DNA from: Alphaproteobacteria bacterium
GTDB taxonomy: Bacteria > Pseudomonadota > Alphaproteobacteria > Oceanibaculales > Oceanibaculaceae
NCBI GenBank assembly: GCA_018823745.1
Contig: JAHJHR010000016.1
Coordinates: forward strand, 1 to 64,000
Length of the DNA: 64,000 nucleotides
Direction of reading: 5' to 3'
How positions within the stretch are numbered: position 1 is the first letter of the stretch; each line of letters opens with the position of its first letter. The position numbers and the translations under genes are program-made. The notes under the pieces were generated by a model. The model was not told the origin of the DNA. It searched no databases and saw only the letters and a program-made list of their open reading frames with translations. Positions 1 to 64,000 of the stretch are shown here, piece by piece.

Positions 1-2
1 AG

Positions 3-92
3 TCGGGCTTGACCCCACTATCCATTGACCGAGCGATTGGCACGGACGGATGGACCCCAAGTGCCATGGGCGGGTCAAGCCCGAGGGTGACG
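3..92. repeat. REP-like intergenic palindromic element
   Basis: Perfect 13-bp inverted repeat TCGGGCTTGACCC (3-15) / GGGTCAAGCCCGA (72-84). Bases 71-92 are the exact 22-nt reverse complement of 50244-50265. Confidence 0.6.
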
Positions 93-140
93 ATGGAGGG
101 GAGGCGATGAAGAGTTAGCGAGAGCGACGTGTGTGCCCCC

Positions 141-839
141 CTACTCCGCCGCTTCGACCCCGGCCTGGTAGGCCTGTTTCAGATGCTGGTACTTGTTGCG
201 CAGATGGTCGGAGAGCAGGCGCGACAGCAAAGTGGCATCGCGCTTCGTCAGGGCCGAGAGAATCTCGTCATGCTCGGCGACGGCGTGGTCCCAGCGTTCG
301 CCCGACAGATTCGCCATGTAGCGGAAGCGTCGGACCCGGCCGTTCAGCGCGCCATAGGTCTGCACCAGCGTGGCGTTGCCGGCCCCGGCGATGATCGCCA
401 GATGGATCGCCTGGTTCAGCTTGAAGTAGCTGTGCAGATCGGCGCGGGCATGGCAGGCCAGCATCTCGTAATGCAGGGCCTTCACCTCCGAGATCGCAGC
501 ATCGCTCATCCGGCTGGCGGCGAGCATGCCGGCCAGGCCTTCCAGCGTCACCATCACCTCGATGATCTCGTCCAGCTCGGTCACGGTCAGCGGGGCGACC
601 ACCGCGCCGCGATTGGGCAGCAGTTCGACCAGCCCTTCCGAGGCCAGCACCTTCAGCGCCTCGCGCAGCGGCGTGCGGGAGATGCCGAAGCGTTCGCACA
701 GCACCCGTTCGGGCACGCGCTTGCCGGGCTCCAGCTCGCCCTCGACGATCAGGTCGCGCAGCCGCTCCACCACCTCGTCATGCAGCGAGCGGCGGGCGAT
801 ACGCTGTTCGGGCGGGCTATGGGGAATAACGGTGGCCAT
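141..839 (-). CDS. GntR family transcriptional regulator (FadR/FCD type)
   Basis: N-terminal wHTH (LRDLIVEGELEPGKRVPERVLCERFGISRTPLREALKVLASEGLVELLPNRGAVV) followed by a helical FCD-like domain. Confidence 0.93.
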   Translation of the reverse strand: MATVIPHSPPEQRIARRSLHDEVVERLRDLIVEGELEPGKRVPERVLCERFGISRTPLREALKVLASEGLVELLPNRGAVVAPLTVTELDEIIEVMVTLEGLAGMLAASRMSDAAISEVKALHYEMLACHARADLHSYFKLNQAIHLAIIAGAGNATLVQTYGALNGRVRRFRYMANLSGERWDHAVAEHDEILSALTKRDATLLSRLLSDHLRNKYQHLKQAYQAGVEAAE

Positions 840-847
840 GGCCTATC

Positions 848-3800
848 CTATGCCTTCGCCAGCGCCATTTCGAGCACGCGCACGACATGCACCGCCTCGC
901 GATTGGCGCCATCGTGAATCTGGTGCCGGCAGGAGGTGCCGTCGGCAACCAGGATCGCGTTTGCGTCGGCCTTGCGGATGGCGGGCAGCAGGGCGGCCTC
1001 GGCCATCTTCATCGAGACCTCGTAATGCTCGGCCTCATAGCCGAAGGCGCCGGCCATGCCGCAGCAGGAGCTGTCGATGGTTTCCACGGTCAGGCCGGGC
1101 ACAAGCTTCAGCACCTGCTGGACGGCAGGCATGACAGCAAAGGCCTTCTGGTGGCAATGACCGTGCAGCAGCGCCTTGCTGGCGGCAATCGGCTTCAGAT
1201 CAAGCTTCAGCCGGCCGGCCTTCGCTTCGGCGGCCAGGAACTCCTCCAGAAGCATCGCCCTGGCCGCCAGCGCATCGGACTCGGCGCCGGGGTGCATCGA
1301 GCGGAACTCGTCGCGCAGGGTGAACAGGCAGGAGGGCTCCAGCCCCAGCACCGGCACGCCGGCCTCGATATAGGGTTTCAGCGCGTCCAGCATGCGGCGC
1401 GATTCGGCCTTCGCCTCATCGACCAGACCGGCCGCCAGGAAGGTACGGCCGCAGCACAGCGGACGGTCCTTCGGCGGGGTGGCGAAATGCACGCGGTAGC
1501 CGGCAGCGGTCAGCACGGTGACGGCGGCGCGGGCATTCTCCGCATCGAAATAGCGGTTGAACGTATCGACGAACAGCACGACCGCCTCGCCATCCACCGG
1601 GCCGGTGGAGATGCCCGGCGCGCGGAAGGAATCGCCACGCCATTGCGGCAGGCTGCGTTTGGCGGACAGGCCCAGCAGCTTCTCGGTCAGTTTCGGCAGG
1701 CCCGGAATCCGGTCGCGCAAATTCAGCAGCGGCGCCAGCTTGGAGGCGATCCCGGCATAGCGCGGCAGGAAGGCGACCAGCCGGTCCTTCAGCCGCAGCC
1801 CGTGTTTCTTGCGATAGTGATGCAGGAATTCGATCTTCATCTTCGCCATGTCGACGCCAGTCGGGCATTCGCGCTTGCAGCCCTTGCAGCCGACGCAGAG
1901 ATCCATGGTCTGGTACATGTCGTCGGACAGCAGCGAATCGGGGCCGAGCTGGCCGGACAGCGCGAGGCGCAGGGAATTGGCCCGGCCGCGCGTCACGTCC
2001 TTCTCCTCGCCGGTGGCGCGGAAGCTGGGGCACATGACGCCGGGATCGGCCTTGCGGCAGGCGCCATTGTTGTTGCACATCTCGACCGCCCCCGAGATGC
2101 CGCCCCACTCGCTCCAGTCCAGCGCCGTCTCCAGCGGCTGGATGGCATATCCGGGCTTGAAGCGGAACAGGCTGCGGTCATCCATCTTCGGCGCGCGGAC
2201 GATCTTGCCCGGGTTCATCATGCCCTCGGGGTCGAAACTGTCCTTCACCTCCTCGAAGGCGCGCACGATGCGGCTGCCATACATCGGCTCGTGGAATTCC
2301 GAGCGCACGATGCCGTCGCCATGCTCGCCGGAATGGCAGCCCTTGTATTCGCGCACCATGGCGAAGGCTTCCTCGGCGATGGCGCGCATGTTTTTGGCAC
2401 CCTCCTCGGTCTTCATGTTCAGGATCGGGCGCACATGCAGCGTGCCGACCGAGGCATGGGCGTACCAGGTGCCCTTGGTGCCGTATTTGCTGAAGATGTC
2501 AGTCAGGCGTTCGGTGTAATCGGCCAAATCTTCCAGCGGCACGGCGCAATCCTCGATGAAGGAGACGGGTTTGCCGTCGCCCTTCATCGACATCATGATG
2601 TTCAGCCCCTGCTTGCGGATCTCCCAGATCTCGCTCTGGAATTTCGGGTCGGTCGCCTCGACCACCGCACCGGGGAAGCCCAGATCGCCCATCAGCTCGA
2701 CCAGGCTGGCAAGCCCGCGCAGTTGCGCCGCCTTGTCCTCGCCGGCGAATTCGACCAGCAGCAGCGCCTCCGGCTCGCCAACGACGAATTTGTCCACCGT
2801 CCCGCGGAAGGCCGGGATGTCGCGAGCCAGATCGATCATCGTGCGGTCGACCAGCTCCACCGCCGTCGGCCCCAGCTTCACGATGTGCTGGGTGGCCTCC
2901 ATCGCCTTGCGGAAGGTCGGGAAGTGGCACACGCCCAGCGTCTTGTGCGGCGGGATCGGCTTCAGGTCGAGCTGGATGCGCTGGAACCAGCCCAGCGTGC
3001 CCTCGGAGCCGACCAGCAGATGGGACATGTTGTGCCCCTCCGGCTTGATCGTCTCGATGTTGTAGCCGCCGATCTTGCGCAGGATATCCGGGATGCGGGC
3101 CTTGATCTCGTCGGCCTCGCGCAGGCCGAGGGCGCGCATCTTCTGCACCAGAGCGATGTAGGCGGGGTCGCCGCCCAGCCCGTCCAGATTGCCCGGCACC
3201 GGGCCAAAGCGCGCCTGGCTGCCATCGGCCAGCACGGCATCGATGGCACGGACATTATGCACCATATTGCCGTAGCGCAGGGACCGCGAGCCGCAGGAAT
3301 TATTGCCGGCCATGCCGCCGATGGTCGCCCGGCTGCCGGTCGAGATATCGACCGGGAAGAACAGGCCGGTGCCCTTCAGCTGCTTGTTCAGCTTGTCTAG
3401 CGTGATGCCGGGATGCACCCAGGCGGTCCGCGCTTCCGGATCGACCGAGATGACGTCATTCAGGAAGCGGCTGTGGTCGATGACCAAGGCCTCATTCACC
3501 GTCTGCCCACATTGTGAGGTGCCGCCGCCGCGCGGCAGCACGGGGATGCCCTCGGCCCGCGCAATGTCCAGCGCGCGCAGCACATCCGCCTCGCTATGCG
3601 GCACGACCACGCCCAGCGGCTCAATCTGGTAGATCGAGGCGTCGGTGGAATACCGCCCGCGGCTGAAGCTGTCGAACAGCACATCGCCCTCAATCTCCCG
3701 GCGCAGGCGCGCGGCAAGGCTGCTGTCGCCCGGCGTGATGCGGGCTTTGGCTTTCGAAAGGCCGGGGGCGGGCTTGGCGGAAGGCAGGGTGGCGGCCACG

Positions 3801-3871
3801 GCGTCAGCTTTCGGATTGAGGGCGGTTTCTGAAACATGCTCCGTTTCGCCAGCGATGCAAGAGCGGAGCAA
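848..3871 (-). CDS. FAD-binding and (Fe-S)-binding oxidoreductase (GlcD-GlpC fusion, YdiJ/D-2-hydroxyacid dehydrogenase-like)
   Basis: FAD_binding_4-like region (GGGTSQCGQTVNEALVIDHSRFLN), FAD_oxidase_C region, ferredoxin motif CVGCKGCKRECPTG, C-terminal CCG-type Cys motifs (LCCGRTF, SSCCGMAGAFGYE). Start is uncertain: the ORF track opens at 3940, and TTG at 3871 is a plausible start. Confidence 0.9.
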   Translation of the reverse strand: MLRSCIAGETEHVSETALNPKADAVAATLPSAKPAPGLSKAKARITPGDSSLAARLRREIEGDVLFDSFSRGRYSTDASIYQIEPLGVVVPHSEADVLRALDIARAEGIPVLPRGGGTSQCGQTVNEALVIDHSRFLNDVISVDPEARTAWVHPGITLDKLNKQLKGTGLFFPVDISTGSRATIGGMAGNNSCGSRSLRYGNMVHNVRAIDAVLADGSQARFGPVPGNLDGLGGDPAYIALVQKMRALGLREADEIKARIPDILRKIGGYNIETIKPEGHNMSHLLVGSEGTLGWFQRIQLDLKPIPPHKTLGVCHFPTFRKAMEATQHIVKLGPTAVELVDRTMIDLARDIPAFRGTVDKFVVGEPEALLLVEFAGEDKAAQLRGLASLVELMGDLGFPGAVVEATDPKFQSEIWEIRKQGLNIMMSMKGDGKPVSFIEDCAVPLEDLADYTERLTDIFSKYGTKGTWYAHASVGTLHVRPILNMKTEEGAKNMRAIAEEAFAMVREYKGCHSGEHGDGIVRSEFHEPMYGSRIVRAFEEVKDSFDPEGMMNPGKIVRAPKMDDRSLFRFKPGYAIQPLETALDWSEWGGISGAVEMCNNNGACRKADPGVMCPSFRATGEEKDVTRGRANSLRLALSGQLGPDSLLSDDMYQTMDLCVGCKGCKRECPTGVDMAKMKIEFLHHYRKKHGLRLKDRLVAFLPRYAGIASKLAPLLNLRDRIPGLPKLTEKLLGLSAKRSLPQWRGDSFRAPGISTGPVDGEAVVLFVDTFNRYFDAENARAAVTVLTAAGYRVHFATPPKDRPLCCGRTFLAAGLVDEAKAESRRMLDALKPYIEAGVPVLGLEPSCLFTLRDEFRSMHPGAESDALAARAMLLEEFLAAEAKAGRLKLDLKPIAASKALLHGHCHQKAFAVMPAVQQVLKLVPGLTVETIDSSCCGMAGAFGYEAEHYEVSMKMAEAALLPAIRKADANAILVADGTSCRHQIHDGANREAVHVVRVLEMALAKA

Positions 3872-3886
3872 CTGTAGGCTATCATT

Positions 3887-3903
3887 TTGAATGCAAAATT
3901 CAA
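3887..3903. promoter_or_regulatory. putative operator palindrome
   Basis: TTGAAT-GCAAA-ATTCAA inverted repeat in the divergent region upstream of the oxidoreductase; related sequence at 4029-4051. Confidence 0.45.
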
Positions 3904-4010
3904 TGGAGCTGCATGCCGCCCGGCAGCGCCACCCCCGCACACCCTAAAATACGGCGCTTTTTATATTGTTTATGCTGCGTTGCGGTATATCGCATCTTCC
4001 CAGACTCACC

Positions 4011-4051
4011 TTGACACCGCCCTTGAAATTGAATGCACTATGCAAAATTCG
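4011..4051 (+). promoter_or_regulatory. putative promoter/operator for the aminotransferase operon
   Basis: TTGACA (4011-4016), then TTGAATGCACTATGCAAAATTC sharing TTGAATGCA and GCAAAATTC with 3887-3903; internal TGCA-CTA-TGCA symmetry. Confidence 0.4.
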
Positions 4052-4099
4052 TCGAAATCGGGTTGGCCCCTCTGACCCCAGGCAAGAGAAGAATCGATC

Positions 4100-5293
4100 A
4101 TGACCTACCGTTCCGGCCGCCATTTCCTGCAGATTCCCGGCCCGACCAATGTGCCCGACCGGGTGCTACGCGCCATTGATGCCCCGACCATGGATCATCG
4201 CGGCCCGGAATTCGGCGTGCTTGGCAAGACCGTGCTGGAAGGCCTGAAGCCGGTGTTCAAGACGAAGAACCCGGTCATCATCTTCCCGGCCTCGGGCACC
4301 GGCGCCTGGGAAGCCGCCCTGGTCAACACCCTGTCGCCCGGCGACAAGGTGCTGATGGTGGAGACCGGCCATTTCGCCAGCCTGTGGCAGGAAATGGCGG
4401 GCCGTCTGGGCCTGACCGTCGATTTCGTGCCGGGCGACTGGCGTCATGGCGTCGACCCGGCGCTGATCGAGGCCAAGCTGAAGGAAGACAAGGGCCACAC
4501 CATCAAGGCCGTGTGCGCCGTGCATAACGAGACCTCGACTGGCGTGACCAGCCGCATCGGGCTGATCCGCAAGGCAATCGACGCGGCCGGTCATCCGGCG
4601 CTGTACCTGGTGGACACGATCTCCTCGCTCGGCTCCATCGACTATCGGCATGACGAATGGGGCGTCGACGTCACCGTCGCCGGCTCGCAGAAGGGGCTGA
4701 TGCTGCCGCCGGGCCTGTCTTTCAACGCGATCAGCGACAAGGCGATTGCCGCCTCGAAAAAGGCCGGGCTGCAGAAATCCTACTGGGATTGGGCGCCGAT
4801 GCTGACGGCGAATGAGAAGGGCTATTTCCCCTATACCCCGGCGACCAATCTGCTCTATGGCCTGAAAGAGGCTCTCGACATGCTGCTGGAGGAAGGGCTG
4901 GACAATGTCTTCGCCCGTCATGACCGCCATGCCGAGGCAACCCGCCGCGCGGTGCGCGGCTGGGGGCTGGAAATCCTGGCCAAGAACCCGGAGGAGTATT
5001 CCAGCGCGCTGACCGCCGTTCTGCTGCCGGACGGGCACAATGCCGACGCCCTGCGCAAGGTGATCCTGGAGAAGTTCGACATGTCGCTGGGCCAGGGCCT
5101 TGGCAAGGTGTCGGGCAAGGTATTCCGCATCGGCCATCTGGGCGATTTCAACGATCTGGCGCTGGCGGGCACTCTGTCGGGCGTCGAGATGGGCCTGAAA
5201 CTGGCCGGTGTACCAATACAGGGCAGCGGTGTTTCCGAGGCACTGGATTATCTGGGCGAGGCCAACACCGGGGCCACAAACGCCGCAGCCTGA
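4100..5293 (+). CDS. Class V aminotransferase, serine/alanine/aspartate--glyoxylate aminotransferase-like
   Basis: N-terminal HFLQIPGPTNVPDRVLRAIDAPTMDHRGPEF and PLP-Lys region (AGSQKGLMLPPGL) typical of serine-glyoxylate aminotransferase family. Confidence 0.92.
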   Translation: MTYRSGRHFLQIPGPTNVPDRVLRAIDAPTMDHRGPEFGVLGKTVLEGLKPVFKTKNPVIIFPASGTGAWEAALVNTLSPGDKVLMVETGHFASLWQEMAGRLGLTVDFVPGDWRHGVDPALIEAKLKEDKGHTIKAVCAVHNETSTGVTSRIGLIRKAIDAAGHPALYLVDTISSLGSIDYRHDEWGVDVTVAGSQKGLMLPPGLSFNAISDKAIAASKKAGLQKSYWDWAPMLTANEKGYFPYTPATNLLYGLKEALDMLLEEGLDNVFARHDRHAEATRRAVRGWGLEILAKNPEEYSSALTAVLLPDGHNADALRKVILEKFDMSLGQGLGKVSGKVFRIGHLGDFNDLALAGTLSGVEMGLKLAGVPIQGSGVSEALDYLGEANTGATNAAA

Positions 5294-5419
5294 AGACTTC
5301 GGACTGGATAAAATGCGCGACAACTAATGATGGCGAGGCACATCGAAATACCAGCATAATCGAATGGAAGAGCCGGCATTAAGACCGGCCCCATAAATCA
5401 AAACAGATGGAGGAACGTC

Positions 5420-6400
5420 ATGAGGAAACTGTTTATCGCAAGCGCCCTGCTGCTGAGCGGCGGGCTGGCCCTGCCGGCCCAGGCACAGATGGAGCTGAAA
5501 TTCGGCCATGTCGGCGGCCCCGGTTCGCTGTTCGAGCTGTCGGCCAATGAATTCGCGAAGCGGGCCAATGCCAAGCTGGGCGACAAGGCGAAGGTCGTCA
5601 CCTTCGGCTCCAGCCAGCTTGGCGGCGACAAGGAGCTGATGCAGAAGCTGAAGCTCGGCACCGTCGAATTCGCCCTGCCCTCGACCGTCATGTCTTCCGA
5701 GGTCGACGCCTTCGGCATGTTCGAGATGCCGTATCTGGTGAAGAACCGCGATCACATGAAGAAGATCGAGGCCGAGGTGATCTGGCCGACCCTGGCCCCG
5801 ATGGCCGAAGCCAAGGGCTTCAAGATTCTGGGCGTCTGGGAAAACGGCTTCCGCCACATCACCAACAACGCCCGGCCGATCGTGAAGCCCGAGGATCTGA
5901 AGGGCATCAAGCTGCGCGTGCCGCAGGGCAAGTGGCGCGTGAAGATGTTCCAGATCTACGGCTCCAACCCGTCGCCGATGGCGCTGTCGGAGGTGTTCGT
6001 CGCGCTGCAGACCGGCGTGATGGACGGCCAGGAAAATCCGCTGACGCAGATCTATTCCTCGAAATTCCAGGAAGTGCAGAAGTACCTGTCGATGACCGGG
6101 CATGTCTACACCCCGGCCTATATCGTCGCCGGGGCGCGCAAATGGGCCTCCCTGCCGGCAGATGTGCGCAGCATCCTGGAGGCAACGGCCAAGGAAACCC
6201 AGGCCTATGTCTATGAGCAGGCGGAAAAGCTGGAAGGTGACCTGCTGGCCAAGATCAAGGCCGCCGGCGTCACGGTGAACGAGGCCGACAAGGACGCCTT
6301 CATCGCCGCCAGCAAGGACGTCTATACCGAGTTCGGCCAGGACGTGAAGGATGGTGCCGCAATGGTCGATAAGGCCATCGCCCTCGGCGCCGGCCTCTAA
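5420..6400 (+). CDS. TRAP transporter substrate-binding protein, DctP family
   Basis: Signal peptide (MRKLFIASALLLSGGLALPAQAQ) and DctP motifs (GVWENGFRHITNNARPIVKPEDLKGIKLRVP, EVFVALQTGVMDGQENPLTQI); followed by DctQ/DctM genes. Confidence 0.95.
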   Translation: MRKLFIASALLLSGGLALPAQAQMELKFGHVGGPGSLFELSANEFAKRANAKLGDKAKVVTFGSSQLGGDKELMQKLKLGTVEFALPSTVMSSEVDAFGMFEMPYLVKNRDHMKKIEAEVIWPTLAPMAEAKGFKILGVWENGFRHITNNARPIVKPEDLKGIKLRVPQGKWRVKMFQIYGSNPSPMALSEVFVALQTGVMDGQENPLTQIYSSKFQEVQKYLSMTGHVYTPAYIVAGARKWASLPADVRSILEATAKETQAYVYEQAEKLEGDLLAKIKAAGVTVNEADKDAFIAASKDVYTEFGQDVKDGAAMVDKAIALGAGL

Positions 6401-6412
6401 AGTACAGCGTCA

Positions 6413-6446
6413 GGCCCCGCCGGCATCCACCGGCGGGGCCTTTCCT
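6413..6446 (+). terminator. GC-rich stem-loop followed by a T-rich tract between dctP- and dctQ-like genes
   Basis: Perfect 11-bp stem GGCCCCGCCGG (6413-6423) / CCGGCGGGGCC (6430-6440), loop CATCCA, then TTTCCTT. Confidence 0.65.
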
Positions 6447-6489
6447 TGTTCATAGCGACAAAAATCAGGACAGAGAGGGCTCCCTCACC

Positions 6490-7011
6490 GTGTTCGTCTC
6501 GCTCAGAACCATCTTCGACAGGACATTATCGGCCTTTGTCATCCTGTTGCTTGCCAGCCTGACGGTCATCATCGTGATGGGCGTCGTCTATCGCAAAATG
6601 GGCTGGTCACTCGTCTGGTATGACGAGGTGGCGTCCATCATGCTGGCATGGCTGACCTATTACGGTGCCGCGCTGGCCGCGCTGAAGCGCGCCCATATCG
6701 GCTTCCCCGGGATGGTCAATGCCATGCGCCCTCAGTTTCGCGTGCCGGCCGTTCTGTTCGGCGAGGCCTGTGTCATCCTGTTCTTCGCCCTGATGGCCTG
6801 GTTCGGCTACCAGGTGCTGGTCATTCTTGAGGGCGATACGCTGGTCACCCTGCCCGGCATCACCACCGCCCTTGCCCAGTCGGTCATCCCCGTCGGCGCG
6901 GTGCTGTTCATTATCGCCCAACTGCTGAGCCTGCCCGAAATACTGGAGCAGGCGCGCGGCCAGGGCGTCATCGACGCAGAGCAGAAGGCGCTGCAGGAGA
7001 TCCTGAAATGA
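6490..7011 (+). CDS. TRAP transporter small permease, DctQ family
   Basis: Four hydrophobic segments, DctQ-like LVWYDEVASIMLAWLTYYGAALAALKRAHIGF; located between DctP and DctM. Confidence 0.93.
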   Translation: MFVSLRTIFDRTLSAFVILLLASLTVIIVMGVVYRKMGWSLVWYDEVASIMLAWLTYYGAALAALKRAHIGFPGMVNAMRPQFRVPAVLFGEACVILFFALMAWFGYQVLVILEGDTLVTLPGITTALAQSVIPVGAVLFIIAQLLSLPEILEQARGQGVIDAEQKALQEILK

Positions 7012-8291
7012 TCATCGCCCTGATGCTGGTCAGCCTCGTTGCCCTGATCCTGATGAATGTGCCCATCGCCGTCGCCCTCGGCATTGTCGCCATCGTGGCG
7101 ATGGTCAGCGCCTCCGGCATGGATGCGCTGCTGAATGCGGCACTCGTCCTCTTCAATGGCGCGACCAGCTTCCCGCTGCTGTCGATCCCGCTGTTCATCC
7201 TGGCCGGCGCGATCATGAATTCCTCCAGCCTGTCGCGCCGGCTGATCGCCTTCGCCTCGGCAATCTTCGGCTTCGTGAAGGGCGGGCTGGCGATGGTGAA
7301 TATCGGCACCTCGCTGTTCTTCGCCGAAATTTCCGGCTCGGCCGTGGCCGATGTGGCCGCGCTTGGCTCGATCCTGATCCCGGCGATGAAGAAGAAGGGC
7401 TACCCGAAGGAATTCGCCGCCGCTGTCACCTCCTCCTCCGCCACGCTGGCGGTCATCATCCCGCCCTCGATCCCGATGATCCTCTACGCCGTCATGGCGG
7501 AAGCGTCGGTCGTGCAGATTTTCGTCGCCGGCATCGTGCCCGGCATCCTCGGCGGCGGCGGCATGATGGCCTTGGCCTACTGGTATGCGCGGCGCTACAA
7601 TTACCCGGTCGAGGAAGTCTTCAGCCTGCAGCGCGTCGGCCACACCTTCCGCGAGGCGGCCTGGGCCTTCCTGCTGCCGCTGATCATCCTGGGCGGCATC
7701 TTCGGCGGCGTCGTCACCGCGACCGAGGGTGCCGGTCTTGCCGTCCTGGCAGCCTTGTTCATCGGCGGCGTGGTCTATCGCGATCTCGACCTGCGGCATC
7801 TGTATAATTCGATGATGGAAGGCGGCATCCAGACCGCCGTCGTCATGCTTCTGGTCGCCACCTCGGCCCTGCTCGGCGTCTATCTGACCGAACAGCAGAT
7901 CCCGCAGAAGCTGGCCCTCCTGCTGTCTTCCTTCACCGACAATAAATACGCGGTGCTGGGCATCCTGAACGTTTTCTTCCTGGTCATCGGGCTGTTCCTG
8001 CACTCGGCCGCCGCGATCATCCTGGTGGTGCCCATCGTCATGCCGCTGGTCCACTCGGTCGGCATCGACCCGGTCCATTTCGGGCTGGTCGTGACGCTGA
8101 ATCTGGGCATCGGCCAGCAGACACCGCCGGTCGCCAGCGTGCTGATGACGGCCTGCTCCATCGCCAAGGCGGATATGTGGGAGGTCACGAAGGTGAACCT
8201 GCCCTTCATCGGCATTCTTCTGGCAGTGCTGATCCTGGTAACCTATGTCCCGGCCGTGCCGATGGCGCTGGTCGAATATTTCTACCGCTGA
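7008..8291 (+). CDS. TRAP transporter large permease, DctM family
   Basis: DctM motifs (MNVPIAVALGI, SSSATLAVIIPPSIPMILYAV, GIGQQTPPVASVL); overlaps the DctQ gene by 4 nt. Confidence 0.96.
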   Translation: MIIALMLVSLVALILMNVPIAVALGIVAIVAMVSASGMDALLNAALVLFNGATSFPLLSIPLFILAGAIMNSSSLSRRLIAFASAIFGFVKGGLAMVNIGTSLFFAEISGSAVADVAALGSILIPAMKKKGYPKEFAAAVTSSSATLAVIIPPSIPMILYAVMAEASVVQIFVAGIVPGILGGGGMMALAYWYARRYNYPVEEVFSLQRVGHTFREAAWAFLLPLIILGGIFGGVVTATEGAGLAVLAALFIGGVVYRDLDLRHLYNSMMEGGIQTAVVMLLVATSALLGVYLTEQQIPQKLALLLSSFTDNKYAVLGILNVFFLVIGLFLHSAAAIILVVPIVMPLVHSVGIDPVHFGLVVTLNLGIGQQTPPVASVLMTACSIAKADMWEVTKVNLPFIGILLAVLILVTYVPAVPMALVEYFYR

Positions 8292-8312
8292 GCAGAAGGA
8301 TAGCCTCACAGC

Positions 8313-9527
8313 ATGCCAGGACGGCAGATCGGGCCGCTTTCGGGCCTGAAGGTGATCGAGTTGGCGCATATCATGGCCGGCCCGGTCTGCGGGCTGATGC
8401 TCGCCGATATGGGCGCGGATGTGATCAAGGTGGAGAAGGTGCCGGGCGGCGATGATTCACGCCGTTTCGTACCGCCGCTGATCGAGGGCGAGCCCGCCGC
8501 CTATATGATGATGAACCGCAACAAGCGGGGCATCGCCCTCGATTTGAAGACCGAGGCCGGCAAGCAGGCGGTACGCCGGCTGCTGGAGACAGCCGATGTG
8601 GTGATCGAGAATTACCGCATGGGCACGATGGAGAAGCTGGGCCTCGGCTATGAGGATCTGCGCAAGATCAACCCCGGCCTGATCTATTGCGAGATTTCCG
8701 GCTTCGGGCGTACCGGCCCCTATGCCGATCGGGGCGGCTTCGACCTGATCGCCCAAGGCATGAGCGGTCTGATGAGCATCACCGGCGAAGGTGAAGGCCG
8801 GCCGCCTGTGAAGGTCGGCGCGCCGGTCACCGACATCACCGCCGGCATCATCGGCGCCATGGGCGTGCTGGCGGCCTATATCCACCGGCTGAAGACCGGC
8901 GAGGGCCAGAAGGTCGATACCTCGCTGTTCGAGGCCGGCATCGTGCAGACCTACTGGCAATCGGCGATCTGCTTCGCCACCGGCGGGACTCTTGGCCCCA
9001 TTGGCTCCGCCCACCCGCTGAATGCGCCCTACCAGGCTTTCCCGACCGAAGATGGCTGGATCAATATCGGCGCCGCCAACCAGGGCAATTGGGAAAGGCT
9101 GCTGAAAGCCATTGAGGCGCCGCAGTTGAACGATGATCCGCGCTTCTCCGCCAATGCGCTACGCATGCAGAACCTGCCGGCGCTGGTCGATATACTGAAC
9201 CCGATCTTCCGCACCCGCCCGACTGCAGACTGGCTGGAGCGGCTTGCTGCCGTCGGCCTGCCCGCCGGTCCCGTGCTGTCCATCCCGGAAATGCACCGCG
9301 ACCCGCAGGCGCTGGCCCGCGGCGTGGTGACCGAGGTCGCGCATTCGACGCTCGGCCAGGTCAAAACGCTCGGCCTGCCCATCGCCTTTTCCGGCACGCC
9401 GGGCGGCCCGCAATCCGGCGCCCCGGTGTTTGGCGAGCATACAAGAGAGGTCTTGATCGAAGCCGGCTACAGCGCCGGGGAAATCGACGCCATGCTGGCC
9501 GAGGGCGCGATAAAGGCTGCCGGCTAG
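8313..9527 (+). CDS. CaiB/BaiF (family III) CoA-transferase
   Basis: GLKVIELAHIMAGPVCGLMLADMGADVIKVEK, RNKRGIALDLKTEAGK, catalytic-Asp region GGFDLIAQGMSGLMSITGE. Confidence 0.95.
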   Translation: MPGRQIGPLSGLKVIELAHIMAGPVCGLMLADMGADVIKVEKVPGGDDSRRFVPPLIEGEPAAYMMMNRNKRGIALDLKTEAGKQAVRRLLETADVVIENYRMGTMEKLGLGYEDLRKINPGLIYCEISGFGRTGPYADRGGFDLIAQGMSGLMSITGEGEGRPPVKVGAPVTDITAGIIGAMGVLAAYIHRLKTGEGQKVDTSLFEAGIVQTYWQSAICFATGGTLGPIGSAHPLNAPYQAFPTEDGWINIGAANQGNWERLLKAIEAPQLNDDPRFSANALRMQNLPALVDILNPIFRTRPTADWLERLAAVGLPAGPVLSIPEMHRDPQALARGVVTEVAHSTLGQVKTLGLPIAFSGTPGGPQSGAPVFGEHTREVLIEAGYSAGEIDAMLAEGAIKAAG

Positions 9528-9629
9528 AGGCGGGCGGCACCAGAAGTTATCCCTTCCATCCTCGGCGATGCCTCCCATCTGAAAGGCATGAAGCCGGCAC
9601 CTGCCGGCACCGAGGATAGGAGATTTCTC

Positions 9630-10343
9630 ATGACCACCCCATTCCTTTTCGTCATTACCGGCCATACCGAGCTGGGCGATACCGGCAAGCAGACCGGCTT
9701 CCATTTCGAGGAGCTGAGCACCCCCTATTACATCCTGCGCGATGCCGGGCATGAGGTGATCTTCGCCTCGCCCGCCGGCGGAGAGGTGAAGGCCGATCCC
9801 GGTTCCCTGAAGCCGCGCGGCGACAATGTCGCGTCGGTCGAGCGCTTCCTGGATGATGAAGAGGCCATGGCTGCGCTGAAGAACACCCAGCGCACCAACG
9901 CCGTGAAGGCCAAGGACGTCTCCGGCATTTATTTGCCCGGCGGCCATGGCACGATGTGGGATCTGCCCGAAGATGCCGCCCTGGCCAAGCTGGTCAGCGC
10001 GCTGGACAAAGCCGGCAAGCCGGTTGCCGCCGTCTGCCATGGCGCGGCCGGCCTTGTTGCGGCCAAGCGCGCCGATGGCGAGCCGCTGGTGAAGGACCGC
10101 CGCGTCAACAGCTTCACCGACGCCGAGGAGCGCAAGGTGGAGCTGAAGGAAGTCGTCCCCTTCCTGCTGGAAACCAGGCTGCGGGAGCTGGGCGGGCAAT
10201 TCGAGCATGCCGGCCTGTTCGAGGCCCATGTGACGCGCGACGGCAATCTGATCACCGGCCAGAACCCGGCCTCGGCCAAGCGGCTGGGCGAAGCTCTCCG
10301 TGGCGCGCTCGCCTCCGCTACCGCCGAGCAGGCGGCCGAATAA
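9630..10343 (+). CDS. Type 1 glutamine amidotransferase domain protein (DJ-1/PfpI superfamily)
   Basis: GIYLPGGHGTMWDLPED and nucleophile elbow AAVCHGAAGL; ATG at 9630 chosen over upstream start. Confidence 0.92.
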   Translation: MTTPFLFVITGHTELGDTGKQTGFHFEELSTPYYILRDAGHEVIFASPAGGEVKADPGSLKPRGDNVASVERFLDDEEAMAALKNTQRTNAVKAKDVSGIYLPGGHGTMWDLPEDAALAKLVSALDKAGKPVAAVCHGAAGLVAAKRADGEPLVKDRRVNSFTDAEERKVELKEVVPFLLETRLRELGGQFEHAGLFEAHVTRDGNLITGQNPASAKRLGEALRGALASATAEQAAE

Positions 10344-10346
10344 CCG

Positions 10347-11099
10347 TTAGCTGATCGTTACCGATACGCTGCCGACGCCCGACAGGCTGGCCACGATCCG
10401 GCCGCCCTGGGGCGCCGGCAGCATGCCGATATAGGAGCCGGTGGTGACCACCTGGCCGGCCCTGATCGGCTGGCCGCGCGCGATCAGGTTGTTCGCCGCC
10501 CACAGGGCCAGCCAGCGCGGGTCGCCGGCCGGGTTGGCGCCGGTCTTCTCGATGACCTCAAAGCCGTCAATGGTGACGCTGGCGGTGATGCCCTTCAGAT
10601 CCAGCGCCTGCCAGTCGCGCAGGGCCGGCCCGACGACCAGCGCGCCATTCATCTGGAAATCCGCCAGCTTGGAGAAGGCATCCAGGCCGTCGATCTCGGC
10701 AAAGCGCGTATCGACAATCTCGATAGCCGGATGCGCGCTCTCGATGGCGGCAAGGATTGTCGCATCGTCATAGGGTGCGCCATTGGCCGGCAGATCGCGT
10801 CCAAAGCGGAAGGCGACCTCCGCCTCGATGATCACGATGTTGAACCGGTCGCGCGGCAGGCTGGCCCCGCTGTCGATCACATCGGCCTGCTGGATGGATG
10901 CGGAAAGCGGGGTATCGGTCGGTGATTTGGCACCGATCTTCCAGGCACCAACCGGCCCCAGCGCCTGCGCCACCGCATCCTGCACCGCATAGGCCTCGGC
11001 TACGGAACCCGGTCGCTCGGATTCAGACAGCGCCGTCAGACGCTGGCGCGTGCGCCGTGCTTCGAGCAGCCGCGCGGCGGCGGCGGACACATCGACCAT
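10347..11099 (-). CDS. 2-keto-4-pentenoate hydratase / FAH-family hydratase
   Basis: VGAWKIGAKSPTD, EAEVAFRFGRDLP, NNLIARGQPIRAGQVVTTGSYIG; ATG at 11099. Confidence 0.9.
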   Translation of the reverse strand: MVDVSAAAARLLEARRTRQRLTALSESERPGSVAEAYAVQDAVAQALGPVGAWKIGAKSPTDTPLSASIQQADVIDSGASLPRDRFNIVIIEAEVAFRFGRDLPANGAPYDDATILAAIESAHPAIEIVDTRFAEIDGLDAFSKLADFQMNGALVVGPALRDWQALDLKGITASVTIDGFEVIEKTGANPAGDPRWLALWAANNLIARGQPIRAGQVVTTGSYIGMLPAPQGGRIVASLSGVGSVSVTIS

Positions 11100-11143
11100 C
11101 GAAAACCCCTCCCTGCTTTTTGTCGTTGCCGGTTTGTCGCAGG

Positions 11144-12144
<1,001 letters not shown>

Positions 12145-12148
<4 letters not shown>

Positions 12149-13122
12149 GCCGCATCCTCCAGATGGGGGTGGAAACAACGCGCGAAACGGCCGGGACGAT
12201 GTTCCTCCACCGGCGGCGTGGTCTCGCAGGCGGCATCGGCCCGGGCACAGCGCGGACGAAACGGACAGCCGGGCGGCAGGTCGATTGGCGTCGGGGCCAT
12301 GCCCGGAATCTGTGTCAGCGGCTGGCCGCGCGGATTGCGCGACGGCACCGACCCGATCAGCCCCTTGGTATAGGGATGGATCGGGTCATCGACGATCTGC
12401 CCGACCGGCCCGCGCTCGACAATGCGCCCGGCATACATGACGCAGAGTTCGTCAGCCAGACCGGCAACGACGGACAGGTCATGGGTGACCCAGATCAGCC
12501 CCATATTCTGTTCCGCCACCAGCTTCTGCATCTCATAGAGAATCTGCGCCTGGATGGTCACGTCCAGCGCCGTCGTCGGCTCGTCGGCGATGATCAGCTC
12601 CGGCTTGTGCAGCAGGGCGATGGCGATGGCCACGCGCTGGCGCATGCCGCCGGAGAACTGATGCGGATAGGCGCTCAGGCGCTCCTCCGGCGAGGGAATA
12701 CCGACCTGCCCCAGCGCATCGCGGGAGCGCTGGCGGGCAGTCTCGTGGTCGACCTTCTCATGCGCCTGGATGGTCTCGATCATCTGGGTGTCGATGCGCA
12801 GCACCGGGTTCAGCGTCATCATCGGGTCCTGGAAGATCATGGCGATCCTCCGGCCCCTGATCTTGCGCATCTCCGCTTCCGGCAGGCCGACCAGATCCTG
12901 GCCATGGAACAGGATGCGCCCGCCGACGATCCGGCCCGGCGGATCGACCAGCCCCATGATCGAGAAGCCGGAAACCGACTTCCCCGATCCGCTTTCGCCG
13001 ACCAGCCCCATGATCTTGCCGCGGCCGATCTCGAACGACACATCGTCGACCGATTTGACGACCCCGGCCTTGGTGAAGAAATGGGTCTGGAGGTTTTCGA
13101 CCTTGAGTACCGCGTTACTCAT
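12145..13122 (-). CDS. Oligo/dipeptide-type ABC transporter ATP-binding protein (DppD/OppD-like)
   Basis: [33 protein letters not shown], Walker [13 protein letters not shown], signature [18 protein letters not shown] at 13122. Confidence 0.94.
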
Positions 13123-14051
13123 CGCTGCAACCTCGGATTCAGAATGTCGCGCAGCTGGTCGCCCACCAGATTGATGGCAACGATGGTCAGCAGCAATGCC
13201 AGCCCCGGAAAGAAACTGATCCAGTAGCGGCCCGACAACAGATAGTTGAAGCCGTTGGAAATCAGCAGGCCGAGAGACGGTTCGGTCACCGGCAGGCCGA
13301 TGCCCAGGAAACTCAGCGTCGCTTCCAGCGCGATGGCGTTCGCCACCTGCACCGTGCCGATGACAATGACCGGCGGCAGGCAGTTCGGCAGGAGATGACG
13401 GAAGATGATGCGCGGCGTGGACAGCGCCAGCGACCGTGCCGCCTCGATATATTCCTTGCGCCGCTCGACCAGGGCGGCGCTGCGCGAGGTGCGGGCGTAA
13501 TAGGCCCATTGCACGATGACCAGGGCCAGGATCACCTTGTCGACGCCGCGCCCCAGGATCGCCAGCAGGATCAGCGCCACAAGGATGGCGGGAAAGCTCA
13601 GCTGCAGATCGACGATGCGCATGATCAGCGTCTCGATCCGCCCGCCGAAATAGGCCGCGCTCAACCCCACCGACGTGCCGATGATCAGGGCAAAGAAGCC
13701 ACTGAGAATGCCGACCGTCAGGCTGATCCGCAGGCCATAGAAAATGCCGCTCAGCATATCGCGGCCCTGGCCGTCTGTGCCAAGCCAGTAGACCATCCCG
13801 GTATAGCTTTCCGAGCCGGGCGGCAGCTTGGAATCCATGATATCGATCTGCGTCAGATCGAAGGGGTCCTGCGGCGACAGCCAGGGCGCAAAAATCGCGA
13901 CCAGCAGAATCAGGACCAGCCCGACCAGGCCGACAACGGCAAGCTTGCTCTCTAGAAACGCGCTCAGCAGGCGGCGCCACGGCGCAATGGCCTTGCGCGC
14001 GCTGGGTGCGACCTCGACCGAGGCGACAGGTTCGCTGTGACTGGTGCTCAT
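13119..14051 (-). CDS. ABC transporter permease (DppC-like)
   Basis: Multi-TM protein with LGTDGQGRDMLSGIFYGLRISL and EAARSLALSTPRIIFRHLLPN (BPD_transp_1 EAA loop). Confidence 0.94.
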   Translation of the reverse strand: MSTSHSEPVASVEVAPSARKAIAPWRRLLSAFLESKLAVVGLVGLVLILLVAIFAPWLSPQDPFDLTQIDIMDSKLPPGSESYTGMVYWLGTDGQGRDMLSGIFYGLRISLTVGILSGFFALIIGTSVGLSAAYFGGRIETLIMRIVDLQLSFPAILVALILLAILGRGVDKVILALVIVQWAYYARTSRSAALVERRKEYIEAARSLALSTPRIIFRHLLPNCLPPVIVIGTVQVANAIALEATLSFLGIGLPVTEPSLGLLISNGFNYLLSGRYWISFFPGLALLLTIVAINLVGDQLRDILNPRLQR

Positions 14052-15025
14052 GATTTCATATCCGCAAGACGGACCCGCGGGTCGAGCACCGAATACAATA
14101 TGTCGACCACCAGGTTGATGACGATGAACATCAGGACGATGACGATCAGGTAAGCGACGATCACCGGCCGGTCGAGCACGAAGATCGAATCGATGATCAG
14201 CTTGCCGATGCCGGGCCAGGCGAAGATCGTCTCGGTGACGACCGCGAAGGCGATGACCGACCCCAGCTCAAGGCCGATCACGGTGACCAGCGGAATCAGG
14301 ATGTTCTTGAACACATGGACGAAAATCACCCGGCCGGTGGAAAGCCCCTTGGCGCGGGCGAATTTCACATAATCCAGCAACAGGGTCTCGCGGACGCCGG
14401 CCCGGGTCAGACGGATTACCAGCGATGTCTTGAACAGCGCCAGGTTCAGGGCCGGCAGGATCAGGTGTGACCAGCCTTCCGCCGAGAACAGGGTTGATTC
14501 CATGCCCAGGAAACTGGCTGTCGGGCCGCGCCCGCCTGCCGGCAGCCATTGCAGGAAGACGGCGAAGATCATGATCAGCATCAGCCCCTGCCAGAAATTG
14601 GGCAGGCTGAACCCCAGGATCGACCCGGCCATGATCGAGCGCCCCGCAATGCCGTCCGGCCGCAACCCGGCCCACATGCCCAGCGGAATGCCGACCGTGA
14701 TTGAGATCAGCATGGCCGCGAAAGCCAGTTCCAGGGTCGCCGGCAGCCGCGAGAGGACAAGCTGCAGGGCAGGCTCGTTGAAGACAAAGGATTTGCCGAG
14801 ATCGCCCTGCGCCAGATTCCCGAGGAACACGAAATACTGTTCCCAGAGCGGCAGATCGAGGCCCAGCGCCCGCACGGCGCGGTCATATTCTTCCTGGGAT
14901 GCGTCGGCGGAAATCAGGATGTCGATCGGGTTGCCGATGGCATAGATGCCAGCGAACACGATCACCGTCATGACACAGAGCAGCACGAGGCTCTGCATCA
15001 ACCGTCGCAGGATAAAAACGCTCAT
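14048..15025 (-). CDS. ABC transporter permease (DppB-like)
   Basis: MSVFILRRLMQSLVLLCVMTVIVF, RAKGLSTGRVIFVHVFKNILIPLVTVIGLELG; ATG at 15025. Confidence 0.94.
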   Translation of the reverse strand: MSVFILRRLMQSLVLLCVMTVIVFAGIYAIGNPIDILISADASQEEYDRAVRALGLDLPLWEQYFVFLGNLAQGDLGKSFVFNEPALQLVLSRLPATLELAFAAMLISITVGIPLGMWAGLRPDGIAGRSIMAGSILGFSLPNFWQGLMLIMIFAVFLQWLPAGGRGPTASFLGMESTLFSAEGWSHLILPALNLALFKTSLVIRLTRAGVRETLLLDYVKFARAKGLSTGRVIFVHVFKNILIPLVTVIGLELGSVIAFAVVTETIFAWPGIGKLIIDSIFVLDRPVIVAYLIVIVLMFIVINLVVDILYSVLDPRVRLADMKS

Positions 15026-15154
15026 GGCCCCGGCGCTCCCGTGTCGGCCTACGAAAATGTCATAACAAATAAGAAACGGGCGCGACAATCACGCGCCGGA
15101 TACGCCAAGGGGGAGAGGGCATGCTGCCCCCTCCCCGATAGCGGCATCGTCCAG

Positions 15155-16726
15155 TTATTTGACGATGGATACGCCCATGGCCTGGGTGCCCTGGTCGGAA
15201 CGGCCTTCGTATTTGAAGCCCTTCCGGGTGGCCCAGGTCGACACTTCATAATGAAGCGGGATCAGACCGACATCAGCCATCGCGATTTCGGTGGCCTTCT
15301 GCAGCAGCTTCTCGCGCGCGGCGTCATCGACGGTGACCAGCGCCTTGGCGAGGGTCTCGTCGAACTCCTTGTTCGAGTAACGGCCACGATTGGACGGGCC
15401 CATGCCGGCCGCCTTGTCATAGGTCGCCAGAAGCGACTTCAGCGGCGAGGAAGCCTCACCCGTGCCCGAACCCCAGCCGACCAGCATCAGGCTGAATTCC
15501 AGCTTCGAGGCGCGGCCGAAGAAGGTCGAACGCGGCATGGTGTCGACCGCCGTGTCGATGCCGATGCGGCTGAGCATCTGGGCAATTGCCTGGACGATCT
15601 GCGCATCGTTGATGTAGCGATCATTCGGGCCATGGATGGTCAGCTTGAAGCCATCCTTGTAGCCGGCCTCGGCCAGCAGCTTCTTGGCGGCTTCCGGATC
15701 GTATTTCGGCACCTGGATGTTCGGGCTGACACCGAAGAAACCCTTCGGCAGTAGCTGGCCGGCCGGAATGGCCAGGCCTTCCATCACGCGGTCGACAATG
15801 GCCTGGCGGTTGATCGCCATGGAAATCGCCTTGCGAACCCGCACGTCCTTGAACGGATTCTTGATTTCCTTGCCGTCCTTGGCCGTCACATGAGGGGTGA
15901 CGTCACGGTCGCTGTCGATATGCAGATAGATGATGCGGTTCGACACAGCGTCATCCAGCGAGACGGCCGGATTCTTCTTCAGCTGTGCGATATCGGCAGT
16001 CGGCACGCCATCGACCAGATCGACGTCGCCCGACAGCAGGGCGGCGACGCGCGCGGCCGGGTTGGTGACCGGACGGAAGATGACCTTGTCGAATTGCGGC
16101 TTCTCGCCCCAATAGGTCGGGTTCGCCTCAAGGATGATCGACTGGCCCGGGGTGAAGCTGACCAGCTTGTAAGGACCGGCGCCAACGGCAGCCTTGCCGC
16201 TGTTGAAATCGGCCGTGGTGGCGCCCTCGGCGTTCTTGCGGCTGATGATGCGAATGCCGCTGAGGTCGTTCGGCAGCAGCGGGTACGGCCCATCGGTGAT
16301 GAAATGAACCGTGTGATCGTCGATCACCTTCATCTCTTTCACCGGCTTGGTGTAGATGCCGAAGCTGGACGGGCTGTCCGGCACATTGCCGGCACGGTTG
16401 ATCGTGAAGACCACGTCATCCGCCGTGAAGGGCGAGCCGTCCTGGAACTTCACACCCTGGCGCAGCTTGAATTCCCAGGTGTCGTCCTTGATCGGCTTCC
16501 AGGACAGCGCCAGACCCGGCTGCAGTTCCTGGGTGGGGCCCTGTTCGATCAGGGAGCCGAAAATATGCGTCGCCAGAGCATTGTTCGGCGACAGATTGTG
16601 GTAATGCGGATCGATCGAGGTCGGCTCGGTCGAGAGCGCGACACGCAGATCAGCTGCGGAAACGGGTGCTGAAAAAAGCGCGGCCGCCGTAAACACGCCG
16701 GACAACGCATACATCAAAGGTCGCAT
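15155..16726 (-). CDS. ABC transporter substrate-binding protein (SBP_bac_5 family)
   Basis: Signal peptide, TEPTSIDPHYHNLSPNNALATHIFGSL and GPYKLVSFTPGQSIILEANPTYWGEKP typical of peptide SBPs. Confidence 0.95.
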   Translation of the reverse strand: MRPLMYALSGVFTAAALFSAPVSAADLRVALSTEPTSIDPHYHNLSPNNALATHIFGSLIEQGPTQELQPGLALSWKPIKDDTWEFKLRQGVKFQDGSPFTADDVVFTINRAGNVPDSPSSFGIYTKPVKEMKVIDDHTVHFITDGPYPLLPNDLSGIRIISRKNAEGATTADFNSGKAAVGAGPYKLVSFTPGQSIILEANPTYWGEKPQFDKVIFRPVTNPAARVAALLSGDVDLVDGVPTADIAQLKKNPAVSLDDAVSNRIIYLHIDSDRDVTPHVTAKDGKEIKNPFKDVRVRKAISMAINRQAIVDRVMEGLAIPAGQLLPKGFFGVSPNIQVPKYDPEAAKKLLAEAGYKDGFKLTIHGPNDRYINDAQIVQAIAQMLSRIGIDTAVDTMPRSTFFGRASKLEFSLMLVGWGSGTGEASSPLKSLLATYDKAAGMGPSNRGRYSNKEFDETLAKALVTVDDAAREKLLQKATEIAMADVGLIPLHYEVSTWATRKGFKYEGRSDQGTQAMGVSIVK

Positions 16727-16859
16727 CGGACCCTCCTGAAATTGGTTCTACCCTGACTGCCTCCAGTTGCCCGCCACATGCTGCCTTGAGTCATTTCGAT
16801 CGAAGCCGGTGACAGCTTTATCGTAATGCGATAGCTTTGTAGCGAACAACGATGAACGT

Positions 16860-16883
16860 GTGACAATAGTTACAGATTGTCAC
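16860..16883. promoter_or_regulatory. putative IclR-type operator
   Basis: Perfect inverted repeat GTGACAAT-N8-ATTGTCAC in the divergent intergenic region between SBP gene and iclR-like gene; extra GTGACA half-site at 16809-16814. Confidence 0.55.
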
Positions 16884-16933
16884 CGCGACTGGCAACATGC
16901 CACGGCTCTTCAGAAACCCGAAAGGGCAAAAAA

Positions 16934-17791
16934 ATGCGGGCGAAGAAAGAGATCGGCGAGGACGCGACCGAGCCGTCGGACGCGGGGCCGCTCAACGGGC
17001 TGGATGCCGATAGCCGGCAGGACCCGCTTTTCGTGAACTCCCTGGGCAAGGGGCTGGCGGTCCTGCAGGCCTTTGGCAGCGACTGGGATGCACTGGGGCT
17101 GCGCGAGATCGCCCAGCGCACCGGGCTGAACACCAGCGCCGCCCAGCGCTTCACCCACACGCTGACCCAGCTGGGCTTCCTGCGGAAGGACGAGCGCACC
17201 CGGCGCTACCGGCTGGGGCCGCGCATGCTGAACTTCGCCTATTCCTATCTGCGCGCCAATCCGCTCTACGATGTCGCCATTCCCATCGTCATCTCGGTGC
17301 GTGACGAATGGCAGGAGACGGTGAATGTCTCGGTGCTCGACGATACCGACGCAGTTGTTGCCATCCGCATGCCGAGCCAGCGGCGGATCAACTCGAACAC
17401 CGCCATCGGGCGGCGCATGCCGGCCTATTGCGTGTCCACCGGCCGCGCCGTGCTGGCCTGGCTGCCGCCCGAGCAGCGCAAGGCCGTTCTGGACCGCACC
17501 GATTTCGTGCGCCTGACACCGCGCACCACAATTGACCGCGCCACACTGGAAGCCTGTCTCGACCAGGTGCGCATCGACGGCTTCGCGATGGTGGAGGAGG
17601 AAGCCGATCTGGGCGAGATGGCGGTCGCCGCCCCGATCTTCGACGGCGAGCGCAAGCCCATCGCCGCCCTGGGCATCACCACCTCAACCGCCTATTGGAC
17701 CATGGAGGATGCCCGCGAGAAGCTGGGCCCCATCGTCATGCAGGCCGCCACCGCCATCAGCCGCTCCCTGCAAGGCTGGCACGCTTTCTAG
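16934..17791 (+). CDS. IclR family transcriptional regulator
   Basis: HTH SLGKGLAVLQAFGSDWDALGLREIAQRTGLNTSAAQRFTHTLTQLGFL and C-terminal IclR effector domain. Confidence 0.95.
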   Translation: MRAKKEIGEDATEPSDAGPLNGLDADSRQDPLFVNSLGKGLAVLQAFGSDWDALGLREIAQRTGLNTSAAQRFTHTLTQLGFLRKDERTRRYRLGPRMLNFAYSYLRANPLYDVAIPIVISVRDEWQETVNVSVLDDTDAVVAIRMPSQRRINSNTAIGRRMPAYCVSTGRAVLAWLPPEQRKAVLDRTDFVRLTPRTTIDRATLEACLDQVRIDGFAMVEEEADLGEMAVAAPIFDGERKPIAALGITTSTAYWTMEDAREKLGPIVMQAATAISRSLQGWHAF

Positions 17792-17896
17792 AGGGAAGAG
17801 GGGCGGCCCCGCCCCGTTGACAATCCGGCGCACGCGCCTACGATCATCGAAATCCGTGACATATATATTGCATACCGATAGATCGAGAGTTTCAGC

Positions 17897-19072
17897 ATGG
17901 CCGAAGCCGACCGTACCGCCGCCCCGATCAGCCTGGAGATGATTCGCCGGCTGGTCGGTTTTCCGACCGTCAGCCGCGACAGCAATCTGGAACTGATCAG
18001 CTATGTGCAGGACTACCTGACCGGTTTCGGGATCGACTCCACCCTGGTGCATGACGAGACCGGCAAGAAAGCCAATCTCTATGCCACCATCGGGCCGAAG
18101 GACAAGGGCGGCATCTGCCTGTCCGGCCATACCGATGTCGTGCCCATCGACGGCCAGGACTGGGCGACCGATCCCTTCGAGGTGGTGGAGAAGGACGGCC
18201 GGCTCTACGGTCGCGGCACCAGCGACATGAAGAGCTTCATCGCCATCGCCCTGGCCTTCGTGCCGGAATTCCTGAAGCAGCCACTGCGCACGCCCATTCA
18301 TTTCGCCTTCTCCTATGATGAGGAGATCGGCTGCATCGGGGTGCGCCGCCTGCTGGAAATCCTGGAGAAGCAACCGGTGAAGCCGGCCGCCTGCATCGTC
18401 GGTGAGCCAACGCTGATGAAGCCGGTCGTGGCGCATAAGGGCAAGAAGAGCGCGCGCTGCCATGTGCATGGCCTGGAGTGCCATTCCTCGCTCGCCCCGA
18501 CCGGGGTGAACGCCGTGGAATACGCCGCCGAGATCGTCACCTATCTGCGCGGCATGGCGAAGCGCAAGCGCACGGAAGGCCCGTTCGATCCGGGCTTCGA
18601 CCCGCCGCACACCACGGTCCATACCGGGCTGATGCATGGCGGCACGGCGCTGAACATCGTGCCGAAGGATTGCTATTTCGATTTCGAGTTCCGGCATCTG
18701 CCGGAGGATAATCCCGATGATCTGCTGGGCGAGGTCGAGCGCTTCATCGCGGAAAAGCTGCTGCCGGAGATGCAGGCCATCGACCCGTCCACCGGCGTGC
18801 GCTTCGAGCCGATCTCGCAGATCCCCGGCCTGGACATGAAGGATGACGATCCGCTGACCCAGCTGGTCATGGCCCTGACCGGCGCCAATTCCACCGGCAA
18901 GGTCGCCTTCGGCACCGAGGCCGGGCTGTTTCAGCAGATCGGCATTCCGACCATCGTCTGCGGTCCCGGCGCCATCGACCAGGCGCATAAGCCGAATGAA
19001 TATGTAGCACTGTCGGAAATCGCCCGCGGCGAGGCCTTCATGCGCCGCCTGCTGGACCGGGTGCGGGCTTAA
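17897..19072 (+). CDS. argE: Acetylornithine deacetylase (M20 family)
   Basis: M20 motifs (ICLSGHTDVVPIDGQDWATDPFE, LYGRGTSDMKSF, FSYDEEIGCIGVR); ArgE-type length and order. Confidence 0.92.
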   Translation: MAEADRTAAPISLEMIRRLVGFPTVSRDSNLELISYVQDYLTGFGIDSTLVHDETGKKANLYATIGPKDKGGICLSGHTDVVPIDGQDWATDPFEVVEKDGRLYGRGTSDMKSFIAIALAFVPEFLKQPLRTPIHFAFSYDEEIGCIGVRRLLEILEKQPVKPAACIVGEPTLMKPVVAHKGKKSARCHVHGLECHSSLAPTGVNAVEYAAEIVTYLRGMAKRKRTEGPFDPGFDPPHTTVHTGLMHGGTALNIVPKDCYFDFEFRHLPEDNPDDLLGEVERFIAEKLLPEMQAIDPSTGVRFEPISQIPGLDMKDDDPLTQLVMALTGANSTGKVAFGTEAGLFQQIGIPTIVCGPGAIDQAHKPNEYVALSEIARGEAFMRRLLDRVRA

Positions 19073-19097
19073 AGGCCCGCCCCGTCCAAACCGCCGC

Positions 19098-19700
19098 CTA
19101 CATCAGGAAGCGGCGGAGATATTGCTGGATATTCGTGGTCAGGGCGGTGTCCATGTCGCGCATGGTGGCCTCGGTCAGCTCGTACCAGGCCCGCTCGCGC
19201 TCGTTGAGAGAGATGTTCTCCGGCACGGTACGGCTGCGCTGGACGCGGGCGACCGCCTCGCCGATTCGCGTCCCGCGATTGTCGACGATCTGCAGTGCCA
19301 CATCCACCGTCGCGGTATAACGCTCCGACTGCTCATTGCGCACGAACCCGCCGACCCCCGTGGTGGTGCGCAGCTTTTCCTCGACGATGCTGGCCTCGCG
19401 GATGCGTAGCACCGCACGCTGGAACTGCGAGCCGCCCGCACTCACCCGGTCGGCCGCCCAGCGTTCCGCCGTACGGCCCGGATTGACCGGGGCCAGATGC
19501 TCGACATGCGGGCGCGACAGGGTTTCCTGATACTCGTTCACCACCTCGATGCTTCCGACATCAAGCGTCAGCCTGCCCTTGTTCTGGAAGGTGATATCCG
19601 CATAGCGCGGCGCCGGATCGGGTGTTGAGCAGGCGGCGAGCACGAGCACGGCCAGGGCAATCAGCAGGGGCTTGGCGGAAATCGGAGTCACGCGACGCAT
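19098..19700 (-). CDS. Putative lipoprotein of unknown function
   Basis: Signal peptide with lipobox (LLIALAVLVLAAC-S); no other family recognised. Confidence 0.75.
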   Translation of the reverse strand: MRRVTPISAKPLLIALAVLVLAACSTPDPAPRYADITFQNKGRLTLDVGSIEVVNEYQETLSRPHVEHLAPVNPGRTAERWAADRVSAGGSQFQRAVLRIREASIVEEKLRTTTGVGGFVRNEQSERYTATVDVALQIVDNRGTRIGEAVARVQRSRTVPENISLNERERAWYELTEATMRDMDTALTTNIQQYLRRFLM

Positions 19701-19761
19701 TCTTGTGTTCCCTCAGGATCAGGCGATGGACTTAAAACCATGCGATGCGTCTGTCCGGCTT

Positions 19762-20763
19762 TCAAGATGCGCTGTCGGTTTCCGGCCGGTGCAGGGCATC
19801 AAGATCGGCATCGTCATAACGATAGGTGCGGTTGCAGAACTGACAGGTAACGGCCACGCAGCCATCCGGTTCCTTCATGTCGTCCAGTTCGATGCGCGGC
19901 TGCGCCTGCAGCACGGCATCAACCCGCTCGCGCGAGCAGCGGCAGCGATCGATCAGGTCGCGCGCCTCGAAAACGCGGACGCCATCCTCGTGATACAGGC
20001 GGAACAACAGGGCCTCGGCCGGCAGCGCCGGATCCAGCACCTCGGCATCCTTTGCGCTGCTGGTCAGAATGACGGCGCGGCGCCAGCCATCCTCGGCTTC
20101 TTCCTCGGTCAGATCGACCACCGCGTTGAAGCCACCCTCGCCCGGCATGCGCTGCAGCATGACGCCGCCGGCGCGCCAGCCCTCGCCACCACCGGGCAGG
20201 GCCACCCGCTCGCAGGCGGTTTTCAGGCAGGTATCAATCTGCTCCGAATCGCGGAAATAGGTATGGACGCAATCGGCCAAAGTCGCGCCGGTCAGCTCGA
20301 CAATGCCCTGATAGCGGTCCGTGGCCCCCGCCTGGTCGACGGTGAAGGCCAGATGCCCCGCCCCGAGCAGCCGGGGGACCGAGCGTTCCACTCCACCGAT
20401 CTCGTCAGCCGCCTTCACGGCAGCGGCAAAGCGCGCCTTGTCGAATTGCGCATAGGCGCGCATATGCCCGGCCGAGGTGACATCGGCGACCAGCAGCCCG
20501 ACCGGCCCGTCGCTCTGGATTTGCAGCGTGAACACGCCTTCGTATTTCAGCGCCCCGGCCAGCAGGGCCGTCAGCGCCAGCGCCTCGCCCAGCATGCGGG
20601 CGATGGGGACGGGATAATCGTGGCGATTGAGAATCGCATCGACCTCCGCGCCCAGCCGCACCAGGCGGCCGCGCAGGCCCAGCGCCTCGATCTGAAACGG
20701 CAGGATCAGATTATCGGCGACGAACTCGGATTCGGGACGGCGGATCGATTTCAGCTCAGGCAC
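19762..20763 (-). CDS. hslO: Redox-regulated chaperone Hsp33
   Basis: [52 protein letters not shown]; zinc-site motifs CRC and CQFC. GTG start (20763) overlaps the argF 3' end. Confidence 0.93.
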
Positions 20764-21677
20764 CAGACCAACACGCCCTTCTGGCTGTGGAGACGATTCT
20801 CGGCCTCGTCCCAGACGACGGATTGCGGGCCGTCGATGACGGCGGCCGACACTTCCTCGCCGCGATGGGCCGGCAGGCAATGCATGAAGATCGCATCCGG
20901 CTTGGCATGGCGCATCAGCCGCTCATTCACCTGGAAGGGCTGCAGCATGTTGTGCCGGCTGCCGGTATCGCCGTCGCCCATCGACACCCAGGTGTCGGTG
21001 ACGACGCAATCCGCGCCAGCCACGGCCGCCTCGGCATCATGGGTGATGACGATCCTGGCCCCCTGACCGCGCGCCCAGGCCACCAGCCCCTCATCCGGGG
21101 TCAGCGTCTCGGGGCAGGCGATGCGCAGCTCGAAATCGAAGCGCGCGGCGGCATGAATCCAGGAGGCGGCGACATTATTGCCATCACCGCTCCACGCCAC
21201 GACCTTGCCCTTGATCGGCCCGCGATGCTCCTCGAAGGTCAGCACATCGGCCATGATCTGGCAGGGATGGCTGCGGTCGGTCAGCCCGTTGATCACCGGC
21301 ACGGTGGCGTTGTCCGCCAGCTCCTGCAGGATCGCCGGGCTGAAGGTGCGGATCATGATCGCATCGACATAGCGCGACAGCACGCGCGCCGTATCGGCCA
21401 TGGTCTCGCCGCGCGAGGACTGGATGTCGGCGGTGTTCAGCAGCACGGTCTCGCCGCCCAGCTGCTTCATGCCGACCTCGAAGGACACGCGGGTGCGGGT
21501 CGACGGCTTCTCGAAGATCATCGCCAACGTCTTTCCGGCAAGCGGCTTCTCGCCCGCTTCGCCGGCCTTCAGCGCATCCTTCATCGTCCGGCCGCTGTCC
21601 AGGATATGGCGCAGCGTGTCGGTGTCGAGAAGGTCCAGATCCAGGAAATGCTTCGGCTGTTTCACTAGCTTGTTCAT
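20751..21677 (-). CDS. argF: Ornithine carbamoyltransferase
   Basis: [50 protein letters not shown]. Confidence 0.98.
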
Positions 21678-21686
21678 CGCTCCCCC

Positions 21687-22859
21687 TTAGCTCACCAGCT
21701 TCTGGGCGGCGTTTTCCATCATCGTGACAGCCTCGTCGACTTCCACTGTGCCGATGGTCAACGGCGGCAGCAGACGCACGACATTCTCCGAAGCGCCCAC
21801 GGTCAGCAGGCCCTCAGCGCGCAGGGCAGTCTGCACGTCGCCATTCGGCACCACGCATTTCAGCCCCAGCATGAGGCCGGCACCGCGCACCGTCTCGAAC
21901 ACGCCGCGATGGCGCGCCACCAGCGCTTCCAGCTTGGTCCACAGCTCGCGGCCGGTCTTGTCGACCTGGGCCAGGAAGGCCGGGTCGTTCACGACATCCA
22001 TCACCGCATTGCCGACCGCCATCGCCAGCTGGTTGCCGCCGAAGGTGGAGCCATGCGTGCCGGCGGTCATGCCGGCGGCCGCCTTTTCGCTGGCAAGGCA
22101 GGCGCCCATCGGGAAGCCGCCGCCGATGCCCTTGGCCACGCCCATGATATCGGGCGCCACACCGGCCCATTCATGGGCGAACAGCTTGCCGGTCCGGCCA
22201 ACGCCGCACTGGACCTCGTCGAACACCAGCAGCAGGTCGTATTCATCGGCCACGGCGCGCAGCTGGCGCAGATAGTCCAGCGAGGCCGGGCGCACACCCC
22301 CTTCGCCCTGCACCGGCTCGACGATGATCGCGCCGGTTTGCGGCGTGATCGCGTTGCGCAGCTCGTTCATATTGCCGAAAGGCACATGGTCGAAGCCGCC
22401 CGCGACCGGGCCGAAGCCATCAAGATATTTCTTGTTACCGGCCGCCGCCAGCGTGGTCAGCGTGCGGCCGTGGAACGCACCCTCGACAGCGATGATGCGC
22501 GCCTTTTCCGGATTGCCCTTCGATGAGTGGTATTTGCGCGCAATCTTGATCGCGCATTCCATTGCCTCGGCACCGGAATTGCCGAAAAACACCGTATCCG
22601 CAAAAGTCGAATCGACTAGGCGCTGGGCAAGCTTCTCCTGCTCCGGCACGCGGTACAGATTGGAAGTGTGCCACAGCTTCGCCGCCTGCTCCTGCAGCGC
22701 CTTCACCAGATGCGGGTGGCAATGGCCCAGCGCGTTGACCGCAATGCCGGCGGCAAAGTCGAGATATCGTCGGCCATCCGTCGCGTAGAGATACGCCCCC
22801 TTGCCATGGCTGAAGCTGAGGTCAAGCCGATTATAGGTGGGCATGACAGCAGGAAGCAT
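21687..22859 (-). CDS. argD: Acetylornithine aminotransferase
   Basis: [60 protein letters not shown]; adjacent to argF. Confidence 0.97.
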
Positions 22860-22980
22860 CGGAGTATCCCTTCCCATTGGAAAAAGGGTTGCAACGCGAC
22901 GGAATTTCGCGAAAGGGCGCGAGTATCGGGGCGCGCCGAGGCTATGTCAATTGAAGTTGCGTTACTTTATTAGCGAACAC

Positions 22981-23805
22981 TCACGCCTTCAACTTGTAGC
23001 CGCTCTTCAGCATACGGTGGCAGATGAAGAACAGCACCAGATTGCAGCCGGTCATGACCGCGACACCCAGCAAGGGCGAGGCGTCGGCATGGTCGATGAA
23101 GCCATAGCGGAAGCCATCGATCATGAAGAAGAACGGGTTGATATGCGCCAACTCGTACCAGATGCCCGGCAGCCGCTCCGTGGAGTAGAACGTACCGGAC
23201 AGAAAGGTCAGCGGCATGATGATGAAATTGGTCACCGCCGCGATGTGATCGAATTTCTCGGCCCAGATGCCGCCGATCATGCCCAGCAGGGAGAGCAGCA
23301 GCGACGCCGCCAGCGCGTGGAACAGCACATATTCCGGGTTGGGCAGGCGCAGCGGCACGAAGAGCCACATCGCCAGCAGCGCGAAGATTCCGACCATCAG
23401 CCCGCGCGTCACCCCGCCCAGCGCAATACCGATGGTCAACTCGCCCGGCCCCAGTGGCGGCATCAGGATATCAACGATATTGCCCTGCACCTTGGCGACC
23501 ACCAGCGAGGAGCTGGTATTGGCAAAGGCGTTCTGGGCGATCGCCATCATCACCAGGCCGGGGGCCAGGAATTCCGGGAAGCTGACGCCGGAGATCGCCA
23601 TGTCGCCCCGGCCCAGCGCCAGGGTGAACACCAGCAGGAACAGCAGCGTGGTCACCATCGGCGAGGCGACTGTCTGCACGAACACCTTCAGGAAGCGCCG
23701 CACCTCGCGCAGGTACAACGTCCACAACCCGATCCAGTTGACCCGGCCGATCGGGCGCGGCGCCAGCCGGCGGGCAAGGTCTGTCTGCGGCGTAAACTCG
23801 GTCAT
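22981..23805 (-). CDS. ABC-2 type transporter permease
   Basis: LFLLVFTLALG, GVSFPEFLAPGLVMMAIAQNAFANTSSSLV, PLTFLSGTFYSTERLP typical of ABC2_membrane; ATG at 23805. Confidence 0.93.
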   Translation of the reverse strand: MTEFTPQTDLARRLAPRPIGRVNWIGLWTLYLREVRRFLKVFVQTVASPMVTTLLFLLVFTLALGRGDMAISGVSFPEFLAPGLVMMAIAQNAFANTSSSLVVAKVQGNIVDILMPPLGPGELTIGIALGGVTRGLMVGIFALLAMWLFVPLRLPNPEYVLFHALAASLLLSLLGMIGGIWAEKFDHIAAVTNFIIMPLTFLSGTFYSTERLPGIWYELAHINPFFFMIDGFRYGFIDHADASPLLGVAVMTGCNLVLFFICHRMLKSGYKLKA

Positions 23806-23902
23806 TCTGGTTCCTGATAACTCCGGTAGCGGGACAGACTCATAGGCCGCGCGGCCCGCTTCGGCAACCCGCGGCTGGTACTGCCGGCCCGGCAGTGGCA
23901 GC

Positions 23903-24502
23903 ATGGCGGCCATGAGAGAGCCCGACGAAAAACCGCAGAAACCGGCCCGCAAGATTCCGCGCCGGCCCAGCCCGGCCTATCTGGAACGCGCCGCGCTGCA
24001 TTATCTGGAACGCTTCGCCACCTCGGCGGAAAACCTGCGCCGGGTGCTGCTGCGCAAGATCGACCGGGCGATCCGCCACCACGCGGATGTCGAGCGCGAC
24101 ACCGCCGCCGGCTGGGTCGATGCGCTGATCCTGCGCTATCAAAGCGCCGGGCTGCTGAACGACCAGGCCTATGCCGAGGCCCGTGCCACCAGCCTGCACC
24201 GGCGCGGGGCGTCGCCGCGCAAAATCCGCATGACCCTGATGATGAAGGGCGTGGCGGGGGAACGGATCGACGCCGCCATGGAGGATCTCGCCGAGCGGGT
24301 GGAAGGCGACCCGGAACTGACCGCCGCCATCGCGCTGGCCCGCCGCCGCCGCCTCGGCCCCTACCGTCCAGCAGAGGGCCGCGCCGATAACCATGACCGC
24401 GACCTCGCCACTTTGGCGCGCAACGGTTTTTCCTATGACATCGCCCGGCGCGTCATCGAGGCCGAGGATATCGCCACGCTGGAAGCAGAGGCGCTGGAAT
24501 AG
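23903..24502 (+). CDS. recX: Regulatory protein RecX
   Basis: Three-helix repeats: YLERAALHYLERFATSAENLRRVLLRKI, WVDALILRYQSAGLLNDQAYAEARATSLHRRGASPRKIRMTL. Confidence 0.85.
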   Translation: MAAMREPDEKPQKPARKIPRRPSPAYLERAALHYLERFATSAENLRRVLLRKIDRAIRHHADVERDTAAGWVDALILRYQSAGLLNDQAYAEARATSLHRRGASPRKIRMTLMMKGVAGERIDAAMEDLAERVEGDPELTAAIALARRRRLGPYRPAEGRADNHDRDLATLARNGFSYDIARRVIEAEDIATLEAEALE

Positions 24503-24506
24503 GCGC

Positions 24507-26885
24507 TCAATCCCCGGCCTGTTCCTCGCGCTGGCGCAGCAGCCGGTCGAATTCCTCCAGCTTGGCCGCCGCCAGGGCATAGACCTTCTTGGCCGGCGTA
24601 TCGAGGAAGACCGGCAGCGCTTCATCGATATGGGCGATGCTCCAGACATGGAACTGCCCTGCCGCAATCGCCTCCTCGACCTCGCGGGACAGGACCAGAT
24701 TGGGCTCGTTGGCGGCCGGCACCACGACGCCCTGGGTGCCGCTCAGCTTTCCGTTCTCCAGGCAGGTGCGGAAGAACCCTTCAATCTTGTGATGCCCGCC
24801 GCCGATGGCCTGGGCATGGCCGTGCTGGTTCACCGACCCGGTGATGGCGCGATCCTGGCGTACCGGCAGGCCGGACAGGTCGGACAGGATCGCCACCAGC
24901 TCGGCCAGCGATGCGCTGTCGCCCTCGACCCCGCCATAGCTCTGCTCGAAGGTGATGGAGCAACTAAAGGACAAGGGATGCTTCTGTGCGAAGAGTCCGG
25001 CCAGGAAGCCCTGCAGCACCATCACACCCTTCTGCTGGATCGGCCCGCCCATCGCGACATCGCGCTCGATATTCGTCACCCCCTTGCGGCCGACCGAGGC
25101 CCGCGCCGTCACCCGCGCCGGCGCCCCGAAGGCATGATCGCCCAGATCGCGTACCACCAGCGCGTTGATCTGGCCGGTGCGCGTGCCTTCGGTGTCGATC
25201 AGCAGCGCACCGCGGGCGATCGATTCCTGCATCCGGTCCTCGACACGGGCATTGCGCCGCTGCCGGTTGGCGATGGCGGCCTCGACCTCCGCCGCTCCCA
25301 GCACCCGGTCCTTGCCTTTGGTCTTGGCTTTGGGGCGCGGCATATGCGCCGCCTCGGTGACGATGTCGTCTATCAGCTCGAACCGCGCGGTCAGCTTGTC
25401 GCGATTGGCGGCCAGCCGGGAGGCCTCGCCGAGCAACCGGGATATCCCGGACTCATCGAAGGAGATGCCGCCCGTCGCTGCCGCCATTTCCCGGATCAGC
25501 CCGCTGTAGCAGGCGATGTTCTCCGCACTTGCCGGCATATCCGCGTCGATATCGGCCTTCACCTTGAAATAGGCCTGGAAGGCCGGATCGGCGGTGAAGA
25601 AGGTGTAGTACCAGTTCGGCGCACCGACGATCACCACCTTCAGATCGAGCGGGATCGGGCGCGGATGCGGCGCACCGGAAATCGGCACGGAGCCGGCCCG
25701 GTAGCGCTCCTCGATCTGGATGCAGCGATCCCGCAGCGCGCCCTTCAGGAAGGTCCAGGCACTGGCATCGGCGGCCAGCGCCTCGGCCCGCAGCACCAGC
25801 ACGCCGCCGCCATTGGCGCGGTGCAGGGAGCCCGGGCGGACCAGCGTGAAATCGGTCTCCATCGTGCCCGCCGCCTGGCGATATTCGATCCTGCCGAACA
25901 GATTCTCGTAAGTCGGGTTCGGCTCCAGCACCACATCGGGATGGCCGGCCTCGGCATGGTCGACGAACAGATTCACCGCATAGCGCCGCTCGGCAGACAT
26001 CAGCGCGGGGCGGCGCTCGCCTTCCTTCGGGGGGTGGAACGCCGCCAGGTTGTCCAGCATGTCCTGGCGCATCTCGATCAGCCAGCGGCGCAGCCCGTCG
26101 ACCATGCCGAATTCCGTCGTGAGTGCGTCAACCGGCCCGGCAATCGCGTCATCGGCGATGCTCCGGTTCAGATTCGCCACCCATTCGGCCATTTCGTGCT
26201 GGCGCTCGCTGGCCCAGCGGTTGATGTCGCCCAGTTCCTCCAGCAGCTTCTGGGCAGCCGCCTGTTTTTCAACTGGCGGCGAGACAGGCGCCTGTTCCGT
26301 ATCGGCCTTGCCCGGCTGGGGCTCACCCAGATCCTTCGCCGTCTCTTCCGGTGGCGGGGCCGTGACGATGATGCCTTTCTCGGTCTGGACGATATCCAGC
26401 CCGCCGGCCCGCGCCTTTTCGCGCAATGCCACCAGACGCTCGTTCACCTCGCCCTGGATACGCTCGCTGACCTGGCGGATCTGTCCCTGGTAGTCATCAC
26501 CGGTAAAGGCGGTCTTCAGCGCTTCGGCGACCTGCTTCACCAGCGCTGCCATGGCGGCACGGAACGCGCGTCCCTGGCCGGGCGGCAGGCGGAACGGCAA
26601 AGGTTCGTGAGGCTGGCGGAAATTATTCAGGATCACCCAGTCCGGCGGGGCGGGGCGATCCTCCATCGCATCCTCGAGATAACGCAGGGTCGCCGTCATC
26701 CGACCGCTGCGATCCTCGCCCAGTACGAAGACGTTGAAGCCCATGTCATCAATGCCCAGCGCAAACTCCAGCGCTTCGCGGGCGCGCTTATGGCTGGTGA
26801 AGTCGAAGGCGTTGGCCTGCTGGTCGTCGGTAGGCGCGAATCGGGGCAGGCCGACACTGCCGGCAGGCAATTCCTTGGCGGACAA
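24507..26885 (-). CDS. Lon-related protease with degenerate AAA domain (LonB/YcbZ-like)
   Basis: C-terminal Lon-type protease domain: VEGDSASLAELVAILSDLSGLPVRQDRAITGSVNQHGHAQAIGGGHHKIEGFF; Walker A position reads GEDRSGRMT. Confidence 0.9.
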   Translation of the reverse strand: MSAKELPAGSVGLPRFAPTDDQQANAFDFTSHKRAREALEFALGIDDMGFNVFVLGEDRSGRMTATLRYLEDAMEDRPAPPDWVILNNFRQPHEPLPFRLPPGQGRAFRAAMAALVKQVAEALKTAFTGDDYQGQIRQVSERIQGEVNERLVALREKARAGGLDIVQTEKGIIVTAPPPEETAKDLGEPQPGKADTEQAPVSPPVEKQAAAQKLLEELGDINRWASERQHEMAEWVANLNRSIADDAIAGPVDALTTEFGMVDGLRRWLIEMRQDMLDNLAAFHPPKEGERRPALMSAERRYAVNLFVDHAEAGHPDVVLEPNPTYENLFGRIEYRQAAGTMETDFTLVRPGSLHRANGGGVLVLRAEALAADASAWTFLKGALRDRCIQIEERYRAGSVPISGAPHPRPIPLDLKVVIVGAPNWYYTFFTADPAFQAYFKVKADIDADMPASAENIACYSGLIREMAAATGGISFDESGISRLLGEASRLAANRDKLTARFELIDDIVTEAAHMPRPKAKTKGKDRVLGAAEVEAAIANRQRRNARVEDRMQESIARGALLIDTEGTRTGQINALVVRDLGDHAFGAPARVTARASVGRKGVTNIERDVAMGGPIQQKGVMVLQGFLAGLFAQKHPLSFSCSITFEQSYGGVEGDSASLAELVAILSDLSGLPVRQDRAITGSVNQHGHAQAIGGGHHKIEGFFRTCLENGKLSGTQGVVVPAANEPNLVLSREVEEAIAAGQFHVWSIAHIDEALPVFLDTPAKKVYALAAAKLEEFDRLLRQREEQAGD

Positions 26886-26915
26886 GATGGGTCTCCCTGT
26901 TCTCTGATCTTCAGA

Positions 26916-27947
26916 CTAGCCGGTCAGACGCTGCGCGGCACGCACCAGATCGACCAGATCCAGCAATCGGGCGACATAGAGATCGCGCAGTTCATAGGCG
27001 CGGTGGTCATCCCCGCGCAGGCTGGTTTCCAGATGATCGATGAAGCGGACAAGGCGGCGCTGATGCAGGCCCAGCCGGCGCTGCACCGGGTCCATCACCA
27101 GCCCGGCAAAGGCGGCCACGACCGCCCCGATGCCGATCAGCCCGCCGGTCACCCCGGCCAGCAGCAGCGGCGATGCCGCCGCCGGAAACAGCCCATACCA
27201 CAAGCCCCCTATCGCAGCACCCGCGGGAAAGCCGGCAATCGCCGCCTTATGCGCCAGCGCCGAGGCCAAAGCCGGCCCCAGCGACAGCATGCCGGGGGTG
27301 AAGCTCTGCACGCTGGCCGCGCCGAATCCGGCGGCCAGCAGTGCTGTCGTGATATCGGCGGCAGCCGCCCGGCTGCCGGTATAGGTCGCCATCGCCGCTT
27401 CCAGCTTCTGCCGGAAGGCGGGGTCTTCCGCCCGGCCCGCCACTTCCATCAGCGGCAGGCGGAAGGCGGCAATCACCCGGGGATCAGACAGCAGGGCCTC
27501 GGCCAGCGCGTCCTTCTCGCTCTGCCGGTCGGACTGGCTGTAGGGCAGTTCCAGCAGATCGGTATAGAGCAGCCAGGAGACTTCCCGCGCGACATCGGTT
27601 TCCAGGAAAACCCGGCGGCTGTTCAGCCATTTGGCCGTGTCATGACGGCCGAGACGGCTGGCGCCACCGGCGGCCAGCTTCAGCCCGACAGCCGGCAGGC
27701 CCAGCGCCAGATTGGCCGGCGCGCGCAGCACGTCCCAGCCTAGCGCGCGGCGGTGCAGCCGCCAGGCCCCGGCAAAGCCGAAATTGCGGTCGACGAAATC
27801 CGGCACCCGCTCCCGGCGTTGCGCGCAATAGCGGGCAATCGCCGCATCGACGATGGCATGCGCACCGTCGCGGTCAAAGGCCAGCGGCAGATTGGCCGGC
27901 ATCAGCGTATCCGGCGGAAACAGGGGGGCGTCAGGTTGGTTGCTCAT
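26916..27947 (-). CDS. Conserved hypothetical membrane-associated protein
   Basis: Full-length ORF with hydrophobic segments (PAAASPLLLAGVTGGLIGIGAVVAAFAGLV) in a coherent intergenic context. Confidence 0.7.
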   Translation of the reverse strand: MSNQPDAPLFPPDTLMPANLPLAFDRDGAHAIVDAAIARYCAQRRERVPDFVDRNFGFAGAWRLHRRALGWDVLRAPANLALGLPAVGLKLAAGGASRLGRHDTAKWLNSRRVFLETDVAREVSWLLYTDLLELPYSQSDRQSEKDALAEALLSDPRVIAAFRLPLMEVAGRAEDPAFRQKLEAAMATYTGSRAAAADITTALLAAGFGAASVQSFTPGMLSLGPALASALAHKAAIAGFPAGAAIGGLWYGLFPAAASPLLLAGVTGGLIGIGAVVAAFAGLVMDPVQRRLGLHQRRLVRFIDHLETSLRGDDHRAYELRDLYVARLLDLVDLVRAAQRLTG

Positions 27948-28058
27948 ATCCGATCATAGATGGGGTCGACCCAGCCATTCGCCAGACGCTTCCAGCACAA
28001 GGTTGCACAATACCGCATTGTCGGGATTATGATTTCCCTGGTGCAACAGGAGCCAGAC

Positions 28059-28976
28059 ATGAGCCTTTATCCCGTCCCCCAGGATCTGCAGACCGAAGTC
28101 GCCTTCCGCCTGCCGGATAATTTCCGGCGTCCAATGCGGTGCAGCTGGGCGGATTTCAACAAGGCCGGGCAGGAAGTGGATTGCTTTCTCGAAGGCCCGT
28201 CCTTCGATCATGACGGCAATCTCTATCTGGTGGATATCCCGTTCGGGCGCATCTTCAAGGTAACGCCGAAAGGCAAATGGAGCGTGATCGCCGAATATGA
28301 CGGCTGGCCCAACGGGCTGAAGCTGCATCGCGACGGCACCATCTGGATCGCCGATTACAAGAACGGCATCCTGCGGCTCGACCCGCGCAGCGGCATGATG
28401 GACACGATTGTCGGCACCTATCACAGCGAAGGCTTGAAGGGCTGCAACGATCTGGTCTTTGCCTCGAATGGCGATCTGTATTTCACCGACCAGGGCCAGA
28501 CCGGGCTGCATGACCCGACCGGCCGGGTCTTCCGGCTGGCGGTCAATGGTCGGCTGGACTGCCTGATCGACACCGTGCCCAGCCCGAATGGCATTGTGCT
28601 GAACAAGGCCGAAACCCAGCTCTTTGTGGGCGTCACACGGGCCAATGGCGTGTGGCGCCTGCCGCTGCATGCCGGTGGCGGCACCTCCAAGGTGGGGCTG
28701 TTCATCCAGCTATCCGGCGGCACCGGCCCTGATGGGCTGGCCATGGGCAGCGAGGATGAAATGCTGGTCTGCCATGTTGGGCTGGGCAGCGTCTGGGTGT
28801 TCAACCGCCTGGGCGAACCGATGTACCGCATCCGCAGCTGCGAGGGGCTGCTGACCACCAATGTCGCCTTCGGGCCGGACGGCAAGACGGTTTATATCGT
28901 TGAATCGGATAGCGGCTGTATCCTGAAGGCGACCCTGCCGCTGGCCGGCCAGACGATGTTCGGGCTTTCCCAATAG
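28059..28976 (+). CDS. SMP-30/gluconolactonase/LRE family protein
   Basis: beta-propeller motifs EGPSFDHDGNLYLVDIPFGRIFKV, GPDGKTVYIVESDSGCIL. Confidence 0.92.
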   Translation: MSLYPVPQDLQTEVAFRLPDNFRRPMRCSWADFNKAGQEVDCFLEGPSFDHDGNLYLVDIPFGRIFKVTPKGKWSVIAEYDGWPNGLKLHRDGTIWIADYKNGILRLDPRSGMMDTIVGTYHSEGLKGCNDLVFASNGDLYFTDQGQTGLHDPTGRVFRLAVNGRLDCLIDTVPSPNGIVLNKAETQLFVGVTRANGVWRLPLHAGGGTSKVGLFIQLSGGTGPDGLAMGSEDEMLVCHVGLGSVWVFNRLGEPMYRIRSCEGLLTTNVAFGPDGKTVYIVESDSGCILKATLPLAGQTMFGLSQ

Positions 28977-29068
28977 CGTCCACCAGGAGCGCGAAACCGC
29001 AACAGCTTGTGGCTGGGCCGGGAAGACACGCGACAGATCGCCGCATAGATTAGTGTGCAGCAACCTTG

Positions 29069-29083
29069 AAACCGGACCGGTTT
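29069..29083. promoter_or_regulatory. 15-bp perfect palindrome, possible operator
   Basis: AAACCGG-A-CCGGTTT in the 308-bp intergenic region upstream of the PfpI-like gene. Confidence 0.35.
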
Positions 29084-29284
29084 GGCTTTACATAACAGTC
29101 CGAGTTTAATCCCCGCGCAACCTCGCTGCCGTTCTCGGCCCTCAGGGCCGAATGGATTTCCCGTCGGCACGGGCGAGTTTACATCGCATGCAGGGCCCGG
29201 CCGGGATCGTCCATGAGACGGTCCGGCACGTCCCCTTTGTCAGCTGCGATCAAACGCGACGGGCGCAACAAGAAGGAGTCCAAT

Positions 29285-29857
29285 ATGACCAATAACAACC
29301 TCGCCGGACGCAAAATCGCCATCCTCGTGGCCAGCGGCTTCGAAGAAGTGCAGATGACCGATCCGCAGAAGACCCTGATCGCCGCCGGCGCGCAGACCAA
29401 AGTGATCTCGCGCGAGAATGGCCTGGTCAACGGTTGGCACGAGGATTCCTGGGGTCACTTCTTCCCGATCGATGCCGATCTGTCGCAGACCCTGGCCATC
29501 GATTTCGACGCCCTTCTGATCCCGGGCGGCGCGCGTTCCATCGCCAAGCTGTCGGAAGACCCGCATGCCAAGCGCATCGTGAAGGCCTTCCTGAAGGGCA
29601 ACCAGCCGGTCGCCGCCATCGGCGATGCCACCAGCCTGCTGGCCACGGCCGATGAATTCGCCGGCCGCACCGTCACCGGTTCCGAGCAGTCCAAGGCGAC
29701 TGTCGATGCCAAGGGCGGCGTGTGGAGCGACGAGCCGATCGTCGTCGATGGCATGCTGATCACTGCCCAGGGCAGCCAGCAGCTCGCCGATGTTCTGGCG
29801 CGCCTGCAGGATATCGTCACCGAATATGCCGAGACGCTGACCGACCAGGCTGCCTAA
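29285..29857 (+). CDS. DJ-1/PfpI-like protein lacking the canonical nucleophile Cys
   Basis: KIAILVASGFEEVQMTDPQKTLIAAGAQTKVIS, DALLIPGG; nucleophile elbow reads VAAIGDATSLL instead of xxICHGxxLL. Confidence 0.9.
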   Translation: MTNNNLAGRKIAILVASGFEEVQMTDPQKTLIAAGAQTKVISRENGLVNGWHEDSWGHFFPIDADLSQTLAIDFDALLIPGGARSIAKLSEDPHAKRIVKAFLKGNQPVAAIGDATSLLATADEFAGRTVTGSEQSKATVDAKGGVWSDEPIVVDGMLITAQGSQQLADVLARLQDIVTEYAETLTDQAA

Positions 29858-29882
29858 GCCAATTCGGTTTCGACGGACTTCG

Positions 29883-29915
29883 AAACGCCGGCCTCGCAAG
29901 AGGCCGGCGTTTTTC
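29883..29915 (+). terminator. Rho-independent terminator
   Basis: ACGCCGGCCTC-GCAA-GAGGCCGGCGT 11-bp stem with GNRA-type loop, then TTTTCTTT. Confidence 0.9.
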
Positions 29916-29976
29916 TTTGGGCGCCGCTCCCGCCCTCGCCTAGGCTACGTCCTTTCCCGCCAGTAAGGACCCGCCC

Positions 29977-30369
29977 ATGAGCAGCCCGATCTTCCATATG
30001 CTGGCCGGCGCGCCGGCCCCCGTCGCCCCCTACAGCCATGCCGTCGAGGCCGATGGCTGGGTCTTCGTGACCGGGCAGCTGGCCAGCGGCGACGACCCGA
30101 CCGCCCCGCTGCCTGAGGGCATTGAGGCGGAAACCGAAAAGACCATGGAAAATCTGCGCTTCGTGCTGGCCGGGCTGGGGCTTGGCTTCGAGAATGTCGT
30201 GCAGGCGCGCGTCTTCCTGACGCATTTCAAGGAAGACTATGCCGCCATGAACGCCGTCTATGCCCGCTATTTCCCCGGCGATGCCCGCCCGGCCCGGACC
30301 TGCATCGGCGTCACCGGCCTGGTGTGTGATGCCCGCGTCGAAATCGACATGATCGCCCGTCGCCCCTGA
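29977..30369 (+). CDS. RidA family protein
   Basis: APVAPYSHAVEADGWVFVTGQLASG, QTxxxMENL-like segment, C-terminal ARVEIDMIA. Confidence 0.92.
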   Translation: MSSPIFHMLAGAPAPVAPYSHAVEADGWVFVTGQLASGDDPTAPLPEGIEAETEKTMENLRFVLAGLGLGFENVVQARVFLTHFKEDYAAMNAVYARYFPGDARPARTCIGVTGLVCDARVEIDMIARRP

Positions 30370-30740
30370 TACGCTTCGATCAGGAACAACAAAAAGCCCG
30401 GAGCGGAGACCGCGCCGGACCTTCTGCCCGGCCCTGCCTTATCCAGCAGGGCCGCAGGGATGGGGTGGACGGAAGCGGCGGGCGATCCGGCGGATGCGCA
30501 GGTGGGGGGTGCGCAATTTGCAGGTACCGCGCTGACACTGCGGGGAGAGGGGGATCCCGCACAGCAGGGTCAGAGGCTTGCCCGCCGCTTCCTGTCTCAG
30601 GAAAAATATTGCGTGATCTTCTGACAGAAATCAATAGTCAATCTACGATATATTCGACTCGCCTTGCCGAGGCCGAAGCGGGCATGTTAAGAGCCGAGCG
30701 CAACGAGAGCGCCCCTTTCGCACAACCAAGAGCCCCCCGC

Positions 30741-31313
30741 ATGGACGTCACACCGCTCGACATTCCCGAGGTGAAGCTGATCCACACCAGGAAATTCGGT
30801 GATCACCGCGGTTTCTTCTCCGAGACATGGAGCCGCAGCGCCTTTGAGAAGGCCGGGATTGACACCGATTTCCTGCAGGACAACCACTCCCTCTCGGCCA
30901 CGCCGAGCACGCTGCGCGGCCTGCATTTCCAGATCCCGCCCTTCGCCCAGGCGAAGCTGGTGCGTGTCAGCCGGGGGGCCGTGTTCGATGTCGCGGTCGA
31001 TATCCGCCGCGGCTCGCCCAGCTTCGGACGCTGGGTCGGCGCCGTGCTGAGTGCTGCGGAATGGAACCAGATGTATGTGCCGAAGGGCTTCGCCCATGGC
31101 TTCGTGACGCTGGAGCCCGATACCGAGGTGCAATACAAGGTCGACGCCCCCTATGCGCCGGAGCATGATCGCGGCATTCTCTGGAGCGACCCGGATATCG
31201 CGGTCATCTGGCCGCTGAACGGCAATGCGCCGATCCTGTCCGGCAAGGATGAGGCGCTGCCCCGTCTTGCCGATATCCCCGCCTATTTCGAGGTTGAAAC
31301 AGCCAGAGCATGA
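30741..31313 (+). CDS. rfbC: dTDP-4-dehydrorhamnose 3,5-epimerase
   Basis: [71 protein letters not shown]. Confidence 0.97.
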
Positions 31314-32374
31314 GCCAGTTGCCGACCCTTATCGTCACCGGCGGGGCCGGCTTCATCGGCTCCGCTGTCGTCCGCCAGGCGGTGGCCGAGGGCAAATGGA
31401 ATGTGGTCAATCTCGACAAGTTGACCTATGCCGCCAACCTCGCCTCGGTCGCCCCGGTCTCGAACGCGCCGAATTACCGCTTCGTGCAGGCCGATATCTG
31501 CGACCGCGCGGCGGTGGAGACGATCTTTCGCGAGCACCGGCCGGCAGCGATCATGCATCTGGCCGCCGAATCCCATGTCGACCGCTCGATCGACGGGCCG
31601 GCCGCCTTCATCGAGACCAATATCGTCGGCACCTATACGCTGCTCGATGTGACGCTGTCCTACTGGCGCGCGCTGGCGGAGGCGGACAAGCAGGCCTTCC
31701 GCTTCCACCATGTCTCGACCGACGAGGTGTTCGGCAGCCTGGGGGCGGAGGGGCTGTTCACCGAGTCCTCGCGCTACCAGCCCAATTCGCCCTATTCCGC
31801 CAGCAAGGCCTCGGCCGACCATCTGGTCCGGGCCTGGAACGAGACCTATGGCCTGCCCATCGTGATGAGCAACTGCTCGAATAACTATGGGCCGTATCAT
31901 TTTCCGGAAAAACTTATTCCACTTATGATCCTGAAAGGAATGCGCGGGGAGAAGCTGCCGATCTATGGCAAGGGCGACAATATCCGCGACTGGCTCTATG
32001 TCGAGGACCATGCCCGCGCCCTGCGGCTGGTGCTGGAGAAGGGCGCCGTGGGCGAGAGCTACAATATCGGCGGCCGCAACGAGCGCACCAATCTGCAGGT
32101 GGTGGATGCGCTCTGCGCCCTGCTGGATGAGCGCCTGCCCGCCTCGCCGCATCGCCCGCATGCCGGGCTGAAAAGCTTCGTCGCCGACCGGCCGGGCCAT
32201 GACATGCGCTATGCCATCGACGCCAGCAAGATCGAGCAGGAACTGGGCTGGAAGGCCGAGGAGAATTTCGAGAGCGGCCTGGCCAAGACGGTCGACTGGT
32301 ATATCGCCAATGAATCCTGGTGGCGGCCGATCCTGGATGGCTCCTATCAGGGCCAGCGGCTGGGGGCCGGCTGA
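31310..32374 (+). CDS. rfbB: dTDP-glucose 4,6-dehydratase
   Basis: [77 protein letters not shown]. Confidence 0.98.
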
Positions 32375-33255
32375 TGCCGCGCCTCGTCGTCACCGGAGCC
32401 GGCGGTCAGGTCGGCACGGAGCTGGTGCGCCTGACGCCGCCGCAGGGCTGGGAGATAGCGGGCTTCACCCGTGCCGAGGCTGATATTGCCGACCCCACCG
32501 CCATCGCCCGGCTGGTCGAGGGCGCGGATGTCCTGGTGAACGCCGCCGCCTATACAGCCGTCGACAAGGCGGAGGAGGAGCGCGAGGCCGCCTACCGCGT
32601 CAATGCCACCGCCCCCGGCCTGCTCGCCGAGAGCTGCGCGGCGCGCGGCATCCCGCTGATCCATATCTCCACCGATTATGTGTTCGATGGAAGCAAGACC
32701 GGCGCCTATCTGCCGGACGATCCGGTTGCCCCGCTGGGCGTCTATGGCGCCAGCAAGGAGGAAGGCGAGCGGCTGGTTCGTGCCGCCCTGCCGCAGCACA
32801 TCATCCTGCGCACCAGCTGGGTTTATGCCGCGCATGGCAGGAATTTCGTGAAGACCATGCTGCGCCTGGGTGCGGAGCGCGACAGTTTGCGTGTCGTCGC
32901 CGACCAGCACGGCGCGCCGACCGCCGCCGGCGACATCGCCGCTGCCATCCTGGCCATCGCGGAAAAGCTGCTGGCCGGCTCCACCGCCTATGGCACCTAC
33001 CACTACAGCGCCGCCGGCCTAACCACCTGGCACGGTCTGGCCGAGGCGATCTTCGAGCTGTCCGAGCCCTATCTGGGCAAACACCCCAGTGTCGAGCCGA
33101 TCCCGACCAGCGCCTACCCCACCCCGGCCCGCCGCCCGGTGAATTCCGCCCTGGACTGCAGCAACACAATGGCCACATTCGCCCCGCCCCGCCGCGACTG
33201 GAGCGCGGCGCTGGCAGACGTGCTGGCGGAGATTCGAGCCACTGCCAATCTTTGA
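32374..33255 (+). CDS. rfbD: dTDP-4-dehydrorhamnose reductase
   Basis: VTGAGGQVGTELVR, VNAAAYTAVDKAEEEREAAYRVNA, ISTDYVFDGSKTGAY, YGASKEEGE. Confidence 0.97.
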   Translation: MPRLVVTGAGGQVGTELVRLTPPQGWEIAGFTRAEADIADPTAIARLVEGADVLVNAAAYTAVDKAEEEREAAYRVNATAPGLLAESCAARGIPLIHISTDYVFDGSKTGAYLPDDPVAPLGVYGASKEEGERLVRAALPQHIILRTSWVYAAHGRNFVKTMLRLGAERDSLRVVADQHGAPTAAGDIAAAILAIAEKLLAGSTAYGTYHYSAAGLTTWHGLAEAIFELSEPYLGKHPSVEPIPTSAYPTPARRPVNSALDCSNTMATFAPPRRDWSAALADVLAEIRATANL

Positions 33256-33280
33256 CAAAGCCTGATGCCCCGCTCATTCT
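33252..33280 (+). promoter_or_regulatory. Putative internal promoter for parDE(-rfbA)
   Basis: TTGACA (33252-33257) overlapping the rfbD stop codon, 17-nt spacer, CATTCT (33275-33280). Confidence 0.35.
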
Positions 33281-33304
33281 TCCATCGGAAACCAGGAGGA
33301 TGCC

Positions 33305-33553
33305 ATGCATGTATCCCTGACGCCGAAGCTGGAAGAGCTGGTGCGCGAGAAGGTCGAGAGCGGCCTGTACAACAATGCCAGCGAGGTTGTCCGCGAGGCG
33401 CTGCGCCTGATGCAGGAGCATGATTCACTGCGCCGGCTGAAACTGGCTCGCCTGCAAGAGGCGCTGGGCGAGGGCGAAGCGGATCTCGCCGCCGGCCGAT
33501 ATGCCGATCTGCCGGACGATGATTCGCTGGATGCATTTCTCGCCAAGCTATGA
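33305..33553 (+). CDS. parD: Type II toxin-antitoxin antitoxin, ParD family
   Basis: MHVSLTPKLEELVREKVESGLYNNASEVVREALRLMQEHD: canonical ParD RHH; 4-nt overlap with downstream ParE-like gene. Confidence 0.93.
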   Translation: MHVSLTPKLEELVREKVESGLYNNASEVVREALRLMQEHDSLRRLKLARLQEALGEGEADLAAGRYADLPDDDSLDAFLAKL

Positions 33554-33867
33554 GAACTCTCCGCCTTTCGCAGGCGGCCGCGCGTGATCTGGCGGCGATT
33601 GCCCGCTATACCGAGCAGCGCTGGGGAATACCGGCTAAACAGCGCTATATGAAACTGCTGCGCGACCGGCTCGCGGCGCTGCGCCGGGCGCCGGATCTTG
33701 GTGCAGCGCGCGAAGAAATCCGGCCGGGTTGCCGGGCACTGGCGACGGGCCGGCATGTTATCTTCTACCGCGCATCGGTGGATGAAGTGGCTATCATCCG
33801 CATCCTGCATTACGCCATGGACATGCATAAGAACATTACGTCAGCGGAGGATACGAGTACGTCATGA
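33550..33867 (+). CDS. parE: Type II toxin-antitoxin toxin, RelE/ParE family
   Basis: [48 protein letters not shown]; follows parD. Confidence 0.93.
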
Positions 33868-34730
33868 AGGGCATTATTCTGGCCGGCGGGTCCGGCACGC
33901 GGCTGTATCCGCTGACCCAGGTCGTCTCCAAGCAGCTGCTGCCGGTCTATGACAAGCCGATGATTTATTACCCGCTGTCGGTGCTGATGCTGGCCGGCAT
34001 CCGCGACATCCTGATCATCACCACGCCGCAGGACCAGCCGATCTTCCGCGCGCTGCTGGGCGACGGCACGCAATGGGGGCTGGCGATTTCCTATGTCGTG
34101 CAGCCCTCGCCCGACGGGCTGGCGCAGGCCTTCATCCTGGGCGAGGATTTCATCGGCGGCGATTCCTGCGCGCTGGTGCTGGGCGACAACATCTTCTACG
34201 GCGACGGGCTGACCGAGCGGCTGCAGCGGGCAGCCTCGCGCCAGGCCGGCGCCACCGTCTTCGCCTATCTGGTCAGCGATCCGGAACGCTATGGCGTGGT
34301 CGAGTTCGACCGCGACAACAAGGCGCTCAGCATCGAGGAAAAGCCGAAGCAGCCGCGCTCGCGCTGGGCGGTGACGGGCCTGTATTTCTACGATAATGAC
34401 GTGGTCCAGATCGCCAAATCGATCAAGCCATCGGCGCGCGGCGAGCTGGAAATCACCGATGTGAACCGCGCTTATCTGGAACGCGGCGATCTGAATGTCG
34501 AGCAGATGGGCCGGGGCTTCGCCTGGCTCGACACCGGCACCCATGATTCCCTCATCCAGGCTGGCGAGTTCGTCCGCACGGTGGAGGCCCGCCAGAGCCT
34601 GAAAATCGCCTGCCCGGAGGAAATCGCCTACCGCCTCGGCTTCATCGACGCTGCCCAGCTAGAAGCGCTCGCCAAGCCGCTGGCCAAAAGCGGCTATGGC
34701 GAATATCTGCTGCGAATACTGTCGGAGTAA
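33864..34730 (+). CDS. rfbA: Glucose-1-phosphate thymidylyltransferase
   Basis: [81 protein letters not shown]. Confidence 0.98.
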
Positions 34731-35033
34731 TCAGCGCGCGAAGATTTCCGGCAGATCCCGCGCGCCGTGAAGGACACGCAGGATCAAAGCGGGTTGCCGG
34801 TCAGCATCATAGACCAGCACATAGGGATAGCCGGTCAGGATCAGGAACCGGATCGGCGGACTGGCCAAAGCCGGGCGTTCGATGCCGAGATGGGGATGCC
34901 TGCCGATCCGCAACGCCGCTTCCTTGAGGCTGTCGCGCAATCCCAGGGCGGCGGCCTTGTTGTCCCTGGCAATCCACGAGACAGCCTCCAGCAGATCGCG
35001 ACGTGCCCTCGGCGACAACACCGCAGGCGGCAT
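34731..35033 (-). CDS. parE: Type II toxin-antitoxin toxin, RelE/ParE family
   Basis: LSPRARRDLLEAVSWIARDNKAAALGLRDSLKEAALRIGRHPHLG, RVLHGARDLPEIF; follows parD on minus strand. Confidence 0.92.
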   Translation of the reverse strand: MPPAVLSPRARRDLLEAVSWIARDNKAAALGLRDSLKEAALRIGRHPHLGIERPALASPPIRFLILTGYPYVLVYDADRQPALILRVLHGARDLPEIFAR

Positions 35034-35281
35034 CAGCGCGCCTTCCCGATAATCTCATCCAGTTCGGAGAGAACCTCGTCGAGCTGGTGCACACCCTGGC
35101 TATCCGCCTCGTCGCGCGCCTCGGCCAGCATGGCCTCGAACCCCTCGCGCCGGCGCTCCGCATCCTGCATCAATCGCAAGGCATGCCGAACGACCTCACT
35201 GACGCTGTTATAGCGCCCGGTTTCCAGGCATTCCCGCGCAAACCTCTCCAATTCGGGCGTCAGGCTTACATTGGTACTCAT
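35033..35281 (-). CDS. parD: Type II toxin-antitoxin antitoxin, ParD family
   Basis: MSTNVSLTPELERFARECLETGRYNSVSEVVRHALRLMQDAERR; ATG at 35281. Confidence 0.92.
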   Translation of the reverse strand: MSTNVSLTPELERFARECLETGRYNSVSEVVRHALRLMQDAERRREGFEAMLAEARDEADSQGVHQLDEVLSELDEIIGKAR

Positions 35282-35302
35282 CGCACCCTCATGGCAAAGA
35301 TT

Positions 35303-35319
35303 GACATAACCAATATGTC
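35303..35319. promoter_or_regulatory. Putative ParD operator
   Basis: Perfect inverted repeat GACATA-ACCAA-TATGTC 22 bp upstream of the minus-strand parD start. Confidence 0.5.
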
Positions 35320-35384
35320 CCTCCTCCCCTCCCGATGCAAATAAGGTTGACGCTCCCGCCCGGCGCCCCGACATCAGTCACACC

Positions 35385-36386
35385 ATGATGATGCGCATTC
35401 CTCTCGCGGCCGGTCTGGCCGTCAGCCTGCTCTCCCTGGCCGTACCGGTCTGGGCACAGGATTTCACCGCCCGGCTGCCGATTGGCTGCACCCCCGGCAC
35501 GGATTGCTGGGCCTTCCAGCTTCCCGATGTCGACCCCGGCCCTGACCGCCAGGATTACGCCTGCGGCAAGCTGGCCTATGACGGACATGACGGCACCGAT
35601 ATCGGCCTCGCCAGCCTGGCGGAGATCGAACGCGGCGTGCCGGTCTTCGCTGCCGCGCCCGGCACTGTGAAGGGTGTGCGCGACGGCATGCAGGATGCGC
35701 TGGTCTCCGAGATTGGCAAGGACGCCGTGAAGGACCGCGAATGCGGCAATGGCGTCGTCATCGAGCATGAGGGCGGCTGGCAGACGCAATATTGCCATTT
35801 GCGCAAAGGCTCCATCGCCGTGCGCTCCGGACAGAAGATCGAGGCGGGGGCCAGGCTTGGTGAGGTCGGCCTGTCCGGCTCGACCGATTTTGCGCATCTG
35901 GAATTCATTGTCCGCAAGGATGGCAAGACGGTCGATCCGTTCCGCGGGCTGGAGGGCGGGCCTGACTGCGGGCCGGGCACAAAACCGATCTGGGATGCTG
36001 CCGCCCGGCAGGCGCTGGCCTATGGTCCCGCCCCCCATCACATCGGCGTCGCCCCGCGCGCGCCGACATATGACGAGATCCTGAAAGGCCAGTTTCCCGC
36101 CGACACCCTGCCCGGCAGCGCCGAAGCACTGGTGCTCTGGGCGGAGTTCAACGGCCTTGCCCCCGGCGATGTGCTGCATCTGACCCTGACCGGCCCGGAC
36201 GGCAAGGTCATGGCCAGCAAGGATCTGCCGATGGACGCCGCCAAGGTCCGCCAGTTCTTCTTCATCGGCAAGAAGCGCACGGCGGAATGGCAGAAGGGCG
36301 AGTACACCGGTCTCGCCTCCGTCGAGCGCAAGGACGGCTTGGGTGCGGGCAAGCGGGAGATGCGCTACAGCTTCACGGTGGAATAG
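35385..36386 (+). CDS. Secreted M23 family metallopeptidase
   Basis: Signal peptide plus LysM-less M23 core: YDGHDGTDIGLAS, GNGVVIEHEGGWQTQYCHLRKGSIAV, DFAHLEFIVRKDGKTVDP. Confidence 0.9.
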   Translation: MMMRIPLAAGLAVSLLSLAVPVWAQDFTARLPIGCTPGTDCWAFQLPDVDPGPDRQDYACGKLAYDGHDGTDIGLASLAEIERGVPVFAAAPGTVKGVRDGMQDALVSEIGKDAVKDRECGNGVVIEHEGGWQTQYCHLRKGSIAVRSGQKIEAGARLGEVGLSGSTDFAHLEFIVRKDGKTVDPFRGLEGGPDCGPGTKPIWDAAARQALAYGPAPHHIGVAPRAPTYDEILKGQFPADTLPGSAEALVLWAEFNGLAPGDVLHLTLTGPDGKVMASKDLPMDAAKVRQFFFIGKKRTAEWQKGEYTGLASVERKDGLGAGKREMRYSFTVE

Positions 36387-36522
36387 GTATCACCCCACCA
36401 CCGGTCACCCCCACTTCGATATTGCGTCGCAGCGGGCGAAGTGCATACTCCCGGCGCTTTCAGGCTGGCCCGGAATGGTCTAGGGTCCGGCCTTTCGAAT
36501 ATTGCCCGCGTTGGAAGACACC

Positions 36523-38295
36523 ATGCATCGCTATCGTACCCATACCTGTGCCCAGCTTCGCGCCGAGAATGTCGGCGATACCATCCGCCTGTCCGGCTGG
36601 GTGCACCGCAAGCGCGATCATGGCCAGCTGGTCTTCGTCGATCTGCGCGACCATTACGGCATCACGCAATGCGTCATCGACACCGATTCGCCGGTCTTCC
36701 AGGCGGTCGAGACGGTGCGCCCGGAAAGCGTGGTGATCGTCACCGGCCGCGTCGTGAAGCGTGCTGCAGAGACGATCAACTCCAAGCTGCCGACCGGCGA
36801 CATCGAGGTGCGTGTCGACAGCTTCGTCGTCGAATCCGCTGCCGATGTGCTGCCGCTGCAGGTTGCCGGTGACGAGGATGCCGGCGAGGAAACCCGCCTG
36901 CGCTATCGCTTCCTCGATCTGCGCCGCGAGCGTATCCATCAGAACATCCTGCTGCGCTCACGCGTCATCGCCTCGATCCGCAACCGCATGGTCGAGTCCG
37001 GTTTTACCGAATTCCAGACGCCGATCCTGACCGCCTCCTCGCCGGAGGGTGCCCGCGACTTCCTGGTGCCGAGCCGCCTGCATCCGGGCAAGTTCTATGC
37101 CCTGCCGCAGGCTCCGCAGCAGTTCAAGCAGCTGATCATGATGTCGGGCTTCGACCGCTATTTCCAGATCGCGCCCTGCTTCCGCGACGAGGACAGCCGC
37201 GCCGACCGCAGCCCCGGCGAATTCTACCAGCTCGATTTGGAGATGAGCTTCGTCGAGCAGGAAGACGTCTTCGCCGCCGTCGAGCCGGTGCTGGCTGGCG
37301 TGTTCCGCGAATTCTCCGACTGGACCGTGCCGGATGTCTTCCCGCGCATCCCCTATGCCGAATCGCTGCTGAAATACGGCAGCGACAAGCCGGATCTGCG
37401 CAACCCGCTGATCATCAGCGATGTCACCGACATCTTCGCCGACACTGATTTCGCGGTGTTCCGCAAGAACATCGAGAAGGGCGCCGTCGTCCGCGCCATC
37501 CCCGGCCCCGGCTGCGGCAGCCGAGCGGTCTGCGACCGCATGAACAGCTGGGCCCAGGGCATGGGCGCGCCGGGCATGGGCTACATCATGCTGGCCGAGT
37601 GCGAGGGCCGCGGCCCGATCGCCAAGTTCCTGTCGCCGGAAAAACTGGCTGACCTGAAGCAGCGTACCGGCATGGGCGATGGCGATGCCGTGTTCTTCGC
37701 CTGCGACAAGCCGCTGAAGGCGGCGCAGCTGGCCGGCCAGGCCCGCACCAAGCTGGGCACCGATCTCGATTTGCTGGAAAAGAACGTGTTCCGGCTGTGC
37801 TGGATCGTCGATTTCCCGATGTTCGAGCTGGACGAGCAGACCGGCAAGATCGAGTTCTCGCACAACCCCTTCTCCATGCCGCAGGGTGGCAAGGAGGCGC
37901 TGGAGACCATGGACCCGCTCGATATCCTTGCCTACCAGTATGACGTGGTCTGTAACGGCGTAGAGCTGTCCAGCGGCGCGATCCGGAACCATCTGCCGGA
38001 CATCATGAAGAAGGCGTTCGAGATCGCCGGCTATTCCGAGGCGGTGGTGGAAGCGAAGTTCCCCGCCTTGTGGAATGCCTTCCATTACGGCGCCCCGCCG
38101 CATGGTGGCATCGCGCCGGGCATCGACCGCATCGTCATGCTGCTGGCGAATGAGCCGAATATCCGCGAGGTCATCCTGTTCCCGATGAACCAGAAGGCGG
38201 AAGATCTGCTGATGGGCGCGCCGAACGAGGTGACGCCGGAACAGCTGCGCGAACTGCATATCCGCCCGGCACTGCCGCCGGAAAAGAAAAGCTGA
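36523..38295 (+). CDS. aspS: Aspartyl-tRNA synthetase (Asp/Asx)
   Basis: [95 protein letters not shown]. Confidence 0.98.
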
Positions 38296-38301
38296 GGATT
38301 C

Positions 38302-38730
38302 ATGGCGGGGGATCGCCCGGGATATGAGCTGGAGGCGCAGATCGGGCATCTGCTGCGCCGGGCTCACCAGCGGGCGACCTCCCTCTTCCTCGCCTCGATG
38401 CAGGAACACCAGCTGACCCCCACGCAATGGGCGGCACTGGTGAAGCTGCATGAACAGGGCGCGCTGTCACAGAATCATCTCGGCCGGCTGACCGCGATGG
38501 ACCCGGCAACCATCCAAGGCGTGATCCGCCGTCTTGTGACCCGCGACCTGATCTGCCGCGCCGAAGACCTGAACGACCGCCGCCGTGCCGTGCTGCGCCT
38601 GACCGAAGCGGGCACGGCCCTGGTCGACCAGCTCTTCGCCACCGCCGCCGGCATCAGCCGCGAAACCCTCTCGCCGCTCTCCCCCAGCGAACAGGCTGTT
38701 TTCCTGAAGCTGCTGCAGCGACTGGCCTAA
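38302..38730 (+). CDS. MarR family transcriptional regulator
   Basis: LTPTQWAALVKLHEQGALSQNHLGRLTAMDPATIQGVIRRLVTRDLICRAEDLNDRRRAVLRLTEAG. Confidence 0.95.
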   Translation: MAGDRPGYELEAQIGHLLRRAHQRATSLFLASMQEHQLTPTQWAALVKLHEQGALSQNHLGRLTAMDPATIQGVIRRLVTRDLICRAEDLNDRRRAVLRLTEAGTALVDQLFATAAGISRETLSPLSPSEQAVFLKLLQRLA

Positions 38731-38781
38731 GCCCCCCCCTCCAGCATCCCTCTTGACGGCGAAGCGCTGACTCCATCAGTA

Positions 38782-38807
38782 TATTCGAAACCATACGTAC
38801 ACGAATA
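38782..38807. promoter_or_regulatory. Putative operator upstream of the Mo-hydroxylase operon
   Basis: Inverted repeat TATTCG-N14-CGAATA between marR-like gene and FAD subunit gene; lies downstream of TTGACG (38753-38758). Confidence 0.5.
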
Positions 38808-38810
38808 AAT

Positions 38811-38915
38811 CGTGACGTCGGAATAACCGACCGGGAGCAACCCGGCGGCGACAGGGAAGTCAGCTTCCTGGCAGCGAGCCCACCTTGTTTTCCAAGGTGG
38901 CCAGCCACGGGGGAG
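38811..38915 (+). ncRNA. Candidate structured 5' leader (possible riboswitch or regulatory RNA)
   Basis: Consecutive stem-loops: GTCGG-AATAA-CCGAC (38817-38831), CCGGG-AGCAA-CCCGG (38831-38845, shares one base), CAGG(G)AAG-TCAG-CTTCCTG (38852-38870), CCACCTTG-TTTTC-CAAGGTGG (38880-38900), then RBS GGGGGAG before GTG 38922; CGTG 38811-38814 can pair with CACG 38906-38909. Confidence 0.4.
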
Positions 38916-38921
38916 AAGTAG

Positions 38922-39767
38922 GTGAGCGACGGTCGGTATCTGCGCCCGGAGCGGCTTGACGAGGCTGTATACGCGCTGCAAGGCGGTGGCTGGACCCTGC
39001 TGGCTGGCGGCACGGATTATTTTCCCGGCCGCGTGATCGACCAGTCGTCCTGTGACATTCTCGATCTCACCGCCCTGCCCGGCCTGCGCGGCATTGCCGA
39101 CCAGGGCGATCATCTGCGCATCGGCGCACTGACCAGCTGGACCGACATTATCGAGGCGCCCTTGCCGCCCTGTTTCGACGGGCTGAAACTGGCGGCGCGC
39201 GAAGTCGGCGGCATGCAGATCCAGAATCGCGGCACCATCGCCGGCAATCTCTGCAATGCCTCGCCGGCGGCCGATGGCGTGCCGCCCCTGCTGACGCTGG
39301 ATGCCTCGGTCGAACTCTCATCCGCCGAGGGGGTACGCGTCCTGTCGCTCTCCGAATTCATCCTCGGCAATCGACGGACGGCGCGCCGGCCGGACGAGCT
39401 GATGACCGCCATCCTGGTGCCGAAACCCGCTTATCCGGCGCGCGCCACTTTCCTTAAGCTGGGTGCGCGGCGCTATCTGGTCATCTCCATCGTCATGGTG
39501 GCCGGCGTGCTGGAAGTCACGGATGGCCTTGTCAGTGCCGCCCGGATCGCCGTCGGTGCGTGCTCCGCCGTGGCGCAGCGACTGCCCCTGCTGGAAGCCG
39601 CGCTGATCGGTCAGAAGGCTGATGCGGCTCTAGCGGAGCGGGTGACAGCCGCACATCTGGCCGGGCTGGCGCCAATCGACGATATCCGCGCCGATGCAGA
39701 GTATCGCCTTGACGCGGCATTGGTCCTGACCCGGCGCTGCCTGGCCCTTCTGGGAAATCCCGCATGA
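38922..39767 (+). CDS. FAD-binding subunit of xanthine dehydrogenase-family molybdenum hydroxylase
   Basis: GWTLLAGGTDYFPG, ALPGLRGIADQGDHLRIGALTSWTDI, QIQNRGTIAGNLCNASPAADGVPPLLTLDA; GTG start. Confidence 0.94.
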   Translation: MSDGRYLRPERLDEAVYALQGGGWTLLAGGTDYFPGRVIDQSSCDILDLTALPGLRGIADQGDHLRIGALTSWTDIIEAPLPPCFDGLKLAAREVGGMQIQNRGTIAGNLCNASPAADGVPPLLTLDASVELSSAEGVRVLSLSEFILGNRRTARRPDELMTAILVPKPAYPARATFLKLGARRYLVISIVMVAGVLEVTDGLVSAARIAVGACSAVAQRLPLLEAALIGQKADAALAERVTAAHLAGLAPIDDIRADAEYRLDAALVLTRRCLALLGNPA

Positions 39768-42514
39768 ATATCCCCCTGACCGAGAACCGGATCAGCCTGA
39801 CGGTGAACGGCACGCCGGTCACCCTGTCCGTGGCACCGATGCGCCGGCTGACCAGCGTTCTGCGCGACCAGCTGGGGCTGACCGGCACCAAGGTGGGCTG
39901 CGATGCCGGCGATTGCGGTGCCTGCACCGTGCTGATGGATGGCAAGCAGGTCTGCGCCTGCCTGGTGCCTGCCGCACAGGCGGATGGCGCGGAGATCGTG
40001 ACAGTGGAAGGCCTGGCCCTGGATGGCCGTCTGAACGCCCTGCAACAGGCCTTCCACAGGCATGGGGCGGCGCAATGCGGCATCTGCACGCCGGGCATGC
40101 TGATGGCCGCCAGCGCCCTTCTGGCGACACAGCGACACCCGGATCGCGGGCAGGTCGAGGATGCGCTGGGCGGCGTGCTGTGCCGCTGCACCGGCTATAG
40201 CAAGATCGTCGAGGCGGTGATGGATGCGGGCGGTTCTGCCACGCCGGTCATCGCCGAATCCGGTAGCGCGGTGGGCGCGCGAATCCCCCGCAAGGATGGC
40301 ATCGGCAAGCTGACCGGCGCCGAGAAATTCGGCGCCGACGACACCCCCGCCGATGCGCTGTGGCTGCGCGCCATCCGCTCGCCCCACGCCCATGCCCGAT
40401 TTACACTGGGCGATCTGGCGGCCTTCACAGCAGCGCATCCGGGCGTCGAGCGGGTCTTCACCGCCCGCGACGTGCCGGGCAGCAACAGCTTCGGCATCTA
40501 TCCCGATCTGAAGGACCAGCCGGTGCTGGCCGATGGGTATGTGCGCTTCCGGGGCGAGGCGGTGCTGGCACTGGTCGGCGACCGGGCAGTGCTGGAGCGG
40601 ATCGCGGACTCGGATATCCCCATCGACTGGACGCCGCTGCCCGCCCTCTCCGGCACAATTGCGGCGATGGCCGAGGGCGCACCGGTACTGCATCCGGGCC
40701 GCGCCGATAACGTCTTGATCGAGGGCCGCGTCGCGCGCGGCGATCTCAAGGCGGGCTTCGCGCTAGCGGCGGTGCGCAGCGCCGGCCATTTCGAGACCGG
40801 CTTCGTCGAGCATGCCTATATCGAGCCGGAGGCTGGCTATGCCCGCCGGATCGGCGAGCGTATCGAGATCACCGCCTGCACCCAGACGCCCTATATGGAC
40901 CGCGACGAGGTCGCCCATGTGCTGGGCATCGCGAAACACGCCGTGCGCATCGTGCCGACCGCGACCGGCGGGGGCTTCGGCGGCAAGCTGGATATGTCGG
41001 TGCAGCCGCTGCTGGCCACCGCCGCCTGGCTGCTGGGGCGGCCGGTGCGGATGATCTATCACCGCCCGGAATCCATGGCATCGACCACCAAGCGCCACCC
41101 GTCCCGCATCGATGTCGAGGCGGCGGCGGATGCGGCAGGCCACATCACCGCCTTCCGCTTCCAGGGCGATTTCAATACAGGGGCCTATGCCTCCTGGGGG
41201 CCGACCGTCGCCAACCGCGTGCCGGTGCACGCCACCGGCCCCTACAAGGTCGGATCGGCGCTGTGCACCAGCCGGGCGATCTATACCAATGACACACCGG
41301 CCGGCGCGTTTCGCGGTTTCGGCGTGCCGCAGGCGGCCATCGCGCATGAGGCGATGATGGACGATCTGGCCCTGAAACTGGGCATCGACCGGCTGGAATT
41401 CCGCCTGATCAACGCGCTGCGCAAGGGCGACACCACGCATTGCGGCCAGACCATCGCGCATTCGGTCGGGCTGGATGCCTGCCTGGAGGCGCTGCGCCCG
41501 CGCTGGCGCCAGCTGATCGCCGAGAACATCGCCTTCAACGCGCAGAATGCCGAAAGGCGACGCGGCATCGGCATTGGCTGCATGTGGTATGGCTGCGGCA
41601 ACACCTCGATGTCGAACCCGTCCACCATGCGGCTGGGGCTGAAGCCGGACGGGCGGCTGGTGCTGTATAACGGCGCGCATGATATCGGCCAGGGCAGCTA
41701 TACCATCATGGCGCAGATCGCCGCCGATGCGGTCGGGCTGCCGGTCGATCTGGTGGACCAGGTCTATGCCGATACCGATCTGACCGCCGATGCCGGCAAG
41801 ACCTCCGCCTCGCGCCAGACCTTCGTGTCGGGCAAGGCGGCGGAGCTGGCAGGGCTGGATCTGCGCGCCGCCCTGCTGCGCCTCGCCAATGCCGGGCCAG
41901 AGGCGGTGCTGGCGCTGGACGGGCCGGTGCTGACGATCACCGACGGCGCCGATATCCGCCGCCTCGACCTGCGGGAAATGCCGGCAGATCAGGGCCATGT
42001 TCTGCTGGGCGAGGGGACGTTCGATCCGCCGACCACGCCACTGGACGAGGATGGCCAGGGCGTGCCCTACGCCACCTATGCCTTTGCAGCCCAGATTGCG
42101 CAGGTTGAGGTGGATATCGAGCTGGGCACGGTGAAGCCGCTGCTGATCGCCGCCGCGCATGATGTCGGCCGCTCGATCAACCCGATGCTGGTCGAAGGGC
42201 AGATCCAGGGCGGTATCGCGCAGGGCCTCGGCCTGGCGCTGATGGAGGAATTCATCCCCGGCCGCACCGAGAATCTGCACGACTATCTGATCCCCACCTT
42301 CGGCGACATGCCGCCCATCGAGATTCACCTGATCGAGGATGTCGAGCCGCTCGGCCCCTATGGCGCCAAGGGCATCGGCGAACCGGCGCTGGTGCCGACC
42401 GCCCCGGCCCTGCTGGGTGCGATCCGCGACGCGACCGGGGCCGTCATCCGCCAGGTGCCCGCCTTGCCGCACCGGGTCCGCAAGGCGATGCGAGAACAGG
42501 GCAGGCCGTTATGA
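39764..42514 (+). CDS. Molybdopterin-dependent hydroxylase with fused N-terminal [2Fe-2S] domain
   Basis: GCDAGDCGACTVLMDGKQVCAC, CGICTPGM, CRCTGYSKIVEAV; Mo domain motifs GGGFGGKLD, GAFRGFGVPQA, GAKGIGEPALVPTAPALLGAI. Confidence 0.95.
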   Translation: MNIPLTENRISLTVNGTPVTLSVAPMRRLTSVLRDQLGLTGTKVGCDAGDCGACTVLMDGKQVCACLVPAAQADGAEIVTVEGLALDGRLNALQQAFHRHGAAQCGICTPGMLMAASALLATQRHPDRGQVEDALGGVLCRCTGYSKIVEAVMDAGGSATPVIAESGSAVGARIPRKDGIGKLTGAEKFGADDTPADALWLRAIRSPHAHARFTLGDLAAFTAAHPGVERVFTARDVPGSNSFGIYPDLKDQPVLADGYVRFRGEAVLALVGDRAVLERIADSDIPIDWTPLPALSGTIAAMAEGAPVLHPGRADNVLIEGRVARGDLKAGFALAAVRSAGHFETGFVEHAYIEPEAGYARRIGERIEITACTQTPYMDRDEVAHVLGIAKHAVRIVPTATGGGFGGKLDMSVQPLLATAAWLLGRPVRMIYHRPESMASTTKRHPSRIDVEAAADAAGHITAFRFQGDFNTGAYASWGPTVANRVPVHATGPYKVGSALCTSRAIYTNDTPAGAFRGFGVPQAAIAHEAMMDDLALKLGIDRLEFRLINALRKGDTTHCGQTIAHSVGLDACLEALRPRWRQLIAENIAFNAQNAERRRGIGIGCMWYGCGNTSMSNPSTMRLGLKPDGRLVLYNGAHDIGQGSYTIMAQIAADAVGLPVDLVDQVYADTDLTADAGKTSASRQTFVSGKAAELAGLDLRAALLRLANAGPEAVLALDGPVLTITDGADIRRLDLREMPADQGHVLLGEGTFDPPTTPLDEDGQGVPYATYAFAAQIAQVEVDIELGTVKPLLIAAAHDVGRSINPMLVEGQIQGGIAQGLGLALMEEFIPGRTENLHDYLIPTFGDMPPIEIHLIEDVEPLGPYGAKGIGEPALVPTAPALLGAIRDATGAVIRQVPALPHRVRKAMREQGRPL

Positions 42515-44019
42515 ACGACGCCACGCCCACACTGGATCAGGAAGAGGGCGAGATCGTCCGCTGCGATGCCTGCCCGGTGATCTGCCGCATCCGCAAGGGC
42601 CGCTCCGGCGCCTGCGACCGCTATGGCAATGTCGAGGGCGTGCTGATGCGCCTCGACCCGTTGATGGTGACGCAGCAAATCGAGCGCAAGCAGGGCGCGG
42701 TGGTGCCGTTTCTGACCGACGCATGGGATGGTTCGCTGATCGCCGGTGCGCCGACCTTCCTGACCGGCATCGGCTCCGGCACCACCTATCCCGACTACAA
42801 GCCGGCCCCCTTCATCGTCTCCACCCCGCATCAGGGCGTGGATACAGTGACCGTGGTGACCGAGGGAATCTTCAGCTATTGCGGCGTGAAGGTGAAAATC
42901 GACACTGACCGCTATGTCGGGCCGGAACAGGCGCTGGTGCGCCATGAGGGCGAGGCGGTCGGCCATGTGACGACCGCCGAATACGGCTCGCAGATGCTCT
43001 CGCTGGGCGGCGTGCATCACCTGACCGGCGGCAGCAAGAAGGAAGGCAACGCCACCTGCGCGGCGCTGCTGGCGCTGTGCAACAAGCAGGCGGTGGAGCT
43101 GACCGTCGATGGCGGCTCTGCGCTGATCCTGCAAGCCGGCATGGCGCCCATCGTCGACACCCGGCAGGAACAGCGCATGCGTGTCGGCTGCGGGTCCGCC
43201 ACCATCGGCATCTTCGCCAAGCAATGGCACGAGCATGCCGACGAGGTGATCGTCGTCGATGACCACATCACCGGCGTCTTCACCGAGCACCAGGCCGGCA
43301 AATACCTCGACGTGCGGCCCGCCGGCATCCGGGTGCGCGGGCGACGCTCGACGCCGGGGCGCTATTTCCAGGTCGCCAGTCCGGGCAGCGGCTGGGGTGG
43401 CACCGACGTGACCGACCCGCTGTCGATCATCGACCGGATCGATGCGAAGACCGCCTGGCCGGGCCTGCGCCTGCTGATGGTCTCCACCACCGGCGAGGAC
43501 CATGCCTATTTCGTGCTGGACGAGAATCTGGTGCCGGTGCCGCAGCCCCTTCCCACCAGCCTGAATCCGGTGGTCGAGCGCATCGAGGAGAATTGCGAGC
43601 CGGCGATGACCTCGGTGCTGTTCATGGCCGGGGCTGGCGGAAGCCTGCGCGCCGGCGTGACCGAGAATCCGGTGCGCCTGACCCGCTCCGTCCGCGACCT
43701 CGTCACCCGCGTCACCTGCGGCGGTGCGCCGGTCTATGTCTGGCCGGGCGGCGGGATCACGCTGATGGTCGATGTCACCCGCATGCCGGAAAATTCCTTC
43801 GGCTATGTACCGACACCGGCGCTGGTTGCCCCCATCGAATTCACCCTGCCGCGCGCCGATTACGAGGCGATGGGCGGGCATGGTGGCTCCATCCGGCCGC
43901 TCGACGACGTGCTGGCGGAAATGAGCGGCGCCGTCTCGACGCCGCAGCCGGTGGATAATCCCTGGCCGCTGGCCCCGCAGGACCGACCGCAGGACCGTCT
44001 GGGGGAGAAAGCGCGATGA
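42511..44019 (+). CDS. 6-hydroxynicotinate reductase-like Fe-S protein
   Basis: N-terminal Cys cluster RCDACPVICRIRKGRSGACDRYGN; whole-protein resemblance to proteins annotated as 6-hydroxynicotinate reductase; 4-nt overlaps with both neighbours. Confidence 0.75.
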   Translation: MNDATPTLDQEEGEIVRCDACPVICRIRKGRSGACDRYGNVEGVLMRLDPLMVTQQIERKQGAVVPFLTDAWDGSLIAGAPTFLTGIGSGTTYPDYKPAPFIVSTPHQGVDTVTVVTEGIFSYCGVKVKIDTDRYVGPEQALVRHEGEAVGHVTTAEYGSQMLSLGGVHHLTGGSKKEGNATCAALLALCNKQAVELTVDGGSALILQAGMAPIVDTRQEQRMRVGCGSATIGIFAKQWHEHADEVIVVDDHITGVFTEHQAGKYLDVRPAGIRVRGRRSTPGRYFQVASPGSGWGGTDVTDPLSIIDRIDAKTAWPGLRLLMVSTTGEDHAYFVLDENLVPVPQPLPTSLNPVVERIEENCEPAMTSVLFMAGAGGSLRAGVTENPVRLTRSVRDLVTRVTCGGAPVYVWPGGGITLMVDVTRMPENSFGYVPTPALVAPIEFTLPRADYEAMGGHGGSIRPLDDVLAEMSGAVSTPQPVDNPWPLAPQDRPQDRLGEKAR

Positions 44020-44876
44020 GCGTGCAGCGCGCCTTCCTGCCCGATGGCCGGCTGCATCTGCAGCACGGGCCGATCGATCTGGTCATCGGGGCCACTGGTG
44101 CCTTCGATGAGGTTCGGCTGGCCTATCGCCAGTCTATCCGCGCCTTTGACGGGCTGCTGGAGGAAATCGCCGCTGAACTGCCGGTGCTGCGCCAGCCGAT
44201 CGGCGAGGCCCTGCCCCCTTTGCGCGGCCCGGTCGCCCGGCGCATGGCGGCGGCGGTGCATCCGTTCCGCGGCCTCTTTATCACGCCGATGGCCGCCGTC
44301 GCCGGATCAGTCGCCGACCATATGCTGGCGGCGATGACATCTGGCCGCCGGCTCGCCAAGGCTTATGTGAATGATGGCGGCGACATCGCCTTTCACCTGG
44401 CACGGGGCCACAGTTTCCGTACTGGCATTGTCAGCGATCCGCAAGATGAGGCGCTGGCCGGCATGACGGACATCCCCTTCGAATCCGCCGTGCGCGGCAT
44501 TGCCACCAGCGGCCGCGATGGCCGGTCCTTCTCGCTGGGTATCGCCGATTCGGTGACCGTGCTGGCCGGCAGCGCCGCCGAGGCTGACGCGGCGGCGACG
44601 CTGATCGCCAATGCCGTCGACCTGCCGGGCCATGCCGCCATCCATCGCGCCCCGGCCAACAGCCTGGCCCCCGACAGCGATCTGGGCGATTTGCCGGTGA
44701 CGCTGGAGGTGGGCGCGTTGAGCGAAGCGGAGATCGCCACCGCCCTGCAATCCGGCCTGGACAGGGCCCATGCGCTGCACGGGGCTGGACACATAAGGTC
44801 GGCAATGCTGTCATTGCGCGCTCGCGTCAGGCTGTGCGGCGCCCCCCACATGCTGGAATCGTTGGAAACGCCATGA
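44016..44876 (+). CDS. UPF0280 family protein (ApbE-like fold)
   Basis: FRGLFITPMAAVAGSVADHMLAAM, AYVNDGGDIAFHL, GIATSGRDGRSFSLGIADSVTVLAGSAAEADAAATLIANAVD. Confidence 0.82.
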   Translation: MSVQRAFLPDGRLHLQHGPIDLVIGATGAFDEVRLAYRQSIRAFDGLLEEIAAELPVLRQPIGEALPPLRGPVARRMAAAVHPFRGLFITPMAAVAGSVADHMLAAMTSGRRLAKAYVNDGGDIAFHLARGHSFRTGIVSDPQDEALAGMTDIPFESAVRGIATSGRDGRSFSLGIADSVTVLAGSAAEADAAATLIANAVDLPGHAAIHRAPANSLAPDSDLGDLPVTLEVGALSEAEIATALQSGLDRAHALHGAGHIRSAMLSLRARVRLCGAPHMLESLETP

Positions 44877-45460
44877 GCGACCTCGTCCAAATCCGCAAGA
44901 TCGTCACCATCGTCGAGGAAATCCGCCATGATGGCGGGCCGACCCCCGACCGGCCGGTCCGGCGCGCCGCCTGCCTCGCCGTCATCCGCAACCCCTATGC
45001 CGGCCGCTATGAGCCCGACATCACGCCGCTGATGGAGGCGCTGAAGCCACTGGGCATGGATATGTCGCAGCGGCTGATCGCAGCGCTGGGCGGCGATGTG
45101 ACGAAGATCGAAAGCTATGGCAAGGGCTCGATCATCGGCCTTGCCGGAGAGCTGGAGCATGGCGCGTGCTGGCATGTGCCGGGCGGCTATGCGATGCGCG
45201 AATTGCTGGGCAGCGCCAAGGCCATCGTGCCCTCGGCCACCAAGGTCGGCGCGGCGGGCGCGCGCCTCGACGTGGCGCTCGGTCACAAGGACGCCGCCTA
45301 TGTGCGCAGCCATTTCGACGCGATGGAGGTCGGCATTCACGACGCGCCGCGCGAAGACGAGATCGTCTATTGCCTGGTGATGACCGATGGCGGGCGCATC
45401 CATGCCCGCGTCGGCGGCTTGCAGGTACAGGATATCAAGGGGGTGGACGGCCTCCGCTAA
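44873..45460 (+). CDS. Amino acid synthesis family protein (DUF1185)
   Basis: IRKIVTIVEEIRHDGG, ACLAVIRNPYAGRYEPDITPLM, SYGKGSIIGLAGELEHGACWHVPGGYAMRE, VPSATKVGAAGARLDVALGHKDAAYVRSHFD. Confidence 0.82.
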   Translation: MSDLVQIRKIVTIVEEIRHDGGPTPDRPVRRAACLAVIRNPYAGRYEPDITPLMEALKPLGMDMSQRLIAALGGDVTKIESYGKGSIIGLAGELEHGACWHVPGGYAMRELLGSAKAIVPSATKVGAAGARLDVALGHKDAAYVRSHFDAMEVGIHDAPREDEIVYCLVMTDGGRIHARVGGLQVQDIKGVDGLR

Positions 45461-45520
45461 AACGGAAACGCCAAACCGTCCGGGACAGTATCGCCGAGAT
45501 TCTCACGAATGGGGACGAGC

Positions 45521-46744
45521 ATGATGAACCGTAGAGCCTTTACCGGACTGGCGCTTGCCACCGGGCTTACCGCCGCCCTCGCCGGCACCGCCACCTTGGC
45601 GCCGGCGCTTGCCGCCGACAAGATCGTGCTGGGCGACATGAATTCCTATACCGGTTTTGCTTCCTTCACGATTCCCTACAAGCAGGGCTGGGAACTGGCG
45701 CTGGAGGAGATCAACGCCTCCGGCGGCATCCTCGGCCGCCAAGTGACGGTGGTCAGCCGTGATGACGGCGCCAAGCCGGCCGATGCGGTGACCGTGGCCA
45801 ACGAGCTGGTCAGCCGCGAGGGTGCGACCCTGCTGTTCGGCACGCTGCTGTCGCATGTCGGCCTTGCCGTCTCCGACTTCGCCAAGCAGAAGAAGGTGAT
45901 CTTCATCGCTGCCGAGCCGCTGTCCGACACCATCGCCTGGCAGAAGGGCAACCGCTACACCTTCCGCCTGCGTCCCGGCACCTATGTGCAGGCGGCGATG
46001 CTGGCCGAGGAAGCCGCCAAGCTGCCGGCCAAGCGCTGGGCGACCATCGCGCCGAACTATGAATACGGCCAGTCAGCGGTTGCCGCCTTCAAGGAATTGC
46101 TGAAGGCCAAGCGCCCCGATGTCGAATTCATTGCCGAGCAGTGGCCGGCGCTGGGCAAGCTGGATGCCGGTGCGGCCGTCCAGGCGCTGTCGGCGGCCAA
46201 TCCGGATGCGATCTACAACGTCACCTTCGGCCCCGATCTGCTGCGCTTCGTGCGCGAGGGCAAGGTGCGCGGGCTGTGGGAGAAGCGCCCCGTGGCCAGC
46301 ATGCTGAGCGGTGAGCCGGACTGGATCGACCCGATGAAGGACGAGGCACCGGAAGGCTGGCTGGTCACCGGCTATCCCTGGTATGCCATCGACACGCCGG
46401 AACACAACAAGTTCCGCGATGCCTTCCAGAAGAAGTTCAACGATTATCCGCGCCTCGGTTCCGTGGTCGGCTATGCCGCGCTCTATTCGGTGAAGGCGGC
46501 GATGGAAAAGGCCGGCACGACCGAGACCGAGAAGCTGGTGGATGCCTTCGCCGATCTGAAGCTGGGCACCCCGGTCGGGCCGATTGTCTACCGCGCGATC
46601 GACAACCAGACCACCATGGGCGCCTATGTCGGCACGCTGACCGTTAAGGACGGCATGCCGCGCATGGTCGACTGGCGCTTCGGCAAGGGCGAGGATTACC
46701 TGCCCTCCGACGAGGTCGTCAGGACGCTCCGCGCAAAAGACTGA
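45521..46744 (+). CDS. Branched-chain amino acid-type ABC transporter substrate-binding protein
   Basis: Signal peptide, LGDMNSYTGFASFTIPYKQGWELALEEINASGGILGRQVTVVSRDDGAKPADAVTVANELVSREGA. Confidence 0.95.
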   Translation: MMNRRAFTGLALATGLTAALAGTATLAPALAADKIVLGDMNSYTGFASFTIPYKQGWELALEEINASGGILGRQVTVVSRDDGAKPADAVTVANELVSREGATLLFGTLLSHVGLAVSDFAKQKKVIFIAAEPLSDTIAWQKGNRYTFRLRPGTYVQAAMLAEEAAKLPAKRWATIAPNYEYGQSAVAAFKELLKAKRPDVEFIAEQWPALGKLDAGAAVQALSAANPDAIYNVTFGPDLLRFVREGKVRGLWEKRPVASMLSGEPDWIDPMKDEAPEGWLVTGYPWYAIDTPEHNKFRDAFQKKFNDYPRLGSVVGYAALYSVKAAMEKAGTTETEKLVDAFADLKLGTPVGPIVYRAIDNQTTMGAYVGTLTVKDGMPRMVDWRFGKGEDYLPSDEVVRTLRAKD

Positions 46745-46799
46745 GCCTCGGGCTCCCCCGCCCCGGCCCTGCCCCACAAGGGGGGAGGGAGCGCGCCTT

Positions 46800-46826
46800 A
46801 ACCCTCCCCCTTGAGGGGGGAGGGTT
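46800..46826 (+). repeat. GC-rich hairpin (intergenic palindromic element; possible attenuator)
   Basis: AACCCTCCCCC (46800-46810) / GGGGGAGGGTT (46816-46826), 5-nt loop TTGAG, between SBP and permease genes. Confidence 0.6.
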
Positions 46827-46874
46827 GGGGAGGGGGTGACCGCCGCACCGACCGCCGATAACGGAACCCCGCCC

Positions 46875-48746
46875 TTGGAATTCTTCCTCTCCCAGCTGCT
46901 GACCGGGCTTGCCAGCGCGTCCGCCCTGTTTCTCGTGGCGTGCGGCCTGACCATCATCTTCGGCGTCACGCGTATCGTGAATTTCGCCCATGGCAGCTTC
47001 TACATGCTGGGCGCCTATATCGCCTATTCGGCGATCACGGCGCTGGGCGGCGGCTTCTTCGGCTTCTGGGGCGGGGTGATTCTGGCCGCCCTGGCCGCCG
47101 GGCTGATCGGCGTGGCGATGGAAATGACCATCCTGCGCCGCATCTATCACGCGCCGGAGCTGTTCCAGCTGCTGGCGACCTTCGGCGTCGTGCTGATCGT
47201 GCAGGATGTCGCCCTCTATCTCTGGGGGCCGGAAGATCTGCTGGGGCCACGCGCGCCGGGGCTGACCGGGGCGGTGGCGATGGGCAGCCAGCGCATCCCG
47301 GAATACGACATTTTCCTCATCCTCTTCGCGCCGCTGGTGCTGGGCGTATTGTGGCTGCTGTTCCACCGCACCCGCTTCGGCATTCTGGTGCGCGCCGCAA
47401 CGCAGGACCGGCAGATGGTGGCGGCGCTCGGCGTGAACCAGAAATGGCTGCTGACCGGGGTGTTCTTCCTGGGGGCGGCGCTGGCCGGGCTGGGCGGGGC
47501 GATTCAGCTGCCCAAGGGCAATGCCGGGCTGACCATGGATCTGGGCATTATCGCCGAGGTCTTCGTCGTTACCGTGGTCGGCGGCATGGGATCGATCCTG
47601 GGCGCCTATCTGGCGGCCCTGCTGATCGCGCTGATCCGTGTCTTCGCAGTCGCCAATGCCGGCAGCAGCCTGCTCGGCATCCAGCTCTGGCAGGTCGAGC
47701 TGGTGCTGATCTTCGCCGTCATGGCGGTAGTGCTGGTGGTCCGGCCCTGGGGGTTGCTGGGCAAGCGCGAGACGCTGACCGGCCATCATGGCGCGGTGGA
47801 GCCGCCCTTGCTGGCCGCCCCGGCGGCGCTGAAATGGTTCGCTCTGGCGGTCCTCGCTCTGCTCGTCGCCCTGCCCGGCATGGCCGGCACCTACAGCCTG
47901 GTCATCGCCACCGAGATCCTGATCTTTGCGCTGTTCGCCGCCTCTTTGCATTTCCTGATGGGCGTGGGCGGCGTCATCTCCTTCGGCCATGCCGCCTATT
48001 TCGGGCTGGGGGCCTATGGGGCGGCGCTGATGGTGAAGCATTTCGCCTGGCCGATGGAGGCCGCCCTCTTCGCCGCCCCGCTGGGCGGGGCGCTGGGGGC
48101 GCTGATCTTCGGCTGGTTCTGCGTGCGCCTGTCGGGCGTCTACCTGGCCATGCTGACGCTGGCCTTCGCGCAGATCGCCTGGGCGGTGGCCTTCCAGTGG
48201 ATCGACGTGACCGGCGGCGATAACGGCATTCTCGGCATCTGGCCCTCCTCCTGGGCCGCGACGACACCGGCCTTCTACGGGCTGGTCCTTGTGGTGGTGA
48301 TCGTGATGCTGCTGGCGATCCGCCGCATCGCCTTCTCGCCCTTCGGCTATGCCCTGCGCGCCGGGCGTGATTCACCGCTCCGGGCCGATGCCATCGGCAT
48401 CGATGTGCGCCGCATGCGCTGGTTCGCCTTCACCCTGGCCGGCTTGTTCGCCGGCGTAGCGGGCGGGTTGTTCGCCTTCCTGAAGGGCAGCGTCTCGCCC
48501 GATCTGATGGGCATTCCTTTATCGGTCGATGCGCTGGTCATGGTGCTGCTGGGCGGCGTGCAGACTTTGGCCGGCCCGCTTGTCGGCGCGGTCACCTTCA
48601 CGGCGCTGAAGACCGAGCTGGTCAGCCTGACCAATTACTGGCGGCTGCTGCTGGGGCTGGTCATCGTCGGGCTGGTCATCGCCTTCCCGCAGGGCATTGC
48701 CGGCTTCGTGCGCGACCGCTTCATGGCGAAGGAGACAAGGGCATGA
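46875..48746 (+). CDS. Fused LivH-LivM-type ABC transporter permease
   Basis: LivH half (ALFLVACGLTIIFGVTRIVNFAHGSFYMLGAY) and LivM half (GVGGVISFGHAAYFGLGAYGAALM) in one ORF. GTG 46836 opens the ORF inside the hairpin element; TTG 46875 gives a typical LivH N-terminus (MEFFLSQLLTGL). Confidence 0.93.
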   Translation: MEFFLSQLLTGLASASALFLVACGLTIIFGVTRIVNFAHGSFYMLGAYIAYSAITALGGGFFGFWGGVILAALAAGLIGVAMEMTILRRIYHAPELFQLLATFGVVLIVQDVALYLWGPEDLLGPRAPGLTGAVAMGSQRIPEYDIFLILFAPLVLGVLWLLFHRTRFGILVRAATQDRQMVAALGVNQKWLLTGVFFLGAALAGLGGAIQLPKGNAGLTMDLGIIAEVFVVTVVGGMGSILGAYLAALLIALIRVFAVANAGSSLLGIQLWQVELVLIFAVMAVVLVVRPWGLLGKRETLTGHHGAVEPPLLAAPAALKWFALAVLALLVALPGMAGTYSLVIATEILIFALFAASLHFLMGVGGVISFGHAAYFGLGAYGAALMVKHFAWPMEAALFAAPLGGALGALIFGWFCVRLSGVYLAMLTLAFAQIAWAVAFQWIDVTGGDNGILGIWPSSWAATTPAFYGLVLVVVIVMLLAIRRIAFSPFGYALRAGRDSPLRADAIGIDVRRMRWFAFTLAGLFAGVAGGLFAFLKGSVSPDLMGIPLSVDALVMVLLGGVQTLAGPLVGAVTFTALKTELVSLTNYWRLLLGLVIVGLVIAFPQGIAGFVRDRFMAKETRA

Positions 48747-49510
48747 GCGCGGTTCTCGAAGTCGCCGGCCTGTCGAAGTCCTTCGGCGGGGTGAAGGCGG
48801 TCAGCGATGTCTCCTTCAGCCTTGCCGCCGGGGAATTACTGGCGCTGATCGGCCCGAACGGGGCCGGCAAGACGACCTGCTTCAACATGCTGATGGGGCA
48901 GCTGCGCCCCGATACCGGGACCATAAAGCTGGCCGGTCGGGATATCGCCGGGCTGGCGCCGCGCCGCATCTGGCGGCTGGGCGTCGGGCGTACTTTCCAG
49001 ATCACTGCCACCTTCGCCTCGATGAGCGTGCGCGAGAATGTGCAGATGGCGCTGCTGTCGCATCACCGCCGCCTGCTGTCGCTGTTCGCCGATGCCGGCA
49101 GCCAGTATATCGACGACGCCATGGCGCTGCTGACCCTGGTCGGCATGGAGGCGCAGGCGGAGCGGCCCTGTGGCGTGCTGGCCTATGGCGATCTGAAGCG
49201 AGTCGAACTGGCCGTCGCGCTGGCCAACAACCCGAAACTGCTACTGATGGACGAGCCGACCGCCGGCATGGCCCCGCGCGAGCGCATCGCGCTGATGGAG
49301 CTGACCGCCCGCATCGTGAAGGAGCGCGGCATTTCCGTGCTGTTCACCGAGCATGACATGGATGTCGTCTTCGCCCATGCCGACCGCATCTTCGTGCTGA
49401 ATCGCGGCCGGCTTCTGGCCGAGGGCACGCCGCAGCAGGTGCGCGACAATGCGCTGGTGCAGGAAACCTATCTCGGCAGCGGCGCCATGTTCGCCGATGG
49501 GGGGCAATGA
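48743..49510 (+). CDS. LivG-like ABC transporter ATP-binding protein
   Basis: Walker A GPNGAGKTTCFNM, GRTFQITATFASMSVRENVQ, DEPTAGMAPRER. Confidence 0.95.
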   Translation: MSAVLEVAGLSKSFGGVKAVSDVSFSLAAGELLALIGPNGAGKTTCFNMLMGQLRPDTGTIKLAGRDIAGLAPRRIWRLGVGRTFQITATFASMSVRENVQMALLSHHRRLLSLFADAGSQYIDDAMALLTLVGMEAQAERPCGVLAYGDLKRVELAVALANNPKLLLMDEPTAGMAPRERIALMELTARIVKERGISVLFTEHDMDVVFAHADRIFVLNRGRLLAEGTPQQVRDNALVQETYLGSGAMFADGGQ

Positions 49511-50211
49511 TGCTGGTTGTCGAGGGTATCAGCGCCTATTACGGCCGCGCCCATATCCTGGCCGATGTCGGGTTGAGCGTGGCGCGCGGCGAGGTACTGG
49601 CGCTGCTGGGCCGCAACGGGGCCGGCAAGTCGACCACGCTGAAATCGATCATCGGGCTGGTGCCGCCCGCCGCCGGCAGCGTGCGCTTCGAGGAGCGCGA
49701 AATCGCCAGCCGTCCGTCTTATGAGATCGCACGGCTCGGCCTCGGCTATGTGCCGGAGGAACGGCGCATCTTCAGCGAGCTGACAGTGCTGGAAAATCTC
49801 GAGGTCGGCCGGCAGAAGCCGCGCCCCGGCGTGCCGGAATGGACGCCCGAGCGGCTGTTCGCGATTTTCCCGAACCTGGCCGAAATGCGCAACCGGCCCG
49901 GCGGCCAGATGAGCGGCGGCGAGCAGCAGATGCTGACCATCGCGCGCACGCTGATGGGCAACCCCTCCCTGGTGCTGCTCGACGAACCGTCCGAGGGCCT
50001 GGCGCCCAAGATCGTCGAGCAGATGGCCGAGACGCTGAAGGCGCTGAAGCAGGAGGGGCTGACGCTGATCCTGTCCGAACAGAATCTCCACTTCGCCCGG
50101 CTGGTCGCCGACCGGGCCACCATCATCGAAAAAGGCCGCATCCGCTTCACCGGCACCATGGCCGAGCTGATGGCCGATGATGATGCAAGGACGGCCTATC
50201 TGACGGTGTGA
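49507..50211 (+). CDS. LivF-like ABC transporter ATP-binding protein
   Basis: GRNGAGKSTTLKSIIGL, GLGYVPEERRIFSELTVLENLEVG, SGGEQQMLTIARTLMGNPSLVLLDEPSEGLAPKIV. Confidence 0.97.
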   Translation: MMLVVEGISAYYGRAHILADVGLSVARGEVLALLGRNGAGKSTTLKSIIGLVPPAAGSVRFEEREIASRPSYEIARLGLGYVPEERRIFSELTVLENLEVGRQKPRPGVPEWTPERLFAIFPNLAEMRNRPGGQMSGGEQQMLTIARTLMGNPSLVLLDEPSEGLAPKIVEQMAETLKALKQEGLTLILSEQNLHFARLVADRATIIEKGRIRFTGTMAELMADDDARTAYLTV

Positions 50212-50243
50212 GGGGGGCGTACTTTGTTGCCGCTTTCTAAGAC

Positions 50244-50265
50244 CGTCACCCTCGGGCTTGACCCG
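50244..50265. repeat. REP-like intergenic element, second copy
   Basis: CGTCACCCTCGGGCTTGACCCG, 22-nt perfect reverse complement of window bases 71-92. Confidence 0.6.
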
Positions 50266-50291
50266 ACTATGACGAAGAGAAAGTGGCCCCC

Positions 50292-50879
50292 CTACAACAG
50301 CGCCTGCACCCGCTGGCGCAGTTCCGGTACGACCTCGTCCAGGAACCAGGGGCGCTGGCGCAGCCAGTTGCGGTTGCGGGGGCTGGGGTGGGGCGTGGGC
50401 AGGAAATCCGGCAGATACTCGCGCCAGCGCGCCACCGTCTCGGACACGCTGGCGCCGCGACGGGGGCCAAGGTAATAGGCCTGGGCATAGGCACCGATCA
50501 GCACTGTCAGTTCGATGTTCGGCAACAGGGCCCGGACCTGCGCATGCCAGTGCGGTGCGCATTCCGGGCGGGGCGGAGAATCACCGCCGCGCACATCGCG
50601 GCCGGGATAGCAGAAGCCCATCGGCATGATGGCGATGCGGTTCTCGTCATAGAAGGTGGCGCTGTCGATGCCCAGCCAGTCGCGAAGCGTGTCGCCGCTG
50701 GGATCGTTGAACGGAATGCCGCTCTTGTGCACCTTCGTGCCCGGCGCCTGGCCAACCAGCATCACCCGCGCCGTGGCCGAGGCCCGCAGCACCGGCCGCG
50801 GGCCCAGCGGCAGATGCGCCGCGCACAGGCGGCAGCCCGATATCTCGGCCAGGAGAGCCTGTAAACTGTCCTCTACCAT
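50292..50879 (-). CDS. Uracil-DNA glycosylase family protein
   Basis: [59 protein letters not shown] at 50879. Confidence 0.88.
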
Positions 50880-51598
50880 CCCCTCGTCAGCACCCGCTCC
50901 ACAAAAGCCGGTACGATATCGGTCGCCGGACCGTGGATCGCCTCGTCGAAAGCACTGACCCCCAGGGAAGGTTCCAGGTTCAGCTCCACCGAATGGGCAT
51001 GGCCGTGCCGCCGTACCTCCTCGACGAAGCCAGCCGCCGGATAGACAGCGCCGGAGGTGCCGATGGAGATGAAGAGATCGCAGGCATCCAGCGCCGCATA
51101 AATCGCCTCCATGCCCAGCGGCATCTCGCCGAACCAGACGACATGCGGGCGCAGGCCGGCGACATGCCCGCAGGACGGGCAGGGCGTGCCGACGCTGGCA
51201 TCGCCGCGCCACTCCAGCACCACCTGGCAATGGCCGCAGCGCAGCTTCAGCAATTCGCCATGCATGTGCAGCACGGCGTGGCTGCCGGCGCGTTCGTGCA
51301 GATCGTCGATATTCTGGGTGACCAGCAGCAGCTCGCCCGGCCATTCGGCTTCCAGCCGGGCCAGCGCCACATGGGCGGCATTGGGCTGCACGGCAGGATC
51401 GGCCATCTGCCGGCGGCGGGCATTGTAGAAATCATGGACCCGCACCGGATTGCTGCGAAACGCCTGCGGCGTCGCCACATCCTCGATACGCACCGTGGCC
51501 CAGAGGCCATCGGCATCGCGGAAGGTGGACAGGCCGGATTCCTTGGAAATGCCGGCCCCGGTCAGAATCACGATCGATCGGCCGCTGCGGTCGTCCAT
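50873..51598 (-). CDS. cobB: NAD-dependent protein deacylase, Sir2/CobB family
   Basis: [50 protein letters not shown]...[18 protein letters not shown] motif of SIRT5/CobB-type deacylases. Confidence 0.93.
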
Positions 51599-51692
51599 GA
51601 TTCCCCCCTCGCCTTTTTATATGCCCAGACGATTCAGCCCGTCGCATCATGCCGTTACAGGCTGGCGGGGGAAAGCAAAGATACGCGGCCGC

Positions 51693-53399
51693 CTAGTTGC
51701 GGCCTTCCAGCTTGCGCGACAGCAACCCGCGCCCGACGACATGGGCCTGAATCTCGGCCGCGCCCTCGAAGATGTTCAGGATGCGGGCATCGCACAGCAC
51801 CCGGCTGATCGGATATTCATGGGCATAGCCATTGCCGCCATGCACCTGCAGCGCATTGTCAGCATTCGACCAGGCGACGCGGGCGGCCAGCAGCTTGGCC
51901 ATGCCGGCCTCGATGTCGCAGCGCCGGTCGCTGTCCTTCTCGCGCGCGGCGAAATAGGTCAGTTGCCGGGCGATCATGGTTTCCACCGCCATCCAGGCCA
52001 GCTTGCCGAAGACGCGCGGGAAGGCATAGATCGGCCGGCCGAATTGCTGGCGCTCGCGGGCATAGGCGAGGCCCAGCTCCAGCGCGTTCTGCGCCACGCC
52101 GACGGCGCGCGCGGCGGTCTGGATGCGGGCACTCTCGAAGGTCGCCATCAGCTGCTTGAAGCCCTGGCCCTCGATACCACCCAGCAGATTCTCCGCCTTC
52201 ACCTGGAAGCCGTCGAAGCCCAGCTCGTATTCCTTCATGCCGCGATAGCCCAGCACATGGATCTCGCCGCCGGTCATGCCCTCGGCCGGGAAGGGGTTCT
52301 CTTCCGTGCCGCGCGGCTTTTCCGCCAGGAACATCGATAGACCCTTATAGCCGCTGTCCGGCGAACCGGTACGGGCCAGGATGGTCATCATGTCAGTGCG
52401 GGCGGCATGGGTGATCCAGGTCTTGTTGCCCTGGATGCTATAGGCGTCGCCGTCACGGACCGCGCGGGTGCGCAAGGAGGCGAGGTCGGAGCCGGTATTC
52501 GGCTCGGTGAACACGGCGGTCGGCAGGATTTCGCCGCTGGCCAGCTTCGGCAGCCAGTGTTCCTTCTGCTGCGGCGTGCCGCCCAGACGGATCAGCTCGC
52601 CGGCAATCTCCGAGCGGGTACCCAGCGAGCCGACGCCGATATAGGCGCGGGATAATTCCTCGGTCACCACGCACATCGCCATCTTGCCGAGGCCGAGGCC
52701 GCCATTCTCCTCCGGAATGGTCAGGCCGAACACGCCCAGCTCGGCCATCTGCTCGACCACCGCGATGGGGATCAGTTCATCCTTCAGATGCCACTCATGG
52801 GCATGCGGCGTCACCTGCTCCGCGCCGAAGCGGCGGAACTGGTCGCGCATCATCTCCAGCATCTCATCATCGAAGCCCAGCGCGCCGAAATCGCCGCTCG
52901 ACAGACCGTCTTCCATCAGCTCGGCCAGGCGCAGGCGGGTGGCATTGGTGGTGCCCGCCGCAATCAGCGCCTCGACCTCGGCGGTATGGAAGGCCGTGAC
53001 CTCGGCCGCCGCGACACCAAAATCGCGGGGCCGCACGATCTCGACCTGCGAGATGGCGATCCCGCCCTCGATCTGCGCCAGATATTCGCCGAAGGCCGCC
53101 TGCAGGATCAGCGCCTCGAATTCGCGCAAGGCCCCCTGCGCCTCCAGCCTTTCGGCCCAGCCCAGCATCTGGCGCAGCGCTTCCGTATAGGTCGCCAGCC
53201 AGGAGACGCCATGCACTGCCAGCTGCTCCTGATCCAGCAGGGCGCTGCTGATCCGGCCATCCTGCGCCACCCGTGCGGCAACGCTGCGCATCGCACCGTC
53301 AGTCAGGCGGTCGGCGGCCTCCACCGCCATCCGGCAGGTCGGCAGCAGATCGGCGAGAAGGAGATTGGCGGTTTCGGTCTTCGGCGCGGCGGCGGACAT
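51693..53399 (-). CDS. mcd: Acyl-CoA dehydrogenase with extended N-terminus, likely methylsuccinyl-CoA dehydrogenase
   Basis: Acyl-CoA DH motifs (TEPNTGSDLASLRTRAV, KTWITHAARTDMM, HGGNGYAHEYPISRVLCDARILNIFEGAAEIQ), about 170-aa N-terminal extension, next to ccr and ecm. Confidence 0.85.
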   Translation of the reverse strand: MSAAAPKTETANLLLADLLPTCRMAVEAADRLTDGAMRSVAARVAQDGRISSALLDQEQLAVHGVSWLATYTEALRQMLGWAERLEAQGALREFEALILQAAFGEYLAQIEGGIAISQVEIVRPRDFGVAAAEVTAFHTAEVEALIAAGTTNATRLRLAELMEDGLSSGDFGALGFDDEMLEMMRDQFRRFGAEQVTPHAHEWHLKDELIPIAVVEQMAELGVFGLTIPEENGGLGLGKMAMCVVTEELSRAYIGVGSLGTRSEIAGELIRLGGTPQQKEHWLPKLASGEILPTAVFTEPNTGSDLASLRTRAVRDGDAYSIQGNKTWITHAARTDMMTILARTGSPDSGYKGLSMFLAEKPRGTEENPFPAEGMTGGEIHVLGYRGMKEYELGFDGFQVKAENLLGGIEGQGFKQLMATFESARIQTAARAVGVAQNALELGLAYARERQQFGRPIYAFPRVFGKLAWMAVETMIARQLTYFAAREKDSDRRCDIEAGMAKLLAARVAWSNADNALQVHGGNGYAHEYPISRVLCDARILNIFEGAAEIQAHVVGRGLLSRKLEGRN

Positions 53400-53555
53400 G
53401 GCATTCGCAGTCGTTGGGAGTGGGATGGCTACTACATGGCACAAATCGCCCGGTTTGCCAGCCCCTCACCGGCGCCGGGCGGCTGTGCGTATGCGCCTGA
53501 CCGTACCGAGATAGACTGAGAAAAGGGGGCATTCTGCCCCAAGCTCTGTTGGCCG

Positions 53556-54860
53556 TTACCCCTCGCGCGCCTGGTCCAGCGTGCGCATGCCGGGGCGTTT
53601 GGCCTGGACCAGCACGGCCATGTTGCCGGGCTTGTGCTCGTTCTTCATCATCTTCACATGGGCGCGCGGGATATCGGCCCAGGAGAAGACTTCCGACATG
53701 CAGGGGTCGATGCGGCGTTCGATCACCAGCCGGTTGGCCTGCGAGGCCTGCATCAGATTGGCGAAATGGCTGCCCTGGATGCGTTTCTGGCGCATCCAGA
53801 CGAAGCGGGCATCGAAGGTGATATTGAAGCCGGTGGTGCCGGCGCAGAACACGACCATGCCGCCGCGCTTCACCACGAAGCAGGAAACCGGGAAGGTCTG
53901 CTCGCCGGGATGCTCGAAGACGAAATCGACGTCATTGCCCTTGCCGGTAATCTCCCAGATCGCCTTGCCGAAGGCGCGGCTGCGTTTCATGTAGTCGCCA
54001 TAGGCCGCCGTGTCCAAGACGTCGGGCATGCGGCCCCAGCAGTCGAAATCCTTGCGGTTGATGACGCCTTTCGCGCCCAGGCTCATGACGAAATCGCGCT
54101 TGGTCTCGTCCGAGATCACGCCGATGGCGTTGGCGCCAGCCGTCGCGATCAGCTGGATCGCCATCGAGCCGAGCCCGCCGGACGCGCCCCAGACCAGGAC
54201 GTTATGGCCCGGCCGCAGGATATGCGGGCGATGGCCGAACAGCATGCGATAGGCGGTCGCCAGCGTCAGCACATAGCAGCCGCATTGCTCCCAGGTCAGA
54301 TGCTTCGGGCGCGGCATGAGCTGGCGGCCCTGCACCCGGCAGAACTGTGCGAAGGACCCGTCCGGCGTCTCATAGCCCCAGATACGCTGCGAGGGCGAGA
54401 ACATCGGGTCGCCGCCATTGCATTCCTCGTCATCGCCATCGTCCTGGTTGCAATGGACCACGACCTCGTCACCGACCTTCCAGCGCGTCACCCGCGCGCC
54501 GACCGCCCAGACCACGCCGGCCGCATCGGAACCGGCGATATGGTAATCCGCGCCATGCACGTCGAAGACCGAGATCGGCACGCCGAGGCCGGCCCAGACG
54601 CCGTTGTAATTCACGCCGGCGGCCATCACCATGACCAGAACCTCGTCATCGGCGATGAGCGGTGTATGCAGCACCTCGACCTGCATCGCCTGGTCCGGCG
54701 GCCCCTGCCGGTCGCGGCGGATCGCCCAGCCATACATCCGCGGCGGCACATGGCCGAGCGGCGGGATCTCGCCCACCTCATACAGATCCTTCAGCACCGG
54801 CGCCTCCGCAGGCAGATCGGGTGTCAGGGCAAGCACTTTTGCGCTGGCGTCGCTCATCAT
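53556..54860 (-). CDS. ccr: Crotonyl-CoA carboxylase/reductase
   Basis: KDLYEVGEIPPLGHVPPRMYGWAIRRDRQGPPDQAMQVEVLHTP, VVHCNQDDGDDEECNGGDPMFSPSQRIWGYETPDGSFAQF, LVWGASGGLGSMAIQL. Confidence 0.96.
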   Translation of the reverse strand: MMSDASAKVLALTPDLPAEAPVLKDLYEVGEIPPLGHVPPRMYGWAIRRDRQGPPDQAMQVEVLHTPLIADDEVLVMVMAAGVNYNGVWAGLGVPISVFDVHGADYHIAGSDAAGVVWAVGARVTRWKVGDEVVVHCNQDDGDDEECNGGDPMFSPSQRIWGYETPDGSFAQFCRVQGRQLMPRPKHLTWEQCGCYVLTLATAYRMLFGHRPHILRPGHNVLVWGASGGLGSMAIQLIATAGANAIGVISDETKRDFVMSLGAKGVINRKDFDCWGRMPDVLDTAAYGDYMKRSRAFGKAIWEITGKGNDVDFVFEHPGEQTFPVSCFVVKRGGMVVFCAGTTGFNITFDARFVWMRQKRIQGSHFANLMQASQANRLVIERRIDPCMSEVFSWADIPRAHVKMMKNEHKPGNMAVLVQAKRPGMRTLDQAREG

Positions 54861-54966
54861 CGTCTCCCACGTCACGGCCGGTTGGCGTATCCTCGAACCG
54901 CTTTCTTTGCCGAGCATTGAAATTGCCCGTTTTCTAATGTTTCGGTTTTAGGTGATTGGGTTTCTG

Positions 54967-54979
54967 TTTGCAATGCAAA
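54967..54979. promoter_or_regulatory. Putative PccR/ScfR-like binding site between ccr and ecm
   Basis: Perfect palindrome TTTGCA-A-TGCAAA in the divergent ccr/ecm intergenic region; second palindrome TTTCTATAGAAA at 55006-55017. Confidence 0.45.
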
Positions 54980-55070
54980 AACGACAGTTTATTTCTCATT
55001 TATATTTTCTATAGAAAGAATGCATCTTTCATGAGCATTATTGAGAAATGAAGCGCCAAATTTTGCGGTA

Positions 55071-57086
55071 ATGCCGATGACTCAGACGCCTGACGACACA
55101 ATCTCTACCGCAGCGCAGCGTGACCAGCCCTGGCTGTTCCGCACCTATGCCGGCCATTCCTCGGCCAGCGAGTCGAACCGGCTGTTCCGCACCAATCTGG
55201 CGCGCGGCCAGACCGGGTTGTCCGTCGCCTTCGACCTGCCGACGCAGACCGGTTACGATTCGGATCACACTCTCGCACGCGGCGAGGTCGGCAAGGTCGG
55301 CGTGCCGATCTCGCATCTGGGCGATATGCGCATGCTGCTGGATGGCATCCCGCTGGACCGCATGAACACCTCGCTGACGATCAACGCCACCGCCCCCTGG
55401 CTGCTGGCGCTGTATATCGCCGCCGCCGAAACGCAGGGCGTGGCGCGGGCCGCGCTGAACGGCACGACGCAGAACGACATCATCAAGGAATACCTGTCGC
55501 GCGGGACCTATATCTTCCCGCCCGCCGCCAGCCTGAAACTGACCGCCGACACCATCGCCTTCACGGTTGCCGAGGTGCCGAAATGGAACCCGGTGAATGT
55601 CTGCAGCTACCATCTGCAGGAGGCCGGGGCGACCCCGGTGCAGGAACTGGCCTATGCGCTGGCCAATGCCATCGCCATCCTGGAGGCGGTGAAGGCGACC
55701 GGGCAGGTGGCCGATGCGGATTTTGCGAAGGTCGTCGGGCGCATCAGCTTTTTCGTGAATGCCGGCATCCGCTTCGTCACCGAAATCTGCAAGCTGCGCG
55801 CCTTCACTCGGCTTTGGGACGATATCTGCCGCGACCGTTTCGGCATCACGGAGGAGAAATACCGCCGCTTCCGCTATGGCGTGCAGGTCAATTCGCTGGG
55901 CCTGACCGAGCAGCAGCCGGAGAACAACGTCCACCGCATCCTGCTGGAGATGCTGGCCGTGACCCTGTCAAAGGATGCCCGCGCCCGTGCCGTGCAACTG
56001 CCGGCCTGGAACGAGGCGCTGGGCCTGCCGCGCCCCTGGGACCAGCAATGGTCGCTGCGCATGCAGCAGATCCTGGCCTATGAGACCGATCTGCTGGAAT
56101 TCGGCGACATCTTCGCCGGGAACCCGGCCATCGAGGCCAAGGTCGCGGAACTCGCCGCCGCCGCCCTGGCGGAACTGTCGGCGATCGACCGGCAGGGCGG
56201 CGCCGTCGCTGCCATCGACAGCGGCTATATGAAACAGCGGCTGGTTGAATCCAATGCCCGCCGTCTGGCCGCCATTGAAAGCGGCGAGCAGGTGGTGGTC
56301 GGCGTAAACCGCTATGCCGACACCGCCCCCTCGCCGCTGACGCTGGGCGAGGATGGCGGCTTCCTGACCATCGACGAGACAGCGGAACGCGATCAGCTTG
56401 CCCGGCTGGCGGAATGGCGCACGGCCCGCGACCCGGCGGCGGTCGCCCGCGCACTGGCGGCGCTGGAAGCAGATGCGCGGTCCGGCGCCAATATCATGCC
56501 GGCCTCCATCGCCGCCGCCCATGCCGGGGTGACGACCGGCGAATGGGCGCAGGCGCTGCGCGCCGTCTTCGGCGAGTACCGCGCCCCGACCGGCGTGGCC
56601 AAGGCTGCCATTGCCAGAGCGGAAGGGATGGCGGCGGTGCGCACCCAGGTCGATGCGGTCTCCGCCCGGCTCGGCCGGCGGATCAAGATGCTGGTCGGCA
56701 AGCCGGGGCTGGACGGTCATTCCAACGGCGCCGAGCAGATCGCCATGCGCGCCCGCGATGCCGGCATGGAGGTGGTCTATGAAGGCATCCGCCTGACCCC
56801 GGCGCAGATCGTGAACGCCGCGCTGGAGGAAGGCGTCCATGTCATCGGACTGTCCATCCTGTCCGGCTCGCACGCCGTGCTGGTGGCGGAGGTGCTGGAG
56901 CGCATGCGCGCCCTGGGCATTGACGACATCCCTGTCGTGCTCGGCGGCATCATCCCGCCCACCGATGCCGAGGCGCTGACCCGGGCCGGCGTGGCGCGCA
57001 TCTACACGCCCAAGGATTACGACATGACCCGCATCATGGCCGACATCGTCGCCGTGGTCGACACCGCCTGGCGCGACGCGGCGTAG
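55071..57086 (+). CDS. ecm: Ethylmalonyl-CoA mutase (MeaA-like)
   Basis: RTYAGHSSASESNRLFRTNLARGQTGLSVAFDLPTQTGYDSD, cobalamin-binding KMLVGKPGLDGHSNGAEQIAMRARDAGMEVVYEGIRLTP; divergent from ccr. Confidence 0.93.
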   Translation: MPMTQTPDDTISTAAQRDQPWLFRTYAGHSSASESNRLFRTNLARGQTGLSVAFDLPTQTGYDSDHTLARGEVGKVGVPISHLGDMRMLLDGIPLDRMNTSLTINATAPWLLALYIAAAETQGVARAALNGTTQNDIIKEYLSRGTYIFPPAASLKLTADTIAFTVAEVPKWNPVNVCSYHLQEAGATPVQELAYALANAIAILEAVKATGQVADADFAKVVGRISFFVNAGIRFVTEICKLRAFTRLWDDICRDRFGITEEKYRRFRYGVQVNSLGLTEQQPENNVHRILLEMLAVTLSKDARARAVQLPAWNEALGLPRPWDQQWSLRMQQILAYETDLLEFGDIFAGNPAIEAKVAELAAAALAELSAIDRQGGAVAAIDSGYMKQRLVESNARRLAAIESGEQVVVGVNRYADTAPSPLTLGEDGGFLTIDETAERDQLARLAEWRTARDPAAVARALAALEADARSGANIMPASIAAAHAGVTTGEWAQALRAVFGEYRAPTGVAKAAIARAEGMAAVRTQVDAVSARLGRRIKMLVGKPGLDGHSNGAEQIAMRARDAGMEVVYEGIRLTPAQIVNAALEEGVHVIGLSILSGSHAVLVAEVLERMRALGIDDIPVVLGGIIPPTDAEALTRAGVARIYTPKDYDMTRIMADIVAVVDTAWRDAA

Positions 57087-57093
57087 GTCCGGC

Positions 57094-57792
57094 CTACTTA
57101 CCGCCGAAGGGCAGGTAGGTCAGCAGCATGAAGGGCTGGCCGGGAGCAGGCTCTCGATAGAGCGCGATGGAATCGACGGTCAGTTTCTCCCCGGCGAAGC
57201 GGTCGACCATCGGGTCCAGCACCTCTTCAAATAAAGCGCGCTCCTCTTCCTCCAGCCGTTCGGTCAGGGTCATGTGGAAGCGGAAGGCCTCCATGACGAA
57301 GGGATAGCCCCAGCGGGCCAGCAATTCCTCATGCCGGGGCGTCAGGCCGCTGCTGCGGCGCCGCGCGATTTCCGCCGCACTCGGCGGGGCGCGGAAATGA
57401 TCCAGCCCGGTCACGCAGGCGGCCGCCAGCATCTCCATCTCCACCGAGGGTTCGGAGAGTTGCAGCGCCAGGAATCCGGCCAGATCGCGCAACACCAGCG
57501 GCGGCGCCTCAAAAGCCGTCAGCCCGCCGGCAAAGCGCTGTGCGGCCTCCACCAAATCCGCCTCGCCCAATCCGTCGGCCAGGCGGAAAGGCGGTTTCAG
57601 CGTGGCGTGAAACCCATAGCGCCGGGGGCTGGCCGTCGCCGAGCGCAGGCGTTCCGGCGAGATGGCGAACAGGTCCGGCTGTTCCAGATCGGCCCCGGTG
57701 ACCACGTCCCGGCCCAGCCAGCGGCAGCCGAAGCGATAGAGCATGCTGCTCTGCTGCGGGCAGAAATACAGGGCATAGCGCGGTTCGCTCAT
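57094..57792 (-). CDS. DUF1045 domain-containing protein (2H phosphoesterase-like)
   Basis: Two HxT motifs (RYGFHATLKPPF, EAFRFHMTLTERL); MSEPRYALYFCPQ N-terminus; ATG at 57792. Confidence 0.83.
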   Translation of the reverse strand: MSEPRYALYFCPQQSSMLYRFGCRWLGRDVVTGADLEQPDLFAISPERLRSATASPRRYGFHATLKPPFRLADGLGEADLVEAAQRFAGGLTAFEAPPLVLRDLAGFLALQLSEPSVEMEMLAAACVTGLDHFRAPPSAAEIARRRSSGLTPRHEELLARWGYPFVMEAFRFHMTLTERLEEEERALFEEVLDPMVDRFAGEKLTVDSIALYREPAPGQPFMLLTYLPFGGK

Positions 57793-57796
57793 CGTT

Positions 57797-58774
57797 TCAC
57801 TTCCTCGCACGGCGCCATTGCGCCTGGGCCACGCCAACCAGAACCAACGCCCCGCCGATCACCTGCCCCATCGTCGGCAGCGCACCCACCAGCATGGCGA
57901 TCAGCACGGCGAAGACCGGGATCAGATTCATGTACAACGCCGCCACCGGCACGCCGACGATACCGATACCCGTATGCCAGAGGAAGGTGCCGAACAAGGT
58001 AGGCAGCAAAGCGACATAGACCAGCAGCCCGATGATCAGCAGCGACGGCATCGCCGCCGGCATCTGGGCGATGCCCAGCAGCATCAGCATCGGATAGAGA
58101 AGGATCATCCCCACCCCCGCCGCCGTCATGGTGAAGCCGGTGATCTGCAGCTGCGAATAACCAGACAGCCAGCGCTGTGCCATCACCGAATAACTGCTCC
58201 AGCAGATCATGCCGCAGACCAACAGGAACTCACCCAGGATCGGCACGCGGTGTTCCTGCCCGGCCCCCGGCGCTTCGCGGCTGAGCACGGCGATCATCCC
58301 GCCGATCACTGCCAGGACCAGCGCCAGCCACATTTCCCGCCGGGGCGGAATGTGCTCGATGGCCCAGGTGATCAGGGTGGCGATGACGGGGGAGCAGGTG
58401 GCGATGATCGCGGCGGGGATCGGCCCGGCGAAATACACCCCCATCGCATAGAAGATCGCGAAGCCCAGAAGGCCGGGCCCGGCAAGCAGCAGGATTCGGC
58501 CCAGCGGCAGCTTGCGCGGCGGTCCCGGCTCGGTCGGCTGGAACGGTCGCGGCGTGGAGAGCGTCAGCCAGCCGAAGGCGACCGGGATCAGCACCATGTA
58601 GCGGAACAGCGCCAGCGTCCACGGATCGAAGGTGCCAAGCAGCAGGTCGAGCGCCGGGATGTGCGAGCCCCACAGGAACGCCACCCCCAGCAGCAGGGAG
58701 TTGGCGAAGAGCAAACGGCCGAGCGGAAGTTCCGCCCGGCCGCTGCCTGTCACCGGTTTGGGACTGGATGTCAC
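57797..58774 (-). CDS. DMT superfamily transporter (EamA)
   Basis: About 10 hydrophobic segments in two repeats: [65 protein letters not shown]. Confidence 0.92.
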
Positions 58775-60270
58775 TTCATCGTCGGCATGATGAATTCAGC
58801 ACCGGAGCGGATGCCGGTCGGCCAGCGCTGGGTGATCGCCTTCATGCGGGTGTAGAAGCGCACGCCTTCCGGCCCATGCATGTGATGATCGCCGAACAGC
58901 GAGCGCTTCCAGCCACCGAAGGAATGGAAGGCCATCGGCACCGGGATCGGCACGTTAATGCCGACCATGCCGACCTTGATGCGGTTGGCGAATTCACGCG
59001 CCGCGTCGCCATCGCGGGTGAAGATCGCGGTGCCGTTGCCGAATTCATGCTCGTTGACCATCTTCACGGCGCTCTCGTAATCCGGCGCGCGGACGACGGA
59101 GAGCACCGGGCCGAAGATCTCTTCCTTGTAGATCGTCATGTCGGTGGTGACGTTGTCGAACAGGCAGCCGCCCATGAAGAAGCCGTTCTCATAGCCCTGC
59201 AGCTTCAGATCGCGGCCGTCGACGACCAGCTTCGCACCTTCCTTCACGCCCTGATCGACATAGCCGCGCACCTTGTCGAGGTGCTGGCGGGTGACCAGCG
59301 GCCCCATCTCGACCTCGCTGTCGGTGCCCGGACCGACCTTCAGCGAGCGCACCTTCGGGGTCAGCCGCTCGATCAGCGCATCGCCCACCTTGTCGCCGAT
59401 GGCGACGGCGACCGAAACCGCCATGCAACGCTCGCCGGCGGAGCCATAGCCGGCCCCCATCAGCGCGTCGGTGGCCTGGTCCAGATCGGCGTCCGGCATG
59501 ACGATCATGTGGTTCTTGGCACCACCCAGCGCCTGCACCCGCTTATTATGCGCGGTGCCGGTGTGGTAGACATATTCGGCAATCGGGGTGGAGCCGACGA
59601 AGCTGACCGCCTCGATGCCCGGATGGGTCAGGATCGCATCCACCGCCTGCTTGTCGCCATGCACGACGCTGAACACGCCGTCCGGCAGACCCGCCTCTTT
59701 CAGCAGTTCAGCCAGGATCAGGCCGGCAGAGGGATCACGCTCCGACGGCTTCAGGATGAAGCAATTGCCGCAGGCCAGCGCCACCGGGAACATCCACATC
59801 GGCACCATGGCCGGGAAGTTGAACGGGGTGATGCCGGCGACCACGCCCAGCGACTGGCGGATCGTCCAGGCATCGATGCCGCCGCCGACCTGCTCGGTAT
59901 ATTCGCCCTTCAGCAGATGCGGGATGCCGCAGGCGAATTCCACGACTTCCAGACCGCGCGTCAACTCGCCCTCGGCATCCGGCAGGGTCTTGCCATGCTC
60001 GGATGTGATCGCGGCGGCCAGACGGCCCATGTTCTTTTCGATCAGTTCCTTGAATTTGAACATGACGCGCGCCCGGCGCAGCGGGGCAGCGGCAGCCCAT
60101 GCCGGAAAGGCGGCTTGGGCCGTGGCCACAACCTTGTCGATCTCGGCCGGGCTGGCCAGCGGCACGCGGGCCTGGACTTCGCCGGTGGCGGGGTTGAACA
60201 CGTCGCTGAAACGGCCGCTGCTGCCGTCAACCAGCGCCCCGTTCACATAATGCTGCAGCGTTTTTGTCAT
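58771..60270 (-). CDS. mmsA: Methylmalonate-semialdehyde dehydrogenase (CoA-acylating)
   Basis: [89 protein letters not shown]. Confidence 0.95.
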
Positions 60271-60400
60271 TGGGTTTCCTCCGAAATGCGTGACGCCGGT
60301 ACCGGCCCTGCGGTCCCCTGCTTATCTGTCAGGGCTTGGTTATAGCGCCGCTTGCCGTTGGATAACAACGGGGCGGTGGTTCTCTGCTGCCATGTCGTTA

Positions 60401-60435
60401 CCGGCCTTGTGCCGGGAATCAAGGCCGGGGGTGAC
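60401..60435. repeat. REP-like intergenic element, diverged third copy
   Basis: CCGGCCTT (60401-60408) / AAGGCCGG (60421-60428); reverse complement GTCACCCCCGGCCTTGATTCC resembles GTCACCCTCGGGCTTGACCCG at 50245-50265. Confidence 0.45.
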
Positions 60436-60487
60436 GGGGATGTTGAAACCGCCTTATCCTGCGCAAAAGAACGAACCGGGAGAGAAG

Positions 60488-61651
60488 ATGATGATCGCGC
60501 AGATTTTGACGCCGCGCCTGATGCTGGTCGGCGGTGGGGCAGTGTCCGAGGCGCCTTCAGTGCTGCAGAAGCTGGGCGTGCATCGCCCGCTGATCGTCAG
60601 CGACCCCTATATGCGCGATTCCGGCATGCTGGCCCATCTGACCGACCCGCTGGATGCTGCCGGCATCCGCTGGGATCTGTTCGCCGACACCGTGCCCGAC
60701 CCGACAACGGATGTGGTCGAGCAGGGGCTCGCCCGGCTGCGGCTCGGCACCTATGACTGCATGATCGCGTTTGGCGGTGGCAGCCCGATGGACACCGCCA
60801 AGGCAATGAATGTGCTGGCAGCCCTGGGCGGCAAGATGCGCGACCACAAGGTGCCGCAGGCCGCCGACAAGGCCGCCGTGCCGCTGATCTGCGTGCCGAC
60901 CACGGCGGGCACCGGATCGGAGGTCACGAAATTCTGCGTCATCTCCGATACCGAGACCGACGAGAAGATGCTGGTCATGGGGCTGGGCTGCCTGCCGACG
61001 GCGGCGCTGGTCGATTACAGACTGACCATGAAGAAGCCATTCCGCCTGACCGCCGATACCGGCATCGACAGCATTACCCATGCGATGGAGGCCTATGTCT
61101 CCAAGAAGCGTAACCCGATGTCGGATTCCTATGCGCTGACAGCGATGAAGCGGCTGTACGAGAATATCCGCACCGCCTGTTTCGAGCCCGGCAATGAGGC
61201 GGCGCGCGAGCAGATGATGCTGGGGGCGACCCAGGCCGGCATGGCCTTCTCCAACGCCTCGGTAGCGCTGGTGCATGGCATGAGCCGGCCGATCGGTGCC
61301 TTCTTCCATGTGCCACATGGCCTGTCCAACGCCATGCTGCTGCCGGCGATCACGCAATTCTCCGCCGAGGCGGCGCTGGACCGCTATGCCGATTGCGCCC
61401 GCGCCATGGGCATCGCCAGTGCCGAGGAGGGCAACCAGTCCGCTGTGAACCGGCTGGTCGAGGCGCTGCGCGTGCTGAACACCGACCTGAAAGTGCCGAC
61501 ACCCAAGGATTACGGCATCGACGCGGCACGCTATACCGAGCTTCTGCCAACCATGGCGCGCCAGGCGCTCGCCTCCGGCTCGCCCGGCAACAACCCGCGC
61601 GTTCCTACCGAGGCGGAAATCGTGGCGCTGTACGAGCAGGTCTACGCTTAA
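60488..61651 (+). CDS. Iron-containing alcohol dehydrogenase
   Basis: AFGGGSPMDTAKAMNVLAALGG, VPTTAGTGSEVTKFCVISD, DTGIDSITHAMEAYVS, HGLSNAMLLP; ATG at 60488. Confidence 0.94.
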   Translation: MMIAQILTPRLMLVGGGAVSEAPSVLQKLGVHRPLIVSDPYMRDSGMLAHLTDPLDAAGIRWDLFADTVPDPTTDVVEQGLARLRLGTYDCMIAFGGGSPMDTAKAMNVLAALGGKMRDHKVPQAADKAAVPLICVPTTAGTGSEVTKFCVISDTETDEKMLVMGLGCLPTAALVDYRLTMKKPFRLTADTGIDSITHAMEAYVSKKRNPMSDSYALTAMKRLYENIRTACFEPGNEAAREQMMLGATQAGMAFSNASVALVHGMSRPIGAFFHVPHGLSNAMLLPAITQFSAEAALDRYADCARAMGIASAEEGNQSAVNRLVEALRVLNTDLKVPTPKDYGIDAARYTELLPTMARQALASGSPGNNPRVPTEAEIVALYEQVYA

Positions 61652-61770
61652 AGGGCGCTTTTTGCGCAGATAGAAAGTGCGCGTGACGCTCGGCGCGCTT
61701 GGCGGTATACCGAAGCTCACCCCCCGGCGCCCTTTCGGCGCGCCCCTGCCCTATCCGGAGACTCCCCACG

Positions 61771-62817
61771 ATGGAAAAGCGTCGCCTTGGCCGTACCGAT
61801 ATCGATGTCAGCGTCATCTGCCTCGGCACCATGACCTTCGGGGAGCAGAACACCGAGGCGGAGGGGCATGCGCAGCTCGATTACGCGCTCGACCATGGCG
61901 TCACCTTCATCGATACCGCCGAGATGTATCCGGTGCCGCCCAGCGCGAAGACCTATGGCCGCACTGAGGAAATCGTCGGCAACTGGATTTCAGCGCGCCG
62001 GAACCGTGACAAATTCGTGCTGGCGACCAAGGTGATCGGCGCCAGCCGCAGCGGCTTCGAGCATATCCGCGAGGGCAAGGCGAAGCTGGACCGCAAGAAT
62101 ATCGAGGCCGCCATCGATGCCTCGCTGCGCCGGCTGAACACCGATTACGTCGATCTCTACCAGCTGCACTGGGCGGACCGGCAGACCAACAGCGCCGGCC
62201 AGTTCGGCTATGTGCACAAGGAATCGCCGGACGCCACCCCCATCGAGGAAACGCTGGAGGCACTGGCCGGGTTGGTAAAGGCGGGCAAGATCCGGGCGGT
62301 CGGCGTATCGAACGAGACGCCCTGGGGCCTGCACGCCTTCCTGCGCGCGGCGGAGGAAAAGGGCCTGCCGCGCATCGCCAGCATCCAGAACGCCTATAGC
62401 CTGCTTTTCCGGCCGTTTGAGGTCGGGCTGGCGGAAATGGCGATCCGCGAGGATGTCGGGCTGCTCGCCTTCTCGCCGCTCGCCATGGGCGCGCTCAGCG
62501 GCAAATATCTCGGCGGGACGGTGCCGCAGGGCACGCGCATGGCGCTCTACCCGACGCGCTATGGCCGCTATATCGCGGAAAAGCCGATGGCGGTGACCGG
62601 GAAGCTGGTGGCGCTGGCGAAGGAACACGGGCTCAGCCCGACCCAGATGGCGCTGGCCTATGTGAACAGCCGGCCCTTCGTGACCGCCAACATCATCGGG
62701 GCCAGCACGGTCGAACAGGTGGCCGAGAATATCGGCAGCGCCGACATCACCTTATCGACCGAAATTCTGGAGGGTATCGCCGCCATCCTGCAGCAGGAGC
62801 CGATGCCGGTCCTGTAG
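61771..62817 (+). CDS. Aldo/keto reductase
   Basis: MEKRRLGRTDIDVSVICLGTMTFGEQNTEAEGHAQLDYALDHGVTFIDTAEMYPV, DYVDLYQLHWADR. Confidence 0.95.
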   Translation: MEKRRLGRTDIDVSVICLGTMTFGEQNTEAEGHAQLDYALDHGVTFIDTAEMYPVPPSAKTYGRTEEIVGNWISARRNRDKFVLATKVIGASRSGFEHIREGKAKLDRKNIEAAIDASLRRLNTDYVDLYQLHWADRQTNSAGQFGYVHKESPDATPIEETLEALAGLVKAGKIRAVGVSNETPWGLHAFLRAAEEKGLPRIASIQNAYSLLFRPFEVGLAEMAIREDVGLLAFSPLAMGALSGKYLGGTVPQGTRMALYPTRYGRYIAEKPMAVTGKLVALAKEHGLSPTQMALAYVNSRPFVTANIIGASTVEQVAENIGSADITLSTEILEGIAAILQQEPMPVL

Positions 62818-62826
62818 GCAGCGGGT

Positions 62827-63788
<962 letters not shown>

Positions 63789-63792
<4 letters not shown>

Positions 63793-64000
63793 GCTGCTGT
63801 CCGGATATCCACGGTCTGGCCGGTGAGCTGGTCTGCCCCGGCCCCGGTAATGCGGGCACGCAGGATCGTACCCGGTGCGACATCGGTATCGAGCAGGACG
63901 GGCGCGAAATGCTCGGTCCGCCCCATGCCCGGCTTCTCCATCAGCACCTCAGCCTCCGTGCCGATGCGCGAGGCCAGGAACGTCGCCTGCCGCGCTTCAC
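63789..64000 (-). CDS. mtaB: tRNA (N6-threonylcarbamoyladenosine(37)-C2)-methylthiotransferase MtaB, C-terminal fragment (truncated by window end)
   Basis: Own minus-strand translation: EARQATFLASRIGTEAEVLMEKPGMGRTEHFAPVLLDTDVAPGTVLRARITGAGADQLTGQTVDIRTAA*, TRAM-domain end typical of MtaB; ATGA overlap with ftsY. Confidence 0.85.

Follow-up and report, generated by a model that had tools for sequence, protein, structure and literature searches.

What does a block of ten genes that joins a molybdenum hydroxylase and a homologue of 6-hydroxynicotinate reductase (Hnr) to UPF0280, DUF1185 and a Liv-type transporter do in an alphaproteobacterium, and how would it open the ring that it reduces? The block lies in a window of 64,000 nucleotides (the whole stretch analyzed, from contig JAHJHR010000016.1), and a first-pass annotation took it for an undescribed catabolic operon for an N-heterocycle. 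We consider it probable that the block serves the aerobic, reductive degradation of nicotinate and belongs to the Azorhizobium/SG-6C type of operon, in an enamidase-less subtype in which HyuAB opens 1,4,5,6-tetrahydro-6-oxonicotinate (THON) and UPF0280 is an accessory of Hnr. We infer the catalytic roles in this organism, those of HyuAB, UPF0280 and DUF1185 included, from the comparisons below.

All ten open reading frames are present on the forward strand where they had been called, and their families (MarR, FAD, 2×[2Fe-2S] plus Mo, binding protein, fused LivHM, LivG, and LivF) were confirmed by Pfam and NCBIfam, with UPF0280 and DUF1185 above the curated cutoffs. The FAD subunit of the molybdenum hydroxylase (38922..39767, GTG start; PF00941 and PF03450) is followed by the fused 2×[2Fe-2S] and molybdopterin subunit (39764..42514; PF00111, PF01799, PF01315, PF02738, and PF20256), the Hnr homologue (42511..44019), UPF0280 (44016..44876), and DUF1185 (44873..45460). 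The four 4-nt stop/start overlaps described for these genes are indeed there, each as ATGA, at 39764, 42511, 44016, and 44873, the last position being that of the ATG start codon of DUF1185. The transporter lies on the same strand, as had been reported, and comprises a Liv-type substrate-binding protein (45509..46744; PF13458, 222 bits), a fused LivH-LivM permease (46836..48746; PF02653 in two stretches), and the ATPases LivG (48743..49510; PF00005 and PF12399) and LivF (49507..50211; PF00005), the last gene of the block. The LivHM/LivG and LivG/LivF junctions are also ATGA; such overlaps are common in bacteria and unremarkable per se. A gene resembling uracil-DNA glycosylase lies 3′ of LivF on the opposite strand.

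The MarR-family gene (38302..38730, forward strand; PF01047, 46 bits) does stand before the operon, and its placement can be made more precise: it begins 6 nt after aspS and is separated from the operon by 191 nt. In our comparison set of 108 Hnr loci, 65 of them long, a MarR gene was detected in 40, frequently directly upstream, and we regard it as a candidate regulator. The 191-nt leader holds an inverted repeat, TATTCG-N14-CGAATA (38782..38807, no strand assigned), a weak candidate operator that may have arisen by chance. No sigma-70 consensus promoter was found in the leader, which folds only somewhat better than its shuffled versions (z = −2.25). A riboswitch or other known RNA was considered there and set aside, as the leader had no Rfam match.

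The operon is not undescribed, because a 2012 study (PMC3511419) reported, in a nicotinate-degrading strain, a cluster in which Hnr and a nicotinate hydroxylase are accompanied by an ABC transporter and by two unknown but conserved proteins, together with its conservation across Azorhizobium caulinodans ORS571, Bradyrhizobium, Rhodopseudomonas HaA2, and strain SG-6C. We found that its two unknown proteins match UPF0280 and DUF1185. The window shares with this type of cluster the molybdenum hydroxylase, Hnr, the ABC transporter, UPF0280, and DUF1185, and it shares MarR with loci of Rhodopseudomonas (L100) and Xanthobacter (L109), in which NicAB, Hnr, enamidase, UPF0280, DUF1185 of both clades a and b, the Liv transporter, and MarR occur together. 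It differs in several respects: enamidase is missing, an FAD plus fused Fe-S/Mo hydroxylase takes the place of NicAB, there is only one DUF1185 (of clade a), and the HyuAB genes lie on another contig. Hnr-type reduction is also common to the nicotinate fermentation of Eubacterium barkeri (Hnr, enamidase 2VUN, and Ndh), and clusters related to the window's have a true enamidase; however, the window is proteobacterial and holds neither enamidase nor the downstream fermentation genes. What is new is the alternation of modules, the co-occurrence of UPF0280 with Hnr, the two DUF1185 clades, and an Hnr with no fold match in the PDB.

The proposal that the operon imports, hydroxylates, and then reduces an N-heteroaromatic is well supported, and its substrate can be narrowed to nicotinate, the likeliest to be imported, 6-hydroxylated, and reduced in the ring. 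The Liv-type transporter would import it; the closest PDB entry to the binding protein is 3i45 (505 bits), whose ligand is probably nicotinate, a point that we do not count as evidence. The hydroxylase is complete by domain content; its type differs from NicAB, which counts against our reading. Its fused Fe-S/Mo subunit is a putative nicotinate 6-hydroxylase, and the enzyme would convert nicotinate to 6-hydroxynicotinate. PDB matches of the Mo subunit include both nicotinate dehydrogenase (3hrd) and aldehyde oxidoreductase (1dgj). Were the hydroxylase an ordinary xanthine or aldehyde oxidase, the operon would serve purines or amino acids, and both the matches of this subunit to xanthine dehydrogenase and aldehyde oxidoreductase models and the name “amino acid synthesis” borne by DUF1185 could be read that way. 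We give this reading almost no weight: every score is far under the xanthine dehydrogenase cutoffs, the hydroxylase is closely linked to Hnr over many loci, and the name is guilt by association, given because Liv-type transporter genes adjoin DUF1185, whose contexts here are catabolic.

For the second step, Hnr would reduce 6-hydroxynicotinate to THON. The window's protein is 61 to 75% identical to Hnr homologues and 61 to 68% identical to plasmid-encoded ones, many of the latter annotated as 6-hydroxynicotinate reductase, and the SG-6C homologue is 42% identical to E. barkeri Hnr (PMC3511419). Neither Pfam nor NCBIfam offers a model for Hnr. Sequence comparison revealed eight near-invariant cysteines, and an AlphaFold2 model (pLDDT 76) had no fold match in the PDB (best E value, 0.16).

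UPF0280 is a near-constant companion of this ring-reducing enzyme. The block is conserved beyond chance, with UPF0280 near Hnr in 106 of the 108 loci and DUF1185 near most; across 299 genomes, UPF0280 was found in exactly the 21 that bear Hnr, plus one weak match. The protein passes NF003322 (379 bits; cutoff, 290), and a fold search of the PDB placed the COG2122 member 2o34 (DVU1097) on top. Beyond COG2122, the only significant fold neighbors were ApbE flavin transferases (probability 0.99 to 1.00, many structures), and hhalign aligned the two families at 94.6%. In the profile alignment, the ApbE serine and metal-site Asp/Thr positions are retained, whereas the HILDPxTG loop with the general-base histidine of ApbE is deleted. 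The ApbE target motif D-x-x-[S/T]-G-A-[S/T] was found in none of 39 Hnr sequences, even when G, S, or V was allowed in place of the Ala.

UPF0280 would be a dedicated accessory factor rather than a step of the pathway, a putative maturation partner that possibly installs the covalent flavin of Hnr. Against flavin transfer count the missing catalytic-His loop and the missing target motif, and it is almost an even call whether UPF0280 instead assists Hnr in another way, such as handling an Fe-S cluster or a persulfide, a role compatible with the pathway. In Desulfovibrio, COG2122 acts with DUF39 and NIL/ferredoxin in homocysteine synthesis, with a persulfide role proposed. That protein and its methanogen counterparts share NF003322 membership and fold with the window's, but they are needed together with DUF39, whereas the window's UPF0280 co-occurs with Hnr. 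DUF39 turned up in none of 150 genomes sampled from the phylum, this one included. Homology between Hnr and DUF39, both partners of COG2122, was considered, and Hnr had no Pfam match to DUF39 even at an E value of 10. The exclusively ApbE-type fold neighbors outside COG2122 and the retained Ser and Asp/Thr positions speak for flavin chemistry, as does the covalent flavin reported in E. barkeri Hnr.

How, then, is THON opened? The first-pass annotation saw no ring-cleavage genes, which holds for the window, yet related loci have either enamidase or HyuAB, and this genome has HyuAB on a different contig. Ring-opening modules alternate among Hnr loci: the 65 long loci comprise 22 with enamidase, 28 with HyuAB, 15 with neither, and none with both. 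The amidohydrolases neighboring related Hnr loci match the E. barkeri enamidase 2VUN (376 bits), and no enamidase orthologue was found in the window or in the organism's own genome (93% complete). That genome carries a cluster-type HyuA with an adjacent HyuB on contig C3. This HyuA shares 60% identity with the HyuA of the clusters, against 34% for the genome's next paralogue, and 72% with that of locus L052, whose operon has the gene order of the window. In place of enamidase, the known ring-opening enzyme, this subtype appears to use a lactam hydrolase that depends on ATP and is encoded outside the operon: HyuAB would open THON, and the enamine product would lose ammonia to give 2-formylglutarate, which would be decarboxylated toward glutarate.

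Several points count against this role: an identity of about 60% within a family of many substrates, the location of HyuAB on another contig, the 15 long loci with neither module, four enamidase-negative Hnr genomes that had no HyuAB in the flanks searched, and scores below the caprolactamase cutoff. In its favor, the nearest relatives of the organism's HyuAB are N-methylhydantoinase and caprolactamase, with which it shares family and subunit organization; against caprolactamase models with a cutoff of 1,000 bits, HyuA scored 542 and HyuB 333, about half of the CapA cutoff and a third of the CapB cutoff, so a different substrate is expected. We found no experiment in the literature on any HyuAB-type cluster.

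HyuAB-type clusters, this one included, might degrade another pyridine (isonicotinate, picolinate, or a substituted nicotinate, for instance). Once hydroxylated and reduced by an Hnr-type enzyme, such a pyridine would yield a lactam closed to enamidase, so that HyuAB takes over. The mutual exclusion of the two modules and the dissimilarity of the window-type hydroxylase to NicAB would suit such a division. We nevertheless find it unlikely, since the two subtypes are interleaved on the trees of both Hnr (about 12 switches between enamidase and HyuAB) and UPF0280 (about 14). Furthermore, the window's FAD/Mo hydroxylase family occurs with enamidase in 19 loci and with HyuAB in 25, and NicAB likewise co-occurs with either module, the nicotinate dehydrogenase being joined to HyuAB in Neorhizobium (L025).

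DUF1185 had been put forward as a candidate ring opener, a role that we do not favor. The window's protein passes PF06684 (239 bits; cutoff, 27), has solved relatives (3byq and 2qtp), and falls in clade a of a two-clade tree. Its adjacency to Hnr in most loci, a conserved Glu/His/Arg set, and an oligomeric fold with a conserved cavity could fit an enzyme that opens the reduced ring while HyuAB and enamidase act elsewhere. However, 9 of the 28 HyuAB loci lack DUF1185, and clade b is present in every locus with a bona fide enamidase, pairing with enamidase-like genes even where Hnr is absent. Proteins about 33 to 36% identical to the window's also occur in trigonelline-type clusters (identified by gene order), where the ring is opened by another route, and the homologue TgnF of the trigonelline pathway has been described as stimulating semialdehyde oxidation; ring opening by DUF1185 is accordingly very improbable. 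TgnF and HcdD, like the window's protein, are PF06684 members in catabolic operons for N-heterocycles or lactones, although their upstream chemistry is unlike the window's. In the nicotinate pathway proposed here, DUF1185 may assist at the formyl-acid or semialdehyde stage.

In its most specific form, which is tentative and which we think rather doubtful as a whole, our proposal makes HyuAB a THON lactamase, dependent on ATP, that has displaced enamidase time and again in nicotinate catabolism, and UPF0280/COG2122 a cytosolic maturase of ApbE fold that attaches the covalent flavin of Hnr. With the claim of novelty corrected, an anonymous operon becomes a defined pathway that can be put to the test. 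The operon suggests that the reduced nicotinate ring has a second, ATP-driven route of opening, and the pairing of Hnr with UPF0280 offers a second, much simpler test system for the UPF0280/COG2122 family.

The ten open reading frames listed for this operon in the first-pass annotation, and their order, were recovered by ORF calling and family models. All four junctions in the block of FAD and Fe-S/Mo hydroxylase subunits, Hnr (a 6-hydroxynicotinate reductase homologue), UPF0280 (COG2122), and DUF1185 (PF06684) are, as claimed, 4-nt ATGA overlaps; ATGA overlaps also join LivHM to LivG and LivG to LivF. The MarR gene starts 6 nt after aspS, and the operon proper begins 191 nt beyond MarR. Hnr and DUF1185 each occur once in the genome. 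Between the SBP gene and LivHM lies a repeat-like inverted G/C-rich sequence (46745-46839; CCCTCCCCCTTGAGGGGGGAGGG). Past the operon, on the minus strand (51693-54917), are an acyl-CoA dehydrogenase and a crotonyl-CoA carboxylase/reductase (603 bits, above its NCBIfam cutoff), the latter suggesting an ethylmalonyl-CoA pathway.

The operon had been called undescribed, which was not borne out: the pathway type was described in 2012 (PMC3511419), with an Hnr homologue at 42% to Eubacterium barkeri Hnr and nicotinate degradation by strain SG-6C, during which 6-hydroxynicotinate appears transiently. Because the parts of the published cluster are visible in two compared loci, L100 (Rhodopseudomonas) and L109 (Xanthobacter), whose Hnr proteins share 67 to 69% identity with that of the window, its two conserved unknowns correspond to UPF0280 and DUF1185. 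By sequence, the amidohydrolase of such clusters is the enamidase, the E. barkeri-type ring opener; the one such protein tested (from locus L028) matches E. barkeri 2VUN over nearly its full length (376 bits).

Hnr was found in 21 of 299 genomes sampled from the phylum. The proposed check on conservation of the block came out in its favor, with UPF0280 accompanying Hnr at 106 of 108 loci (the others being L068, cut by a contig end, and L071, uncut). Also recurrent are an FAD/Mo or NicAB (nicotinate dehydrogenase-type) hydroxylase, the Liv transporter, and MarR. A ferredoxin-NADP reductase, likely the electron source, is present at 13 loci and has a 50% homologue elsewhere in the window's genome. 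A Rieske-type dioxygenase alpha subunit within four Hnr clusters (L026, L027, L045, and L054) suggests an additional substrate-entry step. At L212 (G016:C1, ~8821-10256; single-contig genome), Hnr is broken into two frames near residue 243, reflecting either a pseudogene or a sequencing/assembly error.

Counted by locus among the 65 Hnr loci of 15 kb or more, enamidase occurs at 22, HyuA/HyuB at 28, neither at 15, and both at none (Fisher p about 1e-7, a significance that shared ancestry inflates). Across 73 labeled loci, with the window labeled HyuAB via its genome and two loci labeled enamidase via another contig, the module label switches 12 times on the Hnr tree versus a shuffled mean of 24, 14 times on the UPF0280 tree, and 8 times on the Mo-subunit tree. 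The same hydroxylase types accompany both modules, and a Neorhizobium locus (L025) has NicAB together with HyuAB. Enamidase orthologues (60% or more) were confined to Hnr-positive genomes (10 of 21) in the 299-genome sample. The genome-level HyuAB look-up covered only the 11 enamidase-negative Hnr genomes: 7 have cluster-type HyuAB, six beside Hnr and the window's on another contig, C3. HyuAB was not found in the flanks searched in the remaining 4, all from one genus, within which HyuAB lies next to Hnr in some species and enamidase on another contig in others.

No enamidase was found in the window's genome. Its HyuA (C3:156504-158540) and adjoining HyuB are 60% and 65% to cluster proteins, and the next HyuA paralogue is 34% to cluster HyuA. 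The closest relatives of this HyuA (72%) are those of L034 and L052 (Ferrovibrio), and in the latter HyuA directly follows an operon in the window's order, MarR/FAD/Mo/Hnr/UPF0280/DUF1185a/SBP/LivHM/LivG/LivF. Family comparison places HyuAB in the N-methylhydantoinase/5-oxoprolinase/caprolactamase class. Since known hydrolases of this class cleave cyclic amides with ATP, we put HyuAB forward as the enzyme that would open the ring of the Hnr product, 1,4,5,6-tetrahydro-6-oxonicotinate.

Among the 299 genomes, UPF0280 was detected in all 21 that have Hnr and in no other, apart from one weak partial match (E 3e-4). Its confident model (pLDDT 94) matches the fold of the Desulfovibrio member DVU1097, and the only matches beyond it are to ApbE flavin transferases, whose Ser, His, and Asp roles have been reviewed (PMC12052999). 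In profile alignment with ApbE (prob 94.6, E 7e-8), UPF0280 retains the serine of the TSG motif, along with the Asp/Thr positions of the metal site; the loop bearing the catalytic His is missing. The ApbE-like fold, the lack of any ApbE hit in the window's genome (93% complete), and the covalent flavin reportedly present in E. barkeri Hnr make a flavin transferase role for UPF0280, acting on Hnr, an attractive possibility. The ApbE target motif is absent from Hnr sequences, which counts against UPF0280 simply copying ApbE chemistry. Homocysteine synthesis in Desulfovibrio requires COG2122 together with DUF39. Hnr itself is nearly invariant at eight cysteines and at many Gly, Thr, and Asp positions; its AF2 model (pLDDT 76, pTM 0.68) found no fold match in the PDB, so either the fold is uncharacterized or the model is too poor.

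The DUF1185 tree separates, with full support, clade a (64 rows, including the window) from clade b (39 rows), and clade b is present at 22 of 22 enamidase loci of 15 kb or more. In two Hnr-negative genomes (L222:5077-6803 and L223:4080-5874), a DUF1185b-like protein (43 to 45%) directly adjoins an enamidase-like amidohydrolase (41 to 43%), forming a separate two-gene module. Clade b proteins of three HyuAB loci (L026:14928, L025:14976, and L103:12989) sit on long branches (0.55 to 0.99), as if selection had relaxed after enamidase loss. Outside Hnr clusters, DUF1185 occurs with an alpha/beta hydrolase, flavin reductase, LLM monooxygenase, and aldehyde dehydrogenase (L174, L175, and L176, about 9000-13900) that carry generic annotation only. 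We take this set to be trigonelline degradation genes, and the clusters are likely of the trigonelline (tgn) type. One DUF1185 protein in the literature is reported as a homologue of TgnF, and TgnF is described as stimulating succinate semialdehyde oxidation. The "amino acid metabolism" label of DUF1185 derives from fold resemblance and Liv-type neighbors. The DUF1185-associated pathways have in common that they pass through a formyl-dicarboxylate or a semialdehyde, and because this stage is shared we tentatively place DUF1185 there, where it might act.

The window operon is an enamidase-less variant of a described pathway type, to which it adds three testable new associations.
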